Assembly (NCBI GenBank): GCA_030407315.1
Contig: JALQPE010002064.1
Span: forward strand, 1 to 64,000
DNA length: 64,000 nucleotides
Source: Asparagopsis taxiformis
Taxonomy: Eukaryota; Rhodophyta; Florideophyceae; Bonnemaisoniales; Bonnemaisoniaceae
Direction: 5' to 3'
Shown: piece by piece, positions 1 through 64,000 of the stretch
Position numbering within the stretch: position 1 is the stretch's first letter
How the letters are laid out: every line of letters begins with the position of its first letter
Translations under genes and position numbers: made by a program
Notes under the pieces: model-generated
Database searches by the model: none
Told to the model about the DNA's origin: nothing
What the model saw: only the letters and a program-made list of their open reading frames with translations

Positions 1-7
1 AATTAGA

Positions 8-178
8 CACCTTGATTGAATTAAAATTTGGGCTATTCTCAAAAACATGCACATGTGAACATGTTTGAGATGGGGGTGTGCCGTACGGCACCAATCGACC
101 GCCAAATCGATTAAAATTTTGCAATTTTTTCGTGCCCGAAATTCTAGAAGTTCTGGGCTGTCCAGTAATGCATAGCTA
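8..178 (+). repeat. TR200 terminal repeat, copy a
   Basis: First of nine copies of a ~200 bp unit. It contains the CAAATCAGG-type end (here inverted and slightly degenerate), a hairpin around CACATGTG with CAAAAACATG arms, and a GTGCCGTACGGCAC-type palindrome. It forms the outer left end of the giant inverted repeat and is inverted relative to the copy at 20350-20520. Confidence 0.85.
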
Positions 179-689
179 TCTGCTCTAAACGATTCTAACA
201 AGCAGAAAGAATCCTCTCCTTCATTGACGATGCTCTCGAATTGAGTGCAATGAACGGACTCCCTCCAGGAGAACCGACAAAGCATCGTCTTTTCGAAGAC
301 ATTTCCGTACGAAAAATAATCGAAAAAATATTACTTTGACTTAACTAACAGCTATCGCGAGCACCGTACTCAGCTATATTTCCTCTGTAATTCCTTCCTC
401 CAAACCAATCAATAGCCGCTTGGTCACAGGCTTAAAAGCCTTCCACTATCTGTCTATCCATCGAAGACCCTCGGAGGGTTCGATCCAGGCCTTGATCACC
501 CATGATGGGGGTGCAACCCGAGAAATGGAAAATGGAACATATTGCGACATGGACGAGGATATCATTCAATGAAAGAGAATTCTCTTTCGTTTACTTTTTT
601 CTAACAAGATTCTAAACGTCTACAAACCCTATGTCGTCCGTCCGTTTCATCCCGGAGAGATGTGGATGTGAGGTAAGACGCAGTGGTGA

Positions 690-1065
690 TGTTGTGTTGA
701 TTCCCACAGACGGAGGTGGAGGAGGTGCTACGGGAGGAAGCCTGGAGAAAACTTGTCGGTATGACATCTCACATGTTGAACATGAGATGTCAGTACCCAT
801 GGATGAGAAGAAAAACATGTTCAGGTCCGGTTCGGATATTGTTGCCATTAACGGAGGCGGAGGAGGCGGCTACGGTGCAAGCCTGGAGAACATGTGACTC
901 ACATCTCGCAGATGTCAGTACCCATGGATGAGAAGAAAACATGTTGAGGTGCGGTTCGGATATTCGATCCATTAACGGAGGTGGTGGAGGAGGCTATGGT
1001 GGAAGCCTGGAGAAGAATAGAGTAGTCCTATACCCATGGATCACAAGAAGACGTTGTTGGGCTCC
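690..1065. repeat. Gly-rich coding-like tandem repeat with hairpins
   Basis: Three diverged units start near 711, 854 and 978, each with a GGAGGYGGWGGAGG core followed by CCTGGAGAA. In one frame they encode Asn-Gly-rich stretches ending in Ser-Leu-Glu. A hairpin, CATCTCACATG with CATGAGATG, separates two units. Splice-like signals (GAGGTAAG near 672, CCCACAG near 709) sit upstream of the first unit. No long frame spans the tract, so it may be a remnant of exons or a repeat that merely looks coding. Region 179-689 shows nothing else beyond the arm repeat. Confidence 0.5.
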
Positions 1066-1307
1066 TTTTCGAACCCCATTCGTCTCTTGAATAAATTTAG
1101 CACCCAAATCATATACGATTGCCGAGTTGACACCCCGTATGTCTCGTTGGTAGAAATAGCAGGGGTCCACCACTCAGCTGGCGGAAGTAGTTACTGATTA
1201 TATGAGATAGGCTTAGCTCCCGCCAAAACCGATAGCTCTGGGCTCAGGTTCTCCAAATGTGGTTATACGAATGTGTTCTGACAATGCTAGAAGACGAATA
1301 TCTGCAT

Positions 1308-1512
1308 CCTGATTTGAATTAAAATTTGGGCTATTCTCAAAAACATGCACATGTGAACATGTTTTTGAGATGGGGGTGTGCCGTACGGCACAATCGACCG
1401 CCGAAATCGATGTTTTTTTTGCAATATTTTTCTGCCCGAAATTGTAGAATTTCTGGTCTGGCCAGCAATGCATCTGAGCTGGACATCCCCATGTCCAGTG
1501 GCCGTCCGGATG
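1308..1512 (+). repeat. TR200 terminal repeat, copy b
   Basis: A full copy starting CCTGATTTGAATT. It carries the hairpin, the perfect palindrome family GTGCCGTACGGCAC and an inner end with the inverted repeat TGGACAT-CCCC-ATGTCCA. It lies upstream of the methyltransferase-SET gene. With inverted copy c (5266-5464) it brackets that gene like the terminal inverted repeats of a ~4.2 kb unit. Confidence 0.9.
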
Positions 1513-1552
1513 TCGCTCACCTGGTAAGCGTGATGCACCTGTGACAACCTAT

Positions 1553-1581
1553 GTGACTGCAGTCACAGCCGCCATGGCGGC
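1553..1581. promoter_or_regulatory. Two adjacent perfect 14-bp palindromes upstream of the methyltransferase-SET gene
   Basis: GTGACTGCAGTCAC (1553-1566) is followed after one base by GCCGCCATGGCGGC (1568-1581), about 260 bp before the start codon at 1839. Both are perfect and both are conserved at 19007-19035 in the right arm. They could be operator sites, transposase-binding sites or methylation targets; the role is inferred only from symmetry and position. Confidence 0.5.
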
Positions 1582-1838
1582 CGTGCAGTACAACCCTCAA
1601 AGACAGGGAATCACAATCTTTTTAAAATTTTTCTCTACCACGTATCCGTCACAACTTATTACCTACACCGGTTACGGGTTTCAAGACCTTTCCAGTGCTG
1701 TGTACCCGTATACTCTGTTCCGTTCGATATCAACCAGTGTTCCTCACGAAAGAGTGCAAACGTCACGAGATACGTCGTCAAATTTGACTGTCTCGCCGAG
1801 CGGTCGCCATCCTGTACCGAATTTCCACTCATTCCATT

Positions 1839-4800
1839 ATGACGAATAAGCGCAGGCGCAACAGCAATCCGATCGTTGACGACGCAACCGTGCCAATTCT
1901 GCGCGAACCCGCTAGCCCTTGGGAGGATTCTAGTGACATGGGTACACGTCGAAACGTAGGTCGCGCCGCCCGCGAAACTACTCTCGCTGGCAAAGACTTC
2001 CTCCGCCTCTTGCTGGATTTGTTCGCCCACTCAAGTTTCGCAGACTTGACGGACAAGCCGGGAGGTTTCACATACGCGGACCTTGGCGCTTGGGTTGCGC
2101 AGGGCACGGAAGAACAATTTCTGGCGCTGCAAGGTCGACTCAGCATGGCCTTCAGCGGTCGTTCGAAGAATGCTGGAGTCGAGGCGGATGTTGCCGAAAT
2201 CGTCATGGCAGAGATGAACGTTGAGCGAGCCAAGCAGATTGTTCGTCTGGCATTACCCATTGCCGAGTTTTCAAGACAGGATGAGCGTATCGGGCAATGG
2301 GTTGAGCACTGCATCCTTTCTGGGATCGTGCCGCAGACCTTCCTTATTGGATGTAACATGCTTCCTTCGCCACTACAGGCGCCGCAGCGCGGGGAACCAA
2401 GCGCCTTCGTTCTTGCTCCACCGGAAACGTTCGAGGTATTGATGTATTTCCAAGCGTTGTCTATCATCCGAAATCACAACAAGAACCTGCCGCGTCGCCG
2501 AATAGGCGACGCGGCCGAAGAGGGGAACGAAGCCGCACGCGTCCCAGCCCATCGGAAAAGCACTAATCGAGCTTGTTACGTGGTTCAAGTTTTATACCAT
2601 GCTTGGACCGATGTGGCCTTCGCCGCAAAGTTTTCCAGCTTCGAAGAGTTGATGGCGCCGTACATCATTTTCGACAGCAGTGAGCATTGGTTTGACGTGC
2701 TCGATGAAGGTCTATTCGCACCGATGGAGCAGAAGCTAGATCTCTACCACGACAAAGCTCCCCTATCTCATCCTGATGGATATGGTGGAAAAGTAGAGAC
2801 AAGAACCAGTGCGCAGCACAGTGCATTTAGGGACCTTGTGAGGAAGTTCTTCGACCGGTTGCAGTTTCTTATCGTCAACCCGGACCTGTACACCTGGCCG
2901 GAGTCCGACCGCTGGGGGGCGCTGGAAATATACTTGTCAAGCGGAAATCCGGACAAGCTGCCAGCGTACTTTGACACCCTCGACGAAGACGTTATGGCTG
3001 TCCTCCGCCCGGCACCACAAGCCGCGGACGCAGAAAAGGTCCCCAAGCCGGTTGATGACACTCCCACTCGTCGCAACACAGGAGGGAGAGGTTTGGTTCC
3101 GTCGACAAGACACACAACCAGGCTTCAACTTGGACCTGGGAGGACCAGTCTTACTGCCCAAGGGCCGTCTCCCCCGTCACCGTCACCCCATGCGACAGAA
3201 GAGCAGGAAAGTGAAGGGCAGGCTCTCGCAAAGGACTTTCTTTCGAAAATGAGTCAGTATTGCCGGGTGTACGACGTCCCTTTCGAAGATTTGGTCAGTG
3301 CCGACGAGAGCCGAGAACACGTGCCCATCACGGGCAACGTTCAGCTCATTCTGACTGATCCGCCCTACAATGTTCGTCGTAAGAGGAACGATTCCAACTC
3401 TTCGTACGACAGGCTAACTGCAGAAGATATGCAGGCTAGCATCGAAGTGTTTGACGAGCTGTTGCGCCCCGGTGGCCACGGCATCGTGTTCTGCTCCGTT
3501 TTGCAGTTCTACGAATGGTTCCATTACTTGGAAACGTACAAAGGACCGCAGTCAGAAGGCCCAACCGATGCTGCTGCCAGTGATGACGGGTCGGATGAAG
3601 AAGAGGTTACGTCCATGAATTCGGACTCCGAAGCATCGCAGCACAGTGGCGAAGAAAGTGCGGATGAGGAGGAGGACGAGGAGGAGGAGGGACGTCGTTC
3701 GGAATTCAGTTTTCTTCGTTGACGAGGTACCTCTGTTGTTTGTCCGACTACCTGGGCACCTCTATCAAATGCCGGGGCGGAAGAGGTACCAACGCATGAA
3801 CATGGCAGAGGTCGCTATCCACTTCTGGAAGCGAGGTGTTCCGTTCAAGACTGGAAGCGAGATGGTGGCCTATAGGAACCACGGATACATGGACGGCACG
3901 TACCCGGCGTGGTGCAACGTCACCATCAATATGCCCGCCATCGATTCGAATGAGATGGTGTGGCGAACAAGGAGCACAACCGGTGCTACGGTCAGAGTTC
4001 GTGCAGAGCAGAAGAGCGTCGCTCTCATGATGGAGTTGATCAGCCAGCATTCACAGCCTGGTGATATTGTTGTCGATCCATTCTCTGGCACTTTCGCAAC
4101 GGGAAAAGCAGCTATGAGCTTGCCTGAGCACCGTGTTTTCGTCGGCAGTGACATGGACAAATTGTGTGTGGCACGATCGCTTCCAAAGCTGTGTGCAGTC
4201 ATGTCACGTGTAATTCTTTCAAACAACACTGACATGAGGGTCACGACAGAAGCGAAACAGAGTGCTGAGAAGTTCTTGGCGTCCCCCTCTGTCACGATGC
4301 GTACACAGAGGGAACGCAGGATCATCGAACCCCCACCTGGCCTTCCCCTGTACCAGAGGTTCCCGAAATATATTCGGCAGTACCTCTGGCAGCTGTGCCC
4401 AGAGTCGATTGCGTCGCACGAGCACATGGAAAAACCGGTACATTATTGGCCACCTTCCCTGCGCCGCTGGTTGCAAACTGAAAACCCTCGCGTGATGCGG
4501 GCACACGATTGTGTTGCGAAAAAATTGAGCGTTCGACCATCGCTGATTAAGCATCCAAATGCAGGAAGAGGGCTCTTCGCTGAACAGACATTTAATGTTG
4601 GCGACGAAGTATGTGCATACTACGGAACTGTTGTGTACTCTGATATGAGCAAGGAGTCGATGAGGTTCGCGTACGGAGAGGGTCACATGGCGATAACGAA
4701 GGAAACATTCTTGATGTATGCCATCAAGCTGTATGCAACAGCGGAGGACGACGAAAACATCGAGCATCCAATTTGGATTGTTCCGGCTCCGTTCTGTTCG

Positions 4801-5037
4801 GCGCAGTTCATCAACGACCCGCGGTATTTGCGAGGTGAGGACACTCCGGCGGAAGACACCAGGCGGATGGCCAACGTCGAGTTTGTCGAGAACTACAGCA
4901 GCGGTTCGACGGGGAAGAAGCTCAAGGCGAAGGACCTAGAAAATCCGAAGATCATTGTAGTACGTGCAATCCGCGATATCCGTCCGGGGCAGGAGCTCTA
5001 CGTTCATTATGGGACAGCGTTTAGAGCATGGAATTAG
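1839..5037 (+). pseudogene. DNA amino-methyltransferase fused to SET domain (left copy, one frameshift)
   Basis: Start ATG at 1839, stop at 5035-5037, about 1065 codons if one frameshift is ignored. Residues 1-430 are unrecognised, followed by a Ser/Pro-rich linker. The methyltransferase motif LTDPPYN lies near residue 505 and the AdoMet-site motif VVDPFSGTFATG near residue 743. This catalytic-before-AdoMet order is that of beta-class N4-cytosine/N6-adenine DNA methyltransferases. An acidic Glu/Asp tract separates the motifs. The C-terminal ~160 residues carry SET-domain signatures: GRGLFA, the AQFINDPR region and ELYVHYG. The frame breaks in the acidic GAG tract at 3689-3691, where one extra G is present compared with the right-arm copy. 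Without that base the frame continues to the end. Expected action is DNA methylation plus protein-lysine methylation in the nucleus; the fusion and the SET substrate are inference. Bounded by TR200 copies b and c. Confidence 0.8.
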
Positions 5038-5265
5038 GGTCACGAAAGATGTTTTCATTTCGACTACAAATAAAGCTACGTTCCAGAGTTGAAGTATATC
5101 ATATAATGCAGCATGTCCAGCCACCATTAGTCCAGGGTGAAACCTATTGAGCAGTACTCGCCTGTCAAAAACCAATCGTTCACACTCCAGGTGCACTTCG
5201 TCCGAGCAGTGAACCTGACTGCTTGGATGCTGTTATGCGTGCAGATGCAAAATACACGACCAAGT

Positions 5266-5464
5266 TGAAATGGACGCCCGGTGGATGTCCAGCTCAGTTG
5301 CATTGCTGTCCAGCCCAGAAATTCTACAATTCAGGGCAGAAAAAAATATTGCAAAAAACATCGATTTCAGCGGGTCGATTGTGCCGTACGGCACACCCCC
5401 ATCTCAAAAACATGTTCACATGTGCATGTTTTTGAGAATAGCCCAAATTTTAATTCAAATCAGG
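5266..5464 (-). repeat. TR200 terminal repeat, copy c
   Basis: Inverted relative to copy b, ending CAAATCAGG at 5464. It contains GTGCCGTACGGCAC and the hairpin CTCAAAAACATG-N10-CATGTTTTTGAG. It closes the methyltransferase-SET unit and is the last part of that unit absent from the right arm. The 228 bp before it (5038-5265) show no gene. Confidence 0.9.
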
Positions 5465-5697
5465 ACGTCTTCCGGACATAGGGGTGCTCGCGGCCTAGCT
5501 CTACAGCTGTAATTGTACCTCATTAAATACTGTTGATGACTGCCTACCGTATACAATCTGGGCTGTTGGCGTATTATCCGGTACTTGACCTGACCTGAAC
5601 GTTCATCGCAGACCGTTGTGGTTACCGACACTATACAGCAATCTTTTTTGTATCTCGTGCAACTCAATCGTTCCATCGCTTCCGGGAAAGCTTCATT
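5465..5697 (+). promoter_or_regulatory. Leader shared with the ParB-dioxygenase gene
   Basis: Directly after TR200, the stretch to about 5530 resembles the sequence after TR200 copy f (20908-20990). Shared blocks include GGGGTGCT, GCCTAGCT and ACAGCTGTAATT, in the same order and the same orientation to the downstream gene. This suggests a common promoter or 5' untranslated region used by different genes of the same mobile family. No TATA box is obvious. Confidence 0.5.
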
Positions 5698-7983
5698 ATG
5701 CCGCCGCGTATTGCGAAGAAAGCTCCAAAGCCTCCGGGCCTCCAGAAAACCCGGTCAGCAGCTGCTGTATCGAGTGCCCGACAATCCCGTGCGAAGAAGC
5801 GGTCTGGGCCTACCGGCAGCATTGAACCGCGGTCCGGTAGTCGCAAGACGGACCGGCGCAGAACTGGGGATCCGCAGCGAGAAAGTGAGGAAGGAGGAAC
5901 GGCGCGGAGAGAGATGGGGCTTGACCGAGGCAAGCGTGCTCGCAGGGACAGTGAACATCATGATGATGACATGATAGTGGCTCAAAACATGTTGGAATTG
6001 CGGCAGAGTGCTATGGCAAAGGTAGTTCCTCCCGGGTTGGCAGATGCGGAGGTGCTGCAGACGGAGTCCCAGCCGGGGGTTCCCGAGACACTGGAGGCTG
6101 TGACCCCCACTGCGCCAACTATGCCGAGTACATCAGCCCCAGCAGGTAATGCAGTCAGGGACCCGAGGATAGCGGCAAGGGATGTTGTTTCTGAGCAACG
6201 TTCACAGGATGCCAACTATCATCGGCGGTCAGGTGGTACTGAGGGGAGAGAGCAGCCGGAGTGCGGGCCTCGTCACAACAGACTGTCATTGGTGCCAAAT
6301 ATGCGCGTAACGCCCCCGCGACGTCAGGCTATTGGCGATGGAGGACATCATAATCCCGATAGCGTGGGAGATGGGGGGACGGTGAGGGCAGAGAGGTTGC
6401 ATCCGCCGGAATCCATCGATTTAATGGCGAGTCGCATCAATGCGCAGAAGAAGAAGATCGCGGAGCTGGAAAAAAAAGTGTTTAGCCAGGACATAGCAAA
6501 CAAGGCGCTCACCACGGAGATTGTTGCGTTGGAGGCTAAGGTGAAGACTCTGCAGGCGGAAAATGCCAGCCTTACTGCAATTGCGAGAACAGGTAGAATC
6601 AGTGATCACGGTGGCGGTAAGTCGAAAATACAGAAAGCCATTCCTGTGAAATACCTTGGAGTTCTTAGGGCGGTTGAGGAAAACCTGACAAAGTGGTGCA
6701 AGAACGAGACTATGGAGCTGGACCCTATAGCGGAACAAACGCAGAGACGTTGGACTGGACGTACCATCGAGGTAGAGCCGGTAGAAGGGACACTTTGGAG
6801 CGAAAACGGTGTAGGATATATTGCTACCCCTCCGGGCTATATCATCAAGAATCTGCAGTGGTATACACCTTCGTACAGGGACGAGAGTGATCTGCTGAAT
6901 GACTTGGTGCGACACGTACTGCGTCAAAGTCCGTGGTGTGATGTGTTTTCCGATGAGGAGCAGCGTGTGTGCTGTGAAGAGGCTGTGGCGGGGAGCAAGG
7001 AATTGAAAGTGAAGGTGACGCAGAAACTGTCCGACGTGATGAGTGCACGGAAGCGTAATGCGAGGGACAGATTGTTCGGTTCGCTGGGGTACACGAAATT
7101 AATGTCTAGATGCACGATGCTGACGACGCGAGCTGAGATGGACGAGCGAGAGGAACAAAAGCGCGAAGCGTCTGAGAAGCTTTTGAAACGGGAAAGTAAC
7201 GGTGATTTGGATATGGGGAGGTGGCGAACGGCACCGTTCTCAGAGCTGCGATACAGCAAAGGCTTGGTTCCTGACAGCTTCGAAATGGAAGTGAATGGTG
7301 ATGCATGGTTTAACAACCGAGTAGCTGTGAATGTGCTGGACATCTTCAGGGGTTATTCGATACGACCAGAACAAGTAATGGACATAGAGACGAGCATACT
7401 AACGCTGGCGCGCCTGGATGCTTGGCTAGTGACTACTGTGGAGTGTTTGGATGAACCGAAGGGGAAAGGAGGTGCACGGCAGAAGGAGTTTACAAGGCGG
7501 TACAGTCAATATGTGGGGGTAGCTTTTCAGCAATTAGTTGGTATGGTGGTGTACTGCATGTCTTGTCTCCAAGGCTCGCAAGCAAGGGAAGAAACGGACG
7601 TTGTCGAGAGCGAACAGCGGACTAGTGCACAGTCACGGCATGTGTTTGCAAGCCGTACTGTGACGAGAGAGGCTGTTGAAGTGTGGCAAAGCGGAGAGGG
7701 GTCTGGAATTGTTCATGTCGTTGATGATGTAAACCGCTGCTCATCACTTGTTCTAGTGTCCGAGGATTGGATTCAATCGCATATTACGTCAAACCTCGGT
7801 GCTGTAATGGATTGTGTGATTGCGCAAGGACTAATTGGCGCAGAACTTTTCGTCGTTGACCCATATGCTGGACACCTGAGTGCAAACCTGAATGTCGAAA
7901 TCAATGCCCCACAGTATGGGGGCATGGAGCGGCGCCATGCAGCCACTGCTGATAACGGTTTTGGCGTAATGGAGGATGGTTGA
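5698..7983 (+). CDS. Uncharacterised coiled-coil protein of the TR200 region (761 aa)
   Basis: Starts at ATG 5698 with a basic, Pro/Arg/Ser-rich N-terminus (about residues 1-90) and stops at 7981-7983. Residues 90-235 look disordered. Residues 240-305 form a clear heptad-rich coiled coil (KKKIAELEKKVFSQ followed by LEAKVKTLQAENASL). The remaining 450 residues are mixed alpha/beta in appearance, with no motif that I recognise. It is one uninterrupted frame, unlike most long frames here. It converges with the transposase gene (77 bp between stops) and lies just downstream of TR200 and the shared leader. An accessory DNA-binding or assembly protein of a transposon is plausible from context only. 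Confidence 0.7.
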   Translation: MPPRIAKKAPKPPGLQKTRSAAAVSSARQSRAKKRSGPTGSIEPRSGSRKTDRRRTGDPQRESEEGGTARREMGLDRGKRARRDSEHHDDDMIVAQNMLELRQSAMAKVVPPGLADAEVLQTESQPGVPETLEAVTPTAPTMPSTSAPAGNAVRDPRIAARDVVSEQRSQDANYHRRSGGTEGREQPECGPRHNRLSLVPNMRVTPPRRQAIGDGGHHNPDSVGDGGTVRAERLHPPESIDLMASRINAQKKKIAELEKKVFSQDIANKALTTEIVALEAKVKTLQAENASLTAIARTGRISDHGGGKSKIQKAIPVKYLGVLRAVEENLTKWCKNETMELDPIAEQTQRRWTGRTIEVEPVEGTLWSENGVGYIATPPGYIIKNLQWYTPSYRDESDLLNDLVRHVLRQSPWCDVFSDEEQRVCCEEAVAGSKELKVKVTQKLSDVMSARKRNARDRLFGSLGYTKLMSRCTMLTTRAEMDEREEQKREASEKLLKRESNGDLDMGRWRTAPFSELRYSKGLVPDSFEMEVNGDAWFNNRVAVNVLDIFRGYSIRPEQVMDIETSILTLARLDAWLVTTVECLDEPKGKGGARQKEFTRRYSQYVGVAFQQLVGMVVYCMSCLQGSQAREETDVVESEQRTSAQSRHVFASRTVTREAVEVWQSGEGSGIVHVVDDVNRCSSLVLVSEDWIQSHITSNLGAVMDCVIAQGLIGAELFVVDPYAGHLSANLNVEINAPQYGGMERRHAATADNGFGVMEDG

Positions 7984-8060
7984 AATTAGTGCAGTAAATG
8001 TGACGTTGGCTAGAAGGCTTATCATGTAGTACATTATCAATAGAGTGCTGCGATTTAGAT

Positions 8061-11000
8061 TTATTCTTCTTCATTATCATCTGTGAACTGGTAATCAGTG
8101 TTGGTGTAGAAGCGGTTGAGATAGAAACGGTGGTCCGACCAGTGCATTTGTTTCGTAAATGGCTTGACTGGAAAGTTACTTCGTACGATGTGCACGGTGC
8201 CAGATATAGTAGATGCAGGAATGAGGTCAAACCAAGGACCACCTGCACTGTGGGATGCAGTGTCATTGCTGTCAACGGATCCGTTGTCCGGGTCCCATGT
8301 GGACCACTTTAAACAAATGCACCCAAGTGATTTTTCCACAGCGGTTTTTGGGGCAAAGCAGGTCATATACTGAACGAAAGCGAGTTCTACAGGTTGAAAC
8401 AGGTTTGGAGACTGCAGGCGTACCAGTGCCAGGACGCGCCCTACCCATATGGTTCTGTAGTCATCGGCAGTTCCGGAGATGACGACAAAGGAGTACTGCG
8501 ATCTCTTTGCGGGGCCGAACGATGAAGTTGCAAAGACGCGCTGCTGCTTGTGCCTCGACACGTTTGTGGGGCGAAGCATGCCACTGTGCGGGTCAAAGTC
8601 GTCGGCATCTGGGACGTACCCTCCCATGACGTAGGCGGACTTTACCACGGTGACGGAAATGTCCATGTCATGTATTGGAGGGCCTTCTGCCGTGGCGCGC
8701 AGTCTAGCGAGGGTGAGGAACGCTTGTGCAGCTGTGTCACCGAGTTGCTGGAATAGCGTTATGGTGCCAGACGGGAACGAGGAGTTGTGCAGAGGCAAAA
8801 GAGTGGCAGGATCGGGCTGTCCGTCGATATCTGCAACGAGGAGGGTTGCATCGGGCAGCAGGGAGGCAAAGTCGTGCAGTGCAACGGTGAATCCGTCGCG
8901 AACGAGTACTGCACCGTCTGTGGGCGATATCATGCGTGGGTTTCCCAATGTGTTTGATGGGGTGTGACCAGTTGGAGTGGCCAAGGAGAATTCCATGTGG
9001 CGAATAGTCTCTTCCATGGCTGTGGAGCGCCTTCGAGAGGTTTTCCTATAACTCTGTTTGAACAGAAGATGCGAGTGTTCGTAGGGGCCTGCATCAATGT
9101 GTTCCAGGGCGCCATATCTCTGCAAGTCACCGGGAAGATGGTCTAGAAGATGGAACTTGAAAGTTTTGAGACCTGTGGTGTGGAATGGGCCGAGGGTGGA
9201 GAGCATTGATTGTTTGAAATAGGAAATGGAGTTCTGGAGGCTTTCTAGTTCGGCGGCAGTCCAGTGCTTGATGCGACCGCGTTTCATGACCCATGCGACG
9301 AGGTCAGAGTATTGCGTGCAGATGGAAGTGAGGGGGGCTGTATCTACTTCGTCACAGCATGTGTCAATGAATGCTGCGATGAAAGGGAACACCATGTCGA
9401 CATGGTGATAGTCTTTGGCTGCGAGCATGCCGCGTATGCCGTCCTCCGTGAAGAGGCCGTTCAAATTGGTGCCCTTCTCACCCTTGGAGAAGTCGACATG
9501 AAGACCGGTGATGTAGTAGTCGCGTTCGATAGCGGACAGAATGCTGTTTGAGCCGGCGAGGATGGATTTTTTCACCTTCTTGAAGGTGCGAGGTGTCCCG
9601 GAATGGGAGGCAGTGGTGGTGGTGAGGTCTGGGGAGCTGAGGCGGTGGACAATGCACTGTTTGATGAGCTTTGAGATGCCGAGGTGGAGATTGTGCAGAG
9701 GCTCGAAGGAGAAAATGTTGTAGGGGTCTAGGGGACTGTTGGTGGGTAAAAGAGCGGTCGATTCGAGGACAGAGTGTTGTTCGAGGAGGGAGAGAGCTTC
9801 GAGCGGAGCAGTTGTATGCTCCTGAGCGCTCTCTTGGCGTGCAGAGCGTGTATCATCGAGGGAGCGGGGCTGGTGTGGCGCGCTGGATTCAAGTTGAGTG
9901 GCGGGGATGTAGCAGCGGTGGCAGGGATGTGTGGTGGTAGTGCTGTTGCGAGTGCATGAGAGCTCTTTGGCCTCTGGAAAGTCGCAGCAATAATTGGCTA
10001 GGATGGGAAAGCATTGGCGGGCAGTTGCAGTGGAGTCTGTGCAGGGGAACCCGGAAGAGAACGCGGTGGATAGGGACGAAAACACTTTTTCGAGTGCTTT
10101 ATGAAGAATATCAATTTTGCGAGCGCGACTAGCAGAACTAGAGGTTGTCGGCATTTCATCACCGAACAAGGCGTTGGACGAAGGGTTAACAATGTACGGA
10201 AGATACCCGACGATGGTGAGGCCGGTACGGATGCAGTGGCGACGGAGGGGGGCGGAGAAGTTGAGCAGTGTGACGTGTATGGGGTATGCGACGATTGCGG
10301 AGCTCTTGAGGCTTGTGCTGCTCTTGTCGGAGTACACTTGGAGGAGGCCGGCAAAGGAGGAAGGTGTGGGATCAGTTTCCTCTGCCCATACGACCTGTGG
10401 ATCTTCCGAGAGCTGCACGCGCTGTCTAGTAACCTGGTGCAGCGTTTTCGCGAATTCTGTGTGTAGGGGATGAGAAAATATTGCGGTGCCGTCTGGGGCG
10501 GTCTGTGGGGAGGGGTGGAAGAGAGTATTTTGGTCGTTAGCCAGTGCTAACTGCCTGCGGAGCATGTCGACTGGGTCGCGGAGGTACAGCTGTGCCGAGT
10601 ACTTACCAGTTTTGTCTGGAATGATGTGGCTCTTGTAACCTTCGGTGCGGAAATGTGTTTCGACCATGGAAGCGGTAACGTGGCGACATTCTTCTACGGT
10701 GCGAACGGCGCTGTTGAACTTTTCTAGGGAGAATGCGGGGTCTTGTAGGATGGTGATGACTTCGCTCACGCGGCCAGCGCCGGCCTTGTACTCGAGGGTT
10801 GTGAGACTGGCGGCGAGGGATTGCACGAGGAGGTCTGCGCGGGAGGGGGTTGAGGTTGGTGGCAGTGAAGCGTCACAGGGTGAGTCGCTGGAGGAAGCAC
10901 GACCAGATTCTGGGTCTGGGGAGCTGGGTTGCGGGGAATCATGGTCGCCGTTTCGAGCAGGCTCATGGGTGACGGCAGGGACACGAGCGTTGTTGAAATG

Positions 11001-11102
11001 TTGGGGAGAGGGGTTGAAACGGTAGCGACACGTTCGCTCATGCAGCGCGAGCGCATAAGCATCTACGCAGTAGTAGAAGCACCCTTCATACTTGCATTCC
11101 AT
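8061..11102 (-). CDS. Plavaka/CACTA-like transposase (1013 aa)
   Basis: An uninterrupted minus-strand frame with ATG at 11102-11100. Residues 1-30 hold a Cys/His finger (C-x4-C, then H-x3-C). Residues 30-85 are Pro/Ser-rich. Later motifs resemble those I know from Plavaka-type transposases of the CACTA superfamily: PCHRCYIP, then PLHNLHLGISK, then KFHLLDHLPGDLQRYG followed by YEHSHLLFKQSYRKTSRR. The C-terminal 300 residues look like an accessory domain. Role: binding and cutting transposon ends through a DDE nuclease fold. I could not assign the three acidic residues with certainty. The intact frame means it could supply transposase in trans to the TR200 units; which ends it recognises is unknown. 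Confidence 0.75.
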   Translation of the reverse strand: MECKYEGCFYYCVDAYALALHERTCRYRFNPSPQHFNNARVPAVTHEPARNGDHDSPQPSSPDPESGRASSSDSPCDASLPPTSTPSRADLLVQSLAASLTTLEYKAGAGRVSEVITILQDPAFSLEKFNSAVRTVEECRHVTASMVETHFRTEGYKSHIIPDKTGKYSAQLYLRDPVDMLRRQLALANDQNTLFHPSPQTAPDGTAIFSHPLHTEFAKTLHQVTRQRVQLSEDPQVVWAEETDPTPSSFAGLLQVYSDKSSTSLKSSAIVAYPIHVTLLNFSAPLRRHCIRTGLTIVGYLPYIVNPSSNALFGDEMPTTSSSASRARKIDILHKALEKVFSSLSTAFSSGFPCTDSTATARQCFPILANYCCDFPEAKELSCTRNSTTTTHPCHRCYIPATQLESSAPHQPRSLDDTRSARQESAQEHTTAPLEALSLLEQHSVLESTALLPTNSPLDPYNIFSFEPLHNLHLGISKLIKQCIVHRLSSPDLTTTTASHSGTPRTFKKVKKSILAGSNSILSAIERDYYITGLHVDFSKGEKGTNLNGLFTEDGIRGMLAAKDYHHVDMVFPFIAAFIDTCCDEVDTAPLTSICTQYSDLVAWVMKRGRIKHWTAAELESLQNSISYFKQSMLSTLGPFHTTGLKTFKFHLLDHLPGDLQRYGALEHIDAGPYEHSHLLFKQSYRKTSRRRSTAMEETIRHMEFSLATPTGHTPSNTLGNPRMISPTDGAVLVRDGFTVALHDFASLLPDATLLVADIDGQPDPATLLPLHNSSFPSGTITLFQQLGDTAAQAFLTLARLRATAEGPPIHDMDISVTVVKSAYVMGGYVPDADDFDPHSGMLRPTNVSRHKQQRVFATSSFGPAKRSQYSFVVISGTADDYRTIWVGRVLALVRLQSPNLFQPVELAFVQYMTCFAPKTAVEKSLGCICLKWSTWDPDNGSVDSNDTASHSAGGPWFDLIPASTISGTVHIVRSNFPVKPFTKQMHWSDHRFYLNRFYTNTDYQFTDDNEEE

Positions 11103-11713
11103 GTCGAGTTTTGACGCAAAAGGGAGGATTGCGAGCTGAACAGGGGAGACTGTGCCGTCCAGATGCGACCAATTTTATTTTGTGGTGCTTTCGAGACTTG
11201 GAATGTAACGTGTTCGTTCGTAGTTTTGTGGGTAGTAGTTTTGTGCTCACTCCAGCTGACATCCCAACGGTGGAATTTAACCGAGAGTTCAATCATTTCC
11301 AACTGTTACATCACATTGCGTGCTGGCAACGTGTGCATGGAAGGACGAACGACTGCCTTGGGACATGAATTTTCAATTAATTCATTTGTAATAATAAACT
11401 TTTTTATTTCCGAACTTCGTGGAATCTGAATGTGCTTTACAGCGGATATGCCACGGATCATGTAAGGAAAGCAAATGGATTCTCATATATATGATTATAT
11501 GTTTATATTCGTTGTTCTCGATCCGGATCTCATTGTTCGGGGAATCAGAGACCATGGCTTGGGCCATACTCAATCTCACTGCCGGCGATGATTTCGAGTA
11601 TGCACAGCAAGACTTAAGCGGACGCTGAAAGCTGTCCGGTCGACGCCGCAGGCTCCACTCCGCCCTCATCACCGACTGAGATTCTTTGACCGCCTTTGCT
11701 TTGTTTAGTGTAG
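11103..11713. other. Intergenic, no gene seen
   Basis: Upstream of the divergent transposase and microexon genes. It includes an AT-rich stretch near 11370-11520. Only short overlapping frames exist on both strands, none with a recognisable motif. Promoters of both flanking genes would be expected here but none is clear. Confidence 0.6.
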
Positions 11714-12822
11714 AGGATGGACGAAGGTACGTGCGCGAATCTTGAGGGTATGCATTGAGGGAAGCGTGGGTTTTGAGTCTGACTATTTCCGTTGATGCGA
11801 TATTTTTCCTTGCAAGCCTTTTGACTCATGGTGTGTATTGAGCGGAGGATGGAAGAGAGGTACGTGAAGTTTTGAAAGTATGCTGTGAGGGAAGGTTGGT
11901 TTTGAGTCTGACTGTTGTGGTCGATTCCGATGTTGTGTAGATGATGCAGGAATGTTGATGACGGAAGGTAAGTTTCATTGAGTGCCAAGATGTGCTTTGC
12001 GAAGATATGGACTGCTGACTATGATTATTATTCATTGCAAGGTTTTTGGATCATGGTTTGTATTGTGTGTAGGATGGATGAGAGGTACATTTGCGAGTTC
12101 TCAGGGTATGTAGCGAGGGAAACGTTGGTTTTCAATCTGACTGTTGCGATTGAATCCGATGTTGCGTAGGTGATGGAGGAATAGTGATGACGGAAGGTAA
12201 GTCACATTGGGCGCCCAGACCGGTTGTGCGAAGATGCGGAATGCTGACTACTTTTCTTGGCTACACGATTACGTGATTTATGGTTTTTATTGTGTGCAGG
12301 ATGGAACAGGTAAGGTAAGTGTGCGAGTTTTGAAAGTAAGCAGCGAGGGAAGGTTGGTTTTGAGTCTGACTATTTCCGTTGATGCGATATTTTTCCTTGC
12401 AAGCCTATTGAGTCATGGTGTGTATTGTGTGGAGCGAAGGTAAGTGTGCGAGTTTTGAAAGTAAGCAGCGAGGGAAGGTTGGTTTTGGGTCTGACTGTTG
12501 TGGTTGATTCCGATGTTGTGTAGATGGTGCAGGAATGTTGATGACAGAAGGTAAGTTTCACTGAGCACCAAGACTTGTTTTGCGAAGATATGGACTGCTG
12601 ACTTTGATTATTCATTGCAAGGTTTTTGGATCATGGTTTGTATTTTGTGTAGGATGGATGATTCAGTCATCCTCTCGGAGAGGTAAGTAAGGGAGTTTCT
12701 AGGATATCTGTCGTGGTAAGCGTTGCTTTTGAATCTGACTGTTGGGGTTGATGTTTTGTATGTGATGCAGGAGTGGTGAAGCAGGAACGGCAGGACTGAA
12801 GGAGAGTGAAGAAGGGATGTAG
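11714..12822 (+). CDS. Putative spliced gene made of tandemly duplicated microexons
   Basis: Segments bounded by AG on the left and GTAAGT/GTACRT-type donors on the right recur: 11848-11859 (12 nt), 11950-11967 (18), 12073-12084 (12), 12179-12196 (18), 12300-12314 (15), 12533-12550 (18), 12653-12682 (30) and a last exon from 12771. Each begins with G and ends with AG, and each length is a multiple of 3, so all junctions are phase 2. The joined frame is open from ATG 11849 to TAG 12820-12822. It reads as alternating acidic units of the type NVDDGR and MDER. Introns are about 88-105 nt except one of 218 nt that holds a degenerate unit (12435-12439). Many contain a CTGAC branch-like motif. An earlier exon at 11716-11726 (11 nt, with its own ATG) also works if the alternative donor at 12310 is used. 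The product is unknown. A non-coding tandem repeat is the alternative. Confidence 0.5.
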
Positions 12823-13132
12823 GAAGATGGGGAATGAAGCTGTGAGGTGTTTCTGGTATGTGTATATTTTGGGGCATACGATAGAAGTGAGAGTGCGTTT
12901 CAAGTGGTGTAAGATTTTGCTGACAATGTTCATGTTTGATGTCTTGATGATTTAATGGGCTGGGGTGGTGTCGAGGAAAGCGGGGATGGTATTGAGAAGA
13001 AGCGTATTTTTTGTAATCTAGGTCGTGAGGGTTCTTGAAGTATGTGCGGATGGTGGTGCATGGCGTTCGGATGGTAGGGAGAACGTGATAGTGAGGGAGA
13101 TGGGTGATCGACGATATGCTGACAGGTATTTT
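12823..13132. other. No gene seen, purine-rich
   Basis: Downstream of the microexon array. The plus strand is purine-rich. Short frames exist on both strands without motifs. I see nothing that supports a gene. Confidence 0.5.
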
Positions 13133-13262
13133 GTATTCTGGCTGGATACGTATTTCGTATTCTGGCTGGATACATATTCCGTATTCTGGCTGGATACGTA
13201 TTTCCTATTCTAACCGCGTATTTATTTCCTATTCTGACCAGATATGTATTCCCTATTCTAGA
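13133..13262. repeat. 24-bp tandem repeat
   Basis: About five copies of GTATTCTGGCTGGATACGTA plus four bases; the last two are degenerate. The period of 24 keeps frames open on both strands, so the short predicted repeats of Tyr-Phe-Val-Phe-Trp or Arg-Ile-Gly-Asn-Thr-Tyr are probably not proteins. Confidence 0.85.
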
Positions 13263-13384
13263 GAGACGTATTGTATACGAGCAGTTTCCTAAATGAGAGA
13301 ATAAAATACGGTCCGATATGGGCCCTGAATTTACCATCCGCTGTAATTTCTTCCCTCCCGGTTTTCGCTGATATATTGTATACT

Positions 13385-13700
13385 GGATGTCGGGTCCTAG
13401 TATTCCGCCATATGTACTAGAGAAAGTGGATGTCGGGTCCTAGTATTCCGCCAAACGTACTAGAGAAAGTGGATGTCGGGTTCTAGTATTCCGCCATATG
13501 TACTAGAGAAAGTGGATGTCGGGTCCTAGTATTGCGCCATATGTACTAGAGAAAGTGGATGTCGGGTCCTAGTATTCCGCCATATGTACTAGAGAAAGTG
13601 GATGTCGGGTCCTAGGGTACCTAGTATTCCGCCATATGTACTAGAGAAAGTGGATGTCGGGCCCTAGTATTCCGCCATATGTACTAGAGAAAGTGGACGT
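13385..13700. repeat. 43-bp tandem array (eight starts)
   Basis: Units start with GGATGTCGGG at 13385, 13428, 13471, 13514, 13557, 13600, 13652 and 13695. The spacing is 43 bp except for one 9-bp expansion containing GGTACCTAG. Each holds CCTAGTATTCCGCC and GTACTAGAGAAAGTGG. Such arrays near an element end are typical of subterminal transposase-binding repeats in CACTA-type transposons. Confidence 0.9.
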
Positions 13701-13826
13701 CCGCATCCAAAAAATTTTTATTTTTTTTTGGACGCGGACGTTCATTTGTTCTAGTAAATCTCGGGGCCGACTAGGACCCGTACTAGAGAGACTGGACGTC
13801 CGCGTCCACTTCCGAAAACACAGACG
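13690..13826. repeat. Terminus of an array-bearing mobile element, with inverted repeat
   Basis: GGACGTCCGCATCC at 13695 is inverted at 13731-13742 around an A/T-rich core, giving a ~20-bp stem. The final ~50 bp (GTACTAGAG, GGACGTCCGCGTCC, TTCCGAAAACACAGACG) recur at 27960-28008 and stop at the same base, so ACAGACG is probably an element end. Unrelated DNA follows in each case. Confidence 0.65.
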
Positions 13827-14510
13827 CGCCAGAATTTGCTGGTTGCGGCGACCATAGTCCTCATAGGGATTCGCTGACGCGTCATGACCAGAAGAGGTAC
13901 GAGCCGCCGGGGCGGAAGGACGGGAAGTAATCGGACGCGAACTTGGCGAAGGCCTGACATTCGGCTGCCTTGTTGGCCTGGGCGTAGCGCCTCCCTCGGC
14001 GACGACTTCTATCACCTCCTCGGTGTCGGCCGGCATGGCTCCCCTTGGGGACGGGCCGGTGGCCTTCGAGGACTCACCTTCGCGTGACGGCGGATTAACC
14101 GATGACGGTTTGACACTTGCCACTGGGGTGGAAGGCTTCTGGGAAGCAGGCGATTCAGCCGGAACAGAGTCGCGCTCTTGTGCGCTAGCCCTGGTAGGGG
14201 GGACCGTCTCTTCGGAACGTGCCTGCGCACTCGCAACCTTGCCAGCAGGCGACGCTGGATCAGCGGTGCCTTTGGCGGCAGTCGAACGCGTTCGCGTTTG
14301 CGATTGAGCCGCGGTGGCTGACGGCACGCGTGGCGCTGAAGTCGACGAAGACTTAGCCGGTGTAGGCGGGACCCCGGTGCGGGAAGAGGAAGCCTGATGG
14401 CGAGTTGTGGGACGGCGAACGCTGGAGCGTGTGGTAGGACGGTTGGGCGAACCCATATTGTCTCCTTCCTCTTCAGAGGATTCGAATTGTATCGGAGCTC
14501 GAGGGGACAT
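13827..14510 (-). pseudogene. Antisense gene of Ty3 element A, 5' fragment
   Basis: Starts at ATG 14510-14508 and covers the Ser/Thr/Pro-rich, disordered N-terminal ~228 residues of the antisense protein seen complete at 39274-41149. It then runs into unrelated repeat DNA at 13827. The second residue differs from the full copy (Ser for Thr). It is almost identical otherwise. Confidence 0.75.
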
Positions 14511-15010
14511 CCTGGAAGCCAGTAGAGGCGGTGACGGACGTTGATAAAAACCCTGAAGCGGGACGAATGAGCGGCCTATTGGCTTAAGTCTCCGGGAGGG
14601 AGCTGCGTTATTCAACCCAGGAAGGGGATCGCGAGGCAATGGGCCGAATCGGCAAATGCAAGCCTCGAATTGGCACCGCTCGTGCGATCGCGTGGCTAAT
14701 TATTTAGCAGATGGACGCAAAAACCCTTTGCGGGATAGTGGAAAGGACGCGAATGCGTGGATGCAGTTGGACACCGAAAGGGTGAATACGCTGTGTTGCG
14801 TTAGGATGAGGATGAACCTGGAGCAGGTATGAATTCCAATAGGAAACGGTCGGGCGGAACTCGGGAAGAGTCGGATGGACAACACATTTAGTGTGCACGC
14901 GCCGCGCGCGGGAAAATTTTGAATTGCACAATGCAACGGCCACAGCCAAAAATTGTAATTTTTATTTGATCAAATTTTGTCGGGACGACAAATCTCTCAG
15001 GAGGGGGCCG

Positions 15011-15696
15011 TGTCGTACCGCCTGGCGGTCCTCGCTGATCGAGCCGTGTCGCTTCCCTATTGGGTACCCACTTACGGGATGTGCCAATCAGAAGGCACCA
15101 GCCAACTGGCGTGTTTCCTATACTTAGGACCAGCTAAGGCTGACAAATAACCCCACCCGGGCCTGTCGGCCCCGGCCAAGACCCCACAAGGGGCAAAATT
15201 TTAACTTAGGCTGATCAGCCATACATTACAATGTAAGCCTATTGGCAATAACCTCGCGGGTAGGCGAGCGCCAGTAATTGGGTTCTGATTGGTCACTAAC
15301 TGGATATTTATTCCTAACCACTAACCCTAGCTTACAGTAGACTTAGTATAAAACGGCCACTGGAATAGCCAGTAGGCACGGTTTCTAGAGTAACGTAAAC
15401 TCAAGTGGAATTACGACCCACAGGAACAGTGTTCGCATACCTATTGTTCAACCCCTCTCCGGGAAAACCTTAGGGTTAGCCAACAGCTCGACGGATTACG
15501 TCATCTTGCTCCATTAATACGCCTCTCGCGTGAGCACCCCTTTGTCACACAACCCCCTCCGGGTAACGACACCTTCTCTCTCACGAGACTACCCGCTGGG
15601 TACCTATAAGGTTCATCTGCTCTACCACTTCCTCTACCGAGGCTCGGGACACCTGTCGGGTGGTTTGCCGCTCTAGCGGATTTTCTACCTGCTACA
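15011..15696 (+). repeat. LTR of Ty3 element A family (3' LTR of truncated copy)
   Basis: 686 bp, starts TGTCGTACCGCC and ends CTGCTACA. It is preceded by a purine tract (GGAGGGGGCCG), as expected for a polypurine tract before a 3' LTR. It matches 38087-38772 and 62107-62786. Confidence 0.9.
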
Positions 15697-18600
15697 CCCC
15701 GGACGGATATTGCGGATTGCACGTACTACGATGATCTTCGGATTTTCTAGGTCCTTTGCCTTGAGCTTCTTCCCCGTCGAACCGCTGCTGTAGTTCTCGA
15801 CAAACTCGACGTTGGCCATCGGCCTGGTGTCTTCCGCCGGAGTGTCCTCACCTCGCAAATACCGCGGGTCGTTGATGAACTGCGCCGAACAGAACGGAGC
15901 CGGAACAATCCAAATTGGATGCTCGATGTTTTCGTCGTCCTCCGCTGTTGCATACAGCTTGATGGCATACATCAAGAATGTTTCCTTCGTTATCGCCATG
16001 TGACCCTCTCCGTACGCGAACCTCATCGACTCCTTGCTCATATCAGAGTACACAACAGTTCCGTAGTATGCACATACTTCGTCGCCAACATTAAATGTCT
16101 GTTCAGCGAAGAGCCCTCTTCCTGCATTTGGATGCTTAATCAGCGATGGTCGAACGCTCAATTTTTTCGCAACACAATCGTGTGCCCGCATCACGCGAGG
16201 GTTTTCAGTTTGCAACCAGCGGCGCAGGGAAGGTGGCCAATAATGTACCGGTTTTTCCATGTGCTCGTGCGACGCAATCGACTCTGGGCACAGCTGCCAG
16301 AGGTACTGCCGAATATATTTCGGGAACCTCTGGTACAGGGGAAGGCCAGGTGGGTGTTCGATGATCCTGCGTTCCCTCTGTGTACGCATCGTGACAGAGG
16401 GGGACGCCAAGAACTTCTCAGCACTCTGTTTCGCTTCTGTCGTGACCCTCATGTCAGTGTTGTTTGAAAGAATTACACGTGACATGACTGCACACAGCTT
16501 TGGAAGCGATCGTGCCACACACAATTTGTCCATGTCACTGCCGACGAAAACACGGTGCTCAGGCAAGCTCATAGCTGCTTTTCCCGTTGCGAAAGTGCCA
16601 GAGAATGGATCGACAACAATATCACCAGGCTGTGAATGCTGGATGATCAACTCCATCATGAGAGCGACGCTCTTCTGCTCTGCACGAACTCTGACCGTAG
16701 CACCGGTTGTGCTCCTTGTTCGCCACACCATCTCATTCGAATCGATGGCGGGCATATTGATGGTGACGTTGCACCACGCCGGGTACGTGCCGTCCATGTA
16801 TCCGTGGTTCCTATACGCCACCATCTCGCTTCCGGTCTTGAACGGAACACCTCGCTTCCAACGAAGAAAACTGAATTCCGAACGACGTCCTCCTCCTCCT
16901 CGTCCTCCTCCTCCCCCTCATCGGCACTTTCTTCGCCACTGTGCTGCGATGCTTCGGAGTCCGAATTCATGGACGTAACCTCTTCTTCATCCGACCCGTC
17001 ATCACTGGCAGCAGCATCTGTTGGGTCTTCTGACTGCGGTCCTTTGTACGTTTCCAAGTAATGGAACCATTCGTAGAACTGCAAAACGGAGCAGAACACG
17101 ATGCCGTGGCCACCGGGGCGCAACAGCTCGTCAAACACTTCGATGCTAGCCTGCATATCTTCTGCAGCTAGCCTGTCGTACGAAGAGTTGGAATCGTTCC
17201 TCTTACGGCGAACATTGTAGGGCGGATCAGTCAGAATGAGCTGAACGTTGCCCGTGATGGGCACGTGTTCTCGGCTCTCGTCGGCACTGACCAAATCTTC
17301 AAAAGGGACGTCGTACACCCGGCAATACTGACTCATTTTCGAAAGAAAGTCCTTTGCGAGAGCCTGCCCTTCACTTTCCTGCTCTTCTGTCGCATGGGGT
17401 GACGGTGACGGGGGAGACGACGGCCCTTGGGTAGTAAGACTGGTCCTCCCAGGTCCAAGTTGAAGCCTGGTTGTGTGTCTTGTCGACGGAACCAAACCTC
17501 TCCCTCCTGTGTTGCGACGAGTGGGAGTGTCATCAACCGGCTTGGGGACCTTTTCTGCGTCCGCGGCTTGTGGTGCCGGGCGGAGGACAGCCATAACGTC
17601 TTCGTCGAGGGTGTCAAAGTACGCTGGCAGCTTGTCCGGATTTCCGCTTGACAAGTATATTTCCAGCGCCCCCCAGCGGTTGGACTCCGGCCAGGTGTAC
17701 AGGTCCGGGTTGACGATAAGAAACTGCAACCGGTCGAAGAACTTCCTCACAAGGTACCTAAATGCACTGTGCTGCGCACTGGTTCTTGTCTCTACTTTTC
17801 CACCATATCCATCAGGATGAGATAGGGGAGCTTTGTCGTGGTAGAGATCTAGCTTCTGCTCTATCGGTGCGAATAGACCTTCATCGAGCACGTCAAACCA
17901 ATGCTCACTGCTGTCGAAAATGATGTACGGCGCCATCAACTCTTCGAAGCTGGAAAACTTTGCGGCGAAGGCCACATCGGTCCAAGCATGGTATAAAACT
18001 TGAACCACGTAACAAGCTCGATTAGTGCTTTTCCGATGGGCTGGGACGCGTGCAGCTTCGTTCCCCTCTTCGGCCGCGTCGCCTATTCGGCGAAGCGGCA
18101 GGTTCTTGTTGTGATTTCGGATGATAGACAACGCTTGGAAATACATCAATACCTCGAACGTCTCCGGTGGAGCAAGAACGAAGGCGCTTGGTTCCCCGCG
18201 CTGCGGCGCCTGTAGTGGCGAAGGAAGCATGTTACATCCAATAAGGAAGGTCTGCGGCACGATCCCAGAAAGGATGCAGTGCTCAACCCATTGCCCGATA
18301 CGCTCATCCTGTCTTGAAAACTCGGCAATGGGTAATGCCAGACGAACAATCTGCTTGGCTCGCTCAACGTTCATCTCTGCCATGACGATTTCGGCAACAT
18401 CCGCCTCGACTCCAGCATTCTTCGAACGACCGCTGAAGGCCATGCTGAGTCGACCTTGCAGCGCCGCAAATTGTTCTTCTGTGCCCTGCGCAACCCAAGC
18501 GCCAAGGTCCGCGTATGTGAAACCTCCCGGCTTGTCCGTCAAGTCTGCGAAACTTGAGTGGGCGAACAAATCCAGCAAGAGGCGGAGGAAGTCTTTGCCA

Positions 18601-18749
18601 GCGAGAGTAGTTTCGCGGGCGGCGCGACCTACGTTTCGACGTGTACCCATGTCACTAGAATCCTCCCAAGGGCTAGCGGGTTCGCGCAGAATTGGCACGG
18701 TTGCGTCGTCAACGATCGGATTGCTGTTGCGCCTGCGCTTATTCGTCAT
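15697..18749 (-). pseudogene. DNA amino-methyltransferase fused to SET domain (right copy, deleted and truncated)
   Basis: ATG at 18749-18747. The acidic tract is in frame here, in contrast to the left copy. A 106-bp deletion at about 16860 (relative to left positions 3722-3827) shifts the frame just before the second half of the methyltransferase domain. That half remains readable in another frame, down to the Ty3 LTR. The last residues of the SET domain (the ELYVHYG region) are lost at 15697. DPPYN and VVDPFSGTFATG are both intact. Like the left copy it is broken, but at different places, so the ancestral gene was intact when the arms were duplicated. Confidence 0.8.
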
Positions 18750-19006
18750 AACGGAATGAGTGGAAATTCGGTACAGGATGGCGACCGCTCGGCGAGACAG
18801 TCAAATTTGACGACGTATCTCGTGACGTTTGCACTCTTTCGTGAGGAACACTGGTTGATATCGAACGGAACAGAGTATACGGGTACACAACACTGGAAAG
18901 GTCTTGAAACCCGTAACCGGTGTAGGTAATAAGTTGTGACGGATACGTGGTAGAGAAAAATTTTAAAAAGATTGTGATTCCCTGTCTTTGAGGGTTGTAC
19001 TGCACG

Positions 19007-19035
19007 GCCGCCATGGCGGCTGTGACTGCAGTCAC
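19007..19035. promoter_or_regulatory. Pair of 14-bp palindromes, right-arm copy
   Basis: GCCGCCATGGCGGC (19007-19020) and GTGACTGCAGTCAC (19022-19035), perfectly conserved with 1553-1581 although neighbouring bases differ between the arms. Confidence 0.5.
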
Positions 19036-19075
19036 ATAGGTTGTCACAGGTGCATCACGCTTACCAGGTGAGCGA

Positions 19076-19280
19076 CATCCGGACGGCCACTGGACATGGG
19101 GATGTCCAGCTCAGATGCATTGCTGGCCAGACCAGAAATTCTACAATTTCGGGCAGCAAAAATATTGCAAAAAAACATCGATTTGGGCGGTCGATTGTGC
19201 CGTACGGCACACCCCCATCTCAAAAACATGTTCACATGTGCATGTTTTTGAGAATAGCCCAAATTTTAATTCAAATCAGG
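19076..19280 (-). repeat. TR200 terminal repeat, copy d
   Basis: Right-arm counterpart of copy b. It contains TGGACAT-GGGG-ATGTCCA, GTGCCGTACGGCAC and the CACATGTG-centred hairpin, and ends CAAATCAGG. Confidence 0.9.
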
Positions 19281-19559
19281 ATGCAGATATTCGTCTTCTA
19301 GCATTGTCAGAACACATTCGTATAACCACATTTGGAGAACCTGAGCCCAGAGCTATCGGTTTCGGCGGGAGCTAAGCCATATCTCATATAATCAGTAACT
19401 ACTTCCCGCCAGCTGAGTGGTGGAACCCCTGCTATTTCTACCAACGAGACATACGGGGTGTCAACTCGGCAATCGTATATGATTTGGGTGCTAAATTTAT
19501 TCAAGAGACGAATGGGCTTCGAAAAGGAGCCCAACAACGTCTTCTTGTGATCCATGGGT

Positions 19560-19830
19560 ATAGGACTACTCTATTCTTCTCCAGGCTTCCACCATAGCCT
19601 CCTCCACCACCTCCGTTAATGGATCGAATATCCGAACCGCACCTCAACATGCTTTTCTTCTCATCCATGGGTACTGACATCTGCGAGATGTGAGTCACAT
19701 GTTCTCCAGGCTTGCACCATAGCCTCCTCCACCACCTCCGTTAATGGCAACATGTGAGATGTCAGTACCGGACAAGTTCTCCAGGCTTCCTCCGTAGCCA
19801 CCTCCTCCACCTCCGTCTGTGGGAATCAAC
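19560..19830. repeat. Gly-rich repeat tract, right-arm copy
   Basis: Inverted copy of 690-1065, with about 65 bp missing at the hairpin between the first two units. Region 19831-20349 holds only arm sequence without a gene. Confidence 0.5.
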
Positions 19831-20349
19831 GCGACATCACCACTGCGTCTTACCTCACATCCACATCTCTCCGGGATGAAAACGGACGGACGACATAGGG
19901 TTTGTAGACGGTTAGAATCTTGTTAGAAAAAAGTAAACGAAAGAGAACTTCTCTTTCATTGAATGATATCTCGTCCCTGTCGCAATATGTTCCATTTTCA
20001 TTTTCTCGGGTTGCACACCCATCATGGGTGATCAAGGCCTGGATCGAACCCTCCGAGGGTCTTCGATGGATAGGACAGATAGTGGAAGGCTTTTAAGCCT
20101 GTGACCAAGCGGCTATTGATTGGTTGGAGGAAGGAAATTACAGAGGAAATATAGCTGAGTACGGTGCTCGCGATAGCTGTTAGGTTAAAGTCAAATATGT
20201 TTTTCGATTATTTTTCGTACGGAAATGCCTTGGAAAAGACGATGCTTTATCGTTCTCCTGGAGGGAGTCCGTTGCATTGCACTCAATTCGAGAGCATCGT
20301 CATGAAGGAGAGGATTCTTTCTGCTTGTTAGAATCGGTTTAGAGGAGAT

Positions 20350-20520
20350 AGCTAATGCATTACTGGCCAGCCCAGAAATTGTAGAATTTCGGGCAGCAAA
20401 AAAATTGCAAAATTTTATCGATTTGGGCGGTCGAAAGTGCCGTACGGCACACCCCCATCTCAAAAACATGTTCACATGTGCATGTTTTTGAGAATAGCCC
20501 AAATTTTAATTCAAATCAGG
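20350..20520 (-). repeat. TR200 terminal repeat, copy e
   Basis: Outer end of the right arm, inverted relative to copy a. It is also the first TR200 of the direct repeat TR200-spacer-TR200 that precedes the ParB-dioxygenase gene. Confidence 0.9.
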
Positions 20521-20710
20521 TTGTCTAATTTGGCCACAACGGCCCCAGGCACCGGCCGCCGCCCCGAGTGGGGTTGTCACTGGCTTCTGTAAGCACTAAC
20601 TGTAAGGCTAAATGGCGTCTGACGAAGGGTCAATTTCAGGCTCAATACGCCAGGGACAGGTCTTGGTCCTTGTTCCATCATGGTCCCACCCTACTCTCTC
20701 ACAACCAACC
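20521..20710. repeat. ~190 bp spacer repeat, copy 1
   Basis: Starts after CAAATCAGG with TTGTCTAATTTGGCC and ends before the CCTGAAATGG of TR200. The same spacer recurs at 25689-25879 and, with an internal duplication, at 26077-26330. It contains GCCCCGAGTGGGG-type inverted bases and AAATGGCGTCTGACGAAGGG. Confidence 0.9.
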
Positions 20711-20907
20711 TGAAATGGACGTCTGGTGGATGTCCAGCTCGATTGCACTGCTGGCCAGCCCAGAAATTCTAAAATTTCGGGCACGAAAAATATTGCAAAA
20801 AACATCGATTTGGGCGGTCGATTGTGCCGTACGGAACATCCCCATCTCAAAAACATGTTCACATGTGCATGTTTTTGAGAATAGCCCAAATTTTAACTCA
20901 AATCAGG
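20711..20907 (-). repeat. TR200 terminal repeat, copy f
   Basis: Precedes the ParB-dioxygenase gene. Its palindrome is slightly mutated (GTGCCGTACGGAAC). It is followed at 20908-20990 by the leader that also follows copy c. Confidence 0.9.
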
Positions 20908-21254
20908 GTGTTCCCCGGATAAAGGGGTGCTTGCAGCCGCCCCAAAAGCCGCCTAGCTTGACAGCTGTAATTTTAACACATTACACATCAAGGACACTGC
21001 CTGCTTCACGCCACCTCGTCAGGTTTCGAGAGCCCGACTCGGGCCCGTTCCGAACGGACACTCACATCTCGATTGCCTCTCTTGCATTCCAGCGGTCACG
21101 ATAGGTCTGTACCTAACAAAATTTCGGTTGTATTGTGTTATTATTTCCAGCGATTGGCGTTCACGACCATTCTTCAAGCAACGTGAAACCTACCATCCAC
21201 ATCACTCCAATACGTCAACGTCAACCATCTCTTTTCCTTTCCAACTCAACAACC

Positions 21255-24200
21255 ATGGCGGATACGCATTTCAGCAGTTTGTTTTCAACGGTTTGCGGCG
21301 ATCAAGTGAGCGCGTCAGCGGAGTCGCGCGGACTCAAGCGCGGCGTCGATGTCAATTTGTTTGCGGACGTGGACGGTGCGGCTGTGCATATTGGGACGGC
21401 TTCGGTGAGCACTGCTGGTGGCGATGTTGGCCTTCCGCGCACGCTGCACAACCACAAGCTGCCGGAAACCGACGAGGCGGACTATATCGTCGTGCGCAAC
21501 ATTGCGACTAAGGACAAGTTCAAGGACCTCCCGTTCCCGTACATGTTTCATGGCGCCGAGGGACCGCCGGAGACGATGGGTGGAGCATACGCCGCGGCGT
21601 TTTACCCTTGGGATACTCGGATGATGCGCCCCGCTGCGGAGGATGGCCCTAGCGACATTTGTACCCCTGCTGCAGCGTCAAACTTCAACGCAGCGACGAA
21701 ACAGGCCAGCTCGGGACGGATGCCCAGTACCGGTCCAGCAGGCGAAATCACTGGTTCGGGGGGTACGAAGCATCCAGCACGCTCCGTCCCGGTTTCGGGA
21801 GGCACGAAGCACCCTGCTCGCTCTGCTAGAGCCTCCAGTGGAGACACGAAGCACCCTGCTCGCTCCAACGTCACCGAAGCTACTTCGCAGGACGTAACCG
21901 AGGTGGACGACGAACCGGAGGTGGCGGAAAGCATTCGTGAGCAGCAGGGGACGCAAATTACGGTGCCCAAGTTTGTGACGTCGGATTACGTCGGAGAAGG
22001 AGCGACTGTGTTGGTGAGGGAGCTAGTGGAACCGGCCGTGACCCTTCGCGATGTGAAAGAAGACCACGTGGAGGACCTGCGCAACAATATGTTGGCTGTG
22101 GGGTATGAGAGCTCTTCGCGTATCACTGTGACGGTGCTGAGGTCGCAGAACACGCATCTGCCCGCCGACACGCGTCTGTTCCAGAATGGCAAATTCCATG
22201 CCAATGCGAACGTGACCGTGATCGACGGACTGCATCGTCTCAATGCTATGCATAGCATTGCCGATGACTTCACGCGCCTCACCCGTATGCACAGAACCAA
22301 GCTGCCACAGGACGCAAACCGCTTGCGCTGGGTTACTCAGCCTCTGGATGTGTACTACCTTCGCCGCAAGGACGACAGTGATCTTCAGCCTCATGAGATC
22401 ATCCACAAGAGTGCAGAGTCGAACCATACGACTGGGACGCAACTGACGGAGCGCTCCCTGGTTCGAATCTTGTCTTCCATCCAGCAGTTCATCCGTACGA
22501 TTGCTGTTGCAAATAACGTGGAAAACGCTGGCGACTTGCGTGAGTCTGATGTCATCCGAACATTGTTCGAGGCGCAGTTCATGGGGATGATGAATTCAAC
22601 GAACACGGCCCGGCGGTGGACGCGTTTGGCTATAGCAACGCTGAAGCATCCTGTTCTCGACGACGTGTTGCGTGAGCTGAACAATTCCGAGCGCCGCAAC
22701 GAGATTGGGATAACGCACCTGGACCACAAGATAGTGCGCGAGTTGCTGGGAGAAAACTTTGTCTTCGTCTTGCGTGGTCTTTCGGAGTACTTGAACCCTG
22801 CTCATGGTGGACGTCCGGATGGACGCTTTGACGTGAACGACTTCTATACATACGTCCGTCGCGTGACTGCAATAGCAAATTCTCTGTACGCTGCGTTTGG
22901 GCGCCCAAAGAGTATTATGCGCAAGTCATTTCTGAGCACAGAGATGGCAATTGGGTCGGTTAAGCAGCCGAAGGAGTTGCAATGGCATCTCACCAATGCC
23001 ATTGCAATGTATAGAGGGGACGACCGGAGCAGTGAGGTTCGAATGCGACGGAGAACCACGCGTTTACAGGATTTGGAAAAGAACTTGAAAGAGTTTTTCA
23101 ATCCGACATTGAAGAAGAAGACTAAGGCTCGACGCAAACGCCGCCCTTCTGCTGCCAATGTGAGACTCACTCACAAGAAGCCGCGGAATGTCGAACATGA
23201 GCCTGCTTCGCATGGCATCCGCCGCCGTTCACAGCGACTTCGCTCGACGGGGAGCACACGCCTCGAGGAAGAAGAGCCGGTTGTGGTACAACAATCCGCC
23301 GGGGAAGAAGAGCAGGCCGTTGTTGATAAACCAACCGATCAACAACAAGCCACTGCTTCCGGTGATGAGGGTGACGAAGACTCCGCCCGTTCCCCCGATT
23401 CTGCCGTTGAGATTGTCCCCCAAGATAACCAACGTGCTGGTGCGACTCCCTCCAACCAAGAATCTGTCCATACCGCTTCGGACGAGGAAGACAAACAGGG
23501 TGCAGACGTGGGCCAAGTCGAAAGCAAGGGGGTCCGCGAAGTGACAATTACATTCACTGTTCCGGAAGGAGTGGAAGTCGATGAAGACGGTTACATCGTT
23601 CGTGACTCTCCTTCTGAACACGACCTCCTGTTCGACGACCGTATGCCATCTCTTCCTGACGATTTCGAAGTCAAAGACCGAGCCGAAGTGCATCATCTGG
23701 CGCAGCGTCCCGCGGGCGTCATCGCATCGGTGAGGGTTGGCTGTCTGCCCCCGATTGAGCTCAGGTTGTTATTGGAGAGTGTGGAAATCGATGAGGAGGG
23801 CAGAGAGGTGAGGTATTTGAAGCAAGTGGCGATGGACCCTGTGTTTGAGGGGCTGCATATTCCGGAACAACATCGGGCTCGTCATCTTGTTTTCGAGATC
23901 GAGACCATCTATCCGATGTTTTTCGCAGCGTGGAAGATGGCTGCCAAGGCGATGTGTGAGCCTACATCGACTTTTCTACCCTCGAGGCTGGACTTCGCCC
24001 AGGTTGCGCGAATGTCTACAAGCTGGAAGGATTCGTATGAGGCCGGCACTGGTATGGCGTACTTCCACAATTGCCGAACGGAAATCAACGAGCGAGGGTA
24101 TACGGTGATGCACAATTTCGCGGATGTAAGCTACCTCGATGCGTCGGACAAGTTCCCATTTGACTTGGGTCTCATGGAAGAAATTCCTAACCAGGAATTG

Positions 24201-25211
24201 TTTCGGTACTTCTTGGGAACATGGGAGGGGGAGGAGGTGCACAAGGACCCTGGGAACCGGCAGCTGTGGAGTCCCATTGTCAATACTGGGGACGATGAAA
24301 CAGATGAGAAGAACCGGAATGAGGGGAGGGCTCGCTTCACGTCTACGCGCCACTGCCTGGTTGACTATGCCGAGAACGACGAGTCGCATATCGACCGGTT
24401 CAAGTTTGTGACGCGGCGAGCCCTGCTGGATGTGTGGTTGGGAATCCTTGTCCGGCTGATAGGGCTCGAGGAGTGCGGTTTACCGGGAGAAAAACTTGTC
24501 ATGCCGGCATCTGGGGGACGGTTTTTGATAACGGGAAAGGGGTGTTCTCGGCAGGTCCCACACAATGATTTCCCTGTTCCTCCTCGCGACCGCAAAGATC
24601 AACTTCCGGGTTACTTTGTTATTACCAACGGAGATGACCCATTCCCTATCTGGGTGTGTCCAGGGTCCCACAAGTACGTCTTTTCCAAAGCACTGGAATT
24701 AGATATGTACGCCAAGACGATGAAGCTGAAGAAGGTAATCGTTCCGCCACGTTCAGTCTTCATCGGTCACGGCCATGTACAACATGCCGGGGCAGGGCAT
24801 GTCGACAGAGTTGTGTCACACACGACAACGAGGTATCACACGTATTTCAGGAATGCGTCGTATCCGATTCCCGACAATGTTTCGTTTGGTTTCATCAGGC
24901 GGTTGGGATTCGAAGAAGAAGTAATCCCCAATGCTCCGCGCCGGTCTGCCAGGCAAAGTCAACCGGCACCTGTCAATGTTCGCCACAAGACAGTTGTTCC
25001 CATCCCGGTCAAGAAAGATCGTAGGCCGAAGACAGGGCAGCTCGGAATCATGCGGATGAAGACGACAGAAGCTCCCAAGAAGAGAACCCTCACAGCGGGT
25101 GAAGAATTCATCTTGAGCAGATCAACTCCACAGTTGCCGATAACGCCTATTCTGCCGGGAGATCCTGAATATGATGAGGACGAAGACGAAGAACAATTTT
25201 CCGACGGCTAG
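21255..25211 (+). CDS. ParB/sulfiredoxin-like domain plus 2OG-Fe(II) dioxygenase-like fusion (1318 aa)
   Basis: ATG at 21255 in a good context (ACCATGG); the frame is intact to TAG at 25209-25211. Residues 165-205 hold three GGTKHPARS-type repeats. From about 255 to 345 a ParB/Srx-like domain is suggested by LRNNMLAVGY, then TVIDGLHRLNAM. A helical region follows. A strongly basic stretch near 615-670 (KKKTKARRKRRPS) could be a nuclear signal. An acidic region lies at 670-800. Near residue 1102 VPHNDFPVPP gives the H-x-D of a double-stranded beta-helix dioxygenase, followed by WVCPGSHKYV, then GHGHVQHAGAG with the distal His near 1175, and TTRYHTYF with a 2OG-binding-type Arg near 1190. Expected chemistry is iron- and 2-oxoglutarate-dependent hydroxylation. 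DNA as substrate is an inference from the ParB fold and the methyltransferase linked through TR200. Confidence 0.75.
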   Translation: MADTHFSSLFSTVCGDQVSASAESRGLKRGVDVNLFADVDGAAVHIGTASVSTAGGDVGLPRTLHNHKLPETDEADYIVVRNIATKDKFKDLPFPYMFHGAEGPPETMGGAYAAAFYPWDTRMMRPAAEDGPSDICTPAAASNFNAATKQASSGRMPSTGPAGEITGSGGTKHPARSVPVSGGTKHPARSARASSGDTKHPARSNVTEATSQDVTEVDDEPEVAESIREQQGTQITVPKFVTSDYVGEGATVLVRELVEPAVTLRDVKEDHVEDLRNNMLAVGYESSSRITVTVLRSQNTHLPADTRLFQNGKFHANANVTVIDGLHRLNAMHSIADDFTRLTRMHRTKLPQDANRLRWVTQPLDVYYLRRKDDSDLQPHEIIHKSAESNHTTGTQLTERSLVRILSSIQQFIRTIAVANNVENAGDLRESDVIRTLFEAQFMGMMNSTNTARRWTRLAIATLKHPVLDDVLRELNNSERRNEIGITHLDHKIVRELLGENFVFVLRGLSEYLNPAHGGRPDGRFDVNDFYTYVRRVTAIANSLYAAFGRPKSIMRKSFLSTEMAIGSVKQPKELQWHLTNAIAMYRGDDRSSEVRMRRRTTRLQDLEKNLKEFFNPTLKKKTKARRKRRPSAANVRLTHKKPRNVEHEPASHGIRRRSQRLRSTGSTRLEEEEPVVVQQSAGEEEQAVVDKPTDQQQATASGDEGDEDSARSPDSAVEIVPQDNQRAGATPSNQESVHTASDEEDKQGADVGQVESKGVREVTITFTVPEGVEVDEDGYIVRDSPSEHDLLFDDRMPSLPDDFEVKDRAEVHHLAQRPAGVIASVRVGCLPPIELRLLLESVEIDEEGREVRYLKQVAMDPVFEGLHIPEQHRARHLVFEIETIYPMFFAAWKMAAKAMCEPTSTFLPSRLDFAQVARMSTSWKDSYEAGTGMAYFHNCRTEINERGYTVMHNFADVSYLDASDKFPFDLGLMEEIPNQELFRYFLGTWEGEEVHKDPGNRQLWSPIVNTGDDETDEKNRNEGRARFTSTRHCLVDYAENDESHIDRFKFVTRRALLDVWLGILVRLIGLEECGLPGEKLVMPASGGRFLITGKGCSRQVPHNDFPVPPRDRKDQLPGYFVITNGDDPFPIWVCPGSHKYVFSKALELDMYAKTMKLKKVIVPPRSVFIGHGHVQHAGAGHVDRVVSHTTTRYHTYFRNASYPIPDNVSFGFIRRLGFEEEVIPNAPRRSARQSQPAPVNVRHKTVVPIPVKKDRRPKTGQLGIMRMKTTEAPKKRTLTAGEEFILSRSTPQLPITPILPGDPEYDEDEDEEQFSDG

Positions 25212-25490
25212 ATAGCTTAACAACTACTACTTTGGTAAACAATTATCGAGAATATAATCATCTCCTTTATCACTTTCAATCTATGAACCTAGTATAATGT
25301 ACTTCCGTTCCATGCTTTCAAACTAGATTGTCCATTCCCTCGTGGGTTGGAGCATGATTTCCAGGACGATTCCCTCACATCTCTAGACTCGATGGTCTAT
25401 GGTAGAAATAGCAGAACAATTGGGTTTGTACGTGCTTCATCGCCTACTTGCTTCCGGTAATGTGTGGACGTGCACGATACACGATCAACC
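25212..25490. other. 3' flank of the ParB-dioxygenase gene, no gene
   Basis: A/T-rich stretch after the stop codon, then TR200. No gene seen. Confidence 0.6.
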
Positions 25491-25688
25491 TGAAATGGAC
25501 GTCCGGTGGAAGTCCAGCTCAGATGCATTGCTGGCCAGCCCAGAAATTCTACAATTTCGGGCACAAAAAAATATTGCAAAAAACATCGATTTGGGCGGTC
25601 GAAAGTGCCGTACGGCACACCCCCATCTCAAAACCATGTTCACATGTGCATGTTTTTGAGAATAGCCCAAATTTTAATTCAAATCAGG
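25491..25688 (-). repeat. TR200 terminal repeat, copy g
   Basis: Same orientation as copies e and f, so the ParB-dioxygenase gene lies between direct, not inverted, repeats. It has the GTGCCGTACGGCAC palindrome. Confidence 0.9.
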
Positions 25689-25879
25689 GTGTCTTAATTT
25701 GGCCACAACGGCCCCAGGAACCGGCCGCCGCCCCGAGTGGGGTTGTCACTGGCTTCTGTAAGCACTAACTGTAAGGCTAAATGGCGTCTGACGAAGGGTC
25801 AATTTCAGGCTCAATACGCCAAGGACAGGTCTTGGTCCTTGTTCCATCATGGTCCCGCCTCACTGTCTCACGACCAACC
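25689..25879. repeat. ~190 bp spacer repeat, copy 2
   Basis: Near identical to 20521-20710. Together with copies g and h it repeats the arrangement TR200-spacer-TR200 found at 20350-20907. Confidence 0.9.
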
Positions 25880-26076
25880 TGAAATGGACGTCCGGTGGAT
25901 GTCCAGCTCGATTGCACTGCTGGCTAGCCCAGAAATTCTAAAATTTCGGGCAGAAAAAAATTGCAAAAAATCATCGATTTGGGCGGTCGATTGTGCCGTA
26001 CGGCACACCCCCATCTCAAAAACATGTTCACATGTGCATGTTTTTGAGAATAGCCCAAATTTTAACTCAAATCAGG
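25880..26076 (-). repeat. TR200 terminal repeat, copy h
   Basis: Full copy with intact palindrome and hairpin, ending CAAATCAGG before the third spacer. Confidence 0.9.
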
Positions 26077-26330
26077 GTGTCTTAATTTGGCCACAACGGC
26101 CCCAGGAACCGACCGCCGGCCCCGATCGGGGGCTGTCACTGGCGTCTGTAAGCACCAACTGTACGCCGGAACCGGCCACCGCCCCGATCGGGGCTATCAC
26201 TGGCTTCTATAAGCACCAACTGTAAGGCTAAATGGCGTCTCACGAAGGGTCCATTTCAGGCTCAATACGCCAGGGACACGTCTTAGTCCTTGTTTCATCA
26301 TGGTCCCGCCCCACTCTCTCACGACCAACC
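26077..26330. repeat. Spacer repeat, copy 3, with internal duplication
   Basis: Longer than the other spacers because a ~60 bp segment containing CACCGCCCCGATCGGGGC-like sequence is duplicated. CCCCGATCGGGG is a perfect palindrome created or kept here. Confidence 0.85.
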
Positions 26331-26418
26331 TGAAATGGACGTCCGGTGGATGTCCAGCTCGATTGCACTGCTGGTCAGCCCAGAAATTCTAAAATTTCCG
26401 AAAAATCAATTTGGTGGC
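26331..26418 (-). repeat. TR200 terminal repeat, copy i (truncated)
   Basis: Only the inner end (CCTGAAATGGACGTCCGG) to AAAATTTCC is well matched. A degenerate ATCAATTTGGTGG remains, then similarity is lost. Confidence 0.75.
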
Positions 26419-27689
26419 CCAGCATCTCCTGTGCCGAAAATTCCCGCACTCACTTCTGATATACGTCTAGACGTGTTTCGCACTTGTACGCATCAGGGAA
26501 GGCTGCACGGAAGGTTGAGACTACGCTACTTGTGTACCGCGTCGTCTGAAATAGCGAGTAGTGTTTGTTGTATAGTTGTGGAGTATGCGTCTAGTGGTTT
26601 GTAAAGCTTGCAGAACGGGATAGGGATGTGGTTGGCCCTATTTTATGAATACATGAGTACCAATATTCAGGGTTGACAAAGCGGAAAGGCATAGGCTCAT
26701 ACATGTTTGAGATTGCATAGTAGAGAAAATATTTCCATCGAAATTTACATGGAGCTGATGGAGGTTTTAAGGATGAGGTATGAGAGGAAGAAAATTCTTC
26801 TGTGGTATGAGGATGTGTTCTAAGGGGGGATGGAATCCTGGGATGGTACAGGGGGAGGTGGAAATGTACGGAGTGCGGGTTTAGAATGGAGTGTGATTCG
26901 GAGAGGAGTGCCGACAAGCATATTATGGGGATTGGGGAGACGCTGTGGGGTGTTGGGGTAGTGAGGGCAGAGGAGGTGTTTAGGTGGGACCGTAGGAGGG
27001 TGCGGTTGAAGGCGCCGAGAGGAGGGGGTTTTAGGAAAGTGAGGAGAAAGAGGGGGAGGGGGTAGCGTCTGTTCTGGCTGTGGTGAGTGGGGATGTGATG
27101 GAGAAGAAGGGGGTTATTGTATTTGGGGAGGGAGGGGAGTGGGAGGATGGGTGCGAAGTGGAGGGTTGATATGTGGTTCAGAGCGGGGAGTTTTCTGGGG
27201 AGACGGCGGCGGAGCGGGAGCGTGGGCCGGTGGTGGTGGTGTATACGGCATCGAAGATGCGGATGGCGTGGGGGCATGGAGCAGGTCGGGTACGGGATGG
27301 GGAGTGAGAGGTTTTGGAAGAGTAAGCTGCAGGGGAAGTTTGTGGAGAGGGAGAAGGAGAGGGGTTGAAGGTAGAGGAGAGAGGGTATTGAAGAACAATA
27401 CGTTTCAAAGGTGATGGGGGAGAGCATGGTCGAGGAGATAGGGGGTGTTTTGCCCTATTCTGAGGTAGTATGAGGACTGGTTATACGAAATCTGTACGGT
27501 AGAGCAGAAAAGGATGTATGGAATGGAGGTGTGCACCGTGGAAGCGGGGATAGGTAGCTGAAAATGCGTGCTAGAGTGGTATTGGGGGTGTTTGAGGTAC
27601 AGTACGGGGGAGGTGAGCACCAACTGGAAGGGGGTGTGAGCGAGAGGATGAAAAAATTAAAGACGAAATTGGAGTCGACCGACAAGGAA
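26419..27689. other. Purine-rich region without a supported gene
   Basis: The plus strand is rich in G and A from 26750 to 27660. A 278-codon minus-strand frame (26591-27427) and shorter plus frames are low-complexity (Pro/Ser/Leu or Gly/Arg) and look like composition artefacts. It may be the interior of the element whose terminus is at 28008. Confidence 0.5.
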
Positions 27690-28008
27690 AAATATAGTGG
27701 TCGCCGTGATGGATGCGGACATCCATGTCGAGCACGGCGGCAGAAATTTCTGGGGTCGAAATTTTTGAATTTCTGAACCGGCGCCCGTCCTAGGTGGACA
27801 TAGACATGGCGGAAGTCCATCCCGAGGGGGACATCCGTGGTACTAGAAACAATGAATGTCGCCCTAGTAATACTAGACGTACTAGACCGCATGGACGTCC
27901 GGTTCTAGGCGGACATCCAAAAATACTGGAGAACATGGACGTCCGCCTAGTAATACTAGGTGTACTAGAGGTTGTGGACGTCCGCGTCCATTTCCGAGAA
28001 CACAGACG
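27690..28008. repeat. Degenerate subterminal array and element terminus
   Basis: Repeated GGACRTCC and CTAGTAATACTAG motifs, for example at 27893, 27932 and 27975. The last ~50 bp match 13777-13826, including GTGGACGTCCGCGTCCA and the end ACAGACG. The orientation is the same as the array at 13385-13826. Confidence 0.65.
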
Positions 28009-28153
28009 AACCCGGAGTATTCGCCCGTAACTTCTCTGTCCTTCGATGACGTTATTTCAGGATAGTTTTGTATCCGGAGTAATCGTACCAGCTCGGGTAA
28101 CTGACTTCCTGTTATTTCAAGACAATTGTATTGCCCGGAGTAATCAGCAGCCA
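28009..28153. other. Short flank between two elements
   Basis: Contains two similar segments, each with GTTATTTCA and a CCGGAGTAATC box. No gene. It is the sequence into which the copia element inserted. Confidence 0.5.
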
Positions 28154-28502
28154 TATGAATCATTATAGCTTGATTCAGTTGTATCACATTGTGTGATTAT
28201 GATTTGAGCAATATGGTAATTCTTTGATTGTTTTGTTTTGTTATGTTGTCTATCATATTGAGTAATTGTGGCCGGTGCGATATTAAATCACTATTGACTT
28301 GTTTATAGCTGTTTAACACGTGTTGTTTACAGTAGCTCTGCTCTTGTGCTCTTGCAACAGAGATGTTCCCCTCCCAGCCGTTGCTGACACATCATTTGTA
28401 TTGCAGAAGCATTCGTCAGGGAACGCACACCATGCCAATACTGAATTGCATAAGAGTAAGAAACTGTTAGTGTTACTGTTTAATAAAGACATCGAAGTGA
28501 TA
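28154..28502 (+). repeat. 5' LTR of the copia element
   Basis: 349 bp, from TATGAATC to GTGATA (TAT...ATA ends rather than TG...CA; exact ends are uncertain by a base or two). A TTAATAAAG near 28479 could serve as a poly(A) signal. Confidence 0.85.
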
Positions 28503-28559
28503 ACTCCTTTTGATCAACCTTCTCGAAAAGACAACGAACGCCTACCACTTTCTGTTGTT

Positions 28560-31500
28560 ATGGGCCCAGATACTGGGAAATCAGCGCTTCCTTCGCGCCC
28601 GCGCTTCACATGGGATGTGCGAAATGTTCCGTGGACGGACGGAAAAGGGAACCAAGAGGAGTATGCCTCCTCTGTAAAGTTGTGGAGCTCATTCCATGAC
28701 ATGTTACCGGATACAAACACAAACAAGATACCAGCTGAACTAGAAGGACTCATGCTACAGAGCCAATTGTTTGGACGTGCAAAGGAATTATGCAAAGCAA
28801 TCCCGGACAATGTCATACAGTCAGCTGATGGTGCAACTGCTATTGTGCAGAAAGTTTTCAAGCGTGATCCACTTGCTGTAGTAAGTGAAGTATATCAAGA
28901 CTTTATTGCACTACTGAATACTGAACGTGGACAAAGCGAGTCGTTCATGAATTTTGAGTCACGCTTTGAAGCACAAGTTGCCAAATTTAATGCACACTCC
29001 AAAGATATTGAGCTACCTTCTTCATGGACTGCATTCATGCTGCTAAATAATGCTGTCGTTGACAGTGGTCAACGAATATCTGTACTTGCAGCATCATCTC
29101 CGCGTGATACAACATTTGATGCAAATGCGACAACATCAACCCTTCTCAAAGCTGTGTCTTACAGCTCAATATCATCTGTTTTGAGGCAATGCGACAGACC
29201 AAAAACCTCTGAAAATGGCTCACTATCTACCATACCACTACAGGCCAACAGTGCGATACGTATGCAACGTGGCCAACGCAGAAAACTGTCTCCACAGGAA
29301 CTAGTTGACTTGAAGTCTCGAAGCACTTGCAGAAAATGTCACCAAGTTGGACATTGGGCCGTTGATCACAACCGCGATGGATCTCTCAAACATGGAGTAA
29401 TTTCTATCTCTCCTAATGACACAAGCAAAAGTTGTGCTTCAAAGACATTACAAAAGAAAAAGTCTCCCACATTTAATATGGTGCAGATACAAGGAGAAAA
29501 TTTGAATGTAACCATGTCAACAGGGCCACTGCTTGACGATGGTGCGCCATACAGTGGAATTGGACTAAATGAGTTCAAACTGCTACAGCCTCTACTCCTC
29601 CCAACTTGGAATAGTTCTTTCGATCCTTTACCTGACTCTATTGCAGATCGCCCATTCTGGCAATACGGTACTGGAGAGCACTCCAGTGATAGTAGGCCCA
29701 TAATTGGATCGATCATCCTACGGGCACAATCAGATAATGGCCATACCGTGGAGATACGCCACCTCGTCATTCAAGGGTCATCACAATGGGTTGTTGGACG
29801 CAATGTAACTCGGCATTGTGACATCATACATATTGGGAAAAACGTGTTGCAGCTTCCAAAAGACATGACAGGGAACAGTCATGGCACAATTGAGCTTCTG
29901 GATATTGATATGCACAGTTACATACCCTGCAAGGCGTTTCTCGAATTTCAAGATGAGCTCACTGTTTCACAAGCATCACAAATGTTTTGTGCAACAACAA
30001 CGATACACAATGGGGACACTAACCACCCTTGGAATGAACTAAGAAAAATTGTTGACAAAGTTCATCTACATGTTTGCGGTCACTCTACATACTCTGATAT
30101 TAAGATACTTTTACAACGCAATGGTCTTTGGAGTGATGAAGTGAAGAAGTACTTGTCAAGAGTAATGGAAACATGCACTAGTTGCTCTGCAACCTCAGAG
30201 CCGAAGAAAATGAGGAAAGTTTCGCTGAGTGCGATGAGCCGCCAATTCAACGATGTGATATGTATTGACCACTTCCATTTGGAGGACATGCGGGTTTGTC
30301 ACATTATGGACTCAGCTACGAGATACTCCATTGGAGCTGTAGTTCCAGACACTTCTATGAAACATGCTATAGCAACACTGGATGCACAATGGATATCAGT
30401 ATTCTGGATACCGGGTGCAATTGTTTACGATCCAGCATTTGACACTGCTGAATTCCGTGAATATCTTGTCAAACATGATATTGAAGCTCGACCAATACCA
30501 CCCAGACGCCATAACAAGAATTTACTAGAGTCTAAACATCGAGTAATTCGTGATATATTCATCCGACTTCAACATGGTATGGATGAATCTGACTCACTAG
30601 CGCAAACATTGCTAGTGCAGCAATCTATTAGGATTTCAAATAATCTCTATGGAAACGACATAATGTCTGCCCATGAGTTTGCTAAAGGATACACAAGGCC
30701 GATACAGAAGGATACTAAACTCAAAATGATACCATCTGACATCATTTCTGCACATGACCATCTCGTTGCTAAGAGAAAGCTGACATTAATTCTGAGATCG
30801 AAATCTGTACAAGACCCAACAATCTCAATGGGTGATTTAGTACAAGTCTACGTCAAACGGCAGCACGAGAAAAGGGGATCGTGGAGCGCACCTAAACCAG
30901 TCCTATCGTCCGACCATGCCTCTCGCGCTGTGACAGTTCCTGGACATAATGGTAGAACTATGAAGGCAGCTGTTGAAGATATACGTCATGCAATTACTGA
31001 TGATGCACTTGCAGTATCAATCCAGGAAGCAATTGACACCATTGAAAAGAGTGCAGATGAAACAATTGATGAATTTATGGCAGATGAAGATGAGGCTGAT
31101 GTCAAAAACTTGCAAAACCCACCCGATACGCGATACGATGCTGACTTCGATCTCACCAATTCAGTGGGCATATGCAATAATTCGGACTCTCCCAATGAAT
31201 TACCCAAAATTGGTGATTCTGTAGACATCTATTGGCCACTAGACGACGCATACTATACTGTTTCAGTCTCTACAATCAAGGATGGAATCTTTAACATCCA
31301 ATACAACGATGGTGATACAGAACAGCTCAATCTTGATGATGAGAAATGGCGCTTCACACCTGATAAGTTATGTAGTAATGAAGTGCAACTGTCACCTGCT
31401 CATGAATTGGAAAGTTTTGAGCAACATGCTATCAAGATGTACTTTGATCAATTCGGCATCAAAGACTTAATGTTATTTCAAGCACAAGGCTTACCAGCAT

Positions 31501-33035
31501 ACGTTACTCAGAATGCATACGATAAGGAAGAATCCTCATTTAAGAAAACTGTCAAGGAAATACCTTTATCAGAGGTACCTGAGGGTGCAAACGTGATCAC
31601 CAGTCACGTGCTTTACAGAGTCAAGATATGTGATGATGGCTCGCACATTATGAAAGCTCGGATCGCTCCTCACGGGAACAAAGATTGTGACAAATCTAAT
31701 CTAAAGAATGATTCAGCAACTTGCCCACCTGTAGGCATACGGTTGCTACTATCACTTGCATCTATACACAAGTGGCCAATTGCGAAAGTTGACTTCAAGA
31801 GCGCTTTCCTCGAGATGGGAGAAGCAAAGCGAGATGTCTATGTTGTGCCACCAAGAGAATGTGCAACCAAATCATGCTATTGGCTACTACTCACAGCTGC
31901 GTATGGTCTTGTCAACGCGAATGCAAAGTGGCAAGATCATATTGATAACTTCCTCTTTGGGCGTGGACTTTCATAACTGGTTTATGTACCACAGCTTTTC
32001 TATAAGATTGAGAATGATATACTTTCTATTGCAGCTGTCAAAGTTGTTGATGACATTCTTCTGTGTGGGGAGAGGAGATATGTTCAAGATATTATTGACT
32101 TGATATCTAATTCATATGAGCTCGGAACAATCGTATTTGGCCCTGGAACCATTATATTCTTTGGGATGACGATTACACAATCTGATGACTATGTCATTAC
32201 TATCCATGCAGATGACAAGCTCGAGTCGATGCAGCCGTTCCCACTCACCCGCCTTCGTAGGAAAGAAATTGATGATGCATTGAATGATGTTGAATTGTCC
32301 GCTTTCCGCTCCCTAAATAGTTCCATTGGATGGATGGGCATAGCGGCATCCCCATTCTGTGCATTAACTGCAAGCTATTTACAGCAAAAAGGACCGCATC
32401 CTACCGTACGTGACCTTGTTACTCAAACCAACATGCTGCGTACATTGAAACGCTTGGGAAGTGTCATCAAGTTCAAGACACCATCACGTGGTGAGTACGA
32501 TCTATCCATACTCTTATTCGCAGATGCTAGCAGACGCATCGATCATGGACAAATCGGATACTTGTCTGGCCTCCTCTTTGGTCCGATTGGAGAAGGAGCT
32601 ACATTCCACTTGATGTCATGGACATCACACAAGTCTAAACGACCAGTTAAGTCTATCGGTGCTGCTGAGATACTGGCTGCTGGAGCAGCTATTGATGAAG
32701 GCAAAATGCTTGTCAAGGCATACGAGAAGCTCCTGAATGTATCTGTAGCTCACATTGTTGCAGTGGACTCGAAAGATTTATTCACAACGCTTTCTACTTG
32801 TCGTAATGCTACCGACCGTTCGATACGAGCTGACGTCAGTGTGATACGATATGAGTTCGAGACTCGAAATGTTTCTACTATGATTTGGCTACCTGGGAAA
32901 AGCAATTTAGCTGATCCGCTTACCAAACCAGACAGCCACCTAGAGCTCCCTCTACAGCTCATGATGTTTTCGGGTGAAATCCCCGTCTCCTTTACTGAAA
33001 CCATGTTCCGCCACTCTGATCAATCCACCGGCTGA
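28560..33035 (+). pseudogene. Copia Gag-Pol polyprotein, one in-frame stop
   Basis: One frame of 1492 codons from ATG 28560 to TGA 33033-33035, broken only by TAA at 31974-31976. Order: Gag; zinc-knuckle-like CRKCHQVGHWAVDH (the last Cys is His); protease-like DDGAPYS; integrase zinc motif HVCGHSTYSD to CTSC; integrase D-D-E core (CIDHF, VYDPAF, NLLESKHR); reverse transcriptase (KVDFKSAFLEM, TAAYGLVNANAKW, then VVDDILLCG after the stop); RNase H (LFADAS, GAAEIL, VAVDSKD, LADPLTK). Integrase before RT is diagnostic of Ty1/copia. The stop sits between the AAYGL and VDD motifs of RT and would abolish Pol unless read through. Confidence 0.85.
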
Positions 33036-33062
33036 TGACTGTGCTCTTCAAAATTGGGGCAG

Positions 33063-33143
33063 TATGAATCATTATAGCTTGATTCAGTTGTATCACATTG
33101 TGTGATTATGATTTGAGCAATATGGTAATTCTTTGATTGTTTT
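33063..33143 (+). repeat. 3' LTR of the copia element, first part
   Basis: Matches 28154-28234 and is preceded by the purine run TTGGGGCAG. The match ends inside GATTGTTTT, where the DIRS-like element begins. Confidence 0.85.
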
Positions 33144-33334
33144 TAGGATTTCAAGGAGCGCAGAAGTTATTTTAACTTCAAAAGCGCTAGTAGAAGCACA
33201 AACGCAAATTGAAGGAGTGACAAAGATTGCCGTGCAGCCGGCACGCGACACGTGTTTATCTCGCAGGCTTGGTGACACGGCGCGCGTATTACCTAAGCTG
33301 AAAGCTCGCCGGCGGCCAGACTCTGGAAGCCAGC

Positions 33335-33343
33335 TATATATAG
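33335..33343 (+). promoter_or_regulatory. Possible TATA box of the DIRS-like element
   Basis: TATATATAGG lies about 190 bp before the ORF1 start. The assignment rests on motif and position only. Confidence 0.35.
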
Positions 33344-33533
33344 GCAATCCAGCCTCAAAATATGCACGCGCCAGTGCAACGCAGTCGCCCTTCGAGAGGC
33401 AAACATCCTGCTTCGCTGCCAGAAGGCAAGTTGTTGACGGAGCGTCACCCTCAGGCACGTCAATTCGGCAGACTAGTCGCTTGTTTTCGTTTGCTTTCGT
33501 TCAGTTTCTCGTATCCACTCACCCCCCAACAAC

Positions 33534-34961
33534 ATGAATCCGACCGCTGGGAACGACAAGAACACCACGTCCAATGCGGGAGCCAGCCGCAAGCGGATCT
33601 ACCCTAACCTCAGCTCGGGAACTGCGAGTGTTCGTCAGCGTCCCTCCCATCCAGACAGCTCTCTTCCGCACACCATGACGCAACCCAGCCAGCAGCCAAT
33701 CCCTGTTCCCTCTCCGACCTCCACAAGCCTCTTCAATGAGCTTGCCACCCTAGAAATAGGTCAAATGTTATCCCTGGATAACAACCAGCTGAAACAAATA
33801 TACAATGATGCGCCGCCGGCAGTCCAGCTGCGTTTCCAACTCAAAGCCTCAGCACCGCTCGAGACTGTCCTGGAAATGCGTGACGCGGCACGCTCAGCTT
33901 CCATTGATCCCGAAAAGTGTAATGAGCTGTCTCCGAACGAATCCTTCGAGAAGCTTATGAATATGCCTCCCCCAGAGCTTGTGCAACTTGCGACGGAAAA
34001 ACCAGGCGACTTACAGCACCTCCTGGTCTCAGGGATGAAAGCCCGCAATCATCTCCCTGATCTGCGAGATCTGGCAGTCGAAAGCACCGCCATGAGAAAT
34101 CTGGCTACAGTAATCTCGTGGAAGTACAATGCCGTCAATAATTTTCTTGAATTAGAGGAGGAGAAAAACCAGCGGATGAAACTCGAGGTAGATTCTCTGC
34201 GAAAGAACACGCCGGCCATAATCCCTTCACCCGATCCCCCATCCAGCACTGCCCCTATCCTGGTCAGCAACTCTGCGACGCACATTGGCGGCGTGCCGAT
34301 CGCCACTCCCCCATCCACACCAATCGAGGGTCTGGATTTTCAGTTGGGGCGGAGAAGCGCCGTGCGTCTTTCGTCCCAACTGCCCTCCTACCCGACACAC
34401 GGCACCTCAACCATTCTGCTAGCAGTCCCAGAAATTATTGGCCCATCCATCCTCTACAACTTTATCAAGCACGTACTGACCGTAGAGGCTTATGTACGCA
34501 CACGCCCGTATTGGCAGAGTGCAAGCCACCCAGAACAAATTGAACTGGAAGCGCTGACGCTAGCGCGCATCATTCACATCACACTCATGCAATACCCCTC
34601 CCCGACATCTGCCCTCCTGTCCTGTCCCTGGATGGAGGTAGCCCTCCGACGCTTGTACACCGTCCTCAAAGTGGAGGAAACGCATACACGGAACCCTCAG
34701 TATACCAGAGCGACGATCTGGGAGGGATACAAGCCGTCTCTAGAGACACAAAGAGACGAAGGTATGGTGGTACCGCTGCTCGAGAACAGCAGGATACAAT
34801 ACCTAGCAGCCGAGACGCGGACCAACGCCGCGATGAATCGCATGAGTCCTCCGGCGAGGACCCCCAGTCACGCCCCGGCCCACCACCGGCGTCGCACCCG
34901 CCATCAGCGGTTCGCGCCAGAAAAGGCGAAAGACAGCAAAGAAATTTTTCCCTCTCCATAG
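33534..34961 (+). CDS. DIRS-like ORF1 (Gag-like, 475 aa)
   Basis: ATG 33534, preceded by CAACAAC. The frame is intact to 34961. The N-terminal ~60 residues are Ser/Pro/Thr-rich. Residues 65-200 are helical with repeated LxxLxx patterns. Residues 210-260 are Pro/Ser-rich. The C-terminal part (from about 285) contains a compact helical region and ends in an Arg/His-rich tail. No zinc knuckle is visible. I call it Gag-like only because it is the first gene of a DIRS-type element. Confidence 0.6.
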   Translation: MNPTAGNDKNTTSNAGASRKRIYPNLSSGTASVRQRPSHPDSSLPHTMTQPSQQPIPVPSPTSTSLFNELATLEIGQMLSLDNNQLKQIYNDAPPAVQLRFQLKASAPLETVLEMRDAARSASIDPEKCNELSPNESFEKLMNMPPPELVQLATEKPGDLQHLLVSGMKARNHLPDLRDLAVESTAMRNLATVISWKYNAVNNFLELEEEKNQRMKLEVDSLRKNTPAIIPSPDPPSSTAPILVSNSATHIGGVPIATPPSTPIEGLDFQLGRRSAVRLSSQLPSYPTHGTSTILLAVPEIIGPSILYNFIKHVLTVEAYVRTRPYWQSASHPEQIELEALTLARIIHITLMQYPSPTSALLSCPWMEVALRRLYTVLKVEETHTRNPQYTRATIWEGYKPSLETQRDEGMVVPLLENSRIQYLAAETRTNAAMNRMSPPARTPSHAPAHHRRRTRHQRFAPEKAKDSKEIFPSP

Positions 34962-35150
34962 TTTCCAGCAAGCAACCGTTAGCTCGTACATTCCCCTTCC
35001 TTCCATCCACCCCTCAAATCCGACCCGACCTCCCCCGCTTGCCATACCCTTACGGCCCTCGATTTTCTGTATTCCGGGAACGGTGCAGCGACACCCGTTT
35101 CGCTGCCCCATCTTACTTCAGCCGCTAACCGAGCTGCACGCTCGGTTTCG

Positions 35151-37101
35151 GTGCGACTCACAAATTTGCGGACGGCGATAGGCGACGAGGCATTTAATTC
35201 TATCACTGCGATACCAGCTAGCTCAGCGGTCCCCTTGACCATACCGCCCGACGACAGCGAACTAATTTCTGCGCTAGAATCATGGGAGATCATCGCGGCC
35301 ATCGCAGACGTCACCCGAGGATCCTTCATGCCACTCGACGCCCGACGGGTAGACCTGCCGAGCGAGCAAAACAATCCCGGTTTGGCTTGGATCAATCTCA
35401 TACCGCCCCATTTCCGAGAAATGATACTCGACCCATCCCTAGAATATCTCACCGCGCCAATGCTCCAAGCTGCAACTTCATCAGCCGAACATCCCAAACA
35501 TCGGGTACATGCAGTGACAGGTCACTACCCCCTCATCATGGAGGCAGTCTATGCGGCAGGTGTGGTGATTTGGTCTGACCCCGTCACTGAAAATCCAGAA
35601 TACAAGTGGCTCGCGGAACGCATTACAATGACGTCCTTTGCCGTCAAGAAGGATGCTGACAGAGACCGAATGATAAGCTGGCCACGTTTCCAGAATAGCT
35701 TTATGCCCGGCCCGCCGTACACAGCTCTCCCTTCACCCGACCTATTCAACAACGTGCAGCTGCCAAGGGACTGTCACCTATCTGGTTTCTACTTTGATAT
35801 TGCTAATATGTTCCACAACATCCGATTGCCCCACTCCGTGGCAAAGATGATGCCGCTAGCAGCAGTCCAGGCGAGTTCTCTTAGCCCTCAAACAATAGCA
35901 AGACTGAACAGGGATTTTAATAGATCGATTTCACCCTCTGAACTACTCCGCCCCCTGCAAGCGACGCTCCCCATGGGGTTTAAGTGGGCAGTATACATCG
36001 CCCACACGGTATCGACGCGGTGTATGGAGCGATCTTATGCCATGTTGCGATCGTCCGCCGCATCCAAGTGCCTCCCTTCCACCGCAAAAATGCTCTCGCT
36101 CCGACGAGAGCCCGGCCTCCGGCACTTCCGCACAGGCGATGTCATGCTTCTCCACATAATCGATGACATTAACCCTGTCTGCGTAGACTGGCCCGACAAC
36201 CTCGTGAAAGTATTCAATCGGATCTGCGACAAAGTCTTCTCCTCATTCGGGCTACCTCGCAAAGCCTCAAAGTCCTCGCCGCCTGAAATTGTAGTGTCCT
36301 CTACTATGCCTTTCATGGGCTGGTATCTACACCTCCGCTCCCAAACCCTCAGACCCATCCCTGGAAAGCTGCAACTCGCCGTTTCGCATGCTTGGCGCTG
36401 TATATCAGGCTCCCGTACGTCGTCGCGCGAACTTCAGTCCGTTTTGGGTCATATAACGTGGATAGCTCTGAGAATCCGCCCTTCACTTGCATCTCTCCTC
36501 CACTGTTTTCGCTTCCTAGACAGTCACTCGCATGGCAATCGAGCTACCCCAGCCGTGGCCAAACGGGAATTATTCACAATCCTCCGCATCTTGCCACTCG
36601 CTCACGTTAAGCTGCACCGCGGTACTTGGCACACAGTCGTTGCATTTGACGCGTCAACCAACGCGGCCGGCGTGTGCTTCGCACATCCCTCTCCAACAAG
36701 CTTGGACAGCCTTACTAAGTTCGCATCCGAAGATCAAGCGTTTCGCAGTCGCGCTAAAACTCCATGCGCACGTCAGGAGTATGCGTTGGTGCCTTGCGTT
36801 CTCTCATACTTGGAAACGCGCAGAACATATAAATGAGCTAGAGGCACACGCCGCCGTGCTCGCCGTCAAGTGGGCAGCGGCACACCCAATCAATGGCCAA
36901 CGCTTGGTAATTTTATCAGATTCTGCGGTAGTCATAGGCGCCCTTAAGAAAGGGAGGTCTTCATCGCCCGCGCTAGCGCTCCCGTGCCGCCGATTTGCTG
37001 CCGTGATCATCGCCCACGACCTCCACCCCATCTTCATCCACGTTCCTTCCGAGTCGAACCCCGCCGACGGCCCCTCGCGTGGGCGGGAGATCTGGCAGTA
37101 G
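35151..37101 (+). pseudogene. DIRS-like reverse transcriptase and RNase H, frameshifted in RNase H
   Basis: The first frame (to 36836) carries RT motifs: YFDIANMFHNIRLP (motif A), LPMGFKWA (B), LLHIIDDIN (C, IIDD in place of YxDD) and GWYLHL (E region), then the first RNase H motif, VAFDASTNAAG. The rest of RNase H (NELEAHAAVLA, ILSDSA, NPADGPSRG) is in the +1-related frame that is open at 36532-37101. A single-base indel between about 36680 and 36800 explains the break. No start codon is obvious upstream of 35151, so Pol may be made by frameshifting or reinitiation after ORF1. Confidence 0.75.
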
Positions 37102-38086
37102 TCCCTCGTTGCACCCGTTCCCGGCGACGCTTTGCATACGCTGCAGCCATTGCAGCGCAACGAGACAACGTTGAGGACATGTCGCAAAAAGTGGCGCTTG
37201 GTACGCCAATAGAAGTCGACTACATGTGCGATCTTCCTTCAAGTGCCCTCACCGTTTTTGACCGCTATCCCCTCACCCGCGAGACTCTTAGAGCTGGTAC
37301 ACGCGCCAAATACATGGCGGCTTTCAAAAATTTCTATGCGAGCGTTGGCGACATCCTTTCGACCCCGTTCGTGCTTGATTCGCAGCTGCGGGACTACATA
37401 CAAGATCAAGCGCTCCGTGACCCGTCAGCAGGTCGGAAGCAGGAAATGATCAACTTGATTTCGCACCTATGTATAGCCGCGTCCAAGCTCAACCGCAAGC
37501 TACCTCGTGCCCGCCGTGTGCTCAAGGGTTGGGCAAAGCTGTCGCCACCGCACGCGGCCCTTCCGCTCACTCGTCACCTTCTACTCGCGATAGTTCACTA
37601 CCTGAGATGCCAAAACCAGCACGCGGTGGCAGGAGCCATTCTCACTGCGTGGGGAGGTTACCTCTGCGCGTCGGAAGTCCTCCGCCTTAGATGGAAGGAT
37701 ATATCACTGCGCGGGGATACCCGAACGAAGCATCTCTCGGCTTCTATCGTTGGGGTCAACATCAAGGATGCCAAAACCGGTCCGTTGCAATTCACAGCCT
37801 TCCGAAATTCAACCGTCATAGACCTACTGCACAGGTACTCCACTAACCGTGACTCGTCTGGACGCGCATTCCCCATCTCGTACTCCCGTTATCTAGGTAA
37901 ACTGAAAGAAGCGGCGTCCTTTTTCGGCCTCCCCGCCAATCTCACCCCGCATTCGGCTCGCATCGGCGGCGCCTTGCACGACAACTGTGCCGGCATGGAA
38001 GCTACCACGATAGCAATCCACGGGCGATGGGACAGCACCCAATCACTGCGCCATTATCTGGCGAATGGGCGCGCGATCGTGCAAAA
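36984..38086 (+). CDS. DIRS-like tyrosine recombinase, 5' exon-like part (interrupted by Ty3 element A)
   Basis: Overlaps the end of the RNase H frame, as in DIRS elements. Catalytic-type residues: Arg in SEVLRLRWKDI, H-x-x-R in TPHSARIGGA, the HGRWDS box and the nucleophile Tyr in LRHYL, all present before the insertion. The open frame that runs on past 38086 is LTR sequence of element A. The true C-terminus lies at 62787-62882, after the target duplication CAAAA, and ends with TGA. The recombinase would join cDNA circles to the target without a target duplication. Confidence 0.8.
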
Positions 38087-38772
38087 TGTAGCAGGTAGAA
38101 AATCCGCTAGAGCGGCAAACCACCCGACAGGTGTCCCGAGCCTCGGTAGAGGAAGTGGTAGAGCAGATGAACCTTATAGGTACCCAGCGGGTAGTCTCGT
38201 GAGAGAGAAGGTGTCGTTACCCGGAGGGGGTTGTGTGACAAAGGGGTGCTCACGCGAGAGGCGTATTAATGGAGCAAGATGACGTAATCCGTCGAGCTGT
38301 TGGCTAACCCTAAGGTTTTCCCGGAGAGGGGTTGAACAATAGGTATGCGAACACTGTTCCTGTGGGTCGTAATTCCACTTGAGTTTACGTTACTCTAGAA
38401 ACCGTGCCTACTGGCTATTCCAGTGGCCGTTTTATACTAAGTCTACTGTAAGCTAGGGTTAGTGGTTAGGAATAAATATCCAGTTAGTGACCAATCAGAA
38501 CCCAATCACTGGCGCTCGCCTACCCGCGAGGTTATTGCCAATAGGCTTACATTGTAATGTATGGCTGATCAGCCTAAGTTAAAATTTTGCCCCTTGTGGG
38601 GTCTTGGCCGGGGCCGACAGGCCCGGGTGGGGTTATTTGTCAGCCTTAGCTGGTCCTAAGTATAGGAAACACGCCAGTTGGCTGGTGCCTTCTGATTGGC
38701 ACATCCCGTAAGTGGGTACCCAATAGGGAAGCGACACGGCTCGATCAGCGAGGACCGCCAGGCGGTACGACA
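38087..38772 (-). repeat. 3' LTR of Ty3 element A
   Basis: 686 bp. On the sense strand it starts TGTCGTACC and ends CTGCTACA. It is preceded on the sense strand by the polypurine tract AGGAGGGGGCCG (38773-38784). It differs from the 5' LTR by about ten small changes. Confidence 0.95.
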
Positions 38773-39273
38773 CGGCCCCCTCCTGAGAGATTTGTCGTCC
38801 CGACAAAATTTGATCAAATAAAAATTACAATTTTTGGCTGTGGCCGTTGCATTGTGCAATTCAAAATTTTCCCGCGCGCGGCGCGTGCACACTAAATGTG
38901 TTGTCCATCCGACTCTTCCCGAGTTCCGCCCGACCGTTTCCTATTGGAATTCATACCTGTTCCAAGTTCATCCTCATCCTAACGCAACACAGCGTATTCA
39001 CCCTTTCGGTGTCCAACTGCATCCACGCATTCGCGTCCTTTCCACTATCCCTCAAAGGGTTTTTGCGTCCATCTGCTAAATAATTAGCCGCGCGATCGCA
39101 CGAGCGGTGCCAATTCGAGGCTTGCATTTGCCGATTCGGCCCATTGCCTCGCGATCCCCCTTCCTGGGTTGAATAGCGCAGCTCCCTTCCGGAGACTTAA
39201 GCCAATAGGCCACTTGTTCGTCCCGCTTCAGGGTTTTTATCAACGTTCGTCATCGCCTCTACTGGCTTTTAGG
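38773..39273. other. Region between element A 3' LTR and antisense start
   Basis: Holds the polypurine tract at its left edge and the presumed promoter and leader of the antisense gene. Frames here are short and overlapping; none is supported. Confidence 0.5.
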
Positions 39274-41149
39274 ATGACCCCTCGTGCTCCGATTCAATTC
39301 GAATCCTCTGAAGAGGAAGGAGACAATATGGGTTCGCCCAACCGTCCTACCACACGCTCCAGCGTTCGCCGTCCCACGACGCGCCACCAGGCTTCCTCCT
39401 CCCGCACCGGGGTTCCGCCTACACCGGCTAAGTCTTCGTCGACTTCAGCGCCACGCGTGCCGTCAGCCACCGCGGCTCAATCGCAAACGCGAACGCGTTC
39501 GACTGCCGCCAAAGGCACCGCTGATCCAGCGTCGCCTGCTGGCAAGGTTGTGAGTGCGCAAGCACGTTCCGAAGAGACGGTCCCCCCTACCAGGGCAAGC
39601 GCACAAGAGCGCGACTCTGTTCCGGCTGAATCGCCTGCTTCCCAGAAGCCTTCCACCCCAGTGGCAAGTGTCAAACCGTCATCGGTTAATCCGCCGTCAC
39701 GCGAAGGTGAGTCCTCGAAGGCCACCGGCCCGTCCCCAAGGGGAGCCATGCCGGCCGACACCGAGGAGGTGATAGAAGTCGTCGCCGAGGGAGGCGCTAC
39801 GCCCAGGCCAACAAGGCAGCCGAATGTCAGGCCTTCGCCAAGTTCGCGTCCGATTACTTCCCGTCCTTCCGCCCCGGCGGCTCGTACCTCTTCTGGTCAT
39901 GACGCGTCAGCGAATCCCTATGAGGACTATGGTCGCCGCAACCAGCAAATTCTGGCGGACGCTCGAAAGCGTAGAGAAGAAGAGTTGCGCCGCGCGGCTG
40001 CTCGGGCAGAAGCCGAGAAGGCAGCAGCCGAAAATGCTAATGCTCAACCTGTCGAAAGGGTCATAGACCCATATGCCTCCACTGGCAGAGTTACCCGAAG
40101 TGGGTCTGATGCGGCTGCCGCCGATGCCTCTGTAGGCGTAAGACCGTCGGGCACCGCCCTAGTTGACCCTTACGCGGTTGCGTCTGCTCCAGCACCAGCT
40201 GTTCCGTCACACGACACTCCCCCTCGGGCACCTAAGCCGACTGCCAATTGGCGCTCCATGGGAGAATTCTACCCAGCCAATGCTGATGAACTGGTGGTAT
40301 TCGACTCGCAAGCCTTGCCTTTCAGGCGTGAGCTCGCCGCTCCTAGGGGACACTACCCGTTTGCGCGACTCCCTCGTAGGGACTTTACGGATCGCCCGAG
40401 AAGCGAGTTACGTCGCGATATGCTTCTCATGAGCTCCCTCCGGGGTCAAAACCATCAGGTTCAAAACGAATGTTGGTCGGCTTACGCCCGTCTCCCTTCG
40501 AGTCGCCCTATGCGTCACTTCCGTGTCCCCCATACGCTATGCAGCGACAGGACTTTCCTGCTCCATCCCGGAGATGCGCTTTACGTCGAACGTATGAATC
40601 GTCGCTTGTTCCAGGAGGAATCGCACCAAGGTACCGTAGAGGACATGCCGATGATTCGGTCTCGCTGGTTTGCGTATCCCCTCGTCCCGATACGGGTACC
40701 TATGAGCATCATATGCGACTTCACGCTAGGGTGACTTCCCGAATGATGGGGCGTCAAGTGACGGCGAATGACTATCGCGTATTCGCGCACCGTAATGGTA
40801 GCTCCGTTGAGCCGGTCACTAGACCCATGAGGGTATCGAGAGAAGCGTTAGACCCGTTGTGGGATGATCCCATTTGGGAAGGGCAGTTGGCTCCGCCGAT
40901 GTGCTTGCCTATCGCCGACCCTCCGTCGTTGGTGTACTTCCACAATTCCGCTCTTCGCGATGCGCCCGCATGGCGGTTGAATAGACTCCGGTCGTACCTC
41001 GAGTTGGAGAGGGATATCCTTATATGGATATCCTTATATGGATCGAGTTGGCTCGTACCGCCGAGACGCGAGGCTTCGTGCCAATCCTGGAAGAGGAACT
41101 CTTGAATAGGTTGAACCGTACGTGGTACGAATTTGTGGTAGTGCCGTAG
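39274..41149 (+). pseudogene. Antisense gene of Ty3 element A (two frameshifts)
   Basis: ATG 39274 (in AGGATGACC). The first ~230 residues are Ser/Thr/Pro-rich with an acidic start (SSEEEGDN) and look disordered. A short Ala/Glu/Arg helix follows near residue 230. Then comes a folded-looking region with NWRSMGEFYPAN, LPRRDF, DRTFLLHPGDALY, DYRVFAHRNG and DPPSLVYFHNSAL. The frame shifts once near 40695. It shifts again at a 14-bp tandem duplication (41013-41040), after which the original frame ends at TAG 41147-41149. The order of motifs and local similarity suggest distant homology with the antisense protein of element B. No known family is recognised. Confidence 0.65.
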
Positions 41150-41741
41150 TCGGTTTGATGGTCATCAGCGTTTGCTGTTAGGGAATGTACCTTTGCAACG
41201 CTGATGCGTACCCAATGTGGGCTGCAGCCGGTAAGCTGATCCTGTTTCCGCCTTGGGAAATGTCCAAACAACGTTCGAAGGCCAGAACCTGGATACTTGT
41301 GCGTACTAGAGATAAATAGCAAATTGGTCCGACTGGTCCAATACATGGTCCGACTGGTCCAAACTGAGGTCCACATGGTCCAGAAGTGGTCCAGATGGGT
41401 TCGGAATGGTCCACCTGGTCCTTGGTTCGACGCCGGCGGCGTTGCATACGAGATCTGATGCCAGCTATACTATTGATCCAAGGAGTGCATTGCACTTGAT
41501 TTGATCAACGCACAACAGTGCTACCGCCGCCGTCGCGGCTCAAAAATCAAAATTTTAGAATTTCTGGCCTTCGGTCTCTCGGCAATTTTGGCCGCCGGCG
41601 GCCAAATAAAATTTTTGAATTTCTGGCCGGTATCGGCTGATCAAAAAATTGCCATTTTTGGCTTCCGGCCAGCGGTGAAATAGTGCGCCCTTTTTGGCTT
41701 AACCTTCCGAGGCTCGGTAACTACACCTGGTGGATTCCTTG
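41150..41741. repeat. Non-coding tract between antisense gene and pol, with GGTCC repeats
   Basis: At 41325-41425 the motif TGGTCC or AGGTCC occurs about ten times at short, uneven spacing. At 41530-41690 A/T-rich boxes (AAAATTTTAGAATTTCTGGCC and relatives) recur about three times. Both antiparallel genes end around this tract, so it may hold terminators or protein-binding sites. Confidence 0.5.
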
Positions 41742-43472
41742 TTAGGTTCTCGTCCCTGCGGGGTTATGCGACTTCTTCCCTCTTTTGGGTGTGCGCGTGC
41801 GCGCTCTGCGCGATGGCTTGTCACCTTTGCGGTGTTGCGTTCGACGGAAATACCGTGATGCCCATTCGAGGGGAACGTTTGCACGTTGCGTCCATGTTGG
41901 CTTGCGGTAGCCATACCATTTCACAAGGAACCATTGTTCCCCATCGTCGTCAGTGACGTAATCGATGAGATCATCGATGGGATATTCCTCCTCTGAGGTT
42001 GCGCGTTCGGCGTCGCTACTTCCCTCTGGGGTTTCCTTCGTCCCTTCAGGGAGAGCTACTCGTTCCGAGTTTGGCTGCGTGCCCTGTGGCGCTTTCTCTT
42101 GTTCCCCATTGGGGGTGGCTTCCGAAGACCCTACGGGGTTTGCCGTGGCTTTCTTCTTCTTCGCGCTTGAGCGAGTTTGTCGACCCGGTTTGGGTTTTGC
42201 CAAATGGGCGGGTGCTTGGCTTGCTTGGTTCGCTATGCGAAGTTCGGCTCCCGATGGAGGGTTCGCGTCCCATTGAGGGGAAGTCGGCGTTTGTACGCGT
42301 GCTTTGATTGAGCGTCGCCTGGTCGCGTTTGCGTTGGTCAAATGCCTTGGGGCTGAGTCTGTAGCGTCGGTGCCTGCCATACTTTGGCGAGTTGCTCGCT
42401 TGTGCGACGGGAGAGCCCTGTCAGGGTTGGGACCTTGTTGTTGATCTGCATCGGCAGTGCTGGCGAATCTTCTTCGCAATTGTGTGCGATTATAGCCGGT
42501 CGTTACCGGGGGTGCGGGTTGTTGGTGTAATGGTAAACGACTTTGGTCGTACGTGTCGCTCCCAATCGTGGGTGAGTTACCAGGTGGTGAATGTTGAGTA
42601 TGCTCATCCCAAGAGGGTGTTGCGAAATTGTTGCTTACGCGCATAGCGTCTGGGGCCCCCTCCTGAAGGGTGGTTTGTCCCAAACCACTACCTTCAGGTG
42701 TTATCCTAATTGTAGGTTGTCGTGGAGACGATGGTTGATCCCTGAAGGGGTATTCCTGATTAGGAGTTGGCGGAAGTGATTCGCTTTGTGCGTTCTGTTG
42801 GCCGTCGCCTGTCGGTTGGCGTGGTTGTGTATTTGGCGCGAGGGCATCCGCACCTGATGGTGACGCTTGTGCGTTAGCGGCATGTAGCCGAGGTGGTAAG
42901 GTTGGTTCCTCGGTCGGTCGCGGAGCGAGTGCAACTCTATCGAGACTAACCTTTTCGGTGATACCATCGCGGTCGATGTAAACCGTTCGCCGTCCGGCAC
43001 GGACAACCCTATAGGGACCTTGAGCTATTGGAGTTAGCTTGTTCCGTTCACGGACTTCTGGATTATCCAGATAAACGTAATCATCGGTAGTGATGAGTCG
43101 TTTAGACTTCCGGATTGACCGGTCGAAGTTACGCTTGTAGCGTGCTTGCGCGCTGTGAAGGCGTTTACCTGCCATATCAATGGTATCCGTAATACGGCGT
43201 AGGAAGTCTTGCTTCGTGAACGCGTCTGGCGTTGCCCTCCTTTTCACCGAATGGTGTGTCGCATATGGCGGTGGAGGTCGGCTTAGTATGAGGTCGAAGG
43301 GTGTAGTTCCCGTTGTGCGATGCACGTGCGTGTTGTACGCATAGGTTAACGCTGATGCGTAGACATCCCAGTCGTCCTGGTTATCATTAACGTAATTACG
43401 TAGCATGCTCAATAGAGTACGGTTATACCGTTCGACTTGCCCATTTGTCTGGGGATGGTATGCCGTCGTGAA
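41742..43472 (-). pseudogene. Ty3 element A integrase C-terminal part with chromodomain
   Basis: Begins at the insertion of element B within the conserved integrase motif: TAYHPQTNGQVERYN follows directly. It continues through the integrase C-terminal region (RYKRNFDRSIR, then LDNPEVRERNKLTPIAQGPYRV) and a long Pro/Thr-rich stretch. It ends with a chromodomain (YPIDDLIDYV, then WFLVKWYGYRKPTW) close to the C-terminus. Such chromodomains direct integration to particular chromatin. The missing N-terminal part is at 56792-59416. Confidence 0.85.
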
Positions 43473-44262
43473 TGTGATGCAATTTATGTTGCAAGCGCGC
43501 GCGCGGGTCGGAGCGATGCGTCGCGTTGAGTCCGCGTGCATCCGCGTTTAGTTAGTTAGTAAGCGAGCGTACGCGTGGCGATACAATTACGTGTCACGGC
43601 GCGCTTGCGCGAACGCGTACGATTGCGAGCTTGGCGCCACGTGTAGCGCCTTTTGCGAAATTCCCTTTATTTCCCCTTTTTTGGGTTTTTTATGACGAAA
43701 GTCTTTTTCCCAAATATTTCCCTTTTTGCGTGCGAGCGAGCGGCCGCCGGCCGGCCGCGCAAGGACAACCTGTCCTTAGTAGTTAGCTATTAATGGTCGT
43801 TTCGCCTCGCACCTTACCAATAAACAGCCAGCATCTTCGCAGCTACGAGTTAAGCGTTTAGCGAATCGCGAGGACCGATTGCGTTGAAACGTTGCGTGCG
43901 GGTTGCTCACGATCGCCGACGTTCGCGTGCGCGCTGCGCATAAACCGATCGTCGAACCGCGTCGCACCGCGATAGCGCGCGTTGCGTCGCACGCCACTAG
44001 GCCAGGGATTTACGACCCCTGTGTGGATCGCGTTGTGCTCGAGTTTACTCGGTGATCTCACCCTGAGATCACGGCTTGCGCCGGCCCGCGAATCCCGTGT
44101 TGCGATCGTTCCCTACGCGTTCCGCCGTTGTACCACCCGTTCGCCAGCGCGACCGAGCGACGCGCGAACGCAAGTTCAACCAGCGCGTTACGGTTCACCT
44201 CGCCCTGACACGGCTGCAATTCTAGAACTCCCTTAGCGATCGCCACCCCGGCTGGTCCTACA
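43473..44262 (+). repeat. 5' LTR of Ty3 element B
   Basis: 790 bp, TGTGATGCAA to GGTCCTACA. It differs from the 3' LTR (789 bp) at only a handful of places, mainly homopolymers near 43650-43690 and one C/T near 44211. Confidence 0.97.
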
Positions 44263-44264
44263 AC

Positions 44265-44282
44265 TGGTCTCTCGACCTAGAA
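44265..44282 (+). other. Primer-binding site of element B
   Basis: TGGTCTCTCGACCTAGAA, two bases after the LTR. Identical to the site in element A (62105 downward). It contains GGTC-TCTC-GACC, a small inverted repeat. The tRNA is not identified. Confidence 0.6.
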
Positions 44283-44839
44283 TTGCGCGAACCGACGTGC
44301 GAACTCAGCGAAGCACAGAAACTCCGCTTAGGGAAAACACGGGACGCCAAACCTATCGCTTACTCTAATTCTTCTTTTATCCGTTTGTCGTGCGCGACAG
44401 CGAGGGCGATTGACGCGTGCGCGCGTATCGCTATCCCGGAAGCGGTGCTATAGCCTCTCTGGTTTGTATAACTACCCTACCTCTACTACGACGATTCGCC
44501 GCACGGAACGACGCGATCGAAGACGCAGCGCGTGCGCGCGCTAGTTCGCAACCCTAACGCGGGTTCGGCGGTGCCGAAAATATTGGGTTCGCGAGCGATC
44601 GAGACCCGTCTTCACGCGTTCCGAGCGAGGAAGAAGCCCTCCTGCGAGCGAACTCGTCCCCCTCACCCTTACTACGCGCGCCCGATACGCAGACAATTTT
44701 CGGGGAGCGCTTCCCTTTTTACTTGCCAATTTTTCGACGCGCCGACGCGAGATTTTGACGCGCGCCGAATTCCCCTTTCTCCTTCCCCATCATCCCTTTT
44801 TCCCTTTTCCCTAGGCGACGATCGAACGCAACCGCGCCG

Positions 44840-46810
44840 ATGGATCCATCCGCGCCCGAGCGATCGAACGCGCCGACCGAACCGCCGCCAGTCGCGTCGC
44901 AAACGCACGCAGTCGACGCGCTGGTCGCTTCACATATCCCTGACCCTACCGCTTCTCCGTGGCCGCCGTTACCGACGCAAGCGCTCGCGAGCATCAACGA
45001 CGACGCGCAAACGTCCGACGATGGCGCCGCAACGAAGCGCGAGGCCGAGTTCCGCGTTTCTGACGTGCACGCTACGCCGTCCGCAACGCTTCCGAGCTTG
45101 GTTCGACAAGTAGTGGACGACCCTACGTTCCAATGCATGCTCCAGGCTGAAGTACGAGCTGCAGTGGACCGCGCTATCAAGGGCCAATCACGTGGACTAA
45201 CCGCTCAGATGAGGGCTCAAGTCCACAACCTAATCGTCACTACGATGGACTCCCGCGAGGAGCAAAATATTGAACGCGCGAACGTCGCTGCGCGCGAAAA
45301 CCGAACGCGAACCGCAGCGCGCGCGACCCCTACGAACTACGCGCGCGACGCGGACCCCGAAGGATGGCTGGAACTGGCGCGCCAGGACTTGTCATTCGAC
45401 GACCACCCGCGTTCGGATAGCGACATTGGACCCGCACATCCCGGGCTGGTAGAGATCCAGCCGTTGAACGAGCTGTTCACGCGCGCGCTTTCGTATCGCA
45501 CGTACCGCTTGCGTAATACGGACCGCGCGTTTAACCGAACAATTGCGAGCGAATTGGCTAATACCGCGAAAATGGTGCGCCATTCGATGCAAGGGGAGAA
45601 TTTCACGGGCGCTGACGGAATCGCCGTGCTATCGTTCCTGAAGTATTTCAAGAGCGCATGCGACGACACCGGCGTATCCGAAGGCGCAGCGCTTCCGATC
45701 CTCAAGTATTTCCTGGCCGACGAGGCGCGCGACACGTTCCAAACGTACGTGGGACGAACGTTCCGAGGCTCGCGCGCGGGCGTCGATTCGATTACGTGCT
45801 ACGCGGAAGCCGTTCAGTGGCTCCTGCTAACCTACGCGCGCGAAGGCGACGTCGCGCAAGCGTACCGTGATGTGGCGCAACAAACGCAAGACCCGAAGGA
45901 AACCGAAACGCAATTTGCTACGAGACTACGACGCCGCGCGCTGCGCTGCGGCGATGCGTTTAGCGAGCGAACGCTTGTTTCTATTTTCGTCGATGGTCTA
46001 CGACCCTATGCGCAACACCTCGTACGGGACGCGCTGTCTCGCGACCCGCGTCGATACACCTTTCGAGAGCTAGTCTCTATGGCGCAGAGCCATGGGGACA
46101 CGCACCGAGCGATGACGCCGACGACGAGCGCGCGACCGCTACTGCGACGAACGCCGGCACTCTACGTGGAAGAGGAGGAGACACCAACGGTGCAAGCACT
46201 GACCGTGGGGCATACCCCGCCATCAGGCTTCTCATCGCCAAATGTCTCAACCTCCGCCGCGACGCCGCACGCTCCGCGCGAACGGAAGTTCTCGACCCCG
46301 AGCCCTATGCGAAGTCCAACCTCGCTTGGCACCCCTTCGTCGAATTATCGCACGCCACGCTCTCGCGACGCATCGCCCGCCGACCGCTCGCGACGCTTTA
46401 CGCATAACGACGACCGAGAACGCGAACGCGCGGGACCGTACACGGCGCACATACCGCGCGCAACTTACCCACCGCCTATCGTGAGACAGACGGCACCGGC
46501 CGACACGTCTCGCACAGCGGCGTTCCGCTGTCTGATATGCCGGAAGTTTGGACACCCCATGGTAAGCTGCCCGCTGCTCTCATCCGAGCAACAGGCCGCA
46601 ATTCGCGAGATGCATAGTCACGCGCGCCTAACGCCCGAAGAACTGAACCTGCAGCGTAACGTTCAGGTTTTCGAAGTTTCCGCGGACGATGACGCACGCG
46701 AGCGCGAAAGCGAACACACGCGCGAAGACGACGCGCGCGACGGCGAGCAGCTCACGCCCCACTCGGTTCGCTTCGCAGAAGACCCGGGAAACGCCTACGA
46801 GGAGTCGTAG
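44840..46810 (+). CDS. Ty3 element B Gag (656 aa)
   Basis: ATG 44840 after a ~575 nt leader; intact frame to TAG at 46808-46810. The N-terminus is Pro/Ala-rich. Residues ~190-400 form the capsid-like helical region (LKYFKSACDDTGVSEGAALPILKYFL, given here in part, and DPKETETQFATRLRRRALRC). A zinc knuckle, CLICRKFGHPMVSC (C-x2-C-x4-H-x4-C), lies near residue 560. The matching Gag region in element A (FQDACDSCGVSEGEATKLLKYF) shows that the two elements are related. Gag packages the RNA. Confidence 0.85.
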   Translation: MDPSAPERSNAPTEPPPVASQTHAVDALVASHIPDPTASPWPPLPTQALASINDDAQTSDDGAATKREAEFRVSDVHATPSATLPSLVRQVVDDPTFQCMLQAEVRAAVDRAIKGQSRGLTAQMRAQVHNLIVTTMDSREEQNIERANVAARENRTRTAARATPTNYARDADPEGWLELARQDLSFDDHPRSDSDIGPAHPGLVEIQPLNELFTRALSYRTYRLRNTDRAFNRTIASELANTAKMVRHSMQGENFTGADGIAVLSFLKYFKSACDDTGVSEGAALPILKYFLADEARDTFQTYVGRTFRGSRAGVDSITCYAEAVQWLLLTYAREGDVAQAYRDVAQQTQDPKETETQFATRLRRRALRCGDAFSERTLVSIFVDGLRPYAQHLVRDALSRDPRRYTFRELVSMAQSHGDTHRAMTPTTSARPLLRRTPALYVEEEETPTVQALTVGHTPPSGFSSPNVSTSAATPHAPRERKFSTPSPMRSPTSLGTPSSNYRTPRSRDASPADRSRRFTHNDDRERERAGPYTAHIPRATYPPPIVRQTAPADTSRTAAFRCLICRKFGHPMVSCPLLSSEQQAAIREMHSHARLTPEELNLQRNVQVFEVSADDDARERESEHTREDDARDGEQLTPHSVRFAEDPGNAYEES

Positions 46811-46854
46811 CGGGTGGGCCGACTCCTCCTCACTCAACGGACACGCGACGCGCG

Positions 46855-49722
46855 ATGACGCAACCGCCGCGCGAAAGACCGCCTCCGTTACCACCCGAAA
46901 CAGTGGTCCTGTTTCAGACCCCTACCGCGAACTACAAACTCGAGATACGCGTCGGATATAATCTACGCACGGCCACCGCGGTGACCGCTGTGCTTGATAC
47001 CGGCGCGGGCCCGAGCCTCATTCGCGAGAACGTATTAGGCGCTGATTGGAAGCGCCACGCTACGCCGCCAACGCTGCGCTGCGCGATTATCGACGCGAAT
47101 GGACGACGCCTCGCGCCGAACGCGTCATTGCGGCTTAGCGTTCTTCTAGGTGCCCGCGCGCACCTTCAAACTTTCCTGGTGATGCCGCGCTTATCCGTCC
47201 CTTGCATTCTGGGAGCAGACTTCATCGACCGCGTGGTTCGGATGATCTATACTGGGCCGCAGCGCGCGTTGCGAACCCGCTATGGGGACCACGTTCCGAT
47301 GCTCCCACGCACGGCGACGAAACCGCGCCACGCACCGACCCCCAAGACTACCCGACCGACAGAATTCGCGCCAATCCGCGTTGCGCGCCGCACGTCGATT
47401 CCGCCGCACGCGACGCGGGCTATCGAAGTCACCACGGGCGCTCACGGACGCTGCATCATGATGCCCGCGACCGACCTCTACGGACAGAAGTTGTTGCGTC
47501 TAGCCAATGGTGAAACGCAGGTTAAAAGGAACGTGCCCTTCAGTGTGCCTGTGCACAACGCCGGCACCCGCCTACAGGTATTGCCCAAAGGCATGAAGGT
47601 GGGCGCCGCGGTGCCCAACCCCGTAGGTTGCCTACAAGTTGCACAAGAGGCGCCGACACCACAAGACCGACCGCCCGACGATGCGACGCCATGCAACGCG
47701 ACGAACCCGCCGGACCTGCGCGAAGCCGACGGAATTGCGAGCGCGACGCCGCATTGGGAAGACCTCTTACGCGCGACACTACGCGATGAGCGGGTAGACG
47801 ACGACCTACACGCGCGAATTATCGAGATGCTGCGAAAGCATGAGCGCATGTGGAATGGCACGCTCGGAGCCATCCACGCGACAGAGCACCGCATCGAACT
47901 GGTTCCGGGGGCGACCCCCGTCAACCAACCGCCGTACCGCGCCGGACACGCGTCGCGCGAAATTATCCGTACGCAAGTGGACAAGATGCTCCGCGCCGGA
48001 GTGATCGAACCTGCTACATCGGAATGGGCGAGCCCGGTCGTAGTCGTACCCAAGAAGGACGGGACTTCCCGCTTCTGCATCGACTATCGCCGCTTAAACG
48101 CCGCTACCGTGAAGGACGCGTATCCGATTCCGCGCATGGACGACTGCGTCGATTCGCTTGGTAACGCGACGGTTTTCACTACGCTAGACTGCAACTCGGG
48201 ATACTGGCAAATCCCGGTAGCGCACGCCGACCGCGATAAGACTACGTTTACGTCGCATGTTGGTACGTATCGCTTCCGCCGCATGCCCTTTGGGCTATCG
48301 AATGCGCCCGCGACGTTTCAGCGCGCGCTCGATATCTTGCTCGCGAACGTGAAATGGCAACACTGCCTAGTCTACCTGGATGACGTAATCATCTTCTCCG
48401 CAGACGTAAACGCGCACGTGCATCACGTCGATGAGATACTGGGAATCCTCGGACGCGCTGGCGTTTCGCTCAAATTCGCGAAGACTGAGTTCTTCAAGCG
48501 CTCGGTAGACTACCTGGGACATACTATTTCGCCGGGGAAGCTATCCGTACCGACGACGAAATGCGACGCGCTGCGCGATGCGACGTATCCGACGACGAAA
48601 ACGCAGCTGCGCAGCTTCCTGGGGACGTGCAATGTATACCGCCGATTCATCGAGAAATTCGCGTTCATAGCCGCGCCGCTGACGCAGTTGCTGAAGAAGG
48701 ACCAAGGAGATAACCTACCCGCGCCGACGCCAGAGCAAACGCGCGCATTCGAATCATTGCGACAAGCGATGCTATCTCCGCCTATCCTCCGTCTGCCGCG
48801 CGAAGGGCACCCGTATGTGCTCGACACCGACGCGTCGCAAGGACAAATCGGGTGCGCGTTACTACAGTTGGACACCGACGACGACGTACTACATCCAGTC
48901 GGATACTGGTCGCGCACGCTTAACGACGCGGAGCGTAATTACTCGACGACGGAACGCGAATGCCTCGCAGTGGTATGGGCTGTGTTACTATTACGCGCAT
49001 ATCTAGAAGGACGGAAGTTCACGGTTCGCACGGACCATAATTCGCTGCGCTGGATTCTAAATATGACCTCCGCGGAAGGACGACTCGCGCGTTGGCGATT
49101 GCGACTCGCCGAGTTCGAGTTCGACGTCGAATATAAAAAGGGTAAACGCCATGTTATCGCCGACGCGCTCTCGCGAATGGCCACGCGAAGCGGCGACGAG
49201 ACGGAAATACCGGACGAGATACCCTGCTTCGACGCCGCGAATATCGTTGAACCGCACGCGGACGCTTACGTTCGAGCCGACGCCGCGCTACTATGCGACT
49301 ACGCCGAATATTATCCTAGCCTGGATTGTCTGCTGACATCTCGAGCATGTATCGAACCACCCGTATCCGCTGACGAGTGGATACGCGAGCAGGCTACGGA
49401 CGAGTTCTGCCAAAACGCGAAACGCGACGTCGAAACCGAGCCGCAGACGCGCTTCCACCTGTCCCCCGATGGGATACTTATGAGGACCGCGCCGCTCGAC
49501 GGCGCCACGCAGATAGTCGTGCCCGAAGCGATCAAGGGGCGCATTTTGCGAGCTAACCATTACGCGGTAACCGCAGGCCATCCGGGCGCGCGACGCATGT
49601 ATGACGCAATTCGACGCGCGTACTACTGGCCGATGATGAGCGTAGACGTCTACACTACCGTGAGACAGTGCGACGCGTGCGCACGTAACCGCGTTACGCA
49701 ATATCGCCATACGAACGCCTGA
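46855..49722 (+). CDS. Ty3 element B Pol, first part: protease, RT, RNase H, integrase zinc domain
   Basis: Starts at ATG 46855, 44 bp after the Gag stop and in a different frame. Motifs in order: AVLDTGAGPSLI (protease DTG), TLDCNSGYWQIP and FGLSNAPATFQ and YLDDVIIFS (RT), LDTDASQGQIGCALL and TERECLAVVWA and RTDHNSLRW (RNase H), GHPGARRMYDA to CDACARN (integrase zinc finger). The frame ends early at TGA 49720-49722, although the integrase core continues in another frame. A one-base indel near 49715 explains it. Confidence 0.88.
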   Translation: MTQPPRERPPPLPPETVVLFQTPTANYKLEIRVGYNLRTATAVTAVLDTGAGPSLIRENVLGADWKRHATPPTLRCAIIDANGRRLAPNASLRLSVLLGARAHLQTFLVMPRLSVPCILGADFIDRVVRMIYTGPQRALRTRYGDHVPMLPRTATKPRHAPTPKTTRPTEFAPIRVARRTSIPPHATRAIEVTTGAHGRCIMMPATDLYGQKLLRLANGETQVKRNVPFSVPVHNAGTRLQVLPKGMKVGAAVPNPVGCLQVAQEAPTPQDRPPDDATPCNATNPPDLREADGIASATPHWEDLLRATLRDERVDDDLHARIIEMLRKHERMWNGTLGAIHATEHRIELVPGATPVNQPPYRAGHASREIIRTQVDKMLRAGVIEPATSEWASPVVVVPKKDGTSRFCIDYRRLNAATVKDAYPIPRMDDCVDSLGNATVFTTLDCNSGYWQIPVAHADRDKTTFTSHVGTYRFRRMPFGLSNAPATFQRALDILLANVKWQHCLVYLDDVIIFSADVNAHVHHVDEILGILGRAGVSLKFAKTEFFKRSVDYLGHTISPGKLSVPTTKCDALRDATYPTTKTQLRSFLGTCNVYRRFIEKFAFIAAPLTQLLKKDQGDNLPAPTPEQTRAFESLRQAMLSPPILRLPREGHPYVLDTDASQGQIGCALLQLDTDDDVLHPVGYWSRTLNDAERNYSTTERECLAVVWAVLLLRAYLEGRKFTVRTDHNSLRWILNMTSAEGRLARWRLRLAEFEFDVEYKKGKRHVIADALSRMATRSGDETEIPDEIPCFDAANIVEPHADAYVRADAALLCDYAEYYPSLDCLLTSRACIEPPVSADEWIREQATDEFCQNAKRDVETEPQTRFHLSPDGILMRTAPLDGATQIVVPEAIKGRILRANHYAVTAGHPGARRMYDAIRRAYYWPMMSVDVYTTVRQCDACARNRVTQYRHTNA

Positions 49723-49726
49723 AGCT

Positions 49727-50957
49727 ATTCCCCGCGACGCGCCCGCTCGAAGACGTCGCTATCGATATCCTCGGTCCGCTGCCCGAGACTCCGCGCCAAC
49801 GTCGCTTCGTACTCGTAATCGCAGACCGCTATAGCAAACTCTGCCGACTCATCGCGCTTGGACGCGTGTCTGCGCTCGCCGTCGCGAAGGCCTTTTGCAG
49901 AGACTGGGTCTTTGTATACGGACCGCCGCGCACGCTGCTTTCTGACAACGGACCGCAGTTTCGCTCGAAGTTATTTCAGGAAACGTGCGCGCTCATGGGG
50001 ACGCGAAACATATTCACGACGACGTATCATCCGCAATCGAACGGGCAAGTCGAGCGAATGAATCGTACCATCGTCGCGACGCTGCGCCATTACGTCGACG
50101 AAGAGCGAAAGGACTGGGATGAGCATTTGGATGCGCTAGCGTACGCTTACAATCGTGCGATACACCGCTCGACGAATACGTTGCCATTCGAGCTTACGCT
50201 AACGCGCTACCCTGTGTCGCTGGGTACGGAGCAAGTGGACACGATTCGCAGCACGCCATTCCTTCGCATGGAATTTCTCGCACGATTATCGGACGCGTAC
50301 GCACGCTCGGCGAACGCGTTGAAGAAAGCGCAAGCGAGATACAAGCGCGACTTTGACCGCGGCGTGCGCACGGTGAATAAGGATATCAAGGTTGGCGATC
50401 AAGTGTACCTGGACACTCGCGCGGGAGCGACGACACGAACGCTGGGCAACGACGGAGCGCACACGTCGAAGTTAGACTATCCTGTGTCGGGCCCTTTCCC
50501 GGTTATAGGCTGCCGCGGACACACGTACGAAATCATAATCGACGGTGTCCCCGAACTCGTCAGCTCCGACCGCGTTCGCATAGCACCGCGTTACGCGACG
50601 CATGCGCCAACGACGTGGGACGACGTAGAAGAAGACATTAACACGGAGAACGCGAACGACGCAGAGCGACGGGATGGACGCGAAATTAATGAGGCGCGCA
50701 AGGTCGACCCGGAAGCCGGGTACGGGACGCGCGAGTTCATGATTGACAGGTTGACAGCCGAGGGCATCGACGATACCGGCACGCCCGTATTCCGAGTGCG
50801 CTGGAAAGGCTACTCTCCGCGCGATGATACGTGGGAGTCCGAAGCGTCCCTGCCCGCGCCTATCGTCGCCCGTTTTCGCCGTGATCAAGGACGGCCCGCC
50901 TCTAAAACCGCTGCGCGCGCTACTGCCGACGGCCCTGCGGCGCTGCGTAACCACTGA
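49727..50957 (+). pseudogene. Ty3 element B integrase core and chromodomain (after a frameshift)
   Basis: The frame is open from about 49716 with LKLFPATRPLEDVAIDILGP, continuous with the zinc domain upstream apart from the shift. Integrase D-D-E: IADRYSK region, LLSDNGPQFRSKLFQ, and YHPQSNGQVERMNR. The C-terminus has a chromodomain (FMIDRLTAEG, then FRVRWKGYSPRDDTWE). The stop is at 50955-50957. With the indel corrected Pol would be a single protein of about 1360 residues. Confidence 0.85.
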
Positions 50958-52999
50958 AGTCGCTCAATGAAGCGCTCAGCCCCGAGGGAGGCGCCCGATG
51001 GCGCGCCGCGAAAAACGACGCCTACCCGCACCAGCGCGCGTATTGCAAGCCGACAAGCGACGCCCCGGGCGCAACGCAATTAATGCACGAAGCGTTGCGG
51101 GCGGTGGGGTTGCCATCCACGTGCGTTCACGTCGATGAAGAAGCTGCGCGAGCGCTAGATGGTTACCTGGCAGTGGTAAGCATCCAAAACGCAGACCCAG
51201 CTGCCCGCCTTGCACCACGCCAAACTACTATCGGCAGCAGAGACCGGGAGGAGATACGAATTACTACCGCCAAGCGTCGCAGCGCCACGCAACCGCTTCG
51301 CCGCACAACGCGCGAACGCTTCCTCGAACGCCTTGTAACCGTTTCGGCGTACGCCACGCAATCGCCGTTCGCGCCAACGCTTCGTCGTTCGCCATTTCGC
51401 GCGCACTCGACATTCTATCGCTGAATGACCTGGAACTACTGCCGCGCGCAATGAAGCGACGCCGCTCGCGAGCCGCGTACGTGTGTGCCTGACGGGGTGG
51501 GCACGATTCGACGTTTGCCCGCCGCGCTATTACCCGCGCCGCCTACCCGCGCAAAGGCGCGCCGCCCCGGACTAAACTACCTGAATCTCGACGCTTGGCA
51601 ACACTCGAAGGGGGCCCTCACAGATGCTGGCCGGTCCGGCATCGACACGCGTCGCGCGGGACGCCACCACCGCGAAAGTACTGAGCCCCCTCGCTGATGC
51701 TCGAGACGTGCCTGTTAAGAAGTGCGATGAGCGCGAGGAGCCCATGACGGACGTTGTGTCAATCTCGTTAAACAGGCGCCACGCAATATCCGCCGCTTGC
51801 ATTTCGGTCGCCTTTCGTTCGCCACGCGACTATCCACCGTTTACGCCACGTAACGCCTAACGACCAGTTCCCGTCTACCGCCACACGGCCACTGCGCCGC
51901 CACGCTCGTTGGAACCGCCGCGAATACGAACGGCCGCGTATCTCTGGATTCGTTGCGAGCGGGACCTCGACTAACACCTGACCTACCCCAGAGGTCGCGA
52001 CAGGCGCGGGACCACGCGATGCGTTTTCGCGCGGAAAAAGGGGAGCGACACTGGCGCTGGCGTGCGAGCTGGCCCGGCTATTTAGCAATTCTACCGTCCC
52101 ACTCGAATTGTCCCATTGGAAAAATGCGACAAAAGGGGCACCCGAATCGCGCCGCCGTCAAGCTGGCCCCCGCACCGTGACGAACTGTCCCCTACTACCG
52201 TCACCTGATTGGACGACAACATACGCGAACTCCAGCGAGGCGCTCGAAGCTGGTGGAAGGACGCAGACCCCTGAACGCACGCAGCCCCCTACCGAGAATA
52301 TAGTGGTGCCCACGTGCATGGTTCCCCCTCAACCCAAGCGTGGAGAATGAGGCTCGCTCCAAGAAGGGAAGAATGTGACCCCACCCGAGCCCCCTAGGTA
52401 CCATTCGGCCGGCCGCTTTAGTCACGGGACAATAGACACGGTAGCAAACGGCGAACGCCGGTAGTAGGCAACGCAAACGACGGATGCGAAGAAGCGAACG
52501 AACCAGCGACGCGAACGACGGATGCGTAAGGCGGCACGAATTGACGACGCGAAGCGGAAGCGAACAACGAATACGCATGCGAAAAGTAACCAGCGACGTC
52601 GAGAATTGCGCGTGACGAACCGACGAAACGAAATCGCTACGACGAACTCGCACCGACGCGCTACCCGTCCAGACTCCCTTCTTCTACCCCTCCTTTTCCC
52701 CCGCGCGCACGACTGGACGCCGCCGGCCGCGTGCCCTCCGAACGCCGACGTGGGCAGCGGGCAAATACGGTTTCAAGCAACGACACGCGCGCCCCTTCGC
52801 GGAAACACCGGCTCATGCATTTGACGGAACCCGCGTTGCGCTGTCGCTTACTCAAAAGCTGCAGGAACCCTGGCGTTACACGGCCGTAAGCGCGTCGGAC
52901 GGGAGGAACCCCGCAGTACGAAGCGCTAGGTGGAGATACAAGCAAGGAGAGTTTATTTCGAAAGAAGATGCAATGCGAGGAAGAGGAACGAAATGATAA
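50958..52999. other. 2 kb GC-rich tract between pol and the antisense gene, no gene seen
   Basis: All frames are short and Arg/Ala-rich, as expected from GC-rich composition; none has motifs. The antisense gene of element B ends at its right edge. The tract corresponds in position to 41150-41741 of element A but is longer. Confidence 0.5.
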
Positions 53000-55866
53000 C
53001 TAAGACGGAGGCGCGCGCGTGTCGCCGTCTCGACGCGAGGCGCGGCTCGACGAACTGGCTGCCGCACCGCGCGAACGAGCACGGCTTGAAGCCGTATCTG
53101 CCTGGTGACCGCGTCGCCGCTCGGAATTTAACACCCGAACGACGCGCCCGTCGTGTACGCCGATCCGGGGTGGAGGGATACCCGTGCGTCTTGTGCGACC
53201 CGCGGAACTCGCCGCTGCACGCGAACGCGTCATGGGACGCGCCCCGCCACGACCCGAACCAACGCTTCCCGTCGCGCCACGCGTCGCATCTGCGCGCAAC
53301 CCGCTCTCCGACTGCGTCGCGCCAGTCGACTCCCTTTCATCGGCAGAACCCGCAGGAGAACGCTGCATGAAATTGACGACGTCATTTAACGCCGAGCCCA
53401 TACGGTGAGCGCGTTCGATAGTTTCCTGAACCCGACGGACAGTCTCCCTCTCCCGAGCGCGATACCCGTCACGAACAGCGGCGATTCGAGCGGCCAACCG
53501 ACCCCTCTCCGCCTCCAAATTCGATTCGACTTCGGCCAACGCACGCTGCGCGGCCTCCTGCGCTGAACCGACGGAATCGTAACGAGACTGAAGGGCCGCC
53601 AACGCTTCGCGACCACCTTCAACCTCCTTCTCCTGTTTCGCCGCACGACCTTGCATTACGCCGATATCCTTATGCATGCGCTCGATGCGCACGGCGTCTT
53701 CGTCGACCTTACGCTTCAGCGCGGCCTCGCGCGCCTCGCGCAGCCAGTCTCGCGTAAGAATGACACGGCCTCGTCGCGCGCCTCGTTCGCATCGTCGCGA
53801 GCCTTAATCGCCTCGTCGCGGGCCTTGATAGCCACGTCAAGGCGTCCCAGGGCTTCGTCTCGAGCTTGGGCGACCGACGTCACACGCGAAAGCGCCTCGT
53901 CGCGGTTTTGCTCAGCAGACGAGATTTGTGCCTGCAAGTTGGCCGCACCCGTTGAATCCGCTAACGCGACGACGTCTTCGCCGTCCACCGCCGCCGGCGC
54001 CTCCGCCGGATCAATAACCGCGACCGCGCTCGACGCCGCGACGCTACCAACCGCCGCGCTCGCGCTCGCACCACCCGACGCGTTAGCGTTGTCTTGGCTT
54101 GGAATGGACTTCTTCAACTCCTGCAGTTCGTTATAAACCTTGACGTACTCCGCCCGTAGCGCTGCGTCCAACTGAGTAATGTCAACAGGAGGCCGAGGCG
54201 ACTCAGAGAATAACGAATAGCGCCCGTCGCGGAAACGCCGGCGCTCGACGGCCAATAACGCAGCCATGCCGAGGTATTGCGCGTACTCGCGCGAATTAGT
54301 TGCGCGCATCACATGCAACTCGTTGGAGGATAAGGCCGACAAGACGGCATCCACGGTCACAACGTCACCCGCTTCCAAATGCGCGAAGGCGCTGCGCGAC
54401 GGGTTACGTGGCGACTTCAACAACAAGTGCGGAATTTCGGTATGACGATGAACCCCGAGCGCGCCGTGCGCCCAGTCTATCACGCCGCGTTCCGCGCTCC
54501 AAGGCAACCACTGGCCACCCTCGTTAAAGTCCACACCCGGGGCGACGTCGAAGACCGGCGTCTCGTCCCAAGGACATGCGCGATGCTCCGTCAAAAGACT
54601 CTCCAAATGCGCAACCGAATACGTGCCGCCACGAACGACCGCCGCAGCGCCGACGCTCTCGATACCAGCCACGAGTCTGTCGCTCAAGCGAACAATGCGC
54701 CGCTCGACGAACGCGACATGGAGCCACGCGCAGGCCACCATGACGACCCACTCGCTAAGGGCAACGGCCCAGAAATAAGACCGCGTCTCCACGGGGACGT
54801 CAAGGCCAAGGAGAACGGACGGCGCATAGTGGAAGACACAAGGCAAGGGAACGGAAAGAGACTCTGGCGCCTCCGGCCAGTCGCGCGGATCGTAGCGCGG
54901 AAAGAAAGCGCCGATGCGATCCTCGGGGAACTCGCGAAACTCCGCGTCGCGATACGTGACGAAGTAACCGGCGGAACGGCGCGTGCGTAACTCGCGGCGC
55001 GCTTCGGCACGCATCTCCGCGTCAATGAACCACGGTACACTGACTTCTCCTTCTTGTTCGATGTCGTTCCAGGGGACACCACCGTCCAGCAAGAAGCCGG
55101 CGCTAGGCGCCGCCGCCCACGGATCAAGATGCGCAAATTCGTCGCGACGCATCGTTCGGAGCCGCGCCAGATGTCGCACAAGCCGCTCGTCCGCTGCGTC
55201 CTCGAGGAAATAGGCATCGCATGGAAGATTAGTGGGTACGGCTAGATCGCACAGGGCCGCTTCACGCCGCGCGTCCCACACGGCCTGCGCGTTTTTATGA
55301 CCGGGCAACACCGCGTAGCGGTTGACGTCGGCGATACGCACCCACTGGAAACGCCGCGGAAAGTATTGAACACGGCCTAGCTCAGTCCAAGTCGGCATCG
55401 CGCGCGGAAGGAAACGGAAGGCAGAAGGGTCTTCGTAGCGTGCACGCGGGGCGACGGCGGGTACGTGTTGCGCAGCAGAAGGAAGAGAAACAGACGAAGG
55501 AGCAGGAATGGACCGCAAAGGCACGCCGACGTTCGTGCGACTCCCAGACGCGGATGCGGGAGCAGCAGTCACGTCCACTGTCGCGTCGATACCGGGCGAT
55601 GCGTCAGCGCCGTCCGTATTATGCGCACTCGCCGTAGCGCCAACCGGAGCGCTCGCGGATGAAGCCTGAGCCATGGAGAGATAGAACGGGCTCTCGGGGC
55701 TCGCAGGCGCAGGCGAAGCAAAGCGCGAAGCGGCAGGCGGAGTGCGTAGCGGCGTCGCAGCGCTTTCGCCGGAAGGAATGCTGGCCCGCAGCCAGCTCGG
55801 AAGGGTATCGCCATCGTTCGCCATAGCGTGTGAATCGGCAGGGATGACGGCGAACGCGGGTGGCAA
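53000..55866 (-). pseudogene. Antisense gene of Ty3 element B (one frameshift, ~950 aa)
   Basis: Reads opposite to gag-pol, from ATG 55866 (or the in-frame ATG at 55824) just inside the 3' LTR. Residues 1-150 are Ala/Pro/Ser-rich. Residues 150-540 look globular, with RAMPTWTELGRVQYFP, GFLLDGGVPWNDIEQEGEVS, GYFVTYRDAEFREFPEDR, CVFHYAPSVLLGLDVP and WLPWSAERGVIDWAHGA. The C-terminal third is long coiled coil rich in Ala/Glu/Arg (repeats of EARDEAI type). The frame breaks near 53740; the coil then continues in the next frame (ERMHKDIGVMQ) to 53000, ending in a basic, disordered tail. No known family recognised. Length and composition make chance origin unlikely. Confidence 0.7.
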
Positions 55867-55986
55867 GAGAGAAAGAAGAAGGAGATGGAACAGAAGAGAA
55901 GAGGTGGCAGACGAAAGGAGTAGAACGAAGGAAACGGAAGAGCACGTGAGGAAAGAGATGACGCGCGAGGACGCGCTGTGATGTTA

Positions 55987-55997
55987 GTCGGGGGGAG
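55987..55997 (+). other. Polypurine tract of element B
   Basis: GTCGGGGGGAG immediately before the 3' LTR, the expected position for plus-strand priming. Confidence 0.75.
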
Positions 55998-56786
55998 TGT
56001 GATGCAATTTATGTTGCAAGCGCGCGCGCGGGTCGGAGCGATGCGTCGCGTTGAGTCCGCGTGCATCCGCGTTTAGTTAGTTAGTAAGCGAGCGTACGCG
56101 TGGCGATACAATTACGTGTCACGGCGCGCTTGCGCGAACGCGTACGATTGCGAGCTTGGCGCCACGTGTAGCGCCTTTTGCGAATTTCCCTTTATTTTCC
56201 CTTTTTGGTTTTTTTATGACGAAAGTCTTTTTCCCAAATATTTCCCTTTTTGCGTGCGAGCGAGCGGCCGCCGGCCGGCCGCGCAAGGACAACCTGTCCT
56301 TAGTAGTTAGCTATTAATGGTCGTTTCGCCTCGCACCTTACCAATAAACAGCCAGCATCTTCGCAGCTACGAGTTAAGCGTTTAGCGAATCGCGAGGACC
56401 GATTGCGTTGAAACGTTGCGTGCGGGTTGCTCACGATCGCCGACGTTCGCGTGCGCGCTGCGCATAAACCGATCGTCGAACCGCGTCGCACCGCGATAGC
56501 GCGCGTTGCGTCGCACGCCACTAGGCCAGGGATTTACGACCCCTGTGTGGATCGCGTTGTGCTCGAGTTTACTCGGTGATCTCACCCTGAGATCACGGCT
56601 TGCGCCGGCCCGCGAATCCCGTGTTGCGATCGTTCCCTACGCGTTCCGCCGTTGTACCACCCGTTCGCCAGCGCGACCGAGCGACGCGCGAACGCAAGTT
56701 CAACCAGCGCGTTACGGTTCACCTCGCCTTGACACGGCTGCAATTCTAGAACTCCCTTAGCGATCGCCACCCCGGCTGGTCCTACA
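55998..56786 (+). repeat. 3' LTR of Ty3 element B
   Basis: 789 bp, TGTGATGCAA to TCCTACA, followed by target duplication GTGAA. Confidence 0.97.
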
Positions 56787-56791
56787 GTGAA

Positions 56792-59416
56792 GACGTTCTT
56801 CGTTCCTAACTGGAGGCAGACAGCCTGGAAGAACTTCGACGCAAATTGTGGACCGTTATCGGATAGTAATGTCCGTGGAGGACCATACTTAAACACCCAA
56901 TGTGTACAAAAGGCTACTGCCACATGGTAAGCCGTAATGCTTCGCAGGGGCACCACTTGGGTGAGCTTGGTAAAGCGACACGAAATCACCAGTAGGTGCA
57001 CGTTACCTTTCTTGGTACGAGGTAGAGGACCGAGGAGGTCAATTGCAACGTCATCCAATGGTGTGGTAGCTGGGAACAGCTGGAGGGTACTCGCATGTTT
57101 GCGCAACCGTAATCGGTTTCTCGCACACGCTGAACAGCGTTCAACCGTTCCGGTTATGTCCGCAGCCATTGCAGGCCAGTAGTAAGATAGGCGCATCGTG
57201 TCGTACATGCGGTTCTGACCAGGATGTCCTGCCAATATGCCGTGGTGGCACATCGTCAATAGACGTTGCCGTAAGGCTTTAGGTACTACGATTTGGGATG
57301 ACCCATCCAGTCTGGACTTCCTACAAAGGACACCGTCTTCATCTTCGAAGAAGAGAGAGTCAGACTTCTGCGAGGCCAGGGCCTGTTGACAGAAGTCGTC
57401 CGTTCGTTGCTCTTCGAGCCACTCTTGGAGAGTTATCGGGCTGAAGCTTTCCGTTCGCGGATGAGTTGTCAAGACGGGTGTACCGTTGCGATTAGGCGCC
57501 TCCTTGGCGTGATCTCTTGCTAGAGAAAGGTCGTAGAACCAAACATCAGTATCATCATCCAAGGATGTTTCACCTTGCGGTGCGTGCGTGGCCAACAGAG
57601 TTGGTATTTCATCGTCAATAGTGACGGGCGTCTCGCCGTTAGTTTCAACACGCGAAAGGGCGTCCGGTAGTTGGTGAACCCGACCGGGTCGATAGACTAT
57701 TTGATAGTCAAATTCCGCAAGTCGGAGGCGCCAACGGCAGAGTCTCCCTGAAGGGTCGTTGATGTTCATGAGCCAACGCAGTGCGTTATGGTCCGTCCGG
57801 ACTACAAACTTTGTTTGCTCCAAGTATGGACGTAGGATAGTGACAGCCCATACGACGGCTAGACACTCACGCTCCGTAGGGGAGTAACCTCTTTCAGGTT
57901 TAGTCAGCGTACGCGACCAATAGCCAATTGGCTTGAGATCGTTCTCTTCCCCTTGCTGCTGAAGCAGAGCGCATCCTATTTGGTATGCGGAAGCGTCCGT
58001 GTCTACGGTGTAGGGTTGACCCAACTCGGGTAGAGCCAGTATCGGCGGTTTGATCATGACCTCTTTGAGAGCGTTGCACGCGCGCTGTTGGTCCTCGGTA
58101 GGAGGTTCTTTCCCGAATTTAGGGAGGCTGTCTTTGGTCAGCATTTCGTTCAAGGGGTGCGCAATTGCGGCATACCCTTTGATGAATCGTCGAAAGACGC
58201 CACAGCTTCCGAGGAAGGATCGCATTTGCGTAGGCGTTTGCGGAAAGATCGCGTCAGCGATAGCCGAAGTGGCGTTCTGTGCAACAGCTAGCTTTCCTGG
58301 CATCACGACATGTCCCAGGTAATCAACCTTCTTTTCGAAGAAATGACACTTTGTCAACTTCAGGGTGACACCTGCTTCCCGTAGGAGGGAGAGTACTTGG
58401 TCCACATGGTGGAGATGTTCGGCCTCGTCCCGAGAGAATACGATTACATCGTCTAAGTAAATCAGACAGGTCTGCCAGCGAACGCTGCTAAGAATAATGT
58501 CGATGGCACGTTGAAACGTTGCCGGAGCATTCTTTAAGCCAAAAGGCAAACGCTTGAAGCGATATGTCCCCAAGTGGGAGGTGAATGCCGTTTTATCACG
58601 GTCGTCCTGTGCAACAGGGATCTGCCAATAGCCAGAATTACAATCCAATGTGGTGAATACTTGAGCATCTCCGAGGGAGTCAATACAATCATCCATTCGT
58701 GGAAGGGGGTACACATCATTGACAGTTATGTCGTTAAGACTCCTGTAGTCGACGCAAAAGCGTAATTTACCATCCTTCTTCGGGACAAGAACCACTGGGC
58801 TAGCCCATTCGGAGGTCGACGGTTCGATCACTCCTTTTTCCAGCATGCTGGTTATTTCCTTACGGGCAATCTCTCGACGAGCGGGTCCCATCCGGTAGGG
58901 TTGTTGCCGTCTAGGCTTGCTCCCTTCGACTATGTCGATTCGGTGTTCCGTAGCGCGGATGTCCCCTAGGGATCCATCCCACATAGACTCGTGTCGAGAT
59001 AGCATGCTAAGGATGCGTTCCCTCAACGGGATTTGACCAAGGTGGTCCAGAGAGACTTCTTGCTTCCAGCTTGATGGTTGGGTGGCCTCGGCCTCTTGCT
59101 CCTGATGGAGAGTAGTCACCATAGTGGAGGCCTCTTGGGAGGAAGGGGTAGAACGGCTGAGAGCCATGGGGCGCATTGGCCGTTCGGGTGCCCGGAGGGC
59201 ATAGCCTATAATGGTTCCTTTAGGGAGGTACTTGTCGGAGGTACCGAAGTTAGTTAATATAGTCAGGAATTCCTGTCGCGGGATGACTTCCGCAACCCCG
59301 TTCGGGATAGAGACACGATGTCGGTGAAGGATCCGATCTCTCGGTGAGAGTATACTCAAGCCGCCACCGGCGCATACAACAGTAGTTGTTACTTGACTCC
59401 ACAGAGGAACATTCAC
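56792..59416 (-). pseudogene. Ty3 element A Pol: RT, RNase H and integrase N-terminal part
   Basis: Minus-strand frame from 59416 to the element B insertion. Motifs: TLDCNSGYWQIP, FGLKNAPATFQ, YLDDVIVFS (RT); VDTDASAYQIGCALL, TERECLAVVWA, RTDHNALRW (RNase H); GHPGQNRMYD to CSACARN (integrase zinc finger); PLDDVAIDLLGPLP and LLSDNGPQFASKFF (integrase core). It is in the same frame as the protease segment upstream, with only a TAA codon (59422-59420) between. The frame stops being Pol at 56792, where element B enters. Confidence 0.88.
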
Positions 59417-59419
59417 ACT

Positions 59420-60160
59420 TTATGACAACCGAATGCCATGAGGCTGGCGGTCTAAGTTAATCCCATTAGAGGGTCGCGAGGCATCCACGTAGCATGAAAG
59501 GGTGGGGGATGTTTTACGCGTAGGCGACATCACTAGGATAGCTATCGACCCGCCGTCGTGAATATCAATTCGTTGGGCCCGGCACCTAATTGCGTCTACG
59601 TGGGTATTCATTGCCCCAGTTCCCAAGATGAGGGGTACGGCCAACTTAGGCGCGACGAAGAATTCTTCCTCAAAGGACTTGTGGCCTAACTGTAAGGACA
59701 GTATTATCTTGCCTTTTATCCGAAGAGGATTGCCGTTAGCATCGGCCAGTTGCGGAACTTTCCCCGTAGGGACTTGGAATTGTTCCCAATTTGTGGGTAA
59801 GCTCCTTTCATGGATGACCGATGGTCCGGACCCGGTGTCCATCACCATACGCATGGGCGTGAGAATTGACGGATCGAGTCCGATGGAACCCATTACTACG
59901 TAATGGGCGGCCTTAAGCAGGCATGAGGCTTTCGGCCTTGAGGTTCGAGTCCCTGTGGGGGAACCCGAAGGGGTTGGTGTCTGGGAAAGACTTTGGTCCC
60001 TAGAGGGAGTTGCAGCCTTTTCCTGCGGAGGTGGTTGTGGTGAGATGTCCACCGAGTAGCGTAATCGCTCCACCTCCTGACGGGGGTGCGACACCTCACT
60101 CCCCGTCATTAGTTTTCCGACGACGTGTCGGAGTCGTCGGAGGTTCCAAGGCGTCGGCAA
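59420..60160 (-). CDS. Ty3 element A protease region of Pol
   Basis: A 246-residue frame. VMDTGSGPSVIHE gives the aspartic protease DTG motif near residue 110, and VPLILGTGAMNTHVD matches the second conserved protease segment (ILG). It overlaps the end of the zinc-knuckle Gag frame by about 65 bases in another frame, compatible with Gag-Pol frameshifting. It ends with an in-frame TAA before RT. Confidence 0.75.
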   Translation of the reverse strand: MPTPWNLRRLRHVVGKLMTGSEVSHPRQEVERLRYSVDISPQPPPQEKAATPSRDQSLSQTPTPSGSPTGTRTSRPKASCLLKAAHYVVMGSIGLDPSILTPMRMVMDTGSGPSVIHERSLPTNWEQFQVPTGKVPQLADANGNPLRIKGKIILSLQLGHKSFEEEFFVAPKLAVPLILGTGAMNTHVDAIRCRAQRIDIHDGGSIAILVMSPTRKTSPTLSCYVDASRPSNGINLDRQPHGIRLS

Positions 60161-62029
60161 CGTCTTGAGCCGTTACGGAAGATCCGTTACGTTCCAAAAC
60201 GTCTCGCCTCAGAGGACCCAATTTGGGATGATTTTCGTCATCGGCGAACGCAACCATGCGTGTTGGAGGGTTTGACCGTTGGAGCACGGCTTTAGGGTAA
60301 TCCCTTTTTCGGTTGAACCGATTGGACTGGCGCTGTTGGCGGCGCATAACCTGCTCCGGTTCTTGCTGGTAAGCGTAGTTCGCAAAGGCGAAGTAAGTTC
60401 CCACTGAGGGTGGTAGGTAAGGACAAGTGTATAACACGTGCCCCGGTTGGCGACAGCCAGAGCATCTCCAAGTAACAGCCCCTTCGGGGATCATACTCTC
60501 AGCGAGTTTAAGATGTTCTCCCGTTAGGGTAGGGGCCTGCATTGGCGCGCCCATTGGGTTCCCGGTAGGGGAAGGTAAGGTCGGCGGCGGGTCCGCGGTA
60601 TCACAGCCGGTTCTCCGGGTACGGTAGCGAGCAACGCTTTGCGTTTACGGTCCGCGATTTCCCGAGTAGGGTAAGCCTTAGGTTTCGCGGGTAGCGATGC
60701 TCTTAAAGAGTCCCCGAGTCCTTTAGCAAGGTTACGGACAGCAAGAAAATCTTCTCCGCCACTGCGGCCTATAGTCACCTTGACGGTGTGTTTAACCTCT
60801 GGGCGTAGGCCCTTGAGGTAGTAGTTGACCAAGTCTCTTTCCGAGAAGACGTTCGCACACAGGAGTGCAGCGTCCTGCAGTCTGTCTGCGTATGCAGCTT
60901 CGTCTTCATCCGGCCCTTGCCGTATACGCGTTACTGCGTCATATGCGTCCGCTAGGACATTGTCCGTTGCGTAGCGAGCCAGAAGGGCGTTAACGGCTTG
61001 AGGCCAAGTGATCTGCTGATGCAGGTGGTTGAGAAGCTTGCGCTTTCGCGCCTCAGCGGCGATAAACCCGTTGAGGTTCTCCTTCCAGGAAATACTTGAG
61101 TAACTTGGTAGCTTCTCCCTCCGAGACTCCGCATGAATCACATGCATCTTGAAATTCCGCGAGGAACCGGAGGATATCGATGGGTTCCGTACCATCGAAC
61201 GGCGTGAATGACGCGTTGAAATTACGGATCTTCTCCGTTAGCTTATACAAGCTTCTTGATTTACCCATTGGGGTATCGGTCGTTAGGGACTTGTTCTTGA
61301 GTCGGTAGTACCGATAGGAGACCACTAGGTCGAACGCGGGTTCGCGGGCCTTCAAAGGCACTAAGCCTTCCTCAAGAGGTCCTTCTTCATCATCCCACGA
61401 GGGGTTTTCCGGTGCAGATCCGGTGGCACGAGTGTGCTGTCTCGTGCGAGAGATATTCCCTGTTTGGGATAGTGATTCGGCGAGGGCGTCGACACGGTCC
61501 GACAGGTGTCGGGTTGCTTCTGCGACTTGATCCAATCGGGGATCTTCTTCGTCCCCCTACCGGATGTAGGGTCAGGGAAGTCAGCTCGGATTCGGCGAGC
61601 AGGAAACTCCTGTTGTCCTAATGGACTGGCACTAAAGCCGTGAATCGAAAGCTCCTCCAGACGAGTTTCCAAAAGGGACACGCGCTTAGCGAATTCGGCT
61701 TTGACCTGATTCCAGGTTTCCGCTAGGAACTCGGCGTCCCGATCTTGGGTGGCTTCTCGGCTGGCGGCCATCAGCTTTGGCTCGACCAGTTCCATGACGG
61801 TTTCGACCGTAGCGTCTACGATTTCCGCCCTGCGGTCTTGAACAGTCTTCTCGACGACGGTGCTGAATTCAGCCTTGAATTCTTCCAACCGTTCGTTGAA
61901 GATTCGATCGGCTCGGTCTTGCAGGGTGTTAATCACCACGCCTTCTTCGGCGATCAGATCCGAATCGGATAAGTCGCTGGCAGGCGCTATGTCCTCAATA
62001 GAGGGTCCCGCTGTAGGGTTACGAGGCAT
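60096..62029 (-). pseudogene. Ty3 element A Gag (three frameshifts)
   Basis: ATG 62029. Segments in alternating frames: coiled-coil N-terminus (RADRIFNERLEEFKAEF) to about 61555; capsid region (RYYRLKNKSL, FQDACDSCGVSEGE) to about 61080; a second capsid segment (DEDEAAYADRLQDAALLCANVF) to about 60540; and the zinc knuckle CSGCRQPGHVLYTC. The first shift falls at the C5 run 61553-61557 (G5 on the sense strand). One more base there restores the downstream frame. The alternating +1/-1 pattern suggests indel decay or assembly error in an old element. Confidence 0.75.
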
Positions 62030-62087
62030 CGTGAAGATGATTGTGAAGGAAAATTTCTCTCAAAGAGACTTACCCGAGGGTACAAGG

Positions 62088-62105
62088 TTCTAGGTCGAGA
62101 GACCA
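62088..62105 (-). other. Primer-binding site of element A
   Basis: On the sense strand TGGTCTCTCGACCTAGAA starts one base after the 5' LTR. It is the same 18 bases as in element B. Confidence 0.6.
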
Positions 62106-62106
62106 A

Positions 62107-62786
62107 TGTAGCAGGTAGAAAATCCGCTAGAGCGGCAAACCACCCGACAGGTGTCCCGAGCCTCGGTAGAGGAAGTGGTAGAGCAGATGAACCTTATAGG
62201 TACCCAGCGGGTAGTCTCGTGAGAGAGAAGGTGTCGTTACCCGGAGGGGGTTGTGTGACAAAGGGGTGCTCACGCGAGAGGCGTATTAATGGAGCAAGAT
62301 GACGTAATCCGTCGAGCTGTTGGCTAACCCTAAGGTTTTCCCGGAGGGGTTGAACAATAGGTATGCGAACACTGTTCCTGTGGGTCGTAATTCCACTTGA
62401 GTTTACGTTACTCTAGAAACCGTGCCTACTGGCTATTCCAGTGGCCGTTTTATACTAAGTCTACTGTAAGCTAGGTTAGTGGTTAGGAATAAATATCCAG
62501 TTAGTGACCATCAGAACCCAATTACTGGCGCTCGCCTACCCGCGAGGTTATTGCCAATAGGCTTACATTGTAATGTATGGCTGATCAGCCTAAGTTAAAT
62601 TTTGCCCCTTGTGGGGTCTTGGCCGGGGCCGATAGGCCCGGGTGGGGGTATTTGTCAGCCTTAGCTGGTCCAAGTATAGGAAACACGCCAGTTGGCTGGT
62701 GCCTTCTGATTGGCACATCCCGTAAGTGGGTACCCAATAGGGAAGCGACACGGCTCGATCAGCGAGGACCGCCAGGCGGTACGACA
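62107..62786 (-). repeat. 5' LTR of Ty3 element A
   Basis: 680 bp, followed outward by target duplication CAAAA. It has several one-base gaps relative to the 3' LTR. Confidence 0.95.
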
Positions 62787-62882
62787 CAAAACCTCAATCT
62801 AACCAGGCACCAAGAACAAACCATCGACCATTTTGCGACAGCAACTCAAGATTTTCTCTCTCAGTCACCAGTCTTTCCATGA
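62787..62882 (+). CDS. DIRS-like tyrosine recombinase, C-terminal part
   Basis: The recombinase frame resumes after the CAAAA duplication and ends with TGA at 62880-62882, adding about 30 polar residues (NLNLTRHQEQTIDHF and so on). This confirms the insertion point of element A. Confidence 0.75.
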   Translation, partial: QNLNLTRHQEQTIDHFATATQDFLSQSPVFP

Positions 62883-63564
62883 AGTACCTACCCCTTCCAG
62901 CCCTAGGTCGTTCATGCTAAGGAGAGCGCCTATCGAGGTATGAACAACCCGCCAAGGATTACACCCGTCTACCTGCAATGACTTGTCGCGTGCACACGGA
63001 GCCGTACTCCGCACGGCCAGCATGCATAAAAACGCTGAGCCCCTGAGCAGAGGGCAGTGGGTGCACAGCTGCCCCAAGTTGACCGACACCATCGACCACC
63101 GCGCCAGTCCACACGCCTCTCGCAAGCGTAGTTGGCATTTGGCTTGCCGAGCATCTGACACCTCCTGCACAGACACTGTAATGGTTGCTGTTTGCTTGTG
63201 GAGCGTGGAAGGTCGCCGACGCTGAAGAAATTTCAGCCGTCCAGTGGAAGGTAGAGGCGCTGGGAACACGCATGTCGCTAGAGTCATTGCGTCCCACTCT
63301 TTCATCAACCCAGCTGCCCATACTTGGGCACTGGCCCTTAGCTCGCAGCGCAGAACCCACTTGCTCTCAAGTAAGTTGGGTATTGGGGCCAACCGCTACA
63401 CGCTCAGGCAGGCCTCTCGGTCTGAAGGACTACAGAACTCCTACCCCCAGTAGCTGTCCGGAACGTTTCCCGTAAACCCGGCAGTTGTACTGCGTTCTAC
63501 TCATGATCTTATCGAGGTTTACATCGAGTGTTGGGCGTTGAACGGAAGCGAAATGACGTTAAGA
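62883..63564. other. 3' tail of the DIRS-like element
   Basis: No gene supported. The terminal or circle-junction repeats of the element should lie here and at 33144-33533. I see only weak similarity (GGAGCG...TTAA near 33155 against GGAAGCG...TTAA near 63544). Confidence 0.5.
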
Positions 63565-63827
63565 TTTGTTATGTTGTCTATCATATTGAGTGATTGTTGC
63601 CGGTGCGATATTAAATCACTATTGACTTGTTTACAGCTGTTTAACATGTGTTGTTTACAGTAGATCTGCTCTTGTGCTCTTGCAACAGAGATGTTCCCCT
63701 CTCAGCCGTTGCTGACACATCATTTGTATTGCAGCATTCGTCAGGGAACGCACACCATGCCAATACTGAATTGCATAAGAGTAAGAAACTGTTTGTGTTA
63801 CTGTTTAATAAAGACATCGAAGTGATA
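63565..63827 (+). repeat. 3' LTR of the copia element, second part
   Basis: Matches 28242-28502 with a few substitutions and small deletions. Together with 33063-33143 it rebuilds an LTR of about 344 bp. Confidence 0.88.
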
Positions 63828-64000
63828 ATGTAGACAATGTGCAATACTGAGAAATGTCTCATCCTCCCAATCTAAAATATCGAGTATAATTACGTGTACT
63901 GCGGATCATTAGGACACGTAATTGCTCTCCTTTGATAATTAGTACAGAAGATAGAAAGCAAAGGATTACATTCACTATATAAAGCCCTTCCTCTACGTCC
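63828..64000. other. Flank beyond the copia element
   Basis: A/T-rich, no gene. TATATAAAG at 63976-63984 could be a TATA box of a gene or element starting outside the window. Confidence 0.35.

Follow-up and report, generated by a model that had tools for sequence, protein, structure and literature searches.

Introduction

Work by Iyer in 2014 is said to have dealt with Kyakuja-Dileera-Zisupton elements that carry TET/JBP genes. In a recent report, these elements are fungal DNA transposons, and fungal Plavaka transposons are described as carrying TET/JBP genes and as making 2-bp target duplications (Kojima 2025, PMC12730594). The usual reading of such transposon-carried dioxygenases is that they erase host cytosine methylation. 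The ‘Plavaka giant repeats’ of Amoebidium have tyrosine recombinases and sit in a genome with 5mC, and the accessible text names neither a dioxygenase nor a DNA methyltransferase in them (Sarre 2024, PMC11244446). In bdelloid rotifers, eukaryotes without C5-methyltransferases, N4CMT combines a bacterial-type PF01555 methyltransferase with a chromodomain; as far as the available sections of its description go, it is a host gene that acts on transposons and deposits 4mC (PMC8885841).

Here, we describe a DNA transposon of ~20.4 kb, two incomplete copies of which lie in a window of 64,000 nucleotides (the whole stretch of DNA analysed). Within 34-bp inverted ends it carries four genes: a Plavaka transposase, a coiled-coil ORF, a DNA methyltransferase-SET fusion and a ParB-like/dioxygenase candidate. 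Like the TET/JBP-bearing Plavaka elements, it places a Plavaka transposase and a dioxygenase gene (putative here) in one DNA transposon; unlike them, as they appear in the accessible text (PMC12730594), its dioxygenase candidate has a ParB-like stretch in the same protein and a methyltransferase-SET gene as partner. The same source gives HxE for the PE-type TET/JBP proteins of Plavaka, whereas the present protein has HND, that is HxD, and matches no family model. With the Kyakuja-Dileera-Zisupton elements it shares the combination of DNA transposon and (putative) DNA dioxygenase, but these have another transposase type and, in that text, no methyltransferase-SET partner is described (PMC12730594). 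It also differs from the Amoebidium repeats in the features given above. The closest likeness of its methyltransferase is to N4CMT, namely a bacterial-type PF01555 enzyme with a chromatin domain in a eukaryote in which no C5-methyltransferase was detected; in contrast to N4CMT, it is fused to SET, carried by a transposon and predicted from sequence.

Dioxygenase-bearing Plavaka elements are already known; the open-licence literature, searched mostly by title and start of abstract, gave no earlier report of such an element with a ParB-like fusion or with a methyltransferase-SET gene as partner. Our preferred reading, which we hold to be fairly probable, is that the dioxygenase-candidate gene is Plavaka cargo, and that the methyltransferase-SET protein writes an N-methyl base which the ParB-like dioxygenase oxidises or removes.

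Results

Two copies of a Plavaka-type transposon in the window

The window contains two copies of the element, with the following features.

1..13826, minus strand: copy A of the transposon, incomplete because the contig begins within it; its terminus on the transposase side is at 13826
1788..5037, plus strand: methyltransferase-SET gene of copy A, here in two overlapping frames
5599..7983, plus strand: ORF2, 794 aa, with a coiled-coil stretch; Pfam matches below cut-off only
8061..11174, minus strand: Plavaka transposase ORF, 1037 aa, PF18759
13341..13710, plus strand: subterminal 43-bp tandem repeats, close to the transposase-side end
13793..13826, plus strand: terminal inverted repeat, transposase side; 32/34 bases the same as at the other end
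15697..28008, plus strand: copy B of the transposon, with its right terminus at 28008 and a truncation within its methyltransferase-SET gene
15697..18749, minus strand: methyltransferase-SET gene of copy B, cut short at 15697
21255..25211, plus strand: ParB-like and putative 2OG-Fe(II) dioxygenase gene, 1318 aa from the first ATG at 21255; stop at 25211
27975..28008, plus strand: terminal inverted repeat, dioxygenase side, 34 bp, ending in CACAGACG

PF18759 matched the transposase with an E-value of 3.4e-24 (86.1 bits; cut-off 26.3). Positions 1305-13520 of the window match contig C1674 contiguously at 98.4%, and C1674 holds a complete element, with the transposase, methyltransferase-SET and dioxygenase regions within the inverted ends and a disrupted dioxygenase frame. 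On three further contigs (C52, C69, C88), end pairs lie 20.0-20.8 kb apart with both genes within. Comparison with an unoccupied relative ending at 39957 put the element break at 13827. Equal 2-bp flanks were present in 5 of 11 end pairs (p 3e-4, with CG counted into the element post hoc, once the flanks had been seen) and, among the four full-length elements (C52, C69, C88, C1674), in C52 only. Reading CG/CG itself as the target duplication (9/10 pairs) was dropped, as the window’s empty site and the variable outer flanks put CG in the element. One joined empty site was also searched for by pattern, with no match. The element behaves as a transposon and has a Plavaka transposase, and its termini, CGTCTGTG...CACAGACG, fall outside both terminal subtypes (TGT..ACA and CATCA..TGATG) given in the accessible text on TET/JBP-bearing Plavaka elements (PMC12730594).

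Both genes move within one transposon, with TR200 repeats inside it

The initial annotation had one repeat family, TR200, mobilise both the dioxygenase-candidate and the methyltransferase-SET gene. Apart from a further copy at about position 8 and a partial one at 26348, the TR200 repeats are as follows.

1305..1488, minus strand: TR200 of copy A, adjoining the 5' end of its methyltransferase gene
5283..5464, plus strand: TR200 of copy A, adjoining the 3' end of its methyltransferase gene and inverted relative to 1305-1488
19100..19283, plus strand: TR200 of copy B, adjoining the 5' end of its methyltransferase gene
20355..20523, plus strand: TR200 upstream of the dioxygenase-candidate gene, copy 1
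20728..20910, plus strand: TR200 upstream, copy 2
25508..25691, plus strand: TR200 downstream of the dioxygenase-candidate gene, copy 1
25897..26079, plus strand: TR200 downstream, copy 2

Spacings in the two pairs flanking the dioxygenase-candidate gene are 387 and 388. Genome-wide, a first look gave 1191 TR200 candidates, 40 of which were scored and matched, and chance is excluded as the origin of the repeats. TR200 is an intergenic repeat with palindromes, located inside the transposon; as an internal, intergenic sequence whose number varies between elements, it was rejected as the mobile unit. Co-movement of the two genes thus stood, with the Plavaka-type transposon and its 34-bp ends, rather than TR200, as the unit that moves.

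This co-movement in one transposon is seen across the genome. A listed methyltransferase site lies 4-10 kb upstream of 38 of the 100 listed dioxygenase sites and downstream of none of the 100, the count setting 71 of the 100 listed methyltransferase sites (those on contigs as far as C276) against the full set of 100 listed dioxygenase sites. The methyltransferase cassette occurs in two orientations. Protein searches linked the genes in 9 of 35 cases, and 7 of 8 contigs retrieved for comparison also did so. The two-gene co-occurrence that the initial annotation proposed to look for is therefore present, and the dioxygenase-candidate gene recurs with TR200 elsewhere in the genome, so the proposal does not fall for want of recurrence. 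Signature counts in the 141-Mb assembly, whose RPB2 fragment is fungus-like, were 913 for the dioxygenase, 984 for the methyltransferase and 2754 for the transposon end; the reversed-pattern controls all gave 0.

An amino-methyltransferase fused to a SET domain

The methyltransferase domain matches PF01555 (E 3e-15), and its DPPY motif (524-527) precedes FSGTF (764-768), the order of DPPY ahead of FxGxx that marks an N6_N4 amino-methyltransferase of beta order. The SET domain matches PF00856 (E 1.1e-6) and retains the YVHYG end; at the position where active SET domains presumably carry NH, it has IND. Relatives with 27-33% identity keep the fusion. A scan with the methyltransferase-SET alignment also returned five viral-contig loci, which matched over short methyltransferase stretches only and were judged to be unrelated phage-type enzymes.

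A ParB-like protein with a putative dioxygenase C-terminus

As initially annotated, an intact 1318-codon gene with VIDGLHRLNAM and HxD...H...R motifs lies between the TR200 pairs; its frame is already open at GTG 21135, which corresponds to 1358 aa. P0001 is its sole database homologue found, with no further relatives in the protein database (alignment A1), viral contigs, GTDB contigs or phages. H1103-N-D1105, H1177 and R1193 are all present and identical in P0001, and H1103, D1105, H1177 and R1193 are kept in 10, 10, 11 and 12 of 13 aligned genomic segments, respectively, the non-matching segments having other residues, stops or a gap. The bare pattern was reproduced in 513 of 5000 shuffles (~10%; invariant columns, residues 860-1225), and chance is one possible source of it. 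The sequences around the motifs (W.CP.SH, PP.SV...HG..QHAG, TRYH.YF) presumably resemble phytanoyl-CoA-type enzymes, and the GxHRxxA-like motif in the VIDGLHRLNAM region (residues 322-332) we take to be ParB-like.

No dioxygenase family was matched by sequence in Pfam, NCBIfam, PHROG or PDB; for Pfam, this covers the whole protein and its C-terminal pieces and includes the TET/JBP model PF12851. Residues ~215-425 matched no ParB family profile. Two AlphaFold models, both built from two-sequence alignments only, had mean pLDDT values of 28.9 and 31.3. The dioxygenase identity rests on motifs; neither sequence profiles nor solved structures gave a match, and both fold models were of too low confidence to use. 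These suggest that the C-terminus would be a 2OG-Fe(II) dioxygenase and the middle a ParB-like DNA-binding module. A genome-wide PF12851 (Tet_JBP) search returned no match, and neither did its control.

The ParB-like stretch scored 41 against the N-terminus of P0009 (shuffles 28.2 +/- 4.9; reached by 10/300), and 5/300 shuffles reached the score of P0001 in the same shared-domain test. hhalign of A1 with P0009 did not pair the two regions, and 12 helical-region comparisons gave 3/150 and 5/150 at best and at least 14/150 otherwise. A domain common to the dioxygenase-candidate and methyltransferase-SET proteins is thereby suggestive only.

Alternatively, the C-terminal domain might hydroxylate or demethylate proteins or histones, or hydroxylate small molecules, and would then partner SET and not the DNA methyltransferase. 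Its presumed phytanoyl-CoA-like motif context and the SET domain of the partner protein are consistent with this, but the ParB-like motif and the gene’s place in a DNA transposon, next to a DNA methyltransferase gene, speak for DNA, though neither proves it; we regard such an activity as unlikely, if deserving some weight.

DNA methylation context

The dioxygenase could also be a transposon-borne 5mC eraser, functionally unrelated to the adjoining methyltransferase-SET gene, as which TET/JBP-bearing Plavaka elements are read in the accessible text of their description (PMC12730594). Against this, a six-frame, exon-wise genome search for C5-cytosine methyltransferases (PF00145) gave 0 matches, the control matching in 10 of 14 genomes; the element shows no CpG depletion (o/e 0.95-1.11), and CpG transitions, counted in matches of at least 2500 bases, amount to 9 per 668 sites, only slightly more than at other C/G sites (16 per 1514). 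Moreover, what the element carries is an amino-methyltransferase. With no PF00145 match and normal CpG content, the eraser idea is weakened, and we consider it improbable. On the same grounds, action on the element’s own N-methyl marks, as in our preferred reading, seems likelier than 5mC erasure. A genome search for MT-A70 returned no match, but its control failed as well.

Element copies are under mild purifying selection

Internal stops are absent from 33 of 35 scored genomic dioxygenase-gene copies (>=98% identity), which are best matches and hence over-represent intact ones; a single open frame of at least 1065 aa is present in 51 of the 90 best-scored methyltransferase-SET copies. Among ten copies, nonsynonymous and synonymous substitutions numbered 73/43 against 87.4/28.6 expected (ratio 0.55, p 0.0034; matches below 2500 bases, C1621 among them, left out), indicating mild purifying selection. 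That both genes merely hitchhike with no role in the element’s life is very unlikely given this ratio, these open frames and the near 1:1 signature counts (913 vs 984), even though several copies are broken and the listed zero-mismatch sites of both genes are absent from 11-12 kb end pairs (mismatched copies could be there), so that neither gene is needed in cis.

Discussion

If our preferred reading holds, the methyltransferase-SET protein would write an N-methyl base on the element, more likely 6mA, judging from the DPPY motif, and might also set a histone mark there. The ParB-like dioxygenase would be drawn to the element, with the TR200 arrays as a possible docking site, and would oxidise or remove that N-methyl base; together, both proteins would put the element’s own chromatin into a transcribable state. 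A bolder and rather doubtful extension is a self-contained hypermodification system, in which the N-methyl base and histone mark are combined with parS-like nucleation on the TR200 palindromes and an oxidised methyl group, as a private mark on ~1000 elements in a 5mC-less host.

The element would be strikingly large and abundant: at 20 kb each, its ~900-1000 signature copies would account for at most about 13-14% of the assembly, since truncated and shorter copies also occur. As the dioxygenase candidate is paired with the element’s own methyltransferase-SET gene in a genome that yielded no C5-methyltransferase match, the substrate of such dioxygenases becomes directly testable. The transposon may thus both place and alter chemical marks on its own DNA.

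A giant transposon carries a predicted methylation writer alongside a putative oxidiser

When the window was compared with eight contigs, picked for good copies of TR200 (the repeat flanking the dioxygenase gene) from the 141-Mb, 3156-contig genome that holds the window contig C1938, a single large unit emerged. The complete element, on contig C1674, spans 20,433 bp between TCTGTG..CACAGA ends, or 20,437 bp if the CG at each side is counted in.

Feature order of the complete element on contig C1674
Position 1, plus strand: Plavaka transposase, 1037 aa
Position 2, minus strand: coiled-coil ORF, in two frames in this copy
Position 3, minus strand: methyltransferase-SET gene, 1081 aa
Position 4: TR200 copies, between the methyltransferase-SET and dioxygenase genes
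Position 5, plus strand: dioxygenase gene, in two frames in this copy
Position 6: further TR200, then the right end

Within the window, the transposase half comes from copy A (1-13826), and copy B (15697-28008) contributes the half with the dioxygenase. The initial annotation had seen the dioxygenase gene as part of a TR200-mobilised unit; TR200 pairs do flank it, but this setting was misread: the mobile unit is a giant, abundant Plavaka-type transposon, to which TR200 is internal and which carries a predicted base-methylation writer together with a putative oxidiser.

The inverted ends are identical at 32 of 34 bases. Ten more end pairs were compared: in nine, CG lies outside TCTGTG on both sides, and the remaining pair has AA at one end instead. 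With CG assigned to the element, the 2-bp flanks are equal in 5 of 11 pairs (C1674 included; p = 3e-4) and in only one of four full-length pairs. Copy A's flank (13827-14627) matches 39157-39957, the match ending exactly at the element end; the latter stretch is an unoccupied relative of that flank, inside the window. A genome search returned no joined empty site of another transposon copy.

Other repeats also populate the window. A separate family lies at 13827-15696, 38087-39957 (its copy near 39957 being the unoccupied relative of the flank) and 62107-62787. A Copia-like retroelement (28154-33143; RVT_2, weak integrase match, frame cut at 31976) lies between two direct repeats of 81 bp with the same sequence, at 28154 and 33063. 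Direct repeats at 43470-43958 and 55995-56482, 97% identical and 12.5 kb apart, are perhaps long terminal repeats.

The two genes are abundant and linked

The 31-base transposon end occurs 2754 times in the genome (1389 + 1365; up to two mismatches; reversed control, 0), and signatures of the dioxygenase and methyltransferase genes occur 913 and 984 times, respectively (up to three mismatches; controls, 0). Genome-wide co-occurrence of the two genes, raised by the initial annotation, was borne out: of the 100 dioxygenase sites that head the list, at least 38 have a listed methyltransferase site 4-10 kb upstream, a lower bound because listed sites were perfect matches only, and none has one downstream. 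Conversely, 37 of the 71 methyltransferase sites entered are so paired. Protein searches placed a methyltransferase copy (of 90 scored) 3.8-4.9 kb upstream, in divergent orientation, of 9 of 35 dioxygenase copies, and three other pairs of ends (contigs C52, C69 and C88; 20.0-20.8 kb) enclose both genes. Linkage in seven of the eight fetched contigs is not an unbiased rate, since matches to TR200 had guided the choice of these contigs.

Tandem dioxygenase units without the methyltransferase gene were found in the 30 kb fetched of contig C1749, where positions 1-20000 hold head-to-tail repeats equivalent to 19397-28008 of the window. Shorter family members, with the same ends 11-12 kb apart, are present on contigs C11, C12, C14, C49 and C90; these five pairs contain no listed site of either gene.

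The 38 linked pairs comprise 22 divergent and 16 co-oriented ones; the methyltransferase-SET cassette (1305-5464 in the window) thus faces either way with respect to the dioxygenase gene. On contig C119 (12400-14400), the order runs from the methyltransferase gene 3' end through TR200 copies to the dioxygenase 5' end, the cassette being inverted with its edge within TR200. The tight spacing of co-oriented pairs (6618-6643 bases in 13 of 16) suggests that the cassette was inverted once and the result then amplified, not that it flipped many times.

TR200 itself is intergenic. Its 64 copies of at least 150 bases in the window and eight contigs (47 distinct) show a mean per-column conservation of 96%, and it contains a perfect 16-bp palindrome, TGTGCCGTACGGCACA, as well as arms AAAAACATG..CATGTTTTT. 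Our guess is that TR200 could serve as a binding site for the ParB-like protein.

Relatives of the encoded proteins

The dioxygenase-gene frame is open across 21135-25211, encoding 1318 aa counted from the ATG at 21255, with paired TR200 copies on both sides, as initially annotated. At the E-values applied, none of the dioxygenase families in Pfam, NCBIfam or PHROG matched the protein, nor did any solved structure. Its sole homologue among 7999 scored candidates, P0001 (1377 aa; E = 2.7e-156; closest PHROG match, E = 0.15), aligns over the entire protein, taking in 114 residues of an N-terminal block (46%), the ParB-like stretch and also the C-terminal region, in which H1103, D1105, H1177 and R1193 are invariant. 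The putative enzyme class, resting on motif recognition, is the weakest step in the self-marking role proposed below.

The intact methyltransferase-SET protein of C1674 (P0002) matches PF01555 (3e-15) and PF00856 (1.1e-6). A precomputed table labels PF01555 in all seven of its relatives and SET in six; our own profile scan detected SET in the seventh, P0009 (E = 1.5e-4). Since all seven carry both domains, six at 27-33% identity (the other at 99%), the fusion is old. P0009 begins (residues 1-170) with a ParB-like motif, LIDGAHRCMAV; this hints that methyltransferase-SET and dioxygenase proteins may exchange the ParB-like stretch, although the alignment statistics are weak.

Selection, cytosine methylation and a proposed role

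Across ten aligned dioxygenase-gene copies, rare substitutions at codon positions 1, 2 and 3 number 36, 27 and 53, and 73 non-synonymous and 43 synonymous changes compare with 87.4 and 28.6 expected (ratio 0.55, p = 0.0034). C-to-T-type changes affect 9 per 668 CpG sites versus 16 per 1514 other C/G sites, and CpG observed/expected is 1.11 in the dioxygenase gene, 1.09 in the methyltransferase region and 0.95 in the transposase, which does not resemble what heavy CpG methylation would be expected to leave. No hits to PF00145 were found in the host genome (the control registered in 10 of 14 genomes) in a six-frame, exon-wise search, which a gene split into small exons could escape, although four RPB2-type genes did turn up in open frames of >1000 aa. 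The host looks fungal, because an RPB2 fragment has its best score, 559 bits, with yeast Pol II (YOR151c), compared with 526 bits for a second RPB2 group, presumably mammalian.

Dioxygenase genes of DNA transposons are interpreted as countering 5mC silencing (PMC12730594). This role suits the present element poorly, and the element encodes its own predicted N-methyltransferase; in several eukaryotes 6mA has been linked to permissive chromatin and to H3K4me3 (PMC12695648), and CcTET is reported to oxidise 6mA as well (PMC12730594). For these reasons we favour a self-marking pair, in which the methyltransferase-SET protein would write a mark that the putative dioxygenase would then trim or convert.
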